IMG/VR virus record: IMGVR_UViG_3300010148_000114
Coordinates: 1 to 24,357 of that record
Origin: a virus
Reading direction: 5' to 3' (one strand)
Length of the DNA stretch: 24,357 nucleotides
The notes under the pieces are model-generated. The model saw nothing but the letters and a program-made list of their open reading frames with translations. It was not told the origin of the DNA and made no database searches. The stretch's first letter is position 1; each line of letters opens with the position of its first letter. The translations under genes and the position numbers were made by a program. Below, one piece after another: positions 1 through 24,357 of the stretch.

Positions 1-198
1 ACTAATAAAGATTTAGCAGACCTTGTAGGAATGGCACACAAAATTCGTATGGACGAACTCAAAGCTCAAACAGAACTAGAAAAAGCAAAAGCAGCAAACA
101 TAAAAAGTCAAACAAATGTACAGATAAATAGTGGAGAGTTACCTTTTGGACAAGGAAACTATGGTGAGCTTATGAAAAAACTTCTGAAAGAAAAATAA
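1..198 (+). CDS. C-terminal end of an unidentified protein (5' partial)
   Basis: The reading frame is open from base 1 to a TAA at 196-198, giving the last 65 residues of a protein that begins outside the window. The visible part is hydrophilic and mostly helical, with a Lys/Glu/Ala-rich stretch (about residues 18-35) that could form a coiled coil. It ends in a Lys-rich tail. The stop overlaps the next start by one base (TAATG), so the two genes are probably translationally coupled. I do not recognise the family, and too little is visible to assign a role. Confidence 0.75.
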   Translation, partial: TNKDLADLVGMAHKIRMDELKAQTELEKAKAANIKSQTNVQINSGELPFGQGNYGELMKKLLKEK

Positions 199-491
199 TG
201 AACATTTGGAATCTAATATCACAAGTAGGTGCACCAATAGCAGGAGCACTTGTTATGGGTATGTTTATATTTGTAATTATGAAACAAATCTTTGGAGGAG
301 TTGTAAATCAAGTAAAAACTCTTGAAGGATTTTGTAATAGTCTTATAACTAGAATTAAAACTATGAACAACGATATAATTAGATTAGATACTAGCGTAAG
401 TTCTGCTCTTGAACTTACACCAGACTTAGACAGAATAGCAAGAGCGGAAAATTTTATAGAGGACGGAAAGTTAGATGTCAGGCGTGATTGA
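198..491 (+). CDS. Small one-pass membrane protein, holin-like, paralogue of the next gene
   Basis: This 97-residue protein has a single hydrophobic segment near the N-terminus (about residues 8-29), then an amphipathic, charged helical tail. That is the layout of small phage holin-like proteins such as the BhlA type, but I see no diagnostic motif, so holin is an inference from architecture. The tail motif MNNDIIRL (about residues 56-63) is nearly repeated as LDNDMIRL in the gene at 475-726, so the two look like diverged duplicates. The gene lies directly upstream of the curli genes. It could serve in lysis or as a membrane partner of another protein. The start overlaps the preceding stop. 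Confidence 0.7.
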   Translation: MNIWNLISQVGAPIAGALVMGMFIFVIMKQIFGGVVNQVKTLEGFCNSLITRIKTMNNDIIRLDTSVSSALELTPDLDRIARAENFIEDGKLDVRRD

Positions 492-726
492 TGCCATACA
501 ACAGTTTGGATTTCCAATTGTTGCTATGGTTGGACTTGGATACTTTGTATATTATGTGTGGTTAACAATTACAAAAGTAATACAACCAGCAATAAAAAGT
601 ATGCACTTTACCCTGATAAAACTAATAGACCAGATTCGTATGCTTGATAACGATATGATTCGTTTACAGCAAAAGGTAAACACCGTTTTACAGATGAAAG
701 AGAATGAACGAAAGAAAGATAAATAA
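475..726 (+). CDS. Small one-pass membrane protein, holin-like, paralogue of the previous gene
   Basis: The 83-residue product has one N-terminal membrane segment (about residues 11-34) followed by a helical, highly charged tail ending in a Lys/Glu cluster. The NDMIRLQQKV stretch matches the equivalent region of the upstream paralogue. The start ATG lies 17 bases inside the upstream gene, preceded by a purine-rich GGACGGAAAG. Two related small membrane proteins in tandem could be a holin pair or a holin and antiholin, or subunits of one hetero-oligomer. The next gene (csgF) begins within its 3' end. Function is inferred only from layout. Confidence 0.7.
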   Translation: MSGVIDAIQQFGFPIVAMVGLGYFVYYVWLTITKVIQPAIKSMHFTLIKLIDQIRMLDNDMIRLQQKVNTVLQMKENERKKDK

Positions 727-1234
727 CCGACTCTCTAATGTAGTAGTAGGTACTATACTTATATTGATGAGTATTATTTTTATTGCAGAATTAAATGCAA
801 CAGAAATAGTACACAAGTTTTCTAACCCTAGTTTTAGTGGAATCAATCAATCTGCACATTATTTAACAATAGATGAGCAAGAAAGAACTCGTAAAGAAAA
901 AATTAGAGCAGACGCTCAAGAAGCATTAGAAGATGCTCAAAGAGAAGCAGATAATACAACACTTGCTAAGTTCCTCAGAAACTTAGAATCAAGGATATAT
1001 TCAACACTTGCAAAAGATATATCTGAATCCTTATTTAACTATGACAACCCCGCCACTTCTGAAAATCCAATTTATGGAGAAATAGAACTAGAAGGCAATA
1101 TTATTCAATGGTTAAATAACGGCATAACAATCACTCTTACCATTATAGAGATGGCAGATGGAGTAGAAATTTCTAGAACTACAATAACAATACCAGTTGG
1201 AAGTTTCGGTGGTTGTGTTGTAGACTGTGGTTAA
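704..1234 (+). CDS. csgF: CsgF-like curli assembly/transport factor
   Basis: This 176-residue exported protein matches the CsgF layout. It has an N-terminal hydrophobic signal segment (about 12-30, likely cleavage near NA/TE at 32-33), then the family signature FSNPSFSG (39-46), which in E. coli CsgF (FRNPNFGG) plugs into the CsgG pore. A charged helix follows (about 55-83). The C-terminal part has the CsgF pattern of a long helix and a beta-strand domain (NLESRIYSTL, then ITLTIIEMADG and TTITIPV). In curli systems CsgF works at the cell surface with CsgG to couple nucleation to secretion. The immediately downstream gene is csgG. Unlike E. coli CsgF as I recall it, this protein ends in a CX3C pair (Cys171, Cys175). 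The first ATG is chosen because the later Met22 would cut into the signal segment. Confidence 0.87.
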   Translation: MNERKINNRLSNVVVGTILILMSIIFIAELNATEIVHKFSNPSFSGINQSAHYLTIDEQERTRKEKIRADAQEALEDAQREADNTTLAKFLRNLESRIYSTLAKDISESLFNYDNPATSENPIYGEIELEGNIIQWLNNGITITLTIIEMADGVEISRTTITIPVGSFGGCVVDCG

Positions 1235-2057
1235 ATATTTAGTAATCGCATTATTATTACAAGGCTGCGCAAGTATAGGCATGCAACAATATCATTCAAA
1301 CTGCACAGACGGATTGCTATGTGTAGAAGGCCCAGTACTAGAGCCTAGTACAACAAAACAACTTTTAGATTTACCAACACCCAACCAAAAAACTGTGGTC
1401 GCAGTTTACGCATTTCCAGATTTAACAGGACAAAGAAAATCAAGCGATAATATTGCAAGTTTTAGTACTGCTGTTACACAAGGAGCAGAACACATATTAA
1501 TTGAAGCACTTCGTGATGCCGGTAGAGGTGACTGGTTTGCAGTTGTTGAAAGAAGTGGATTAGACCATGTTACAAAAGAAAGACAACTAGTAAGAAGTAC
1601 TTTTGAAAGCTACAATAGAGGTGCAGACGGTAAAACAATACTAAAACCACTAATATATGCAGGAATGTTAATAGAAGGCGGTATAATTGCATATGATACA
1701 AATTTAAAAACAGGCGGTAATGGTGCAAGATATCTAGGTATAGGTATGAAGAATCAGTATCGTGAGGATAAAGTAACTGTCGTCCTTAGAGCTGTGCTAG
1801 TGCAAACTGGTGAAGTACTCTTAAATGTAACAGCTACAAAAACGATTTTATCTACTGGGGGTGGAATGGACACGTTTCGTTTTATAGAAATGGGAACAGA
1901 GTTAGTTGAACTTGAAAGTGGATATTCAGAAAACGAGGCAGTTGGATACGCCGTGCGTGCCGCTATAGAAGCAGGTGTGTATGGTTTAGTTATGCAGGGC
2001 CTTGAAAAAGAAGTTTGGGATTTTGATTATTCCAAACTGAGAGAGGAAGAGAAATGA
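1227..2057 (+). CDS. csgG: CsgG-like curli secretion channel, outer-membrane lipoprotein
   Basis: The 276-residue protein is a clear CsgG. It starts with a lipoprotein signal (LLLQGC, acylated Cys14) and carries the family landmarks FSTAV (79-83), GARYLGIG (167-173), an LRAVLVQTGEVL strand (187-198), TKTILS (204-209), FRFIE (217-221) and SENEAV (234-239). CsgG forms a nonameric beta-barrel pore in the outer membrane that exports unfolded curli subunits. Length equals the E. coli protein within a few residues. By my alignment, the constriction residue Phe56 of E. coli is kept (Phe79). Asn55 is replaced by Ser78, and Tyr51 falls at Asp74 beside a one-residue insertion. Translation probably starts at the GTG overlapping the csgF stop. 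There is a CX5C pair near the N-terminus (Cys26, Cys32). Confidence 0.95.
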   Translation: MVKYLVIALLLQGCASIGMQQYHSNCTDGLLCVEGPVLEPSTTKQLLDLPTPNQKTVVAVYAFPDLTGQRKSSDNIASFSTAVTQGAEHILIEALRDAGRGDWFAVVERSGLDHVTKERQLVRSTFESYNRGADGKTILKPLIYAGMLIEGGIIAYDTNLKTGGNGARYLGIGMKNQYREDKVTVVLRAVLVQTGEVLLNVTATKTILSTGGGMDTFRFIEMGTELVELESGYSENEAVGYAVRAAIEAGVYGLVMQGLEKEVWDFDYSKLREEEK

Positions 2058-2731
2058 GAAAGATACTAGGACTATTCGCGATATGTCTATCTTTTGGAAC
2101 ATTTGCAGCAAATAATGATATTTATATCACTCAGACTGGTACAGGACTTACCTTGACAATTGACCAAATAGGTGCTAGTAACACCGTTGGTACTTCATCA
2201 AGTAGAGTAACCTTGTCAGGTACTTCTATGACTGTAGATATTGACCAGATTGGAGATAGTAACTCCTTTCTTGCTAGTATACTACAAGGTAATTCATCAA
2301 GTTGGACTTGGCTAAATACAGGTGATAGTAATACAGGAACTTTTACTGTTGGTGGAACAGGCGACGTAGCAAACTCAGACTTTGACTACAGCGCAACTGG
2401 TGACAGCAACATATTTACTTGGACACAAGGTGCGGCTGCTACAGCTACTGGAGGTAACCAAGATTTTACAATCACTGGTACTTCTAATGAGTACACAGGT
2501 ACTTGTGAGGTAGTTGGTTGTATAAATGCCTGGACTATTAGTGGAAATAGTAATGACATTACTACTACACAAACAGGTTCAGCCGACCACCAGATAACAG
2601 CATCGTTAACTGGTAATTCAAATACTGTAACTATTGACCAAACTGATACTGCATCAACAAATGTTGTGAATTTAATTTCAACAACAACAAATGGAACAAT
2701 AGACGTTGACCAATGCGCTTCTGGCTGTTAA
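2054..2731 (+). CDS. Curlin-repeat secreted protein, first copy (CsgA/CsgB-like)
   Basis: This 225-residue protein has a cleavable signal peptide (about residues 1-19, cleavage near FAA/NN) and then about eight imperfect units of roughly 22 residues. Each carries a G-x-SN turn, as in GASNT, GDSNS, GDSNT, GDSNI, GTSNE, GNSND and GNSNT, often preceded by IDQIG or a similar strand. This is the Gln/Asn/Gly curlin beta-solenoid pattern, so it is probably an amyloid fibre subunit or nucleator exported through CsgG. The repeats are more degenerate than in CsgA, and Ser/Thr-rich. Four cysteines (151, 156, 221, 225) are unusual for curlins; the last pair forms CASGC at the C-terminus. An ATGA overlap with csgG and a GGAAGAG site set the start. 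Confidence 0.88.
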   Translation: MRKILGLFAICLSFGTFAANNDIYITQTGTGLTLTIDQIGASNTVGTSSSRVTLSGTSMTVDIDQIGDSNSFLASILQGNSSSWTWLNTGDSNTGTFTVGGTGDVANSDFDYSATGDSNIFTWTQGAAATATGGNQDFTITGTSNEYTGTCEVVGCINAWTISGNSNDITTTQTGSADHQITASLTGNSNTVTIDQTDTASTNVVNLISTTTNGTIDVDQCASGC

Positions 2732-3819
2732 TATTTTTTATAGGAACAATCAGTGCGTCCGAAATAGGAGGAATATCTGAGATAAAAGGAAACGGAGAGA
2801 TAACTAGAGCAGACTCTAGTGACGCACTCACCGCAGAACTAAACTCAGATATTTTCTCTTATGATGATGTAAGAACAGGCAAAGGAAGACTAGCAATACA
2901 GTTTCTAGATGACTCTGTAGTAAAACTTACAGAACACTCAAAACTCATTATAGATGAATATATTTTTGACCCAGACCCAAACAAAAGCAAAATGGCTCTT
3001 AACATGGCTTCTGGAACTGCTCGTTTTATTACTGGCAAACTTGGAAGGATTAACAAGCAAAATATTTCTATAAAAACACCAACAGCTACGATAGGTATTC
3101 GTGGCACAGATTTTACAACTACTGTAGATGAATTAGGAAGAAGTTTAGTTATACTACTTCCAGATGAAGACGGAACCTCATCAGGAGAAATAACCGTAAC
3201 AACAGCATCTGGAGTAGAGATACTAAATGAACCTTTTCAGGCTACAATGGTATCAGCGTGGGAAACACCACCAACAAGACCAGTAACCCTGGCAAATATG
3301 ACTCTCGGGTTGATTGACAATATGTTAATTGTTAGTAGGCCTGAAGAAGTCAATGAAGCAGTAGAAGAGCAACAAACAGGAGTGTCACCTACTGCAGAAC
3401 TAGATAAAGATTTCTTTGAAGATGCACCAGATTTAGACTGTGATGCATTAGTTGAAGAATGTGACGAAGAAGAAAAAGAAATCACAAGATTAGACATAGA
3501 TTTATTATCTATAGACTTACTAGTAGATTTATTAGCATTAGTAGAAACAGCTAGTAAGAAAGCAAAAAATCAACAAGCTACTACTATTAGTAATGTAGAG
3601 TTAACAGGTATTATTGCAGGGTTTGACCCAGTATACCAAACTTTTACATTTGTTGAAGATGGACTTATTTATTTCGTACATGAAGGAGTAAATAGTTACG
3701 ATATAGGAATAGATACAGACACAGGAACATATTTATATATAAATAATGCAGGAGTAATAATGGAGGTAGAAATAAATGGTGCGGGCGATAATGTTATCAT
3801 TATTAATCAGTCTCCCTAG
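2713..3819 (+). CDS. Secreted FecR-domain protein with a curlin-like C-terminal motif
   Basis: The 368-residue protein has a short signal peptide (about 1-16). A FecR domain follows (about 48-135), recognised from GRLAIQFLDDSVVKL, the middle strand ending ASGTARFITG, and the signature TPTATIGIRGTDF. The rest is an acidic linker rich in Asp/Glu (about 200-265, with a CX6C pair), a helical segment, and a beta-rich C-terminus ending GAGDNVIIINQSP, which reads like one curlin repeat. In bacteria, FecR domains occur in periplasmic sensors and regulators and often sit beside CHASE2 cyclases; one lies two genes downstream here. It could therefore link fibre assembly to the cyclase, which is inference. 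The start lies inside the end of the curlin gene, and the stop lies inside the next one. Confidence 0.85.
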   Translation: MRFWLLIFFIGTISASEIGGISEIKGNGEITRADSSDALTAELNSDIFSYDDVRTGKGRLAIQFLDDSVVKLTEHSKLIIDEYIFDPDPNKSKMALNMASGTARFITGKLGRINKQNISIKTPTATIGIRGTDFTTTVDELGRSLVILLPDEDGTSSGEITVTTASGVEILNEPFQATMVSAWETPPTRPVTLANMTLGLIDNMLIVSRPEEVNEAVEEQQTGVSPTAELDKDFFEDAPDLDCDALVEECDEEEKEITRLDIDLLSIDLLVDLLALVETASKKAKNQQATTISNVELTGIIAGFDPVYQTFTFVEDGLIYFVHEGVNSYDIGIDTDTGTYLYINNAGVIMEVEINGAGDNVIIINQSP

Positions 3820-4576
3820 TTTTGCAGGAGATAATAGTCTTACTATAAAAACTAAAGGAACTGGTACTAGCATTACTGCTAAACAAGTAGGTAACGGTAA
3901 TGAAGGATACATACTATGCGGAGCAAACTCTAGCGGTTCACTACCCGGCACTTCCTACGTTTCACATACTTGTGGAAGCGCAACACTCAGTACTACAGTT
4001 ATAGGTAATAGTAATAATACTAGACTTTATACTGTATGGTCAAATAATATGGATAATAATTATACTATTACTATAGATGGAAATGATAATTTTGCTTGGC
4101 TAGACCAAGATGAAGACGATAATACTTCTACAATTACTCAGACAGGAGATGATAATCACGCAGAGCAGTTAGGTTCTGGAGATGATAATACATATTCAAT
4201 AACTCAAACAGGAGATGATAAGTATGCTAAGATATTTACTTTTGGAGATAACTCCGCTTTTACTATTAATCAGTATGGTAGTGGAGAACATAATACTTAC
4301 ATCTACAATCACTCAAACGCAGACAATAATACTGCTTCAGTAACACAGTATGGTACAGGAAATAAAGATGCAGATATATTCTTTTACAGCGATGCCGATA
4401 ATACAACTGTGAACTTAACACAATATGGAGCAGGGGCTCATGTAGCAAATATGAAATTTTATACTGACGATTATAATTTAAATGTTACTCAATCAGGAAC
4501 AACTAATCAAGCGTATACTGCAACTTTTAACTGTACATCAAACTGTACAAAGACTATAACTATAACACAAGAATGA
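3776..4576 (+). CDS. Curlin-repeat secreted protein, second copy
   Basis: This 266-residue product has a signal peptide (about 1-17, LLISLPSFAG) and then Gly/Asn/Asp-rich curlin repeats. The clearest units carry ITQTGDDN, ITQTGDD, INQYGSG, VTQYGTG, LTQYGAG and VTQSG, spaced about 20-24 residues apart. The I-x-Q-x-G turns are better preserved than in the first copy, so this may be the main fibre subunit, and the first copy a nucleator or minor subunit. Cysteines occur as one pair in the first third and as a CX3C pair (CTSNC) near the end. A strong GGAGG site lies 9 bases before the ATG, itself inside the 3' end of the FecR gene, suggesting high, coupled translation. Aspartate is abundant, so the repeats may bind calcium. 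Confidence 0.88.
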   Translation: MVRAIMLSLLISLPSFAGDNSLTIKTKGTGTSITAKQVGNGNEGYILCGANSSGSLPGTSYVSHTCGSATLSTTVIGNSNNTRLYTVWSNNMDNNYTITIDGNDNFAWLDQDEDDNTSTITQTGDDNHAEQLGSGDDNTYSITQTGDDKYAKIFTFGDNSAFTINQYGSGEHNTYIYNHSNADNNTASVTQYGTGNKDADIFFYSDADNTTVNLTQYGAGAHVANMKFYTDDYNLNVTQSGTTNQAYTATFNCTSNCTKTITITQE

Positions 4577-4959
4577 TAGAATACGCATTAATAGCAGACT
4601 TTAACTTTGCACAAATAAAAGAAGATTCAGCAAGAATAGATTCATATTTAGAAAGTCAAAAAATAGAGTTTGTAATAGATAACTCAATAGATTATGAAAT
4701 AAAACAATATATTCTTTGGAATATAGCAGACCTTTATACAACACATAGAGCTATGGAAACAACTTCTGCAAAAGAACAAAATCCTTTTTTACCGAGTAAT
4801 CCTGAACTTCATGAACTATTAATTCATAAAGCAACGTCTACTATTTCCATAGAACTATTAGGGTGGTTTGATGAAGAACTAAACGAAAATTTATTTACTT
4901 TAAATAGTTTAGGTTGGATAGTTGTATTTAATAATTTAGATGTACTATATGATAAATAA
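4573..4959 (+). CDS. Small protein of unknown function with a DUF5658-like motif
   Basis: The 128-residue protein overlaps the second curlin gene by ATGA and ends inside the cyclase gene, so it is embedded in this cluster. Residues 48-74 contain ADLYTTH and then EQNPFLP, followed by a lysine about 12 residues later. This resembles the D-x-x-TT ... E-x-NP ... K pattern of small DUF5658-type membrane proteins. That assignment is tentative, as the hydrophobic segments here are weak; the best candidates are about 45-56 and 106-125. The first 40 residues are acidic and soluble-looking. No catalytic role can be read from it. Confidence 0.65.
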   Translation: MIEYALIADFNFAQIKEDSARIDSYLESQKIEFVIDNSIDYEIKQYILWNIADLYTTHRAMETTSAKEQNPFLPSNPELHELLIHKATSTISIELLGWFDEELNENLFTLNSLGWIVVFNNLDVLYDK

Positions 4960-6733
4960 AATACTCACTTTAATTTTTGCACTAGGATTATTTATATGGA
5001 ATCCTTATCCAATGCAAATTCTAGAGCTCAAAACATTTGATTGGTTAATGTTATCACAACCAAAAATTCAAAATGAAAACATACTTATAGTAGACTTAGA
5101 TGAAGAAATAGTAGAGGCCTATGGAGGATATCCTTTGCCACGTTCTTTATTTGCGTCTATGATAGAAAAAACAGAAGGCATTCCTGGATTTACTATATTA
5201 ATGCCTGACCCAGATTTACGAGATAAAAATAACGACACTACATTAGCGATGTCTTTATTAAATAATCCAACTGTGTTAGCTTATGCAGCTTCAACACAAG
5301 CAACTGAAAAAGGTGCTCATGTGGGTACAGCTCAGTTAGGAGAAGACCCAATACCATGGCTATTAAACTATCCAGGAATTTTAAGACAACTACCAATTTT
5401 ACAAGTAAACGCAGACGGCGTAGGATTAATAAACTCCTCCCCAGAAGTAGACGGCGTCGTAAGACGTATGCCCGTAGTCGTCGCAAGCAAAGATAAAATA
5501 TTTCCTTCTTTTAGTTTAGAGATGTTAAGACTTGCAGTTGGTGACCCCAGCTATCAAATTAAGACTAATCAGGTAGGAGTAGAATGGTTAAGAATACCAA
5601 ACTATCCACTTATAAATACAGATTCAAATGGAAGAATATGGATAAATACTAATATAAATTTTTACAAACAAACTGCAGCTGAATATATGGCAGACCCAAT
5701 ACCAGCGCCCTTTGTTATATTTGGAGTTACAGCAGAAGGAGTAGTTAACCCTGTTCCAACTGCCTCAGGAGCAAAGTATCCTCATGAGATACAAGCGAAT
5801 GTACTCCACAATTTAATTGAAGGTACCGCACCCTCAATTCCCAACTGGAGTAGTGGAGCAGAGCTGGGAGCTGCAGTCTTGGCTTTGCTCTTTCTTTTAC
5901 TTACAGCAAGTAGAATCTATTTAAGTATACCTGCTCTACTCTTAGTTATTGGAGGTTCAATATATGGAGCCATATATGCTTTTGAATCTTCTTATTTGTT
6001 TGACGTTTCTGGGATTATTTTAATCTCCTTTTTATTCTGGAGTATTGAAAGTTTCCGTAATTTTGCAAAGACCTATTTTGAGAAATTACAAATTAAACAA
6101 CAATTTGGAACGTATGTAAGTCCTGACTTAGTAAAAAAATTACAGGACGACCCAACATTACTGAGATTGGGCGGGGAGACAAAACGACTCACTTTTCTTT
6201 TTTCTGATATTAGAGGATTCACACCAATCTCAGAAAAATATCAAAAAAATCCTCAAGGACTCACACAACTTATTAACAGATTCCTTGATAACCAAACACA
6301 AATCATACTAAAACATGGAGGCACCATTGATAAATATATGGGAGACTGTATCATGGCATTTTGGGGTGCACCACTTGATGACGAAGACCAAGTTAATAAT
6401 GCCACAAAGGCTGTCTTAGAAATGAGACTAGCACTAGGAGAATTAAATGAAAGACTCAGAGAAGAAGGCTTGGATACGATTAATACAGGAGCGGGAATCA
6501 ACACAGGACTCTGCGTGGTCGGTAACTTTGGTTCTAGCAATCGTTTTGATTACTCTGTACTTGGGGATAGCGTTAATCTAGCAGCCCGTTTAGAGTCAAG
6601 TTGTAAAGATTATGATACCGATTTAATTATTTCAGAATATAGTTTACTTGATGATTATGATTACGAGTTTCTAGACGAAGTAAAGGTCAAAGGCAAGTCA
6701 GAGCCCGTTAAAATCTATACCATACGAAAATAG
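4940..6733 (+). CDS. CHASE2-domain receptor-type class III adenylate cyclase
   Basis: The 597-residue protein has an N-terminal membrane segment (about 7-20), an extracytoplasmic CHASE2 sensor domain (about 28-295, with ILIVDLDEE near its start), three membrane segments (about 308-325, 327-346, 353-371), and a cytoplasmic class III nucleotidyl cyclase domain (about 412-597). The catalytic set looks complete: metal-binding Asp423 (FSDIRGF) and Asp469 (KYMGD), adenine-selecting Lys465, Ser539 at the Asp/Thr position, and transition-state Asn546 and Arg550 (VNLAAR). The Lys and Ser favour ATP, so it should make cAMP in response to a periplasmic or membrane signal. Start is at 4940, or possibly the Met codon at 4949. 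Such a receptor is unexpected in a phage and completes a FecR-CHASE2 pairing. Confidence 0.92.
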   Translation: MYYMINKILTLIFALGLFIWNPYPMQILELKTFDWLMLSQPKIQNENILIVDLDEEIVEAYGGYPLPRSLFASMIEKTEGIPGFTILMPDPDLRDKNNDTTLAMSLLNNPTVLAYAASTQATEKGAHVGTAQLGEDPIPWLLNYPGILRQLPILQVNADGVGLINSSPEVDGVVRRMPVVVASKDKIFPSFSLEMLRLAVGDPSYQIKTNQVGVEWLRIPNYPLINTDSNGRIWINTNINFYKQTAAEYMADPIPAPFVIFGVTAEGVVNPVPTASGAKYPHEIQANVLHNLIEGTAPSIPNWSSGAELGAAVLALLFLLLTASRIYLSIPALLLVIGGSIYGAIYAFESSYLFDVSGIILISFLFWSIESFRNFAKTYFEKLQIKQQFGTYVSPDLVKKLQDDPTLLRLGGETKRLTFLFSDIRGFTPISEKYQKNPQGLTQLINRFLDNQTQIILKHGGTIDKYMGDCIMAFWGAPLDDEDQVNNATKAVLEMRLALGELNERLREEGLDTINTGAGINTGLCVVGNFGSSNRFDYSVLGDSVNLAARLESSCKDYDTDLIISEYSLLDDYDYEFLDEVKVKGKSEPVKIYTIRK

Positions 6734-6736
6734 GTC

Positions 6737-6765
6737 TTGACAATTTTGCTTAGTTTTGATATAAT
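6737..6765 (+). promoter_or_regulatory. Consensus sigma70 promoter for the small-gene region
   Basis: A perfect -35 box TTGACA (6737-6742) and a perfect -10 box TATAAT (6760-6765) are separated by the ideal 17 bases. The promoter starts four bases after the cyclase stop and lies in one of the few real intergenic gaps. Transcription should begin near 6772. The 5' leader contains a small GAAGA/TCTTC hairpin (6777-6790), then an AAAGGAA ribosome site ahead of the ATG at 6810. A perfect match suggests expression by host RNA polymerase without a phage activator. Confidence 0.9.
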
Positions 6766-6809
6766 TACAATCATAAGAAGAAAAATCTTCAAGAAAAAAA
6801 GGAATAAGC

Positions 6810-7007
6810 ATGGAGGCCAAACAAGTAGCTGCAGAATTAGAAAAGTATAAAGCTGTGAGTGCAGAAAGATGGAAAACTGCGTTTAACAGGTTTGATGCTA
6901 TAGACCTACAAGTTGGTAGATTAGAAACTATACTTATTGGAGCAGCTGGAGCAATAATTGCAGGTGGCTGCGGTGTATTATGGACTATACTATCTATGCA
7001 CCCATAG
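6810..7007 (+). CDS. Small coiled-coil plus membrane-anchor protein, XhlA-like
   Basis: The 65-residue protein has an N-terminal charged helix (1-38) with heptad-like spacing, then one C-terminal hydrophobic segment (about 40-62, rich in Ile, Ala and Gly) and a very short tail. This matches the layout of XhlA-type haemolysin/holin accessory proteins, though short length makes that tentative. An AAAGGAA site sits just ahead of the ATG. It is the first gene after the consensus promoter. It could be a third small membrane protein linked to lysis, or a superinfection-exclusion peptide. Confidence 0.68.
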   Translation: MEAKQVAAELEKYKAVSAERWKTAFNRFDAIDLQVGRLETILIGAAGAIIAGGCGVLWTILSMHP

Positions 7008-7015
7008 GAGAAAAA

Positions 7016-7177
7016 ATGGAATCAGGATATAAAACCAAAGATATGAAAGCAGAAGTCAAAAAAGAACTTCCTGTCTATCAAAAACGACAACATTGGTGTT
7101 TCAAATTAGATGGAGTATTACATAAGTTACCAACTAAAAAAGAAGCAGAAAAACAATATCTAGAACTAACTAAATGA
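7016..7177 (+). CDS. Small hypothetical protein (53 residues)
   Basis: The ATG at 7016 is chosen over an in-frame one at 6980 because AGGAG lies at 7006-7010, directly ahead of it, and the longer form would run back into the upstream gene. The protein is mixed-charge and basic. Its core, HWCFKLDGVLHKLPTKKEA, looks like a small beta-hairpin plus helix fold. Its stop overlaps the next start (ATGA). I do not recognise the family. Confidence 0.65.
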   Translation: MESGYKTKDMKAEVKKELPVYQKRQHWCFKLDGVLHKLPTKKEAEKQYLELTK

Positions 7178-7329
7178 ATACTTTTCAAGCAGCATTTCAA
7201 AAAGCACTAGATAATAGCGAGGGAGACCCTCAACTAGCACAAACAATTAAACACTCATTAGGGAAAAAGTGGAAAAGAAAAAAAGTCACGAAGAAAGATG
7301 GAAGATATGTCAAAAGTGTCCGCACTTAG
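7174..7329 (+). CDS. Small basic hypothetical protein (51 residues)
   Basis: An ATG overlapping the preceding TGA opens a 51-residue frame. It has an acidic-to-neutral helical first half and a second half rich in Lys/Arg (KKWKRKKVTKKDGRY). It is too short for routine gene calling but sits in a coupled run of small genes. The last 60 bases overlap the GTG-started gene at 7269. The lysine-rich end suggests nucleic acid binding, which is an inference from composition only. Confidence 0.6.
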   Translation: MNTFQAAFQKALDNSEGDPQLAQTIKHSLGKKWKRKKVTKKDGRYVKSVRT

Positions 7330-7430
7330 AAAAGCGCTGGAAGTTTTGTAAAGTCTGTCTTTGTTTTATGCCCCTCAAGACTAAGTTGCGATGGGCAGAG
7401 TGTCCTGACGAACCCCCTCGTTGGACATAG
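7269..7430 (+). CDS. Cys-rich, probable zinc-binding small protein with a GTG start
   Basis: Starting from GTG at 7269, behind an AGGGAAAAA purine stretch, a 53-residue frame runs to TAG at 7428-7430. It contains six cysteines: ICQKC (14, 17), FCKVCLC (27, 30, 32) and ECP (45), with conserved-looking Trp and Lys between them. Spaced CxxC pairs followed by CP and Trp are typical of small zinc-ribbon proteins seen in many tailed phages. The stop is followed at once by the AGGAG site of the next gene, and the 3' 100 bases are otherwise unused, which supports it being real. Its role is unknown; a structural zinc protein or a DNA/protein adaptor is possible. Confidence 0.68.
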   Translation: MEKKKSHEERWKICQKCPHLEKRWKFCKVCLCFMPLKTKLRWAECPDEPPRWT

Positions 7431-7440
7431 GAGCACTACT

Positions 7441-7575
7441 ATGGCATTAACTGCTAAGCAAAAGAAACTACCTAAAGCTTTACAACAGGCTATTTTAAAA
7501 AGCCAAAAGAAAAAAGGCATGGGTAAGAAAAAGAAAAAGAAAAAAGGTGGCAAAAAGAGACGGTCAAGAGGTTAA
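7441..7575 (+). CDS. Lysine-rich small protein (44 residues)
   Basis: A clear AGGAG (7430-7434) precedes the ATG at 7441. The frame encodes 44 residues: a helical first half (LTAKQKKLPKALQQAILK) followed by an almost pure Lys/Gly/Arg tail from about residue 23 on, including seven consecutive lysines. The extreme charge points to binding of DNA, RNA or a polyanion. The layout recurs in other genes of this region. The 3' end overlaps the GTG start of the next gene. Confidence 0.7.
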   Translation: MALTAKQKKLPKALQQAILKSQKKKGMGKKKKKKKGGKKRRSRG

Positions 7576-7948
7576 TATCATACCCGAGTACATAACTTGG
7601 TTATGGTACTTTAGAAAGATAAGTAAAGTTTGTCCTTGGTCGTATAAATCATTTATAGCAGGGACTACAAGAATAATTCCCTTTGATGAGAAAGAAATGT
7701 TACTTTCTGAACAAAACTGGGAAAAACAACCCTGGGAGGTGATAGTCTACCTGATGGGTGATGACCTAACTCTTGAAGAGATTGATGATATAGTGGCATT
7801 TAGAAATGAAAGCCAAGAGAAATGCGAATACTTATGGTCTCACCCATCTTTTTCTAAAGGTGGAAAGAATCAAACACATGTGCCTGTAATCATACAGCAA
7901 GATAGAGCAAAACTAATGGAATTAAGACATGCCCGTAAGAAAAGTTAA
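7547..7948 (+). CDS. Hypothetical protein, 133 residues, GTG start
   Basis: This frame begins at a GTG inside the 3' end of the Lys-rich gene and encodes 133 residues. It differs from its neighbours: near neutral to acidic and rich in Trp, Tyr and Phe in the first half (ITWLWYFRKISKVCPWSY). A central acidic stretch (GDDLTLEEIDDI) and a basic C-terminus follow. It looks like a folded cytoplasmic alpha/beta protein, possibly a minor head or packaging factor from position. There is no ATG start before mid-gene, which supports GTG. Not recognised. Confidence 0.65.
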   Translation: MAKRDGQEVNIIPEYITWLWYFRKISKVCPWSYKSFIAGTTRIIPFDEKEMLLSEQNWEKQPWEVIVYLMGDDLTLEEIDDIVAFRNESQEKCEYLWSHPSFSKGGKNQTHVPVIIQQDRAKLMELRHARKKS

Positions 7949-8093
7949 AGGCGGATATAGATTCGGTAAAACAGGAAAGATTCATAGAACTAAGAAAGCT
8001 GCTGACAGACAAGCAAGAGCAATATACGCATCAGGTTATGGTAAGAAAAAAACGAGACCCAAGAAAAGGAACAGGAAAAAAACCAAAAGGTAG
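7929..8093 (+). CDS. Small basic conserved-type phage protein (54 residues)
   Basis: An ATG at 7929, overlapping the end of the previous gene, opens a 54-residue frame to TAG at 8091-8093. It begins MPVRKVKGGYRFGKTGK and continues with a helix containing AADRQARAIYASGYGKKK. This glycine-tyrosine hairpin plus AIYASGY helix is a pattern I recall from small proteins in many marine and cyanobacterial phages. The Lys/Arg-rich last 15 residues overlap the next gene in another frame. Role unknown; the charge suggests nucleic acid contact. Confidence 0.7.
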   Translation: MPVRKVKGGYRFGKTGKIHRTKKAADRQARAIYASGYGKKKTRPKKRNRKKTKR

Positions 8094-8352
8094 CGGCAGA
8101 AGACTTTATACTGACGAGAATCCAAAAGATACTGTCAGAATTAAGTTTGCTACTGCAAAAGACGCACGAGCTACAGTACGAAAAGTTAAAAGAGTTCGTA
8201 AATCTTACGCAAGAAAAATACAAATACTAACAGTAGGTGAACAAAGAGCAAGAGTGATGGGAAAGAAAACAGTCGCATCAATCTTCAAGTCTGCGAAGGC
8301 AGGATTAAGGAGAGCACATGGTCGTAAGAAGAAGAAAAAGAAAGGCCGCTAA
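8038..8352 (+). CDS. Basic conserved-type phage protein (104 residues)
   Basis: The 104-residue protein has disordered Lys/Arg-rich ends and a folded-looking centre (about 30-90). The centre reads IKFATAKDARATVRKVK, then ARKIQILTVGEQRARVMGK, and is the part most likely conserved among phages. The C-terminus carries six consecutive lysines. The start lies 56 bases inside the previous gene, and the end overlaps the next by 35 bases. It may bind DNA or act in assembly; no enzymatic motif is visible. The Lys-rich ends resemble ribosomal proteins only in composition. Confidence 0.72.
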   Translation: MVRKKRDPRKGTGKKPKGSGRRLYTDENPKDTVRIKFATAKDARATVRKVKRVRKSYARKIQILTVGEQRARVMGKKTVASIFKSAKAGLRRAHGRKKKKKKGR

Positions 8353-8512
8353 AAAGAGACCACTACCAACAAACCCAACTCTTTATGCTAGAGTAAAAGC
8401 TGAGGCAAAGAGAAAGTTTAAAGTATACCCTTCCGCATATGCAAATGGGTGGTTAGTAAGAACATACAAAAAACGTGGCGGACGTTTTAGAATGGGAGTA
8501 AAGAAACGATGA
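8318..8512 (+). CDS. Basic small protein with a PSAYANGWLV motif (DUF-type)
   Basis: This 64-residue protein has an Arg/Lys-rich start. A helix with LYARVKAEAKRKFKVYPSAY follows, then ANGWLVRTYKKRGGRFR. The YPSAYANGWLV...YKKRGG signature recurs in small proteins of phages and giant viruses; I connect it tentatively with the DUF5872/DUF6321-type families. A GGAGAG site precedes the ATG. The gene belongs to the coupled cluster of basic proteins. Specific function unknown. Confidence 0.72.
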   Translation: MVVRRRKRKAAKKRPLPTNPTLYARVKAEAKRKFKVYPSAYANGWLVRTYKKRGGRFRMGVKKR

Positions 8513-8640
8513 TAGATTATATCAAAGAAACCTTCCTTCAGTTTTGGAATATTCTTTCGGGAAAGGATAAAAACTGGGACGGCTCTGTTGACATCAAAGA
8601 TAAAATGATAGAAGCAGAAGAAAAAGTAAAAAATGGCTAA
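8509..8640 (+). CDS. EF-hand-like microprotein (43 residues)
   Basis: The ATG overlaps the previous stop (ATGA) and opens a 43-residue acidic frame with GGGAG about 10 bases upstream. Residues 20-31 read DKNWDGSVDIKD. Asp1, Asn3, Asp5, Gly6, a hydrophobic at 8, Asp9 and Asp12 fit an EF-hand or dockerin-type calcium loop. It is preceded by an aromatic helix (YIKETFLQFWNIL) and followed by a charged helix, so it could be a complete single EF-hand unit. It is the only clearly acidic protein among strongly basic neighbours. Calcium binding is inferred from the motif. Confidence 0.65.
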   Translation: MIDYIKETFLQFWNILSGKDKNWDGSVDIKDKMIEAEEKVKNG

Positions 8641-8935
8641 GTATCAAGGCGGACTAACTAAATGGTTTAAAGAAGGTTGGGTAGATATATCTAGACCTAG
8701 AAAAGGCGGTGGTTATCAGCCTTGTGGCAGAAAATCTGCAAGAAAAAGCAAAAGCGGATATCCGAAATGTGTCCCTGCTAGTAAAGCTGCAAGAATGACT
8801 AAATCACAAATAAAGTCAGCAGTTAGAAGAAAAAGAGCAGCTGGTAATCCAGGAGGAAAACCAAGAAATGTTGCTACTTTTGCTAAGAGGGGTAGAAAGA
8901 AAAAAAGAACTACCAGAAGCAGACGCAAAAGATAA
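8633..8935 (+). CDS. Basic conserved-type phage protein with a GLTKWFKEGWVDI motif
   Basis: This 100-residue basic protein opens with GLTKWFKEGWVDISRP, followed by a Gly-rich turn, PCGRKSARKS, and PKCVPASKAARMTKSQIKS. The basic tail (VRRKRAAGNPGGKP) closes with a run of Lys/Arg. The first half, with its W/D motif and two cysteines, is a recognisable small domain shared by phage and large-virus proteins (DUF5872/DUF6321-type in my memory; exact number unsure). Overlap with the preceding gene is eight bases. Probably nucleic acid binding; role unknown. Confidence 0.75.
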   Translation: MAKYQGGLTKWFKEGWVDISRPRKGGGYQPCGRKSARKSKSGYPKCVPASKAARMTKSQIKSAVRRKRAAGNPGGKPRNVATFAKRGRKKKRTTRSRRKR

Positions 8936-8951
8936 TCCTAAAAAGGAAACC

Positions 8952-9128
8952 ATGAAAGAAAACTTAGTATATGAAATACTTGGTGTTGTGTCCATGTCAA
9001 TAAGACTAAAAAGAACAATAGAAGATAAGATTTCTTGGGGGATTCAGCTTCGTGAGTTGCTTCAACTCCCAAAAAACAAAGCTAACAGTAATATCGTTAG
9101 AGAATATTTAAAAGATGGCACTCAATAA
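8952..9128 (+). CDS. Small hypothetical protein (58 residues)
   Basis: The frame extends upstream to 8868 in the same phase, but the ATG at 8952 has an AAAAGGAAACC site just before it, and the extension would lie inside the previous gene. The 58-residue product is helical (ENLVYEILGVVSMSIRLKR, then a second helix) with mixed charge, unlike the surrounding Lys-rich proteins. It could be a small winged-helix or subunit-type protein. The next start overlaps its 3' end. Not recognised. Confidence 0.62.
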   Translation: MKENLVYEILGVVSMSIRLKRTIEDKISWGIQLRELLQLPKNKANSNIVREYLKDGTQ

Positions 9129-9315
9129 ACGAAAACACTCAGCATTTTTACGAAATAAACATGTTTATAAATCACCAGGCCCTGCTAAAAAAGCAGCGAC
9201 TAAACTGGGATTAAAAGGCATACATGCTCATGGCAGAGGAAAAGCCAAGAGATTTATGCCAGGAAGCTCTCATAAAGCATATAGAAATGCATTGAGAAAG
9301 AAAAGGAGAAAATAA
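9115..9315 (+). CDS. Basic small protein (66 residues)
   Basis: This 66-residue protein is rich in Lys, Arg, Ala and His, with a central PGPAKKAATKLGLKGIHAHG and MPGSSHKAYRNAL. It ends in a Lys/Arg cluster. Its stop abuts the next ATG directly (TAA then ATG). The repeated AKKAAxK/KGI pattern suggests a small fold that binds phosphate backbones, which is inference. Part of the basic cluster upstream of the terminase. Confidence 0.68.
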   Translation: MALNKRKHSAFLRNKHVYKSPGPAKKAATKLGLKGIHAHGRGKAKRFMPGSSHKAYRNALRKKRRK

Positions 9316-9558
9316 ATGGCAGGTAAATTTTTAAGCGGACCAAGTATTCACAATACTCAAAAAATCCGTAAGCATGTTCTCAAAAGAGGACTAACAAGAG
9401 ATATGAATGCAGCTGCAGGAACTTTAGTAAATACTAAAAATCCTAATGGCATAGAGGCATTTAGATATGCTACTGCACCAAAGGGCATAGGCCCACGTTT
9501 TGGCAAAACTAAAAATCCACCAAAAGCAAGATTTCCCGGAAGGAGAAGAAGAAGATAG
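9316..9558 (+). CDS. Basic small protein (80 residues)
   Basis: The 80-residue protein starts right after the previous stop and contains a moderately hydrophilic core (GPSIHNTQKIRKHVLKRG, then a segment with GIEAFRYATAPKGIG). It ends in a Pro/Lys/Arg tail with five final arginines. The purine-rich end of the previous gene (AGGAGAA) gives the ribosome site. Role unknown. A 75-base gap follows (9559-9633) with no convincing gene or promoter. Confidence 0.68.
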   Translation: MAGKFLSGPSIHNTQKIRKHVLKRGLTRDMNAAAGTLVNTKNPNGIEAFRYATAPKGIGPRFGKTKNPPKARFPGRRRRR

Positions 9559-9633
9559 ATATTTATAATAAATTTCATACTTTAATGAAATCAGGTAGAT
9601 TACCTAAAGTTTGTAAGATAGCAGGAATAAATA

Positions 9634-9963
9634 ATGGCACTAACAAAAGCAGAAAAAGCAAGATTAAAAAGAGCAGGGTTATCAAAGTTAAACAAACCAA
9701 AAAGAACACCTAATCATAGAACTAAAAAAGCTGTTGTTGCTACAAGAGTTGGTGGCAAGGTAAAAATTATTCGTTTTGGAGCACAAGGCATGGGGCATAA
9801 CTATAGCCCCGAGGCCAGAAGAAGTTTCAAGGCTAGACATAGGAAGAATATTGCAAAAGGCAGGTCTTCCGCAGCTTGGTGGGCAAATAAAGTCTTCTGG
9901 GCTGGAAAAGGTGGTAGTACAAAAAGACCACCAAAATCACAAAAACGTAAATTCGGAAAGTAG
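9634..9963 (+). CDS. Basic conserved-type phage protein with a SPEARRSFKARH motif
   Basis: The 109-residue protein has a Lys-rich N-terminus, a beta segment (VGGKVKIIRFGAQG), then GHNYSPEARRSFKARHRKNI, AKGRSSAAWWANKVFW, and a Lys-rich end. The combination of SPEAR, FKARH and AAWWANKVxW is familiar to me from proteins just upstream of terminase genes in marine phages. I cannot name a validated function. The consistent site next to the terminase suggests a packaging or DNA-associated role. A GCAGGAATAAAT site precedes the ATG. Confidence 0.75.
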   Translation: MALTKAEKARLKRAGLSKLNKPKRTPNHRTKKAVVATRVGGKVKIIRFGAQGMGHNYSPEARRSFKARHRKNIAKGRSSAAWWANKVFWAGKGGSTKRPPKSQKRKFGK

Positions 9964-9964
9964 T

Positions 9965-10210
9965 ATGGCACAAACACCAAAAGTAATAGATAGAAGAGTA
10001 GCATGGCTTGATGGAGTATCTGTAGAAGCAATAGAAATACTTGCAAAAATACAACATGAAGCCATTAACGGAGAAACTTTATCAGAGCACCAGAAAAATA
10101 TGACTGAGCTTTGTAGTGGTTACTTATATTTACTAAGACTATCTAAAGATTACGGACTTTTTGATTCAGACGACCCATTTAACTTATTTGAGAAAGAGAC
10201 CCTACATTGA
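9965..10210 (+). CDS. Small protein before TerL, possible small terminase subunit
   Basis: Start at ATG 9965, directly after the previous stop. A longer in-frame form from 9776 would lie entirely inside the previous gene. The 81-residue product is neutral to acidic and helical (SVEAIEILAKIQHEAINGE, then a long helix to YLYLLRL), with a short acidic C-terminus. Its position directly upstream of TerL is the usual place of a small terminase subunit, but it is short for one and shows no clear helix-turn-helix, so this is only a positional guess. Its stop overlaps the TerL TTG start. Confidence 0.6.
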   Translation: MAQTPKVIDRRVAWLDGVSVEAIEILAKIQHEAINGETLSEHQKNMTELCSGYLYLLRLSKDYGLFDSDDPFNLFEKETLH

Positions 10211-11508
10211 TAGAAATTAGTCGTTCAGATATAGTTTCAGACTATTTGATGAACTATGAAACAGAAGAAAGATTTATTAAACTACCTATTGAAGGGTATC
10301 TTGACTTATTGGGTATAGAACCTAACAGCTCACAATCAGCATTAATCAATGCAATCAATAATACAAAATATCGTTTTGTCTGCGCAGCAGTCGCTCGTCG
10401 TCAAGGCAAAACTTATATTTCAAACATAATCGGACAACTTATTTGTCTAGTTCCTAATAGTCATGTATTACTCATGTCACCTAACTACTCATTATCACAA
10501 ATATCATTTGACTTACAGAGAAATCTCATAAAGCATTTTGATTTAGAAGTTACAAGAGATAATGCAAAAGACAAAGTAATAGAACTATCAAATCAATCAA
10601 CAATTCGTATGGGTTCAATTAATCAGGTTGACTCCGTTGTTGGTAGAAGCTACGACTTAATTATCTTTGATGAAGCAGCACTAACAGACGGTAGAGACGC
10701 TTTCAATGTAGCACTCAGACCTACACTAGATAAAGATAACTCTAAAGCTATATTTATATCTACTCCAAGGGGTAGAAATAATTACTTTGCAGAATTTTAT
10801 CATCGTGGGTACAACGATGAATTTCCAGAATGGTGCAGTATAAAAGCTACTTGGCATGAAAATCCAAGAGTATCAGAACAAGATATTAAAGAAGCAAAAA
10901 AGACAATGTCGGAGTCAGAATTTAACCAAGAATATTTAGCAGACTTTAATGTATTTGAAGGTCAAATTTGGTCATTTAATTATGAACAATGCACATCAAA
11001 TTTATCAGAACTTGATACTAGAAACATGGACGTATTCGCAGGACTTGATGTTGGTTACAAAGACCCAACAGCTTTCTGTGTTATTGCGTATGATTGGGAC
11101 GAAAAGAAATACTATGTATTAGATGAATACTTAGACGCAGAAAGAACTACAGAACAACACGCAATACAAATACAAAAGTTAATAAAAAAATATGATATAG
11201 ATTATATTTATATTGATTCTGCTGCTCAACAAACAAGATATGACTTTGCACAAAACTATGATATTAGTACTATAAATGCAAAGAAATCTGTACTTGACGG
11301 AATAGGTCATGTAGCTGGTATAGTAGACAATGATTCTCTTATAGTAAATCAAACTTGCAAGCATGTCACTACATCACTAGACCAGTATCAATGGGATCCA
11401 AACCCAAATCTTATGAAAGAGAGACCAAAACATGATATGTCATCTCATATGGCAGATGCTTTACGATATGCGTTATATTCATTTGAAACTAGTGTCACCT
11501 CGTTCTAG
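10207..11508 (+). CDS. terL: Terminase large subunit (ATPase plus nuclease)
   Basis: The 433-residue protein is a full-length TerL. The ATPase part has an adenine/Walker A-type motif VARRQGKT (62-69), Walker B LIIFDEA (151-157, Asp155 and Glu156) and the coupling motif STPRG (185-189). The RNase H-like nuclease domain shows three metal-binding acids: Asp281 (GLDVGYKD), Asp337 (YIDSAA) and Asp417 (HMADALRYAL). It translocates DNA into the prohead and cuts it, with the portal encoded two genes on. The start appears to be TTG at 10207, overlapping the previous TGA; a shorter form from Met15 (10249) is possible. Family level assignment is firm; packaging strategy cannot be told from this alone. 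Confidence 0.95.
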   Translation: MIEISRSDIVSDYLMNYETEERFIKLPIEGYLDLLGIEPNSSQSALINAINNTKYRFVCAAVARRQGKTYISNIIGQLICLVPNSHVLLMSPNYSLSQISFDLQRNLIKHFDLEVTRDNAKDKVIELSNQSTIRMGSINQVDSVVGRSYDLIIFDEAALTDGRDAFNVALRPTLDKDNSKAIFISTPRGRNNYFAEFYHRGYNDEFPEWCSIKATWHENPRVSEQDIKEAKKTMSESEFNQEYLADFNVFEGQIWSFNYEQCTSNLSELDTRNMDVFAGLDVGYKDPTAFCVIAYDWDEKKYYVLDEYLDAERTTEQHAIQIQKLIKKYDIDYIYIDSAAQQTRYDFAQNYDISTINAKKSVLDGIGHVAGIVDNDSLIVNQTCKHVTTSLDQYQWDPNPNLMKERPKHDMSSHMADALRYALYSFETSVTSF

Positions 11509-11530
11509 ATGTACCTGTTAAAAATTGTAC

Positions 11531-11560
11531 TTGACATGTGGTGTGCCTTTTTGGTATAAT
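11531..11560 (+). promoter_or_regulatory. Consensus sigma70 promoter for the head genes
   Basis: TTGACA (11531-11536) and TATAAT (11555-11560) are both perfect and separated by 18 bases, lying in the 71-base gap after terL. Transcription should start near 11567. This rules out the upstream in-frame GTG at 11538 for the next gene and fixes its start at ATG 11580. It would drive the HNH, portal and capsid genes, needed at high level. Confidence 0.88.
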
Positions 11561-11579
11561 TCTAATTAAGAGTAGAAAT

Positions 11580-11954
11580 ATGAATTTAAAAAGAGATTTA
11601 GTTAAATATGTAAGAGATAAAGCTAAGTCACGATATAAAAAAGCAAGTGCTTGTTACATTTGTGGCAGTACTGAACAGTTAGATTTTCATCATTTTTATG
11701 GACTCACCGAATTACTAGAAACTTGGTTAAAAGAAAAGAATATAATTATTGAGACTGAACAAGACATACTAGAACTTCGTGAATCCTTTATTGATGAAAA
11801 TTTTGATAAATTATATGATTATACTGTAACTCTGTGTCACAATCATCATCTGAGACTTCACTCAATATATGGAAAGCGACCCAAACTGATAACAGCAGAG
11901 AAACAAAAGGATTGGGTCCAGATACAGAGAGATAAAAAATATGGCATGGTATGA
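11580..11954 (+). CDS. HNH endonuclease of the packaging module
   Basis: Start at ATG 11580, just downstream of the promoter, giving 124 residues. The HNH zinc-binding motif is clear: CYIC (25-28), DFHHFYG (35-41), and LCHNHHLRLH (85-94), with further acidic helices between. Phage HNH proteins beside terminase and portal (HK97 gp74 type) stimulate cleavage by the terminase in packaging; this fits the place between terL and portal. The nuclease could instead be a free-standing homing nuclease, but the compact length and promoter favour a packaging role. Its end overlaps the portal start by 14 bases. Confidence 0.85.
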   Translation: MNLKRDLVKYVRDKAKSRYKKASACYICGSTEQLDFHHFYGLTELLETWLKEKNIIIETEQDILELRESFIDENFDKLYDYTVTLCHNHHLRLHSIYGKRPKLITAEKQKDWVQIQRDKKYGMV

Positions 11955-13137
11955 TAGATTTTTAGGAGTACAAAGAGAGGAAAAACTAAACCCATCTCAG
12001 TTCGTAATTTCTAGAAATGAAGGAATGACTGTTGATTCTTTAGAACCAACAATAAGCTATAAAAATGCTTATGAACAACTAGAAATTGTAAACCGTGCTG
12101 TCAACATGATAGTTGACGATGTAGCAGAAATACCATATACAATAGGACAGCAAAACCCAGTAACTAATAATATAGTAAAAAATATTAGAAGGTCAAAAGT
12201 AGACTTACTAATAAATAGAGAACCAAATCCATTTCAAGATGTAAGTACTTTCAAAAGAAACTTAATTATTGATTTGATGATTGATGGTAACATATTTATA
12301 TATTATGATGGTGCTCATCTGTATCACTTACCAGCAGATAAAATGACAATCTATAGTGATGAGAATACTTACATTGAGAAGTACGAGTTTGATAATAGTA
12401 TTGAGTATAGTACAAATGAGATTATACATATAAAAGAAAATAGTTTTAAATCAATATACAGAGGAGTTCCAAGACTGAAACCAGCACTTAGAACAATGCA
12501 ACTTCTTATCAATATGAGAAACTTTCAAGATAACTTTTTCAAGAATGGAGCAGTGCCCGGTTTAGTACTAAAGAGTCCTAATACTTTATCTGAAAAAATT
12601 AAAGAAAGAATGTTACAAGCATGGATTTCACGGTACAATCCAAACACAGGAGGCAGAAGACCTCTATTTTTAGATGGCGGATTAGAAGTTGAAAACTTAA
12701 CAGAAGTAAACTTTAGAAACTTAGATTTTCAAGACGGAATCAAAGCAAATGAAAAGATTATACTAGAAGCTATGGGAATACCTCCAGTACTTATGGACGG
12801 TGGCAATAATGCAAATATAAGACCTAACCATAGACTATACTACTTAGAAACTATACTACCTATCGTAAGAAAGTTAGGAACAGCAATAGAAAGATTTTTT
12901 GGATTCGGGGTAGTTGAAGATGTTACAGGAATACCTGCACTTCAACCAGAATTAAGAGACCAAGCAGCTTACTATGCTACACTTGTAAATACAGGAATAA
13001 TGAGTCCAAATGAAGCAAGAGAAGCATTAGGCAAGGAACCAGTAGAAGGATTTGATGAGCCAAGAGTACCAGCAAATATAGCAGGCTCTGCCGCAAATCC
13101 AGAAGAAGGTGGCAGACCACCAGTAGAGGAAGAATAA
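11941..13137 (+). CDS. Portal protein, HK97 type
   Basis: The 398-residue protein has the order typical of HK97-type portals: an N-terminal segment with YKNAYEQLEIVNRAVNMI, the DVAEIPY strand, GNIFIYYDG, HLPADKM, and IIHIKEN. It ends with a helical stem region (MLQAWISRYNP, GGLEVENL, GIPPVLMDGG) and an extended Pro/Gly-rich tail. It forms the dodecameric channel at one capsid vertex through which TerL drives DNA. Length is normal for the family. Purine-rich GAGAGA precedes the ATG. Its final A is shared with the next gene start. Confidence 0.92.
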   Translation: MAWYDRFLGVQREEKLNPSQFVISRNEGMTVDSLEPTISYKNAYEQLEIVNRAVNMIVDDVAEIPYTIGQQNPVTNNIVKNIRRSKVDLLINREPNPFQDVSTFKRNLIIDLMIDGNIFIYYDGAHLYHLPADKMTIYSDENTYIEKYEFDNSIEYSTNEIIHIKENSFKSIYRGVPRLKPALRTMQLLINMRNFQDNFFKNGAVPGLVLKSPNTLSEKIKERMLQAWISRYNPNTGGRRPLFLDGGLEVENLTEVNFRNLDFQDGIKANEKIILEAMGIPPVLMDGGNNANIRPNHRLYYLETILPIVRKLGTAIERFFGFGVVEDVTGIPALQPELRDQAAYYATLVNTGIMSPNEAREALGKEPVEGFDEPRVPANIAGSAANPEEGGRPPVEEE

Positions 13138-13397
13138 TGACAAAAAAATCAAAAGCTTTAAAAATGATAGCAGAATATATGGCAAAGAAAGGAAAAGTTC
13201 TTACACTAGCTGAATATAATGCTGAAACAGACAAGCCCATTAGAACAGCAATACTAAAAAGAACATTTGGTGGCTCTTGGGCAAGAATGGAACAAATGTT
13301 AGAACATAATTATCCAGAACTATATGTGCCTACACCAGCACCAGCACCTAAAAAGACAGTTGCAAAAGCTAAAGTAGGAAAGAAAGATGGAAAATAA
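13137..13397 (+). CDS. Small protein resembling a homing-endonuclease-associated repeat
   Basis: The 86-residue protein has a small helical domain (1-60). Its segment reads AKKGKVLTLAEYNAETDKPI, then ILKRTFGGSWARMEQML. The spacing of the helix, the LTxxEY motif and the RTFGGSWxxME motif resembles the HNR repeat that accompanies homing endonucleases and other DNA binders. A Pro/Ala linker (PTPAPAPKK) and basic tail follow. It starts at the last base of the portal gene and overlaps the capsid gene by 11 bases. Nucleic acid binding is likely but not shown; the function in the head operon is unknown. Confidence 0.65.
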   Translation: MTKKSKALKMIAEYMAKKGKVLTLAEYNAETDKPIRTAILKRTFGGSWARMEQMLEHNYPELYVPTPAPAPKKTVAKAKVGKKDGK

Positions 13398-15450
13398 AAT
13401 ATATCATTGGACCAGTAATTTTAAAACTCTAGGAGAGTCAGAAGACGGTGGAGTAGAAATTAAAGGTTCAGCAAGTACAAACGCACTAGATAGAGCAGGA
13501 GATATAATCAATACAGATGCATGGACAAAAGGAGGATTAGAGAACTTTAAGAATAATCCTATTATTTTATTCAATCATGATTATAACAAGCCTATTGGTA
13601 GAGCAAAAAATTTACAAGTTACTGACAACGGTTTAGAGATATCAGCAAAGATATCTAAAGCTGCTGGTGAAGTAACACAATTAATTAAAGACGGTGTCCT
13701 TGGAGCTTTTTCTGTTGGTTTCAAAGTCAAGGACGCTGATTACATGACTGAAACTGACGGATATAAGATAAAGGATGCAGAGCTTTTTGAAGTATCTGTA
13801 GTATCTGTGCCTTGCAACCAAAATGCAACTTTTGGATTAGCAAAATCATTTGATTCTATGGAAGATTACAACAAGTATAAGCAAACTTTTTACACGGCTA
13901 ACTTAAACGATTCAGCAGACGCTGTTGAAGTTGAGCAGCCAAGTCAGGCGCAAGCCAAAGAAATGGAGACAAATATGTCAAACGAAAAACAATCTCCTGA
14001 GAGCAATCCTGAGTTCAATATTGAATCATATGCTAAAGAAGCAGCTGAAAAAGCTGTAGCTTCTTATGCAATGAAGCAAGCTGAACTAAAGGCTGCTGAA
14101 CAGAAGGCTGCTGAAGAAGCTGTTGAAAAGGCTGCTAAAGAAGCTGAAGTTCAAAAAGCCTCCGAGGAAGCAAAACAGGAAGAGCAAAAAACTATAGTCC
14201 AAGCTGGGCTATCAGGTGCTGAAAAGCTAATGTCAGATGTTGAGACACGAGTAAATGAAAAGCATGAAGATTTAGAGAAAGTTGTAAAAGAACTTGAATC
14301 TCAGTTATCTGAGAAGTCTGAAGAAATCATGAATATTCGTGAGTCAAAAAGAATGTTCACAGACAGAGGCAACGGCAACTGGAAAAAAGACTTTGAAAAT
14401 GATGTTCTTGATGCAAAATTCTTAGGATTAGCAACAGGTAAAGGATATGACACAGACTACGGTAAGAGTGTTATGGAGAAAGTTAACGCACATTCAGGCG
14501 TTGGTGTATCTTCAGCAGACTTTGAGCAAGTTGTATCTACAAACATTGAAAGAGATATTCAGAATGAATTAGTATTAGCTCCTCTATTTAGAGAAATTAC
14601 TATGACTTCTGCAAATCAAATTATACCAATCATGCCTGATGCAGGTTATGCAGAATTTACTTCTAACCAAACTGCTAGTGGTTCTTCACCACATGGTAAC
14701 TTGGCCCAAAGAGGTGATGCATACAACCCTGGTTCAGCAGGTGGTATTGATTTAACAGAAAGAACTCTTTCTACTGTTAAACTCATTTCACAATCATTCT
14801 TAGGTAATGAAACAGAAGAAGATGCAATCATGCCAATCTTACCTCTCATCAGAGAATCAATGGTAAGGTCTCATGCAAGAGCTATTGAAAACGCTATCTT
14901 AGCTGGTAACAACTCAGCTAATGGTGTATTCTCATCAGGTTCTTTTGAAGGTTTAATTCAAAAAGCCGCTCAAGATGATAGCTCAGGTACACACGTAACT
15001 GCATCAACAACTGCATTTGCAAGTGAATCTTTAACTGCAGCTAACCTATTAGCTATGAGAAAGAAAATGGGTAAATATGGTATAAATCCAGCTGAAGTAC
15101 TTTATATTGTTAACCAACAAGAGTATTTCAACTTACTAAGCGATGCTGAGTTCCAAGACGCTAACCTAGTTGGCGACATGGCTACTAAGCTATCAGGTGA
15201 AATCGGACAAGTGTTCGGTACAAGAATTCTCGTTTGTGATGAATTCGCAACACCTGCAGTAAGTAAAGTTCATGCTGTAGCAGTATATCCAAGAAACTAT
15301 GTAATGCCAAGATTAAGAGGCGTTACTATTGAATCAGACTACGAAGTAGCAAACCAAAGAAGAGTCCTAGTGGCTTCTCAAAGACTTGGTTTCACTGATT
15401 TAATTGATGGAGCAACAACAGTTCACGCAAGAAGTTACAAAGCTAGCTAA
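13387..15450 (+). CDS. HK97-type prohead protease fused to major capsid protein
   Basis: One 687-residue frame joins two normally separate proteins. Residues 1-150 are a U35/S78-type prohead protease: His64 (FNHDYNKPIGR), Ser109 (GAFSVGFKV) and Glu135 (ELFEVSVVSVPCNQNA) fit the catalytic triad. Residues 197-320 form a Lys/Glu/Ala-rich coiled-coil, which is the scaffold-like delta domain of the capsid protein. From about 330 the HK97 fold follows (QNELVLAPLFREITM, IMPDAG, SHARAIENAIL, YIVNQQEY, YPRNYVMPRL). The protease would remove the delta domain after assembly. An internal ATG with GGAG (see 13965) could yield the capsid part alone. Expression likely starts at the 11531 promoter. Confidence 0.93.
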   Translation: MENKIYHWTSNFKTLGESEDGGVEIKGSASTNALDRAGDIINTDAWTKGGLENFKNNPIILFNHDYNKPIGRAKNLQVTDNGLEISAKISKAAGEVTQLIKDGVLGAFSVGFKVKDADYMTETDGYKIKDAELFEVSVVSVPCNQNATFGLAKSFDSMEDYNKYKQTFYTANLNDSADAVEVEQPSQAQAKEMETNMSNEKQSPESNPEFNIESYAKEAAEKAVASYAMKQAELKAAEQKAAEEAVEKAAKEAEVQKASEEAKQEEQKTIVQAGLSGAEKLMSDVETRVNEKHEDLEKVVKELESQLSEKSEEIMNIRESKRMFTDRGNGNWKKDFENDVLDAKFLGLATGKGYDTDYGKSVMEKVNAHSGVGVSSADFEQVVSTNIERDIQNELVLAPLFREITMTSANQIIPIMPDAGYAEFTSNQTASGSSPHGNLAQRGDAYNPGSAGGIDLTERTLSTVKLISQSFLGNETEEDAIMPILPLIRESMVRSHARAIENAILAGNNSANGVFSSGSFEGLIQKAAQDDSSGTHVTASTTAFASESLTAANLLAMRKKMGKYGINPAEVLYIVNQQEYFNLLSDAEFQDANLVGDMATKLSGEIGQVFGTRILVCDEFATPAVSKVHAVAVYPRNYVMPRLRGVTIESDYEVANQRRVLVASQRLGFTDLIDGATTVHARSYKAS
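13965..13977 (+). promoter_or_regulatory. Internal ribosome binding site and start within the protease-capsid gene
   Basis: GGAG (13965-13968) stands six bases before an in-frame ATG (13975-13977, Met197), at the junction between the protease part and the coiled-coil delta domain. The spacing is ideal. Initiation here would make a 491-residue capsid protein with its own delta domain, alongside the full-length fusion. Confidence 0.55.
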
Positions 15451-15469
15451 TATTAGCAATTAAGGTTTC

Positions 15470-15491
15470 GTGGGGCGACCTAAAGCCCCAC
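15470..15491 (+). terminator. GC-rich hairpin after the capsid gene
   Basis: GTGGGGC (15470-15476) and GCCCCAC (15485-15491) form a seven-pair stem with an eight-base loop, followed by a short ATTTTAAT stretch. The stem is strikingly GC-rich for this genome. It lies 19 bases after the capsid stop, so it may work as a partial terminator or protect the 3' end of the capsid mRNA. It also argues against the upstream GTG start of the next gene, which sits in the stem. Confidence 0.72.
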
Positions 15492-15502
15492 ATTTTAATA
15501 CT

Positions 15503-16099
15503 ATGGCAGATTTAATAACAGTACAAGAATATAAAAATGCAGAGGGGATTCTTAATCAGAAGGAAGACTCACGACTAGATATTATTGTACCACAAGTTAG
15601 TGATTTAGCCAAAAAATACTGTGGAACTTCATTTATAGACTTTTTTAGTTCTAGTAAAACAGAAGAGTTTTCTATATTTGATAACGCTACACATACTTTA
15701 GTAGTAGCAGAAAGTCCACTCGTTGCAGTTTCAAGTGTACAAGAAAGAACTACATATGCCGATGCTTATGAAACACTTTCAACTTCAGATTATGAATACT
15801 ATGTAGATACTAACGCAGATGCAATAATTCGCACAGATAATAATGGAAGAAAGAAAGCGTTCGCACAAGGCGTGGCAAGTGTAAAAATTACTTATACCGC
15901 AGGATTTAGTGCAACACCAAGAGACTTAAAATTAGCACTCTTTGATTTAGTTACTTACTATCTTAAAGATGAACATAAAGAAAGAAGAACAATCGCAGGT
16001 GCAACTTTACAGAATCAAGGTACTTCTGGAATTAGAGATAATACTGATTTTCCAGACCATATAAAAAGAGTACTTGATTTATATAGAGTAATAATTTAA
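15503..16099 (+). CDS. Head-tail connector (adaptor) protein
   Basis: The start is set at ATG 15503. An in-frame GTG at 15470 would sit in the hairpin stem and add only a short tail. The resulting 198-residue protein begins MADLITVQEYKNAEGI. It has an early helical segment, a central Ser/Thr-rich beta region (LVAVSSVQERTTY, then YEYYVDTNADAIIR), a VKITYTAGF strand, and a C-terminal helix pair (LKLALFDLVTYYLKDEH). YTAGF followed by helix is the common gp6-type connector pattern. It would sit beneath the portal, matching its position after the capsid gene. Confidence 0.8.
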   Translation: MADLITVQEYKNAEGILNQKEDSRLDIIVPQVSDLAKKYCGTSFIDFFSSSKTEEFSIFDNATHTLVVAESPLVAVSSVQERTTYADAYETLSTSDYEYYVDTNADAIIRTDNNGRKKAFAQGVASVKITYTAGFSATPRDLKLALFDLVTYYLKDEHKERRTIAGATLQNQGTSGIRDNTDFPDHIKRVLDLYRVII

Positions 16100-17631
16100 T
16101 GGCAAAAAGTATAAGAGAGCAAGCCTGGGCTAATTTTATAAATAATAGAGAAAGATTATCAAGGCCAGGAACACAAAACTTTTTTGTTAAAAATGGTTAT
16201 TTAAGTGTATATCCAGATAGAATAGATATACTTACACAACAAGATCTTCCAAGTCGTGATGACCAAATATCTCGTTTAAATCCTATAAATAATCTTGATA
16301 TGGCGAAGTTAGAAGAAAAAGTACTAGCCTCTACAGGAAAAGGAAAGAGATTTCCCGCAGTAACTGTGGTACAAGTAAAAAAGATGCAAGGCAATGGAAG
16401 AAGGTTTTATTGGATAAATTCAGAAGGAACTAACCCTCAGGTAGATGCGGAAGGTAGTTTAAGAAAGGCAATAGATGATGCACTTATTTCTACTCTTTCA
16501 ACAGATGCAGGAAATAATGCAAGTGAAGAAGATATAAGAAGAGCATTTGGTACAGCAAGTCCACAAACAAAAAATCCTCAAAGCAAAAATCCGGATTTTG
16601 GTGCAACAACATTAGAGCATGGAGGCCAAGGAGGCCCAGGCCAATTAGAAAAAGATTTAGGTTTTGAAGATGCTGTTAAAACAGTTCAAGGAGTAAAAGT
16701 ACAATCCAATATACTTGATGCTACTAAAAGAGCCATTGAAGGCAACTCAAGTGGGTATACAGACTTTGCAGAACAACATATAGTAGATATGTTAAATGAA
16801 GAATTTAATTTAACTACTGAAATGAAAAAAGAGACTACTATCAAAGGAATAGAAGATAAGTGGATAGGGCAAGGTACTGTAACCGTAAGAAGTCAATTAC
16901 CTGGTGGAGTTGCTGCAAACTCTTCTAAAGTAGATAAAGAAATTGCAAAAAGATTTAAAAATTTTATTCAGAGTCCCGAATTTGAAAATTCGGTAAAACA
17001 AGCAGCTTTAGATGCAGGCAAAAGCATGGAAGAAGCTGAAAAACATTATTCTGCGAGTAAAAAATACCAAGATAGGTATATGGATATAGCTATAAAGAAT
17101 ATTGGAGACTTTATACTTACTAAAGCTGGAAGACCAGATATGCGTTTTAAGAAAAATAAAGACGCAATGAAAAGGCTGATGGCAAGAACTCAAAATAAAG
17201 CAGTAAGTAAAAGTAAAAGAAAAAGAGCAAAAATAAGACAAAAAAGACCAATGGGAGCTGGCACAGCTGGAGGCGGAATGAAAGCCGCAACAGCAGCAAC
17301 CATGGGAAACGCTCAAAGAAGTGCATTAAGTTTAAAAGAACTAATAAATGCTCAACTTCCTGGAGAATTATTAGAGCGTATGGGTTTACCTGCATTAAGA
17401 AACAGAACAGGTAGATTTAGACAAAGTGCAGAGGTACTAAATGTTACACAAGGTGCAAGAGGAGGAACTCAAATAGATTATACTTATATGAGAAATCCTT
17501 ATGAAACATTTGAGCCAGGAAATGCACAGGGTAGTACACACAGAGATCCTCGCAGATTAATTGGTAGAGCAGTTAGAGATATTGCGATGGACATAACAGG
17601 AAGAAGATTTATAAGAACTAGGAGAGTATAA
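16099..17631 (+). CDS. Large neck/tail-completion-type structural protein
   Basis: The 510-residue protein lies between connector and tail terminator, where HK97 gp10-type neck proteins are encoded, but it is much longer than the usual 120-200 residues. The C-terminal part (about 420-510) looks like the conserved piece: LRNRTGRFRQSAEVL, YTYMRNPYETFEPG, RDPRRLIGRAVRDIAMD. The middle holds helices and a strongly Lys/Arg-rich stretch (about 350-395, KSKRKRAKIRQKRPMGAG), with Gly/Ala runs and low complexity. The N-terminus has a separate domain. The extension may bind DNA or the capsid. It starts at the last base of the previous gene. Confidence 0.68.
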   Translation: MAKSIREQAWANFINNRERLSRPGTQNFFVKNGYLSVYPDRIDILTQQDLPSRDDQISRLNPINNLDMAKLEEKVLASTGKGKRFPAVTVVQVKKMQGNGRRFYWINSEGTNPQVDAEGSLRKAIDDALISTLSTDAGNNASEEDIRRAFGTASPQTKNPQSKNPDFGATTLEHGGQGGPGQLEKDLGFEDAVKTVQGVKVQSNILDATKRAIEGNSSGYTDFAEQHIVDMLNEEFNLTTEMKKETTIKGIEDKWIGQGTVTVRSQLPGGVAANSSKVDKEIAKRFKNFIQSPEFENSVKQAALDAGKSMEEAEKHYSASKKYQDRYMDIAIKNIGDFILTKAGRPDMRFKKNKDAMKRLMARTQNKAVSKSKRKRAKIRQKRPMGAGTAGGGMKAATAATMGNAQRSALSLKELINAQLPGELLERMGLPALRNRTGRFRQSAEVLNVTQGARGGTQIDYTYMRNPYETFEPGNAQGSTHRDPRRLIGRAVRDIAMDITGRRFIRTRRV

Positions 17632-18080
17632 TGGCAAATAGAGATTTCACTACACGAAGAAGTGCTATTTGTAATGCGTACGTAGAAAAGCTACTAGAAG
17701 TTGACGGAACAGGTAAGTTTAGAACAACAGTAGCAAGTGCTGAACCAAGATTAAAGTTTTGGGACGAAGTACAAGATTTTCCTGCTGTTCATGTAAACTC
17801 AGGTTCTGAAGTAAGAGAATACTTAGGACAAGGAGATAAATTTAGATACTTAAGTCTTACCTTTCGTTGTTATGTAAACGAAGATGACGCAGTATCAGCA
17901 TTAGAACAACTAATGGAAGACGTAGAAACACTTATAGAGGATAATAATCCACTTAGTTATACAACAGGTTTAGGGGTAGTTAATACTACAATTCAAACAA
18001 CAATAAACTCCATTGACACAGACGAAGGAGTTATGGAACCATTTGGAATCGGTGAAATAGTATGCACCGTCCAATATTAA
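17631..18080 (+). CDS. Tail terminator-like protein
   Basis: The 149-residue protein is placed between the neck protein and the tail tube gene, the standard site of the gpU-type tail terminator. It has an N-terminal helix (RRSAICNAYVEKLLEV), a beta region with FPAVHVNSGSEV and YLSLTFRCYVNED, a helix (AVSALEQLMEDVETLIED) and a C-terminal strand. This is the expected alpha/beta layout. No catalytic site is expected. Sixty-three bases of leader, with an AGGAGA site, separate it from the tube gene. Confidence 0.72.
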   Translation: MANRDFTTRRSAICNAYVEKLLEVDGTGKFRTTVASAEPRLKFWDEVQDFPAVHVNSGSEVREYLGQGDKFRYLSLTFRCYVNEDDAVSALEQLMEDVETLIEDNNPLSYTTGLGVVNTTIQTTINSIDTDEGVMEPFGIGEIVCTVQY

Positions 18081-18143
18081 CGAAAACGGTAAAGCAGAGA
18101 AAACTCTAGCTGACCCTTTTCAAAGCAAAAATAGGAGAATGTA

Positions 18144-19451
18144 ATGGCAGATACATTTTATTTTAGTCGTGATACCAAAGTTCATCTCACTGATAGTGCA
18201 GGAGCAATCTATAAAATACCAGTGCTAGATGGATTTAGTTTTTCACAGGCGACAAACACTTCAGAGATTACTCTGAATGAAATGGCCAATTCAGGAGTAA
18301 GTAGAAGAGCTAGACAAATGTTTACTGATTCATACGCTCCAGCAGAGTGGTCATTTTCAACATATATCAGGCCTTTTAAGTCTGGTGGCGCAGGCTCAGG
18401 AGGAGAACACTCAGCAGTGCATCATCACATGGTAGAAGAGGCTTTATGGAACGCTTTAGCAGGAAGTGGAGCAGTAGGTGCAAGTGGTACAGCTCTAACA
18501 GCTGATGGAACAGATGCAAATATAGCTTTTACAAATTCAAATAAAGTAGCATTAGATACTTTTGATTTATTCTTTGAATTAGGAACTGGAAAAGCAAATC
18601 CAACAATTTATAAGATAGAGGGCTGTGTTGTAAATGAAGTAACAGTAGATTTTGATATTGATGGAATCGCTACTGCTCAATGGTCAGGATTTGGTAAGAT
18701 TATAACTGAAGAATCTTCTATGACCACAGCAACTATCTTTGAAGGTACAGCAGCAGCAGATACAAATAACTTTATTAGAAATAGATTAACAGACTTAACT
18801 GTAACTAATGATGTATTTGAAACAACAGCAAATGGAGCAGTAAGTAGTTCTGCTAGTGTTACTTTAGCAGCAGGTAGTGATTTAATCAAAGTAGGACAAA
18901 ATGTTTTTGCTGCAGGAACTGCAGTTGGAACTGTATCTGCAATTTCAGGTACAACTCTAACTCTAAGTGGAGCAGTAAGTATATCAAACGGAGCCGCTAT
19001 AGTATTTTCAAATGCAGGAATGGTTAGTAGCTATACTTTAACACTAATTGGTGGAAATATCACTATTTCAAATAATATGACTTTCTTAACACCAGAAACT
19101 TTAGGTTCAATTAATCAACCTTTAGGTCATGTTACAGGAACTCGTTCAGTATCAGGTGCCTTTAGTTGTTACTTAAATACTCCCGCTAGTGGAGCTTCAA
19201 GTACAGATTTATTTGAAGATATTATTGAATCTACTTCAACAATAACAAATTCATTTGATTTAACATTTGTTGTTGGTGGAAGTGGTAATACACCAAGAGT
19301 TACAATGAACTTAAATAATTGTCATCTTGAAGTGCCAACACACTCATTAGATGATATAATAAGTTTAACAACTAACTTCCACGCATTACCAACATCAGTT
19401 GATGCAACAGACGAAATAGATATGATTTTCGTAGGACCAACTGTAACATAA
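18144..19451 (+). CDS. Major tail tube protein with an inserted beta domain
   Basis: This 435-residue protein is Gly/Ser/Thr/Ala-rich and beta-rich, with tail-tube features: an N-terminal TKVHLTDSAGAIYKIPVLDG, the strand EWSFSTYIRP, and VVNEVTVDFDIDGIATAQW, the usual centre of these proteins. The C-terminal half has SVSGAFSCYLNTP and RVTMNLNNCHLEVP. Residues about 232-290 look like an extra, self-contained small beta domain (SVTLAAGSDLIKVG, AISGTTLTLSG). It probably projects from the tube. The AGGAGA site lies 6 bases before the ATG, and a strong hairpin follows the stop, fitting high expression. Confidence 0.8.
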   Translation: MADTFYFSRDTKVHLTDSAGAIYKIPVLDGFSFSQATNTSEITLNEMANSGVSRRARQMFTDSYAPAEWSFSTYIRPFKSGGAGSGGEHSAVHHHMVEEALWNALAGSGAVGASGTALTADGTDANIAFTNSNKVALDTFDLFFELGTGKANPTIYKIEGCVVNEVTVDFDIDGIATAQWSGFGKIITEESSMTTATIFEGTAAADTNNFIRNRLTDLTVTNDVFETTANGAVSSSASVTLAAGSDLIKVGQNVFAAGTAVGTVSAISGTTLTLSGAVSISNGAAIVFSNAGMVSSYTLTLIGGNITISNNMTFLTPETLGSINQPLGHVTGTRSVSGAFSCYLNTPASGASSTDLFEDIIESTSTITNSFDLTFVVGGSGNTPRVTMNLNNCHLEVPTHSLDDIISLTTNFHALPTSVDATDEIDMIFVGPTVT

Positions 19452-19461
19452 ATAATTTAAC

Positions 19462-19481
19462 AGGGAGGGGAAACCCTCCCT
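19462..19481 (+). terminator. GC-rich hairpin with GAAA loop after the tail tube gene
   Basis: AGGGAGGG (19462-19469) pairs with CCCTCCCT (19474-19481) around a GAAA tetraloop, then CTTTC. The eight-pair stem with a stable GNRA loop is among the strongest local structures in the window. It may reduce readthrough from the abundant tube mRNA into the chaperone genes, or protect its 3' end. The weak T-run makes full termination uncertain. Confidence 0.78.
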
Positions 19482-19499
19482 CTTTCATAGGAAAAATAA

Positions 19500-19931
19500 A
19501 TGACAGAAGAAAAACAACAAGCAGTATCATTAGCGAGTTTATTAACTCCAAGTAAAACGGTAACAGTTGACTATCCTGGTTATAAAGGAATGACTGTTGA
19601 CCTTTGCTATTTAGCAAGAGAAGAATTAATGAAACTTAGAAATCGTTGTGTTTCTCAAAAACTCAATCGTAAGACTAGAGCATTTGAAGAGATACTAGAC
19701 GAAGAAAAGTTTATCATAGAGTATGTAAAAGCTGTAATCAAGGGGTGGAGCGGTTTAAAATATTCTTACCTAGAAGAGCTTCTATTGGTGGATATTAGTA
19801 GTCTCAATCCTGAAGATGAACTTCCTTTTACACAAGAAAATGCGCAGACTTTAATGAAGAATGCGACTGATTTTGATACTTGGGTAACGGAAGTTGTAGG
19901 AGATTTAGAAAATTTTACGAAGACCAAGTAA
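19500..19931 (+). CDS. Tail assembly chaperone, G-like short product
   Basis: This 143-residue protein is placed between the tube gene and the tape measure gene, the usual site of the lambda gpG counterpart. It has a beta start (KTVTVDYPGYKGMTVDL), then helical segments (LAREELMKLRNR, EEKFIIEYVKAVIKGWSG) and an acidic loop. It should bind the tape measure protein and feed tube subunits during tail assembly. A slippery heptamer near its end lets some ribosomes continue into the following frame. The AGGAAAAAT site precedes the ATG. Confidence 0.8.
   Translation: MTEEKQQAVSLASLLTPSKTVTVDYPGYKGMTVDLCYLAREELMKLRNRCVSQKLNRKTRAFEEILDEEKFIIEYVKAVIKGWSGLKYSYLEELLLVDISSLNPEDELPFTQENAQTLMKNATDFDTWVTEVVGDLENFTKTK
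19910..19916 (+). promoter_or_regulatory. Programmed -1 frameshift site (A AAT TTT)
   Basis: In the 0 frame the codons read GAA AAT TTT, so the heptamer A-AAT-TTT fits the canonical X XXY YYZ slip pattern. A -1 slip puts the ribosome in the frame of the next gene (reading TAC at 19916), which is open through to 20341. The resulting fusion would have about 280 residues. Confidence 0.83.
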
Positions 19932-20341
19932 AAGAAATACTTGGTCTCTTAGAGAAAGAATTTAGAGATGGTCAGATTTCTTTAGATACATATTTAGATA
20001 TATGTGAACAAAAAGGTATAGAACCTGACCCAGATGAAATGCCACCAACTATGGGAGATTATCCTCCAGAAGTTCAGGTGGCTTTTTTATTGCACGACCT
20101 TTTACCAGATCGTTGGGACGGTATGAGTGGCTCTTACTTTGGTAAGGATATGTCAGCATTAGATTTACTACTTGAAACTTGGGAAGTAGAGGATAAAAGA
20201 ACTACTATATTTTTTATCAAAAAAATAGAAGCATATAATTCAAAACAAATAAATGAAAAATTGAGAAGAAAAAGAGAGGCTTCAGAAAGACAAGCAAAAG
20301 CAAACGCAGGTTCTAAATCTGGTATAAATGTAAAAGGATAA
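19916..20341 (+). CDS. Tail assembly chaperone, T-like extension made by -1 frameshift
   Basis: This frame continues directly from the slip site and encodes about 141 residues, so the fused product covers 19500-20341. Its only independent start would be a poor alternative codon near 19880, with no ribosome site. The sequence is helical and rich in acidic residues, with a Pro-rich turn (EPDPDEMPPTMGDYPPEVQ), the segment FLLHDLLPDRWDGMSG, and a Lys/Arg-rich C-terminal helix. In lambda the T part recruits tube protein. It ends at the tape measure start (TAATG overlap). Confidence 0.82.
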   Translation, partial: YEDQVKEILGLLEKEFRDGQISLDTYLDICEQKGIEPDPDEMPPTMGDYPPEVQVAFLLHDLLPDRWDGMSGSYFGKDMSALDLLLETWEVEDKRTTIFFIKKIEAYNSKQINEKLRRKREASERQAKANAGSKSGINVKG

Positions 20342-23300
20342 TGAGTAAAACAGTAAAAGCAGGAAAAATTATTATTGAGTTAGATGATGGTAATACCATT
20401 GAACTTTTTGGTAATTCAGCAAAGAAAACTTCAAAGAAAGTAGATGATTTAAGTAAATCAACTCAAACTGCTGATAGAAATCTAAAAGGAGCCGCTCGTG
20501 CTTCTTCAAATACAACAAAAAACTTTTCTAAAATGCAACAAGGCCTTGGTGGTCTTGTAGGTGCTTATGCAACTCTTGCTGCTTCAATATTTGCTATTGG
20601 TGCGGCATTTAGAGCATTAGAAGAGGCTTCAAATATTAAAAATCAAATTAGAGGTATGGAAATATTTGGAGAAGTTACTGGTATTGCCATGAGAAGTATT
20701 GTAGCAGATGTAAGAGCTGCAACAGGAGGACTTTTACAGTTTCGTGATGCTGCTCAAGCTGCTCAGATAGCAACAGCTGCAGGATTCAATGCTACTCAAA
20801 TAAAAGAACTAGCAACTGGAGCAAAATTAGCCTCTGTTGCTCTTGGTAGAGATTTAACTGATTCATTTAACAGATTGATTCGTGGTGTGACAAAAGCCGA
20901 GCCCGAACTACTTGATGAATTAGGTATCGTACTAAGAATAGATGATGCAACTAGAAAATTTGCTCAGGCAAATAAAGTTGCAGCAAAATCATTAACAATT
21001 GCACAAAGAAGGTCAGCTGTATTTGAAGAAGTTTCTAGACAATTAGTACAAAACTTTGGAGAGTTTAATGAACAAGCAGATGAACTTGTAAATCCTATTA
21101 CTAGACTTCAAACTGCTTTTAATGATTTAATAGTATCTGCAAGAAATCTTGTTGGTCCTTTTGAAGAAATAGCAAACTTTATTTCTAGAAATACAGGAGC
21201 AGCAGCAGCTTTATTTGTAGGTTTTGGTGTTGCTATAATAAAATCAGCTTTTCCTGCTTTGAATACTTTAACAACAAGTTTACAAAATTTTGCAATAAAT
21301 GCACAAACAAGTTCAGAAGCAGCAAATGCAGCATATAAAAAACAAGCAATTGCATTTAAAGCAAATTCTAATGATATGATGGCCTCAGAACAAATAAGGT
21401 CTGCAAAATCAAGAGCAATTCTAAGAAAACTTGGTGTAGATGAAGACGCTTTTCTTGCAAAAAGAGCTATTAATCAAAGAAGATCAGTTGCACAGCTTAT
21501 TCGTAATGAACAATTAAGAGCAGAAGGAAGTAAAAAAATAAGAGAAGCAGAATTAGCGCATCTTATAGCTGTTCATAAAGCCATGGAAGCCTCTCATGTA
21601 AAAATGACAACAAGAATGATGGCAGGCATAAAAGCACTTGGAACAGGTAGTGCAGCAGTATTTACAGGAATAGGAGCAGCAGGTGCAGCTGGAATAGGAG
21701 CAATAGGAACAGGAGTAAGTAAACTTAGTGGTGCTTTCGCTATGCTGGGCACTGTTATAAATGCTGCATTCTTTATATTTCTTGCTGGATTCGTAGGAAA
21801 ATTTATATTTGAAATGGTATTTCTAACAAAAGAAATGAGAGAAGAAATGGAAAAAACTGATAAAGTCATAGAAGCTTCTCAAAATAGAATAAAAGAAATA
21901 GATAGAATTGGTAATAAATTATTTCAGGGGGCTGCTGAAACAGCCGAAGATAATTTTAATAGAATTAATAAACAATTAATTGCAACATTCAATTTAATTA
22001 ATGGTTTACGAGATGCAGACGCAGCAAAATCTATAATAGGAGAAGCTCAAACAGGACAATTATCAAAATCACAAAGAGCTGACCTTGCAGGCATAGTTTT
22101 AGAACAATTGACTACAGCTACTGCTTTAGCAGGGGGAGATTTATCAAGTATTAAATCTTTTTTACAAGGTTTAAATCTCTCTTCCTTTGGTATTACTCCT
22201 GACTTTGACCCAGATGAAATGAAAAAGGTAGATAAAAATATTTTTGATAGTTTACCAGATTCTAGTGGTATTGGAGGACTAAAAGGTGTTCTTGAAATAC
22301 TAGATAGACAAGGACTTGAAGGAAGTGCAGATTTATTAAGAAGTATATTTGTAGATGTGTTTAAAAACGCAGACCCAAATAAAATAACTGCTGTAATAGG
22401 AAGCACGGCTACCCAATTAAAATTTGTAAATGAAGCAGCTGGAGACCAAGGAGAAAAATTACAGGGTGTAAGCGATGCATTAAAAGAGTTTGTAGAAGTA
22501 ACAAATAGAATTACTTTTACTCCGACTGCTTTTGAAAATCTTGCTTCATCAATAAGAACTGTTAAAAATGATATAGATGAGGCAATAAAAGCACAGGTTA
22601 CAGGTGCTCAACTTCTAGATTTAATTCAAACAAAAACAAATAGAAATTTTGCAACAGTTAAAGAAGGACTAGACTTTGTTAGACTTATGGCATTTGAAAC
22701 AGATGCTATAATAAAAGAATCAGCTCAAAATCTTCGTGATGCAGGTATAATTGATGCAAAATTAGCAAGAGTTGGAAGCAGAAAAGACCCGCTTGCAGAT
22801 AGAGTGAAAAGAAATTTAAAAATTGAACAATTAACAAATAAAAGACAGAAAAAAGAGATAGAAATTAGACAAGAGGTTCAAAGACTTAATGCAGCAAATG
22901 AGTTAGGAAATGTTCAAGCAGAAAAGAAACTAAGAAACTTAGAAGACCAATTAATGGTTTTACAAGCACAAGAAGACGAAGCTACAAGAGCAAATTCAGT
23001 TATGGGTAAATTAAATGATACAATGGCTCAACAATTAGGAAATATGTTCCAAAGCATTATAGATGGCACAATGAAAGCTTCAGAGGCCTTTAAACAATTC
23101 GCAAAAGTAGTTTTAGAAAAATTAGTAGAAATAGCAGCAGCTGAAGCAGCAGCAAATATATTAGCAGCTTTTGGTAGTAATCTTATTACAGGTTTTGCAG
23201 GAGGAGGAAGAGGCGATACAACAATGGCAGGAGAACCTACTCCCCTACCACAAGGTCAAGCGTATGGAAGATACGGTGGAATAATGAAACCTAAATTTTC

Positions 23301-23604
23301 AGCAAGAATGGGTTATATGCCAGGAGGTATAGCAGACGGACCAAATGCAGGATATACAGCAGTATTACATGGAAGAGAAGCCGTAATACCTCTAGGACAA
23401 GGACAAAATGCAATACCTGTTGTATTTAAAGACGGTGCCCCTGGAGGAATGACAAATTCAGTTGTAAATGTTACAGTAAATAGTGATGGTAGTTCAGAAA
23501 TGACAGAAGAGCAAGCAACAGGTATGGGAAGAAGTATACAAGCAGCTGTTATAAATGAGATAGCAAATCAACAAAGACCAGGTGGTATGTTAAGCGGAGG
23601 ATAA
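20341..23604 (+). CDS. Tape measure protein
   Basis: The 1087-residue protein follows the tail chaperones and has typical content. There is a Ser/Lys-rich start and long helical stretches. Several hydrophobic segments are visible (about 65-90, 285-305, and 430-490, containing FTGIGAAGAAGIGAIGTG and FFIFLAGFVGKF). A coiled-coil lies around 815-890, and the Gly-rich end has AVLHGREAVIPLGQG near 1015-1030, a pattern shared by many tape measure proteins. It sets tail length and is released into the cell envelope at infection. At about 1.5 Angstrom per residue this implies a tail near 160 nm, a family rule and only approximate. Confidence 0.93.
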   Translation: MSKTVKAGKIIIELDDGNTIELFGNSAKKTSKKVDDLSKSTQTADRNLKGAARASSNTTKNFSKMQQGLGGLVGAYATLAASIFAIGAAFRALEEASNIKNQIRGMEIFGEVTGIAMRSIVADVRAATGGLLQFRDAAQAAQIATAAGFNATQIKELATGAKLASVALGRDLTDSFNRLIRGVTKAEPELLDELGIVLRIDDATRKFAQANKVAAKSLTIAQRRSAVFEEVSRQLVQNFGEFNEQADELVNPITRLQTAFNDLIVSARNLVGPFEEIANFISRNTGAAAALFVGFGVAIIKSAFPALNTLTTSLQNFAINAQTSSEAANAAYKKQAIAFKANSNDMMASEQIRSAKSRAILRKLGVDEDAFLAKRAINQRRSVAQLIRNEQLRAEGSKKIREAELAHLIAVHKAMEASHVKMTTRMMAGIKALGTGSAAVFTGIGAAGAAGIGAIGTGVSKLSGAFAMLGTVINAAFFIFLAGFVGKFIFEMVFLTKEMREEMEKTDKVIEASQNRIKEIDRIGNKLFQGAAETAEDNFNRINKQLIATFNLINGLRDADAAKSIIGEAQTGQLSKSQRADLAGIVLEQLTTATALAGGDLSSIKSFLQGLNLSSFGITPDFDPDEMKKVDKNIFDSLPDSSGIGGLKGVLEILDRQGLEGSADLLRSIFVDVFKNADPNKITAVIGSTATQLKFVNEAAGDQGEKLQGVSDALKEFVEVTNRITFTPTAFENLASSIRTVKNDIDEAIKAQVTGAQLLDLIQTKTNRNFATVKEGLDFVRLMAFETDAIIKESAQNLRDAGIIDAKLARVGSRKDPLADRVKRNLKIEQLTNKRQKKEIEIRQEVQRLNAANELGNVQAEKKLRNLEDQLMVLQAQEDEATRANSVMGKLNDTMAQQLGNMFQSIIDGTMKASEAFKQFAKVVLEKLVEIAAAEAAANILAAFGSNLITGFAGGGRGDTTMAGEPTPLPQGQAYGRYGGIMKPKFSARMGYMPGGIADGPNAGYTAVLHGREAVIPLGQGQNAIPVVFKDGAPGGMTNSVVNVTVNSDGSSEMTEEQATGMGRSIQAAVINEIANQQRPGGMLSGG

Positions 23605-23605
23605 A

Positions 23606-23980
23606 ATGGCATTAGGATTTACAGATTTAACAAGTACAAGAAGAATCCCCGATAGAGGATTAGCAAAGAAAACTACTCCAAGAACTTTTACAGTAGAGTT
23701 TGGAGATGGTTACGAACAAAGAATAGCAAGAGGAATAAATAATTTAGCAGAAGAATTTAGTATAGCCTTTACAAATAGACCTGTAGCAGATATAGATGAT
23801 ATAATAGCCTTCTTTGATAGCAAAGCAGGAGTTACTGCTTTTGATTTTACTATACCTGATACGAATGAAAGTGGAAACGAAGTAACTATTAAGGTTGTAT
23901 GTGAAACATGGAATAAAGTATACTTTAAAGATAATTTTTATAATGCAACAGCAACATTTAGAAGAGTCTATGAGTCATGA
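23606..23980 (+). CDS. Minor tail protein, gpM-like
   Basis: The 124-residue protein carries the lambda gpM family pattern from start to end: a PDRGLAKKTTPRTFTVEFG strand, GDGYEQRIARGIN, the segment FTNRPVADIDDIIAFF, a GVTAFDFTIPD strand, and FYNATATFRRVYES at the end. Length and order match the family. It is needed for tail tip assembly. It sits one base after the tape measure stop and overlaps the gpL-like gene by ATGA. Confidence 0.85.
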   Translation: MALGFTDLTSTRRIPDRGLAKKTTPRTFTVEFGDGYEQRIARGINNLAEEFSIAFTNRPVADIDDIIAFFDSKAGVTAFDFTIPDTNESGNEVTIKVVCETWNKVYFKDNFYNATATFRRVYES

Positions 23981-24168
23981 CAGAAAAATTACTTAATAAA
24001 GATTTTCAAAAACAAGCCCCTGGTTCAGCTATTCTTCAGCTTTTTGAACTAGAATTATCTAGTTCTAGTACTGTATATTTTCATGCTGGAGTAGAAGAAG
24101 ATTTATCAACTGTTCAACTTAGACAAGAAGACGGCACTATAAAGACGTACGTTGCTTTACCTGTATAA
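23977..24168 (+). CDS. Minor tail protein, gpL-like, N-terminal part ended by an in-frame TAA
   Basis: This 63-residue frame begins in the usual gpL position, overlapping the gpM-like gene. It matches the gpL N-terminus in layout: a hydrophilic lead, then the LQLFELELSSSSTVYFHAG strand pair and KTYVALPV. The stop at 24166-24168 falls where homologues continue, and the following codons keep coding in the same frame (see the entry at 24169). In lambda gpL, as I recall it, the equivalent position reads PYPIQGSGFEL, so a single C-to-T change from CAA would explain the TAA. Confidence 0.78.
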   Translation: MTEKLLNKDFQKQAPGSAILQLFELELSSSSTVYFHAGVEEDLSTVQLRQEDGTIKTYVALPV

Positions 24169-24357
24169 GCTTCAGGATTTGGACTTGATCCAAGCCGACC
24201 AGTAACAAGACCTTCAATAGCTTTTGCAAATGCCCTTTCAGTTTTTGGAAACGCAGTAGGTGAATATGATGATTTACTTGGAACAAAAATAACACGAAGA
24301 ACAACATTACAAAAATACTTAGTAGGAGAAAGCGGAGACGCAACCCCTCCTGTAGAA
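24169..24357 (+). pseudogene. Continuation of the gpL-like gene after the in-frame TAA (3' partial)
   Basis: Directly after the TAA, the same frame remains open for 63 codons to the window end. It starts ASGFGLDPSRPVTRPSIAFA, which fits gpL family members (a GSGF-type motif, then Pro-rich PxLTVxN). A gpL homologue would normally be one chain, so this is the second half of a broken or recoded gene. It has no start codon of its own close to the TAA. A sequencing error is equally possible. Confidence 0.72.

Follow-up and report, generated by a model that had tools for sequence, protein, structure and literature searches.

We report that a third phage lineage, identified from its genes as T5-like, carries a kit of curli genes and that this kit is placed between the genes for DNA packaging; curli kits were known before in other ocean phages (PMC9599517). 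On balance, we favor the view that the kit combines a phage type VIII (curli) secretion system with an envelope-sensing pair of bacterial type; two curlins would be exported late in infection through CsgG and CsgF, with a FecR-domain protein and a cyclase acting as the sensor. If phages drive the export of curli-type fibers, infection could glue planktonic marine bacteria together, with effects on phage encounter, aggregation and gene exchange.

The window, that is, the entire 24,357-nucleotide stretch analyzed here (IMG/VR record IMGVR_UViG_3300010148_000114), contains genes for terminase, portal, capsid, tail tube and tape measure that flank the curli module. The phage-type genome described in the initial annotation is thus borne out, and origin from a bacterial chromosome is ruled out by the virus record together with the terminase-to-tail gene order. 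The carrier appears to be a T5-like (Demerecviridae-related) siphovirus, with a homologous large terminase subunit (TerL) and capsid and a matching order of virion genes across the 24-kb window. The succession of TerL, small gene, portal, small gene, protease, capsid, connectors, tail terminator, tail tube, chaperone and tape measure closely resembles that in Vibrio phage Pontus (Demerecviridae), but the protease and capsid are fused in one reading frame, a lambda-type minor tail protein is encoded, and TerL (10207..11508, plus strand; Pfam Terminase_6N/6C) is only 47-49% identical to its counterparts in T5-like phages. Moreover, the small terminase subunit (TerS) and TerL are adjacent in Pontus but ~10 kb apart here, with the curli module between them. 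The upstream border of this cargo is the 3' part of the TerS gene (1..198, plus strand; phrog_3802 terminase small subunit, E=3.2e-11), which runs off the window and overlaps the start of the module, and the downstream border is TerL; in 22 related loci, an intact TerS gene lies 5' of the module. No RNA element of the kind exemplified by the riboswitch of Melnitz was detected with Rfam.

The genes for CsgF, CsgG, the first curlin-repeat protein (Cur1), FecR and the second curlin-repeat protein (Cur2) occupy positions 704-4576, all on the plus strand and with neighboring genes overlapping. The initial annotation had delineated the module as these five consecutive, coupled genes; the core stands, with all five Pfam matches above the curated cut-offs, but the limits were drawn too narrowly, given that the conserved unit spans 198-6733 and includes two small membrane proteins 5' of csgF and a CHASE2 adenylate cyclase at its end. 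A 128-amino acid protein without an assigned function (4573..4959, plus strand) occurs in some of the relatives but not in others. That a module with its own subunits lies beside a cyclase in a phage is likewise upheld by the Pfam matches and the flanking phage genes, but the combination is not unusual, as had been supposed: the array HK-CsgF-CsgG-CsgA/B-FecR-CsgA/B-AC was published in 2022 for Podoviridae and Myoviridae pelagiphages (PMC9599517), and the module is present in HTVC008M (NC_020484) and Melnitz (MZ577097).

Profile searches place the two pore proteins in the families to which they had been assigned. CsgG (1227..2057, plus strand; Pfam CsgG, E=5.6e-54), an outer-membrane pore lipoprotein, displays the lipobox LLQGC in the alignment, and the viral CsgG profile matches E. 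coli CsgG among solved structures (E=1.9e-64). CsgF (704..1234, plus strand; Pfam CsgF, E=1.6e-11) has a signal sequence, the conserved mature start HKFxxPSFSG and a C-terminal cysteine pair; its profile found no solved relatives. In agreement with the reported absence of CsgE, the CsgE model matched nothing in the window or in five contigs related to it, all of them fragments. CsgE is not found in every bacterial curli locus and has been described as non-essential (PMC7029224). The failure to find it nevertheless counts against the favored reading, since the curlins may then be exported poorly or the pore may lack a gate.

Both putative subunits are predicted to be secreted. Cur1 (2054..2731, plus strand) contains one Pfam curlin repeat (Curlin_rpt, E=1e-4) and a C-terminal CASGC in the alignment, and Cur2 (3776..4576, plus strand) contains three repeats (E=8.5e-16) and a C-terminal cysteine pair. 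The curlin-like G..N motif occurs eight times in each protein, compared with shuffled means of 2.2 for Cur1 (1/2000 shuffles as high) and 2.9 for Cur2 (6/2000), and the Cur2 profile matches solved curlin-repeat chains, namely 8c50 (E=1.3e-10) and 8enq (CsgA; E=2.1e-4), so that the original identification of both as curlin-repeat proteins holds. The expected fold was checked on Cur1, the weaker repeat protein, for which AlphaFold produced an all-beta, solenoid-like model (pLDDT 78, pTM 0.78). The structural matches of this model in VIA-align are mostly beta-solenoids; because unrelated solenoids score as well as the CsgA fibril (Z 10.5, rmsd 8.8), this comparison backs the solenoid shape of Cur1 rather than kinship, and Foldseek found no match to the model below E=0.001. 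Allele exchange is seen in the center of Cur2, in keeping with an exposed protein.

All six main genes are under purifying selection (dN/dS 0.07-0.20, near the 0.08 of TerL), and since these include both curlins, the curlins are kept and not the pore alone. For the same reason, among the roles proposed initially, namely lysis or release, exclusion of other phages and aggregation of infected cells, pore-only lysis fits worst. In such a scheme, put forward for Melnitz (PMC9004378), late opening of the CsgG pore would depolarize the envelope and time lysis, with the curlins as passengers or plugs. The late-type position between the terminase genes and the failure to detect the gate, CsgE, in the six contig fragments would suit a lysis device, as would the two one-helix membrane proteins encoded beside csgF. 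The first of these (97 amino acids; 198..491, plus strand; phrog_18771, E=8.5e-26) has an N-terminal membrane helix and a conserved amphipathic tail, and the second (83 amino acids; 475..726, plus strand; phrog_18771, E=2.5e-26) is its paralogue; five of 18 members of this family weakly matched a family of holins (best E=0.0027). However, neither the selection on CsgF and the two curlins nor the FecR-cyclase pair is explained by lysis timing. Furthermore, CsgG is an outer-membrane protein and cannot alone break the inner-membrane potential, and we consider a lysis device decidedly doubtful.

The first small protein is encoded 5' of csgF across phage lineages, in the slot published as HK, and from their position, the genes so labeled in PMC9599517 appear to be members of this small-protein family. 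A histidine kinase is ruled out by the size of the two proteins (83-97 amino acids) and by the lack of any match to the Pfam kinase domains (HisKA, ATPase) in the 18 members.

The FecR-domain protein (2713..3819, plus strand; Pfam FecR, E=2.5e-13, residues 51-144) shows a single hydrophobic segment maximum, at the N-terminus, and the domain directly follows the signal sequence seen in the alignment. The FecR profile found no solved relatives, and the AlphaFold model had a mean pLDDT of 30, so no fold was drawn from it. Unlike the FecR of the FecI-FecR iron regulator, the protein has no cytoplasmic anti-sigma region before the membrane helix, and no Sigma70_r2 sigma factor was matched in the six contigs, all fragments; we reject the iron regulator reading on these grounds. 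The same observations speak against uptake of large nutrients or iron carriers through the CsgG-CsgF pore during infection, a role raised in PMC7029224 and PMC9599517 that, in addition, leaves CsgF and two curlins under selection unexplained. Such uptake would accord with the negative CsgE search and with the iron-sulfur genes that adjoin one of the modules (see below), but appears highly improbable.

The cyclase (4940..6733, plus strand; Pfam CHASE2, E=5.4e-31, and Guanylate_cyc, E=3.1e-21) is a predicted CHASE2 membrane adenylate cyclase of class III. In the alignment, D423, K465, D469 and R550 are invariant and N546 is almost invariant; we take these to be the catalytic metal-binding and transition-state residues of class III cyclases, which the phage enzyme is thus predicted to retain. 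Of the 15 bacterial loci that encode the closest CHASE2 cyclases, 13 have FecR next to the cyclase, and none contains curli genes; FecR is missing from the 82 curli loci examined. Therefore, the phage module appears to join two bacterial units, a curli system and a FecR-CHASE2 pair, and, judging from gene neighborhood, FecR and CHASE2 may be in direct contact. A FecR-CHASE2 operon of Burkholderia (BiofilmReg) controls biofilm (PMC5192318), and CHASE2 cyclases of Sinorhizobium receive a protein signal via an outer-membrane barrel (PMC13001267). The neighborhood analysis corrects two published labels, iron regulator for FecR and histidine kinase for the small proteins, and points to FecR with CHASE2, and to the phrog_18771 pair, as partners.

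The module gene order is shared by about 200 viral contigs. In the CsgG tree, a 98/95 branch unites all viral proteins, including those of the published phages, and those of the T5-like carriers form a clade of their own. An alphaproteobacterial origin has been proposed; the bacterial CsgG proteins in our tree were sampled with patterns that favor viral motifs, and no identified Alphaproteobacteria are among them. Three curli-type loci from bacterial metagenome-assembled genomes (L040-L042) nest inside the viral clade, and a HesB-like gene lies directly 5' of L042, as in phages; given these features, the three are probably mis-binned phage contigs rather than bacterial curli loci. In another locus (L036), NifU-like and HesB-like iron-sulfur genes adjoin the module. 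The presence of the module in a third phage lineage, with its order kept and its genes under selection, argues that it is useful to many phages and is not a relic.

In the favored export scheme, the module would be transcribed late, together with the packaging genes; Cur1 and Cur2 would enter the periplasm via their signal sequences and cross the CsgG pore, with CsgF at the pore exit, and curli-type fibers would assemble on the surface of the infected cell. FecR, likewise secreted, may act together with the CHASE2 cyclase to report on the envelope or on fiber export, and cAMP would be made. The fibers would alter the contacts of the infected cell, most likely by keeping host cells close by when the burst comes (sibling capture) or by blocking rival phages. 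This scheme is supported by the placement of CsgF, CsgG and the curlins by Pfam and of CsgG and Cur2 by solved structures, and by the beta-solenoid model of Cur1, along with the conserved mature N-terminus of CsgF, the shared gene order, the purifying selection, the FecR-CHASE2 neighborhood in bacteria, the allele exchange in Cur2, the overlap with TerS and the position between TerS and TerL. Against this scheme stands a study of Melnitz, itself a carrier of the module, in which infected cultures did not clump (PMC9004378). Shielding of the infected cell from other phages could instead be the main benefit of the same export, as suggested in PMC9599517; allele exchange in Cur2 would suit a surface arms race, but the position between the terminase genes would imply expression late for exclusion, and we judge this variant unlikely. 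As a speculative extension of the export scheme, to which we give little credence, the module might be a curli machine of a separate kind: the two phage-only small membrane proteins and the FecR-CHASE2 cyclase pair might replace CsgE and CsgD, with cAMP reporting fiber export, and the fiber of the T5-like phages might be disulfide-locked via the C-terminal cysteine pairs of CsgF, Cur1 and Cur2.

Compared with the E. coli curli system (csgBAC-csgDEFG), the phage module has in common CsgG, CsgF and curlin-repeat subunits, but CsgE was not found, and FecR, the CHASE2 cyclase, the two phage-only membrane proteins and the cysteine pairs are additions. The BiofilmReg-type loci of Burkholderia similarly encode a secreted FecR-domain protein beside a CHASE2 receptor; there, however, the receptor is a histidine kinase, whereas the phage CHASE2 protein is a cyclase, and the bacterial FecR and CHASE2 loci examined, unlike the phage module, have no curli genes nearby. 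The closest counterpart is the pelagiphage system of HTVC008M and Melnitz, with an identical order of two small proteins, CsgF, CsgG, curlin, FecR, curlin and adenylate cyclase. The published pelagiphage carriers are T4-like myoviruses or podoviruses, whereas the carrier described here is apparently a T5-like siphovirus, in which the module, unlike that of the pelagiphages, lies between TerS and TerL, CsgG is 44-49% identical to the pelagiphage proteins and belongs to a separate clade, and CsgF and Cur1 end in cysteine pairs.

Five overlapping plus-strand genes at 704-4576 encode CsgF, CsgG, a curlin-repeat protein (Cur1, 2054-2731), a FecR-domain protein (2713-3819) and a second curlin-repeat protein (Cur2, 3776-4576), as the initial annotation had proposed; all score above the Pfam cut-offs, which place CsgF, CsgG and the curlin repeats each in its own family. 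The viral CsgG matches the solved E. coli CsgG (E=1.9e-64), Cur2 matches solved curlins, and both Cur1 and Cur2 are richer in the curlin-like motif G..N than shuffled sequences. The conserved unit is longer than first delimited: it opens with two small membrane proteins of phrog_18771 (198-491 and 475-726), upstream of csgF, and ends with a CHASE2 adenylate cyclase (4940-6733) that retains the residues known to be catalytic in class III cyclases. The order small-small-CsgF-CsgG-Cur1-FecR-Cur2-cyclase is repeated in 199 phage-type contigs, as far as contig ends allow, with Cur2 or the cyclase undetected in some, mostly HTVC008M-type. Because every gene from the small terminase subunit (TerS) through the cyclase overlaps its neighbor in the window, these genes likely share one transcript. 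Purifying selection acts on all six main module genes (dN/dS 0.07-0.20).

At the position of a published histidine kinase, the genes encode single-helix membrane proteins of 83-97 residues that lack a kinase domain, which does not fit that label; no homologue of these small proteins turned up in the bacterial loci surveyed. Following the cyclase in nearly all relatives is a 65-aa protein (6810-7007 in the window) of holin-like shape, with a C-terminal membrane helix and a conserved ERWKT motif, the sole match of which is the unnamed phage family phrog_38642.

Cur1 is the weaker of the two curlins. Its model, built from 20 sequences, is all-beta (pLDDT 78, pTM 0.78); a Foldseek search with it gave no significant match, and a second structural aligner retrieved mostly beta-solenoids, including the CsgA fibril, which was tied with unrelated solenoids. 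The predicted structure of Cur1 supports a solenoid shape, as anticipated for the repeat proteins, but not descent.

Moderately likely, and the reading that employs all the conserved parts, is export of the two curlins through CsgG-CsgF to the surface of the infected cell, where they may form fibers; any gating of the pore would have to do without CsgE. The benefit to the phage may lie either in holding neighboring cells for the next infection or in blocking rivals. That CsgG acts solely as a pore, in lysis, is less likely because the curlins, which are under selection, would be left without explanation.

In the Demerecviridae-related siphovirus (T5-like) set to which the window belongs, a C-terminal cysteine pair is present in CsgF (33/33), Cur2 (35/35) and Cur1 (35/36). 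In the other two phage sets, CsgF and Cur1 lack the pair, one Cur1 call excepted, and Cur2 often has a C-terminal pair with wider spacing. Across the 150 bp at the center of Cur2 (4201-4350), the window and a related viral locus, L002, share 55% nucleotide identity, against mostly 90-99% in the rest of the module, and L002 is 89% identical there to L003, from another lineage; this pattern suggests that alleles have been exchanged in the central repeats.

Among the closest bacterial CHASE2 cyclases, taken from 398 Pseudomonadota genomes, 13 of 15 loci carry a FecR-domain gene, at most a few kb away and usually right next to the cyclase gene, and none of the 15 has curli genes. Conversely, curlins are common around 77 bacterial CsgG loci and five loci whose CsgF is the most similar among bacteria, and neither FecR nor the cyclase was found there. 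The difference in FecR presence (13/15 vs 0/82; Fisher p=2e-14) is indicative only, as the samples share ancestry. Judged by these neighborhoods, the phage module joins two bacterial units, curli and FecR with a CHASE2 cyclase, a finding new to this analysis. In Burkholderia, an operon that controls biofilm includes a CHASE2 receptor with a secreted FecR protein as its neighbor (PMC5192318), and in Sinorhizobium a protein signal reaches CHASE2 cyclases by way of an outer-membrane barrel (PMC13001267). The phage FecR domain directly follows a signal sequence, without an anti-sigma region, and a search of six contigs yielded no Sigma70_r2 sigma factor; the iron-regulator label is therefore unsupported, and the protein may instead be an envelope sensor.

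The phage setting initially recognized is correct, with the large terminase subunit (TerL, 10207-11508), capsid and virion gene order all phage-type. TerL is 47-49% identical to those of T5-like phages and the capsid protein about 38% identical to that of Vibrio Demerecviridae; the window follows the order of Vibrio phage Pontus (TerL, portal, protease-capsid, connectors, tail terminator, tail tube, chaperone, tape measure). Whereas TerS adjoins TerL in Pontus, the module stands between them in the window. Of the 80 contigs most similar in TerL, 21 extend >4 kb upstream of it, and 19 of these have module genes there. In the CsgG tree, the 14 T5-like sequences group as a single clade (100/99) and all viral CsgG stand apart from the sampled bacterial ones (98/95); the placement of the T5-like clade with one of the two other phage clades (94/78) is not firm.

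Three loci of curli type, from MAGs of Saprospirales, Flavobacteriales and Synechococcus (L040, L041 and L042), nest within the viral CsgG clade and probably represent phage contigs that were placed in bacterial bins. An unverified wastewater record of 1.5 kb labeled 'Salmonella phage' (OR851715.1), its CsgG 40% identical to that of the window, is probably a stray assembly fragment.

Other genes also occupy the region between TerS and TerL. Between the cyclase and TerL, the window encodes a series of tiny, highly basic proteins (8038-9963; several with pI about 12), possibly DNA-condensing, one of which resembles DUF5872 below the cut-off. In a related viral locus, L036, TerS and the module are separated by genes (7625-8985) for NifU-like and HesB-like iron-sulfur proteins and for Gcw_chp, a protein of outer-membrane type. 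A related TerL contig without the curli module, L435, encodes upstream of TerL (1833-4024) other proteins that begin with signal-like sequences, one of them weakly similar to legume lectins; this position may serve as a slot for surface cargo in general.

The module had initially been considered unusual, but the system is of a published kind. CsgF and CsgG were described in pelagimyophages in 2020, where the 'sibling capture' idea was named (PMC7029224), and HK-CsgF-CsgG-CsgA/B-FecR-CsgA/B-AC in Podoviridae and Myoviridae pelagiphages in 2022, with aggregation, exclusion and uptake discussed as roles (PMC9599517); a lysis-timing role was proposed for the Melnitz module in the same year (PMC9004378). 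The last study states that csgA and csgB are missing; the Melnitz record itself annotates two curlin-associated repeat proteins (6836-9630). Siphoviridae appear in PMC9599517 for other genes only, and a literature search, with incomplete coverage of subscription papers, returned nothing on Demerecviridae with curli; the T5-like carrier lineage is new. The present analysis thus contributes a third carrier lineage, a location among the packaging genes, a two-unit origin and corrected labels for a module whose gene order in the window is the same as in the HTVC008M and Melnitz records.

Follow-up and report, generated by a model that had tools for sequence, protein, structure and literature searches.

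The marine bacteriophage sequence IMGVR_UViG_3300010148_000114, analysed over its full 24,357 nucleotides (hereinafter the window), carries a phage-owned curli module that appears to contain its own sensor: an exported FecR-domain protein may act as anchor or reporter of the fibre system and be read by a CHASE2 adenylate cyclase, a reading that we favour tentatively and place close to an even call. The module's gene order recurs over hundreds of phage contigs, well beyond chance, and in phages the module is almost indivisible.

Organization of the curli module

The module comprises nine genes, all on the + strand at 198-6733, each overlapping its next neighbour in the ORF listing. It starts with two small membrane-protein genes, TMa (198-491; 97 aa, one membrane span at hydrophobic segment 14-32 and a polar tail; phrog_18771, 8.5e-26) and its paralogue TMb (475-726; 83 aa, hydrophobic segment 15-33; phrog_18771, 2.5e-26), and therefore extends beyond the interval 2713-6733 to which a sequence-only reading had drawn attention. 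Downstream lie the curli accessory protein CsgF (704-1234; Pfam CsgF 1.6e-11, above cut-off), the curli outer-membrane pore CsgG (1227-2057; Pfam CsgG 5.6e-54), curlin-type fibre protein 1 (2054-2731; Pfam Curlin_rpt 1e-4, 22.6 bits, above cut-off), the FecR-domain protein (2713-3819; Pfam FecR 2.5e-13), curlin-type fibre protein 2 (3776-4576; Pfam Curlin_rpt 8.5e-16), a small accessory gene of 128 aa (4573-4959) and a CHASE2 adenylate cyclase of 597 aa (4940-6733; Pfam CHASE2 5.4e-31, Guanylate_cyc 3.1e-21). The earlier claim that FecR and the cyclase flank one curlin gene and one small gene is confirmed by Pfam matches and by open reading frames present at the positions that it named. Terminase and portal matches give the phage the appearance of a T5-like siphovirus.

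Of the curli parts looked for, the CsgG pore, CsgF and curlin-repeat subunits (two proteins above the Curlin_rpt cut-off) are present, and family membership suggests that CsgG and CsgF would form an outer-membrane pore for export, with the two curlins as fibre subunits. The CsgE gate has no Pfam match among the ten proteins at 198-7004; CsgE is missing from phages in the available text of Wittmers et al. 2022 (PMC9599517) too. The small gene at 4573-4959 has no significant Pfam family (best Ap4A_phos_N 0.032 and DUF5658 0.067) and is optional in relatives, lying between FecR and the cyclase in 47 of the 239 viral loci with both in order, among the matches listed.

TM genes occur in 85/85 testable phage loci among the matches listed, and in the phages collection only in the records of Pelagibacter phage HTVC008M and Methylophilales phage Melnitz, both module-bearing. 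No kinase family, HisKA and HATPase included, is found by Pfam in 15/15 members of the TMa/TMb family. The gene published as 'histidine kinase' is most likely this pair of ~90-aa membrane proteins, an identification drawn from position and from the word 'short' in the available text of PMC9599517. The picture of phage curli is thereby corrected to one with a constant two-protein membrane component in place of a kinase.

FecR is predicted to join a possibly anchor-like fold to a C-terminal beta domain

Simple hydropathy predicts that FecR is exported, with an N-terminal hydrophobic segment (residues 3-21) and no later membrane span in most FecR members. In the structural model (pLDDT 83.6), residues 15-206 (2755-3330) adopt the FecR fold and match the PupR structure 6ovk with Z 15.1. 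Within this region, residues 15-111 match 5ix9, an adhesin membrane-anchoring domain (Z 7.5, rmsd 2.3, 74 aligned; TMt 0.74 and rmsd 1.2 over 63 columns in a second structural comparison), which the FecR sequence profile also hits at E 0.0051. This likeness of the phage FecR N-terminus to an anchoring domain is modest, and the residues concerned fall partly inside the FecR domain; the NCBIfam retention-module families give no match in the window FecR protein. Across an alignment of 118 of the 119 chosen rows (L341 omitted; a further alignment holds 72 of those 118), FecR is the only Pfam family common to all members, and neither the cytoplasmic anti-sigma N-terminal family nor STN occurs, among 25 families listed of 28.

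Residues 285-368 (3565-3816) form a separate C-terminal beta domain (pLDDT 93.4 when modelled alone) ending in an h-x-h-x-Q motif. Q366 is kept in 118/118 FecR members, and the motif is found in 243/244 phage FecR and 176/207 curlin 2 proteins, against 44/3432 among background ORFs and 0/28 among bacterial FecR proteins. Homology of the FecR C-terminus to curlin was considered and rejected: Curlin_rpt is matched by 0/118 FecR members, that of the window included, at E up to 1 (Pfam, among 25 families listed of 28), the HH comparison with curlin 2 gives a probability of 4.9%, and a structure search with the isolated domain returns no curli entry among the matches listed (best VIA, Z 3.2). The HH score (20.4) exceeds all 60 column shuffles (max 12.4), and two of three other profiles outscored the FecR C-terminus against curlin 2. 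The likeness is a resemblance at the motif level only.

A CHASE2 cyclase with intact catalytic motifs

Simple hydropathy places hydrophobic segments of the cyclase at residues 1-19, 312-330, 330-348 and 351-369, which corresponds to an N-terminal span, a periplasmic domain and three further spans. The CHASE2 domain (residues 13-319; 4976-5896) is predicted by Pfam and hydropathy to be mostly periplasmic, and the class III cyclase catalytic domain, located by Pfam and alignment, covers residues 415-595 (6182-6724). This topology and the predicted export of FecR fit the proposal of the sequence-only reading that both domains face the outer side of the inner membrane.

The motifs FSDIRGFT, DKYMGD and VLGDSVNLAAR retain all of the expected catalytic residues in the alignment, which we take to be the metal-binding Asp pair, the adenine-binding Lys and Asp, and the Asn-Arg pair; the enzyme is predicted to synthesize cAMP. 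All three motifs are matched by 242/307 phage cyclases among the matches listed, while the remainder depart from consensus; in the Melnitz cyclase, Ser replaces the conserved Asn. A cAMP receptor was found in 0/25 large phage contigs.

The module is retained in phages

Had the parts occurred apart as often as together, the proposed circuit would have lost its footing; in phages the opposite is seen. After dereplication and among the matches listed, FecR accompanies CsgG in 187/187 cases and the cyclase in 144/144, CsgG accompanies the cyclase in 122/122, and the cyclase accompanies CsgG in 131/133, while curlin genes are present in 209/209 CsgG clusters with room for them. FecR is kept at two loci (L513 and L524) where no cyclase was detected. 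CsgG identity between modules is only 42-55%, and rearranged modules occur, with the cyclase kilobases off or the TM pair on the opposite strand. The scans started from phage queries for CsgG, FecR and the cyclase, several counts rest on the best 80 loci among the matches listed, and some modules are without FecR or the cyclase according to the available text of PMC9599517, so true retention rates may be lower.

For a tree, 296 phage cyclases were reduced to 28 representatives by clustering at 55% identity and combined with bacterial sequences, the first 45 of 75 that were usable; in it the phage cyclases form a single clade. Co-occurrence of the module genes thus reflects one assembly event followed by retention, not repeated independent invention.

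FecR-CHASE2 pairs and curli loci are separate in bacteria

That FecR and CHASE2 genes are neighbours in bacteria was borne out: 28/86 CHASE2 genes have a FecR gene within 5 kb, against 0.65 expected, and this pairing occurs without curli (three matches below the family cut-off, two of CHASE2 and one of FecR, were dropped, and split matches were left unmerged). FecR immediately precedes the cyclase (on the same strand, ≤110 bp away) at 13/80 bacterial CHASE2-cyclase loci; at 52/80 no FecR was detected over 10 kb or as far as the available stretch extended. CsgF, CsgG and curlin were found by phage-trained profiles at 0/80 of these loci, and CsgF occurs in 1 of the 40 genomes searched (40 of 80).

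FecR and the CHASE2 cyclase are both missing at 38/38 bacterial curli loci, each covered over ~9.5 kb or up to the limit of the fetched sequence (of 37 CsgF places, G216 was excluded as below cut-off and two duplicated loci of the set). The co-occurrence survey thus supports the earlier proposal for phages, where retention is near-complete among the matches listed, and for bacterial FecR-CHASE2 pairing, but not for bacterial curli, and the sensing circuit is not a general feature of bacterial curli. Overall, the sensing-circuit interpretation is partly supported. An origin of the whole unit from bacterial curli was rejected on the 38/38 and 0/80 counts.

The large FecR neighbours in bacteria are mostly surface adhesins: cadherin, Ig, RTX or FG-GAP repeats score above cut-off in 9 of the 11 that were scanned. 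In five of seven bacterial FecR adhesins near CHASE2 cyclases, the LapA retention module is matched beside FecR, though below cut-off.

A proposed sensor and its alternatives

The secreted FecR protein and the membrane cyclase probably report on the fibre machinery. After export, FecR would keep its N-terminal adhesin-anchor/FecR part in the periplasm, and its C-terminal beta domain may contact the pore or fibre. From the inner membrane, the cyclase would read the FecR part through its CHASE2 domain, such that cAMP output, and the response of its target, would follow pore or fibre assembly or occupancy. The analysis establishes gene content, order and retention along with predicted topology and the catalytic residues; both contacts, FecR with fibre and FecR with CHASE2, as well as the signalling and its target, we infer. 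Phages may have united two units that are separate in bacteria: a cluster for curli secretion and the FecR-CHASE2 pair, there a frequent companion of large surface adhesins.

FecR could instead be purely structural, an anchor, plug or nucleator at the CsgG pore, with the cyclase alone raising cAMP and reprogramming the host, the two sharing an operon without signalling to each other. The terminal motif in common with curlin and the two loci that keep FecR where no cyclase was found are consistent with such a role, and bacterial FecR-CHASE2 pairing without curli argues against it. Partial correlations of divergence, which are weak, rate-sensitive and open to bias from unequal rates and non-independent pairs, point both ways: the FecR C-domain tracks CsgF (0.39) and CsgG (0.19) and not CHASE2 (-0.07), whereas the N-half tracks CHASE2 (0.23) with CsgG, CsgF, the cyclase domain and the C-domain of FecR allowed for. 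We regard a structural-only FecR as possible but rather unlikely. Neutral hitch-hiking, in which one segment moved between phages and was held together by linkage alone, fits the single cyclase clade and the evidence for transfer across families in the available text of PMC9599517; linkage alone, however, would not predict retention at 42-55% CsgG identity with rearranged orders, which makes this explanation quite improbable.

Alternatively, the pore might combine with the TM pair into an envelope channel that serves uptake, secretion or the timing of lysis, the fibre and sensor being secondary. The constancy of the TM genes and their restriction to module-bearing phage records agree with such a channel, as does the lysis role proposed for CsgG of Melnitz in the available text of PMC9004378, but the curlin genes at every CsgG cluster with room, among the matches listed, indicate that the fibre subunits are not dispensable, and we consider the channel improbable. 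Its name, its FecR domain and the label of iron-dependent regulator in the available text of PMC9599517 would make FecR an iron or ferric-citrate regulator of the fibre genes. This is set aside as very unlikely because the anti-sigma and STN families are lacking (118 members, among 25 families listed of 28) and Pfam finds no FecI-type sigma factor in the ten proteins scanned at 198-7004; most members are also predicted to be exported and to have no further membrane span, which speaks against it as well.

Returning to the sensor reading, a broader version would make FecR-domain proteins general ligands of CHASE2. FecR would be a periplasmic appendage anchor, of a giant adhesin in bacteria and of a curli fibre in phages, CHASE2 enzymes would convert anchor presence or state into a second-messenger signal, and the phage module with its TM pair would be a compact portable version. 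We view this generalization as speculative and on present evidence unlikely. If FecR anchors are the partners of CHASE2, many uncharacterised receptors would gain a testable input, with the phage cluster as a small test system. A sharper question is why phages of several lineages keep both fibre and sensor.

Comparison with known systems

The gene grouping is already published: Wittmers et al. 2022 (PMC9599517) described a pelagiphage T8SS module whose order, in the available text, matches that of the window (CsgF, CsgG, curlin, FecR, curlin 2 and adenylate cyclase, with one or two short genes before). The window differs in that its phage looks like a T5-like siphovirus and not a podo- or myovirus, in having an extra small gene ahead of the cyclase, and in its short upstream genes being membrane proteins without a kinase domain; CHASE2 goes unmentioned in that text. 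New here are a proposal for how the sensor part could work, the near-indivisibility in phages, the split in bacteria, the adhesin partners and the TM pair in place of a kinase. HTVC008M and Melnitz, both annotated Kyanoviridae, share the window's gene order, TM pair included, with cyclases of merely 35-37% identity to that of the window.

As described in the available text of PMC5192318 (2016), the BiofilmReg operon of Burkholderia likewise places an exported FecR-domain protein beside a CHASE2 receptor in a biofilm-linked setting, and the CHASE2 sensing input is stated there as unknown. That operon differs in having a CHASE2 histidine kinase with a response regulator, a FecR protein with LysM and no curli genes. 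Retention modules of the LapA and M. primoryensis type (available text of PMC13090378 and PMC12077191) contain an N-terminal anchoring-domain fold to which that of phage FecR may be similar. They belong to giant adhesins of type I secretion, whereas phage FecR is short and stands as a protein of its own. A precedent for CHASE2 cyclases downstream of an outer-membrane beta-barrel comes from S. meliloti, where CyaD1/CyaD2/CyaK are coupled to NsrA with cAMP as output (PMC13001267, available text); the signal in that system is a plant protein and FecR is absent from that text.

Architecture and affiliation of the phage curli module

The 24,357-base IMG/VR virus record carries a plus-strand run of nine genes from 198 to 6733, every gene overlapping its successor. 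Two small membrane proteins (198-491 and 475-726; hereinafter designated the TM pair) are followed by CsgF, CsgG, curlin 1, FecR (2713-3819), curlin 2, a small gene (4573-4959) and a CHASE2 adenylate cyclase (4940-6733), with Pfam assigning the curli, FecR and cyclase families and confirming the sequence-only reading that FecR and the cyclase bracket a curlin and a small gene. After the cyclase, 6810-7007 encodes a 65-aa protein, likely a coiled coil plus a membrane span; its relatives turn up in at least 134 viral loci, where some of them precede the TM pair instead.

Further downstream are genes for the terminase, the portal, a fused protease/major head protein, and tail and tape-measure proteins, and a series of short, strongly basic proteins with Lys/Arg-rich tails (8038-9963) is encoded just 5′ of the terminase gene. 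The terminase and portal (10207-13137) are nearest to those of phages including Slocum, Eos and My1 (identity up to 49% and 41%, respectively), which we take to be T5-like siphoviruses; on these two proteins, the phage appears to belong near that group, which the available passages of the curli-phage literature do not name as a carrier of the module.

The gene grouping itself is already known, because the same module in identical order is described, in the sections available, from uncultivated podo- and myovirus pelagiphages (PMC9599517, Wittmers et al. 2022) and the HTVC008M and Melnitz records show the order seen here. CsgF/CsgG are likewise reported, in the portions seen, from pelagimyophages (PMC7029224) and Melnitz (PMC9004378). 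Our literature search for a phage FecR tied to CHASE2 or to adhesin anchoring found no paper.

The same sections of PMC9599517 state that a histidine kinase always precedes the module. Judged from position and length, that gene appears to be the TM pair (198-726 here, 3119-3757 in Melnitz, 2901-3463 in locus L118). A histidine kinase identity is ruled out: the proteins are ~90 aa with one span each, and no kinase family is found among 15 members (0/15); YvrJ is weakly matched by 4/15 (best 0.0033). Among the matches listed, TM genes occur in 85/85 loci with room on both sides, at least two of them in 84/85. Homologues appear in only six records of a 50,697-record phage collection, all HTVC008M or Melnitz, and 200 Pseudomonadota genomes gave one partial match, inside a 482-aa frame.

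Co-occurrence in phages and bacteria

Six viral-contig scans, seeded with phage sequences, and two named records yielded at least 413 loci with module genes, this one included. After clustering at 95% nucleotide identity and restriction to loci with enough flanking sequence, CsgG is accompanied, among the matches listed, by FecR in 187/187, curlin in 209/209 and cyclase in 131/133 (absent in L513 and L524), the cyclase by FecR in 144/144 and CsgG in 122/122, and FecR by CsgG in 191/191 and cyclase in 142/143. The available text of PMC9599517 describes some modules as missing FecR or the cyclase. Curlin 2 and the small gene are optional: neither lies between FecR and cyclase in 20 of 239 loci among the matches listed. 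In large-contig relatives, the cyclase may be kilobases distant and the TM pair may be encoded on the opposite strand, but neither is missing. L233 is rearranged, with the cyclase upstream of the TM pair, and six loci (L510, L531, L534, L544, L533 and L517) lie on viral contigs of jumbo-phage size (328-364 kb). OR851715.1 (hit H21), a 1,499-base entry labelled as a Salmonella phage, has a CsgG gene and could be a piece of bacterial DNA. In a quick tree, all 28 representatives of the phage cyclases fall into a single clade apart from 45 bacterial cyclases (SH-aLRT 100), and the co-occurrence counts therefore reflect one assembly that was kept rather than separate origins.

In bacteria, FecR and CHASE2 genes are indeed often neighbours, as had been claimed: across 86 alphaproteobacterial genomes, 35 of which hold both families, 28/86 CHASE2 genes have a FecR gene no more than 5 kb away, against 0.65 expected under uniform placement. 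Among 80 bacterial loci holding the closest CHASE2 cyclases, a FecR-domain gene lies no more than 10 kb off in 28 (in L422 at E 0.0099 only); in 13 of these 28 it immediately precedes the cyclase, on its strand and at a distance of up to 110 bp. Curli profiles matched none of the 80. Conversely, neither FecR nor a CHASE2 cyclase was found at any of 38 bacterial CsgF/CsgG loci (four came from searches of alphaproteobacterial and CHASE2-bearing genomes, 34 from a draw across the phylum). The proposed togetherness of curli genes, FecR and cyclase thus holds in phages, which retain them jointly, but not at bacterial curli loci, 38/38 of which lack both partners.

FecR as a candidate link between fibre and cyclase

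Partial correlations of protein distances over 162 loci associate the FecR N-half with CHASE2 (0.23; 0.18 to 0.30), the cyclase domain (0.14) and CsgG (0.39), and the C-domain with CsgF (0.39) and not CHASE2 (-0.07); CsgG and CsgF show 0.08 and 0.01 with CHASE2. Within the N-half, the CHASE2 signal lies in residues 81-190 (0.23) versus the anchor-like 19-80 (0.02). These values agree with FecR bridging the fibre machinery and CHASE2, although unequal rates and non-independent pairs could yield them too.

The C-domain (residues 285-368) alone is predicted to fold confidently (pLDDT 93.4, pTM 0.83), and its final strand is almost fully conserved (Ile 95%, Ile 98%, Gln 100%; n=118). The terminal hydrophobic-x-hydrophobic-x-Gln occurs in 243/244 phage FecR, 46/61 of the distant set, 176/207 second and 87/243 first curlins, and only 44/3432 other viral ORFs; it is found in 0/28 bacterial FecR, 0/239 CsgG, 0/252 cyclases and 0/225 CsgF. 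Profile and fold tests do not establish curlin homology of this domain.

The class III catalytic residues are present in the cyclase, and all three motif patterns are matched by 242/307 phage cyclases among the matches listed. The Melnitz cyclase (7826-9877) has Ser in place of a conserved Asn and may, on sequence, be impaired. A search of 25 large phage contigs turned up no cNMP-binding receptor, and any effect would therefore run through the host or some other receptor. The suggested FecR-to-CHASE2 sensing circuit around the curli genes (2713-6733), in which we infer both contact and signal, is plausible and now better grounded.

Comparison with classical FecR regulators and anchored adhesins

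The phage FecR model (mean pLDDT 83.6) has a FecR fold (PupR 6ovk: Z 15.1, rmsd 2.7, 135 aligned), and neither the anti-sigma nor the STN family that marks classical FecR regulators appears among the Pfam families listed for 118 members. Residues 15-111 also show a modest resemblance to 5ix9 (TMt 0.74 over 63 columns; Z 7.5, rmsd 2.3, 74 aligned), an antifreeze protein chain titled as a cell surface anchoring domain, which we take to be the Marinomonas primoryensis adhesin and which the FecR sequence profile also finds (E 0.0051). The available parts of PMC13090378 and PMC12077191 present the anchoring/retention domain of that adhesin as a wider feature of adhesins held in the outer membrane. 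Among the 28 bacterial FecR proteins adjoining CHASE2 cyclases, 12 reach at least 700 aa; by Pfam, 9 of 11 large ones have cadherin, Ig, RTX or FG-GAP repeats that pass the cut-off, that of L380 has adhesin-type repeats just under it and that of L381 has TPR repeats. By NCBIfam, 5 of 7 bacterial FecR proteins show a sub-cut-off match to the LapA retention module adjoining FecR.

Follow-up and report, generated by a model that had tools for sequence, protein, structure and literature searches.

Small basic proteins encoded upstream of a phage terminase gene include a free-standing form of a domain fused to prohead proteases

Eight basic genes lie upstream of the terminase gene

The window analysed here is the whole of a 24,357-nucleotide stretch of viral DNA (IMG/VR record IMGVR_UViG_3300010148_000114, positions 1 to 24,357). 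Between positions 7441 and 9963 its plus strand carries eight Lys/Arg-rich ORFs (b1–b8) of 44–109 aa, with 25–45% K+R, a computed pI of about 12 each and net charges of +18 to +34. Neutral or acidic ORFs (n1, a1 and n2) are interspersed in the row, and n3 lies just beyond its right edge. The features of the region are as follows.

6737..6765, plus strand: probable extended sigma-70-type promoter, TTGACA-17-TATAAT with TG (12/12 match)
7269..7430, plus strand: o0d, small Cys-rich ORF (four-Cys ribbon-like), left border of the row; phrog_13558 (2.4e-11)
7441..7575, plus strand: b1, 44 aa, 45% K+R, net charge +20; no family match
7547..7948, plus strand: n1, 133 aa, pI 6.4, not basic; start codon uncertain
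7929..8093, plus strand: b2, 54 aa, 43% K+R, net charge +22; phrog_31267 (7.1e-7)
8038..8352, plus strand: b3, 104 aa, 38% K+R, net charge +34; core QILTVGEQRARVMGK
8318..8512, plus strand: b4, 64 aa, 38% K+R, net charge +23; N-terminal half of DUF5872; core PSAYANGWLV
8509..8640, plus strand: a1, 43 aa, acidic, pI 4.8, net charge -2; dN/dS 0.11
8633..8935, plus strand: b5, 100 aa, 34% K+R, net charge +32; putative C-terminal half of DUF5872; core GLTKWFKEGWVDI
8952..9128, plus strand: n2, small ORF of 58 aa; no family match
9115..9315, plus strand: b6, 66 aa, 33% K+R, net charge +22; weak likeness to DUF3721
9316..9558, plus strand: b7, 80 aa, 25% K+R, net charge +18; no Pfam match, best PHROG 0.37
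9634..9963, plus strand: b8, 109 aa, 30% K+R, net charge +31; core SPEARRSFKARH; phrog_7595 (4.2e-27)
9965..10210, plus strand: n3, 81 aa, not basic, directly before the terminase gene; no family match
10207..11508, plus strand: terminase large subunit (TerL); Terminase_6N (6.3e-14), Terminase_6C (9.8e-12), phrog_2 (9.8e-46)

Positions 7401–9999 hold eight basic ORFs (1887 bp), against a mean of 0.3 and a maximum of 2 in 200 dinucleotide shuffles; the ORF caller of this comparison, when run on the whole window, retained six basic ORFs owing to its overlap filter. Median dN/dS, computed against up to 80 related loci, was 0.21 for b2, 0.11 for b3, b4, b5 and b7, 0.16 for b6 and 0.08 for b8, with TerL (0.09) and the portal gene (0.08) as references; the value of 0.04 for b1 comes from just five usable pairs. 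The bordering o0d gave 0.15. Because selection is comparable to that on TerL and basic ORFs are in excess over the shuffles, we conclude that b1–b8 are real genes under purifying selection like that on terminase. The dense row of at least eight small basic proteins described by the first-pass annotation is therefore upheld. Its remark that such coexistence is uncommon holds against three control phages: HTVC010P shows no more than one comparable basic ORF per 2.55 kb, HTVC008M no more than one in its initial 50 kb, and P-SSP7 none. It does not hold inside the phage's own group, where the arrangement is usual.

The promoter element lies 4 nt downstream of the cyclase stop codon. Wherever this gap is intact (49 sequences) the element is kept at the same site, as a 12/12 match in 29 sequences and an 11/12 match in 20, always with the TG, and its hexamers are constant across relatives while the spacer differs. 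Shuffled gaps never gave a 12/12 match and gave 11/12 in 7 of 980. The element is probably the promoter of an operon comprising the basic row and terminase. The curli (T8SS) block upstream has CsgF, CsgG and curlin repeats together (CsgF, 1.6e-11; CsgG, 5.6e-54; curlin repeats, 1e-4 and 8.5e-16), and the phage's own prohead protease is fused to its capsid protein. An Rfam scan of the window gave no match, and NCBIfam and tRNA scans gave nothing useful.

The gene order is fixed within the phage group

The order b4-b5-b7-b8-TerL is unchanged in all 55 sequences that hold both borders, in which b5 is present by selection. Within the group b1, b2, b3 and b6 are optional, and profile searches found b2 in 39 and b7 in 81 of 190 loci. 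The interval occupied by the row ranges from 1.8 to 4.4 kb among relatives, with differing insertions. One relative (L056) has a 176-aa ORF inserted between b7 and b8.

Beyond this group the modules do not keep company. In a set of 66 b8 loci of more distant phages, b3, b4 and b5 were each found nearby in a single case. In 80 b3-bearing rows (79 IMG/VR loci and HTVC033P), b5 was present in 40, b4 in 36 and a TerL match in 2. The b3 and b5 loci came from exact-peptide searches and are the best 80 of 595 confirmed stretches and the best 80 of 385, respectively. Search alignments combined each window protein with listed relatives (b8, 40 of 40; b3, 58 of 60; b4, 26 of 38; b5, 30 of 40).

We scanned 69 ORFs flanking distant b8 loci, from 18 of the 22 eligible loci. 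Among the best 25 of 128 families, a major head protein family matched seven members and tail fibre families matched four, numbers too weak to sustain an enrichment of head genes around these loci, which we set aside.

b4 and b5 match separate parts of DUF5872

The first-pass annotation had singled out conserved-looking cores in several of the proteins and proposed profile searches with each. These searches gave DUF5872 for b4 and a protease-appended domain for b8. The b4 protein matches PF19197 (3.6e-10, 40.9 bits) above the cut-off of 27.5. The b5 protein, which has a KWFxxxWVDI module (phrog_23735, 1.4e-25), matches the same profile below the cut-off (0.0028, 18.6 bits), and its counterpart in P-SCSP2 exceeds the cut-off (5e-14). 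No single window protein covers all 116 positions of DUF5872; b4 accounts for positions 1–39 and b5 for 51–98. From these matches we identify b4 and b5 as the putative two halves of DUF5872, split here into two genes. The domain is known from giant algal viruses, such a protein being recorded in CpV-BQ1; in the window phage, by contrast, the halves are separate genes with the acidic 43-aa ORF a1 between them.

A further arrangement is seen in T4-GC119 and its counterparts (P-SSM2, Syn9, S-SM1, S-BM3 and P-TIM68), where PSAYAN and DUF6321 modules are combined in one long protein, which also holds the WVDI module in four of the five cyanomyophages searched, whereas the window phage has separate genes. 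The literature searched contained no mention of DUF6321. The gene for T4-GC119 or its counterpart adjoins or is near that for the small terminase subunit (TerS) in P-SSM2, S-BM3, Syn9 and S-SM1. In the S-SM1 record T4-GC119 is labelled hypothetical and its neighbour SSM1_109 structural; mass spectrometry of the S-SM1 virion found 41 proteins, according to the accessible part of the source.

b8 resembles a domain appended to prohead proteases

Profile comparison by hhalign related b8 to modules attached to XkdF-type prohead proteases of Vibrio phage ICP1 (probability 97.4) and Aeromonas phage vB_AceP_PAc (98.0). In ICP1 Gp125 the protease domain spans residues 37–160 and the b8-like module is C-terminal (about 183–263), and in the Aeromonas phage protein the module is N-terminal (74–152) and the protease follows (176–287). 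The predicted model of b8, a beta-hairpin with helices (pLDDT 81, pTM 0.70), also retrieved ICP1 ORF125 and an XkdF-type protein by fold. On this evidence b8 is a free-standing, basic version of the domain fused to XkdF-type prohead proteases, which is our main new result. The protein differs from these proteases in being separate, in having no protease domain (Peptidase_S78 and S78_2 are absent and there is no Pfam match at E ≤ 1) and in its charge of +31 against about 0. The net charge of the module ranges from +8 to +29 across 198 free ORFs (overlapping fetches supplied some of them) and from 0 to +2 across seven protease-fused examples. High charge therefore accompanies the free form and, because the fused form is uncharged, DNA binding is not the basic property of the fold.

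Comparison of the b8 model with the PDB gave no match at E ≤ 0.001 (the highest Z was 2.5, with an rmsd of 3.9 across 46 residues), and the b8 profile found nothing better than E = 0.067 among solved structures. Foldseek and VIA structure matches of the b8 and b3 models were weak or to common folds. A b8-like fold was also seen in the marseillevirus Tunisvirus (Foldseek E = 5.6e-3).

Remaining members of the row and cultured relatives

The strongly conserved core of b3 reads GTGKKPKGSGRRLYTDENPKDTV..IQILTVGEQRA.VMGK. Among 59 sequences 48 columns are invariant, an overstated number because the loci were selected by exact peptides. The C-terminal part forms three helices in the predicted model (pLDDT 73, pTM 0.58), for which the best solved-structure match is a designed helical repeat (Z 9.3, rmsd 3.1, 75 residues), a common arrangement. 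The b3 profile found nothing better than E = 0.05 among solved structures, a match to La-related protein 7 not being significant. A b3 fold search also gave a protein of an uncultured virus that bears the name cytidyltransferase-like (E = 4.6e-3), and the cytidylyltransferase T4-GC190 is reported from virions in the accessible text of PMC3037559. We dropped this link to a virion protein because searches of HTVC008M, P-SSM2, Syn9 and S-BM3 with the b3 profile were negative. Among the cyanomyophages searched, a b3-like domain occurs only in P-TIM68 (E = 4.1e-18); the ORF that contains it is 374 aa long and comes two genes downstream of the major head gene.

The likeness of b6 to DUF3721 (PF12518; 1.3e-5, 25.3 bits) falls below the cut-off of 27. 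Families of the HU, H-NS or histone type gave no Pfam match to b1–b8 at E ≤ 1, and no NCBIfam match to b2–b8 at E ≤ 0.1. The PHROGs gave no TerS family match for b1–b8 or n3, TerS often being too divergent to recognise. The n3 gene occupies the place of a small terminase subunit.

Of 14 cultured-phage regions with these modules, 9 include a gene annotated as terminase, portal, capsid, scaffold or neck, and the remaining five have no annotated head or packaging gene; such a gene would also turn up often in 8–12 kb taken at random from a 40-kb phage. Cultured carriers include HMO-2011 and a Siovirus roseophage, with free b8, and pelagiphage HTVC023P, with b4 and b5. In P-SCSP2 the modules are positioned between the scaffold and major capsid genes. 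The literature searched, as far as its accessible text goes, yielded no virion proteome of a phage with free b1–b8-type proteins, and a literature search for protamine-like phage proteins found nothing.

A possible role in DNA handling at the procapsid

The reading towards which we lean, while giving it somewhat less than an even chance, is that the row of this marine siphophage encodes mostly proteins that bind DNA by virtue of their charge and act inside or at the procapsid as DNA is packaged. The row would then be the promoter-proximal block of a head and packaging operon, presumably transcribed as one unit, and its products would be small, with a single module each, and probably located at the procapsid. 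ICP1-like and Aeromonas phages append the b8 fold to the prohead protease, so that the fold would ride into the procapsid there; because b8 is free and strongly basic in the window phage, this best-placed member would probably reside within the prohead or by its portal and bind the DNA as it enters. The b4 and b5 pair and b3 are probably further nucleic-acid binders at the same stage, and all members may share a single task. A head or packaging role is favoured because the place before TerL is fixed, the promoter is shared and b8 is homologous to a protease-fused domain. The charge of the free b8 form, the head or packaging genes in 9 of 14 cultured regions and the location of T4-GC119 or its counterpart beside or near the TerS gene also speak for it. 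The first-pass suggestion of a packaging system is to this extent partly borne out, but not as one system everywhere; DNA-condensing internal proteins of a nucleoid-like kind would be one possible form of it.

Several observations nevertheless count against procapsid DNA handling. T4-GC119 is labelled hypothetical in S-SM1 despite the virion mass spectrometry there, five cultured regions have no annotated head or packaging gene, b8 is seldom accompanied by b3, b4 or b5 outside the group, and the fused form of b8 is uncharged. The accessible text of PMC3281028 states that evidence for a large contribution of basic proteins to neutralising phage dsDNA is lacking. The sigma-70 promoter would also suit early genes, and host takeover, by early and strong expression from a host-like promoter of proteins that coat the host nucleoid, ribosomes or RNA polymerase, would account for its near-perfect form in 49 of 49 sequences and for the way in which b1, b2, b3 and b6 come, go and shuffle among relatives. 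RNA or ribosome binding is compatible with high charge, and in pelagiphage HTVC027P, for which temporal gene classes are reported, every early gene is of unknown function in the accessible text (PMC12753301). We nevertheless regard takeover as unlikely, given that the row is on the strand of TerL and the head genes and tightly spaced with them, that b8 is homologous to a head protein, and that b4, b5, b7 and b8 are conserved about as strongly as TerL, which is unusual in host-specific takeover genes.

Cofactors acting outside the virion, as TerS-like or DNA-presenting proteins on concatemeric DNA beside the terminase, are an equally minor possibility. Scans identified no TerS among the window proteins that they covered, the row is directly upstream of TerL, four cyanomyophages have T4-GC119 or its counterpart next to TerS or close to it, and the missing structural label of T4-GC119 in S-SM1 agrees. 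However, the b8 fold is joined to a protease active inside the prohead and not to terminase, n3 is the better placed TerS candidate, and the modules also occur in phages with an annotated TerS and so are not TerS replacements. That the members have no common function, the interval between the curli block and terminase being a hot spot for unrelated small mobile genes, seems to us quite improbable: modules are found alone elsewhere and the interval varies in length and insertions, the 176-aa ORF included, but the order of b4, b5, b7 and b8 is held in 55 of 55 sequences, b3, b4 and b5 occur together in phages without TerL similarity, and extreme charge is common to all members. Late-transcription RNA binders or antiterminators encoded at the start of a late operon would suit the promoter-proximal location and high charge; eight unrelated families would be required, and there is no match to an RNA-binding family and none to Rfam in the window, so we consider this very improbable.

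Known packaged proteins offer partial parallels to procapsid DNA handling. T4 IPI–IPIII, gp67, gp68 and Alt, which are small and assemble together with the prohead core, are alike in idea only, and we found no sequence relation to the window proteins; some T4 internal proteins are injected together with DNA, as the accessible text of PMC9958956 reports. Chlorovirus PBCV-1 packages several basic proteins with its DNA (PMC3281028, accessible text), a common theme, although no homology of b1–b8 to the named PBCV-1 proteins emerged, and the same source sets PBCV-1 against phages.

Marine viruses frequently carry the module families concerned (DUF5872, DUF6321, phrog_7595, phrog_23735 and that of b3), none of which has an assigned function. 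The protease fusions offer a concrete lead, pointing to the procapsid interior as the place to which the b8 fold belongs, and its role is testable in ICP1, a laboratory-tractable phage for which a procapsid assembly assay is published (PMC10945586, accessible text). Packaging of the free basic forms along with DNA, if it proves true, would have a bearing on the accepted view, stated in the accessible text of PMC3281028, that tailed phages hold their genome without basic proteins. A broader proposal, that some marine tailed phages possess a 'head chromatin' kit of shuffling basic proteins that are loaded into the prohead through protease-linked folds, bind the genome and share modules with giant viruses, is in our judgement improbable.

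DUF5872 and the b8-like fold of Tunisvirus are modules in common with giant viruses that infect eukaryotes, and certain of these viruses do pack their DNA with basic proteins.

Conservation and setting of the basic gene row

Family searches of the window, a virus record of 24,357 bases, place the small ORFs between a curli block and a siphophage head and tail operon.

704–6733: phage curli block (CsgF, CsgG, two curlin-repeat proteins, FecR, CHASE2-guanylate cyclase)
6737–6765: sigma-70-type promoter, TTGACA-17-TATAAT with upstream TG (12/12 match), immediately 3′ of the cyclase stop
7441–9963, + strand: eight small Lys/Arg-rich ORFs (b1–b8)
From 10207: head and tail operon (TerL, HNH-like protein, portal, protease–capsid fusion, connectors, tail proteins, tape measure)
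11531–11560: another 12/12 sigma-70-type match, downstream of TerL

The eight basic ORFs noticed in the first-pass annotation are present where it had placed them, a count reached by none of 200 shuffles (at most 2). All eight are under purifying selection, the b1 value coming from 5 pairs, and dN/dS for b8, b3, b4, b5 and b7 (0.08–0.11) resembles that of TerL and portal. The row is not purely basic, as the neutral or acidic ORFs n1, a1, n2 and n3 are interspersed or lie downstream. n3 (9965–10210), a small non-basic ORF without a family that overlaps the TerL start, is a candidate small terminase subunit.

A scan of IMG/VR with b5 gave 385 confirmed relatives. We tallied gene order in the best 80 of these 385 loci plus the window, 55 of which contain both TerL and the Cys-rich ORF o0d that borders the row on the left. 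b4, b5, b7 and b8 occur in constant order in 55/55 (b5 being the selection criterion). The other members are optional (a1 in 47, b1 in 38, n1 in 37, b2 and b3 in 33 each, b6 in 29), the o0d–TerL interval ranges from 1.8 to 4.4 kb, and further basic families occur at other loci, such as the NPKGFSQK type (40 loci) and the APKGFHWM type (20 loci). The row therefore consists of a constant core and a shuffling remainder. It is a real and conserved set of genes.

Among cultured phages b3 was found by sequence in one, HTVC033P, and in IMG/VR in at least 595 stretches. In 80 b3-bearing rows (79 IMG/VR loci and HTVC033P), b5 was nearby in 40 and b4 in 36, and TerL similarity was seen in only 2. Cyanophage P-TIM68 has a b3-like domain within a 374-aa protein (region L206, 5820–6941), two genes past the major head gene.

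Curli blocks of like composition have been reported in pelagiphages (PMC9599517), and the HTVC008M annotation also contains one. Two adjoining small membrane-like ORFs (198–491 and 475–726), both phrog_18771, lie immediately 5′ of csgF. In the head operon a single 687-aa ORF (13387–15450) joins a Peptidase_S78 prohead protease to the major capsid protein.

b4 and b5 match parts of DUF5872

b4 matches positions 1–39 of DUF5872 above the cut-off, and b5 matches positions 51–98 weakly. P-SCSP2, a T7-like cyanophage, encodes a b5 counterpart whose DUF5872 match reaches 5e-14; its gene is located, along with those for a b4 counterpart and for a DUF6321 protein, between scaffold and capsid. The modules and DUF6321 are fused in a single protein in the cyanomyophages S-BM3, P-SSM2, Syn9, P-TIM68 and S-SM1; the b5 module search covered the first four, with weak hits (E 3e-4 to 4e-3) in P-SSM2, Syn9 and P-TIM68. 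The fused gene, T4-GC119 in P-SSM2, S-SM1 and S-BM3, adjoins or lies near the small terminase gene, as does its Syn9 counterpart, gp114. DUF6321 proteins (locus L091, 5713–5970) align with the C-terminal part of b8 (hhalign probability 86.8, E 4e-6) and, by this profile similarity, may be its distant relatives.

b8 is related to a protease-attached domain

b8 is a member of phrog_7595, with some similarity to phrog_220 ('minor head protein and DNA pilot') as well. A 307-aa relative in Aeromonas phages carries the b8-type module at 74–152 ahead of a Peptidase_S78_2 domain (176–287); in Vibrio phage ICP1 the capsid protease has them the other way round, with the peptidase at 37–160 and the module at 183–263. 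These opposite orders suggest that the module was joined to a protease in two independent events. A tblastn search with the Aeromonas module hit 116 phage records, of which 90 are from Vibrio phages. AlphaFold2 predicts a small, confident fold for b8 (pLDDT 81), and Foldseek against viral models returned an XkdF-type protein (1.3e-4) and ICP1 ORF125 (1.1e-3).

Module charge is 0 to +2 in all seven protease-fusion rows (2 ICP1, 5 Aeromonas phages) and +8 to +29 in 198/198 free ORFs, counting duplicates from overlapping fetches. Four further long ORFs with the module have +16 to +26, their extra parts possibly reflecting mis-called starts or ends. We read the b8 fold as one for the procapsid interior or for protein contact, with basic charge gained by the free module. 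This homology is the new lead; the row's parts belong to known families with no assigned function. HTVC008M gp131 (region L207, 7012–7413), a b8-like protein, immediately follows the cytidyltransferase gene gp130.

A possible role in packaging

DNA handling at the packaging stage is the best-supported role, which we put forward tentatively. In the simplest account, the row proteins would be produced alongside the head proteins and would bind DNA inside or at the procapsid. Of 14 regions viewed in cultured phages that carry these modules, 9 include an annotated gene for a terminase, portal, capsid, scaffold or neck protein. Counting against this account, the remaining 5 include none, and b3, b4 and b5 are scarce near more distant b8 loci (each nearby in 1 of 66).

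The promoter bears on the same question. Among 81 sequences examined, 49 have the gap between the cyclase and the ORF o0a intact, and all 49 keep the site in position (29 at 12/12, 20 at 11/12). Of 980 shuffled gaps, none reached 12/12 and 7 reached 11/12. The hexamers are constant among relatives and the spacer sequence is variable, which supports function. To judge from strand and spacing, the row and TerL probably form a single transcript. A conserved sigma-70 promoter would also suit early expression, and this counts against a head-stage reading.

A virion analysis of S-SM1 found 41 proteins (PMC3037559). T4-GC119 is annotated as hypothetical in S-SM1, which counts against the row's products being virion proteins. 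The summed net charge of the set, a1 included, is +200; as arithmetic only, which says nothing of real copy number, about 42 copies of each protein would neutralise 10% of the phosphate charge on a genome of 42 kb, the size of the longest contig among the relatives (42,357 bases).

Follow-up and report, generated by a model that had tools for sequence, protein, structure and literature searches.

An in-frame TAA interrupts the lambda gpL-like tail tip (hub) gene at the end of the IMG/VR record IMGVR_UViG_3300010148_000114. Its presence in the record is a confirmed observation, and it very probably belongs to one arm of a branch between strain variants where the contig ends, that is, to an assembly artefact or a minority haplotype. 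Since the relatives of this gene are intact and the site lies at strain variation met by the assembly, an effect of the assembly end or of a minority variant is the most likely explanation, ahead of any new biological mechanism behind the TAA.

The interrupted gene

The window (i.e. the whole stretch of DNA that was analysed, 24357 bases) is a complete linear virus record, and its end is the end of that record. On the plus strand, an intact tape measure gene (20341–23604) is followed by an intact gpM-like minor tail gene (23606–23980; PF05939), which overlaps by 4 nt the start of the gpL-like gene, whose interrupted 5′ part (23977–24357; PF05100, phrog_18) extends to the last base. No other structural gene in the window is interrupted.

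The ORF at 23977–24168 encodes 63 aa and ends in TAA exactly at 24166–24168 (plus strand), codon 64 being unambiguous in the record. As the first-pass annotation of this DNA had claimed, the same frame stays open for the next 63 codons, here followed up to the final base of the window; read through the TAA, it amounts to 127 codons free of any other stop. An opening of 63 codons was found in 0.5% of mononucleotide shuffles of the local sequence, and a comparable open frame follows the end of only 2 of the 34 listed genes, so that the open frame past the TAA is not a matter of chance. The same annotation had placed the stop in the middle of a domain of a gpL-like tail gene, and both points are borne out by Pfam: the read-through product matches Phage_tail_L (PF05100) over residues 31–115, on both sides of the stop and across codon 64 (1.8e-08, 34.4 bits, above the curated cut-off of 25). 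The intact gpL of the closest relative, contig L002, exceeds the same cut-off at 1.1e-28 and 100.4 bits.

Comparison with lambda indicates what a truncated product would lack. The intact relatives match the solved structure of lambda gpL (PDB 8iyk chain L, 5.4e-12), and the gene order is lambda-like, with tape measure, gpM, gpL, a JAB-domain protein, a gpI-like protein and a next large gene; the first three were read in the window and the downstream genes, gpK/gpI-like ones among them, in L002. The relatives' gpL is larger than that of lambda (414 versus 232 aa), and the window's gpL, unlike that of lambda, is cut at codon 64. This codon aligns with Gln62 in the solved lambda structure, inside the N-terminal HDI domain formed by residues 1–166 (PMC10721106). 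In L002, cysteines are found at positions 171, 192, 367 and 374, and the window ends before all four of them; Cys171, Cys367 and Cys374 align with the lambda Fe-S ligands Cys173, Cys205 and Cys212 (PMC10721106), the fourth pairing being presumed. A product ending at codon 64 would be deprived of most of the N-terminal domain and of the entire Fe-S domain.

The open frame is also the one argument for a gene split into two functional pieces, the second being translated separately by a restart after the stop. No in-frame ATG, GTG or TTG occurs in the 63 codons 3′ of the TAA, which makes such a restart unlikely; in L002 the frame offers no further start-like codon before number 311, which lies beyond two of the cysteines matching Fe-S ligands. 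In addition, the alignment to lambda gpL places the stop inside the N-terminal domain. We regard the probability of a split as negligible.

Codon 64 among relatives

Only one near-identical record covers codon 64. This record, L002, shares 99.1% identity with the window across 1578 nt (22780–24357), encodes an intact gpL of 414 aa and carries AAA (Lys) at codon 64, as do L003 and L004. A DNA pattern spanning the codon, with any codon allowed at the site, matched only three already-known contigs, all with AAA. Across about 120 relative rows, the aligned column contained Lys 51 times, Gln 41 times, Glu 11 times and a few other residues, some of the rows being duplicates in which one contig had been fetched twice. 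The sole stop in the column is the window itself, listed twice since L001 is its copy; among the relatives, no stop was found at codon 64 or anywhere else in the aligned gpL. The picture at codon 64 was unchanged after reduction to 87 distinct sequences. Searches for similar DNA among phage records and for host genomes with a gpL relative returned no match.

The first-pass annotation had named a sense codon in relatives as the observation that would tell against its account, and every relative compared has one; the TAA is therefore not a conserved feature. Its proposal of a single-base nonsense change stands, but the particular change that it suggested, CAA to TAA, does not hold for the nearest kin: these carry AAA, so that the change relative to them is AAA to TAA, Gln being common among more distant relatives.

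These comparisons also bear on the suggestion that readthrough or suppression of the stop limits the amount of tail-tip protein. Programmed readthrough of a stop codon is known in phages, the coat protein of Q-beta being an example. Under this reading the UAA would be passed at some frequency, so that gpL would be made in a short and a long form, and the window does share with such systems a stop within an open frame whose continuation keeps its domain content. Unlike programmed phage readthrough, however, the stop is UAA rather than UGA, it truncates the protein inside a domain and not at a domain end, and it is conserved in no relative. Moreover, readthrough is reported to be lowest at UAA (PMC5289835), more of the window's genes end in TAA than in any other stop codon, and no tRNA gene was found in these 24 kb of an incomplete genome. 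We accordingly set this proposal aside as very improbable.

Reassignment of the stop codon, by which the phage or its host would read TAA as an amino acid, has a single point in its favour, namely that the frame is open if TAA is taken as a sense codon. However, TAA is the normal gene end here, closing 19 of the 34 listed genes and in some cases abutting the start of the next gene (e.g. 23604/23606), and the relatives have ordinary sense codons at position 64. The probability of a reassigned code is thus vanishingly small.

Signature of a contig end

In de Bruijn assemblers, a contig that ends at a path junction has its final k bases in common with the second path. After position 24234, the window and L002 show zero differences for exactly 123 nt, up to the contig end (24235–24357, plus strand); the distance from the last difference to the end of the window thus equals a k-mer length used by MEGAHIT (k = 123). 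PMC6646334 gives settings with k up to 123 for MEGAHIT and up to 127 for SPAdes, and PMC6243002 gives k = 123 for JGI data.

This pattern recurs among the relatives. The ends of full-length contigs related to the window were set against contigs that extend beyond them (n = 122 ends), and exact terminal runs of 123 nt were found at 8 of the 122 ends (the window included), runs of 126 or 127 nt at 6, and runs of 141 nt at 2, while every other run length between 90 and 160 nt occurred once or never. In total, 22 runs fell within this range, for which an even spread would give approximately 0.3 per length (hand calculation). The contigs concerned include L146, L151, L166, L188, L212 and L225. The last of these is a separate record, identical to the window over 4885 nt (18612–23496), and its own end shows 4 differences in the last 293 nt and then 126 identical nt. 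Differences from near-identical records are also more frequent towards contig ends (1.4–1.9% within 500 nt of the end versus 0.7% at 500–1000 nt). As the lengths of the terminal runs match assembler k values, the contig most likely stopped at a branch of the assembly graph. The window thus stands among the ends whose terminal runs match known contig-end effects (MEGAHIT k = 123, SPAdes k = 127), and it departs from the usual cases in that its arm holds a nonsense codon, and hence looks biological.

A patch of differences beside the end

Of the 14 differences between the window and L002 over 1578 nt, 7 lie within a patch of 117 nt (24118–24234, plus strand) immediately before the terminal run; a 130-nt cluster of this density was obtained in 0.3% of random placements (p approx. 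0.003). The changes in the patch are F48L, N56K, a synonymous change at T57, K64*, G74R, a Ser/Thr difference at codon 80 and a synonymous change at A86. When L003 is added to the comparison, 5 of the 7 are private to the window, 1 is three-way and 1 is private to L002. These changes look unselected: besides the stop, they include G74R in a column where Gly is nearly invariant (83 of 86 distinct relatives) and moves to the rare codons ACG and CGA, and the mix of effects in the patch is close to that expected of random mutation (71% missense, 4% stop, 25% silent).

Nevertheless, the arm is not simply L002 with random errors, since all 7 changes fall within one k-mer length and the TCA at codon 80 is common to the window and L003. 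The segment may, in addition, vary naturally, as L002 and L003 differ more there (11 differences in the 117-nt patch) than in the flanks (8 in 264 nt). It is quite possible, then, that the patch arm is a real haplotype, and it may be one that carries damage rather than the product of read error alone.

The unambiguous codon 64 and the linked changes, which include a Ser codon also present in L003, could be taken to favour a real nonsense mutation that is widespread or fixed in the phage population. The record would then be a defective genome or a prophage remnant without a tail tip, or else a phage that depends on intact relatives infecting the same cell; in each case the allele would have to be more than a minor arm. 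We consider this unlikely. No sign of decay is seen elsewhere, as the other structural genes are open and a stretch of 4.9 kb is identical in the independent record L225, and the stop is confined to the patch that adjoins the end of the contig. Furthermore, the tail tip of lambda includes gpL (PMC10721106), so loss of this protein should be lethal. It is very improbable that a genuine TAA is maintained in a conditionally defective marine siphophage, which would obtain its hub by readthrough or from co-infecting intact relatives.

Proposed origin of the TAA arm

Our preferred explanation, an effect of the assembly end or of a minority variant, would involve two alleles in the sample, one of them an intact, L002-like allele, and these would form a branch in the assembly graph with the TAA in one arm. 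Within that arm, a single-base nonsense change would have turned the AAA (Lys) of the nearest kin into TAA. The assembler, presumably, took the arm with the TAA and halted on rejoining the sequence common to the other allele. The arm itself could stem from erroneous reads taken into a contig end with poor support, or it could be a minority haplotype; we give about equal weight to these two origins, and a minority haplotype would probably be non-functional. The first-pass annotation was right, in our judgement, to list a sequencing error and a lethal variant within the population, which are the leading candidates. Either way, the TAA arm would be uninformative on how the phage makes its tail tip.

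Other features of the window

Several features lie elsewhere in the window. At 704–6733, a curli-like set (CsgF, CsgG, two curlin-repeat proteins, a FecR-domain protein and a CHASE2-cyclase) is found beside lambda-type head and tail genes. Relatives of its CsgG and CHASE2-cyclase occur in the myophages HTVC008M and Melnitz, and no match was found in phage records for the curlin-repeat protein encoded at 2054–2731. Whereas Melnitz is described as lacking the fibre genes csgA and csgB (PMC9004378), the siphophage-type record analysed here has curlin-repeat proteins. This gene set is probably of greater interest than the TAA. At 8038–9963, just 5′ of the terminase gene, small Lys/Arg-rich ORFs follow one another, and their products look like DNA-binding or packaged proteins. 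Finally, the prohead protease (Peptidase_S78) and the major capsid protein (Phage_capsid) are fused in one 687-aa frame at 13387–15450.

Meaning of the finding

The biological weight of the TAA in the gpL-like gene is small, and its value lies in a lesson of method on the ends of contigs in viral metagenomes: nonsense codons or odd residues near such contig ends should not be taken for recoding or gene loss without the reads.
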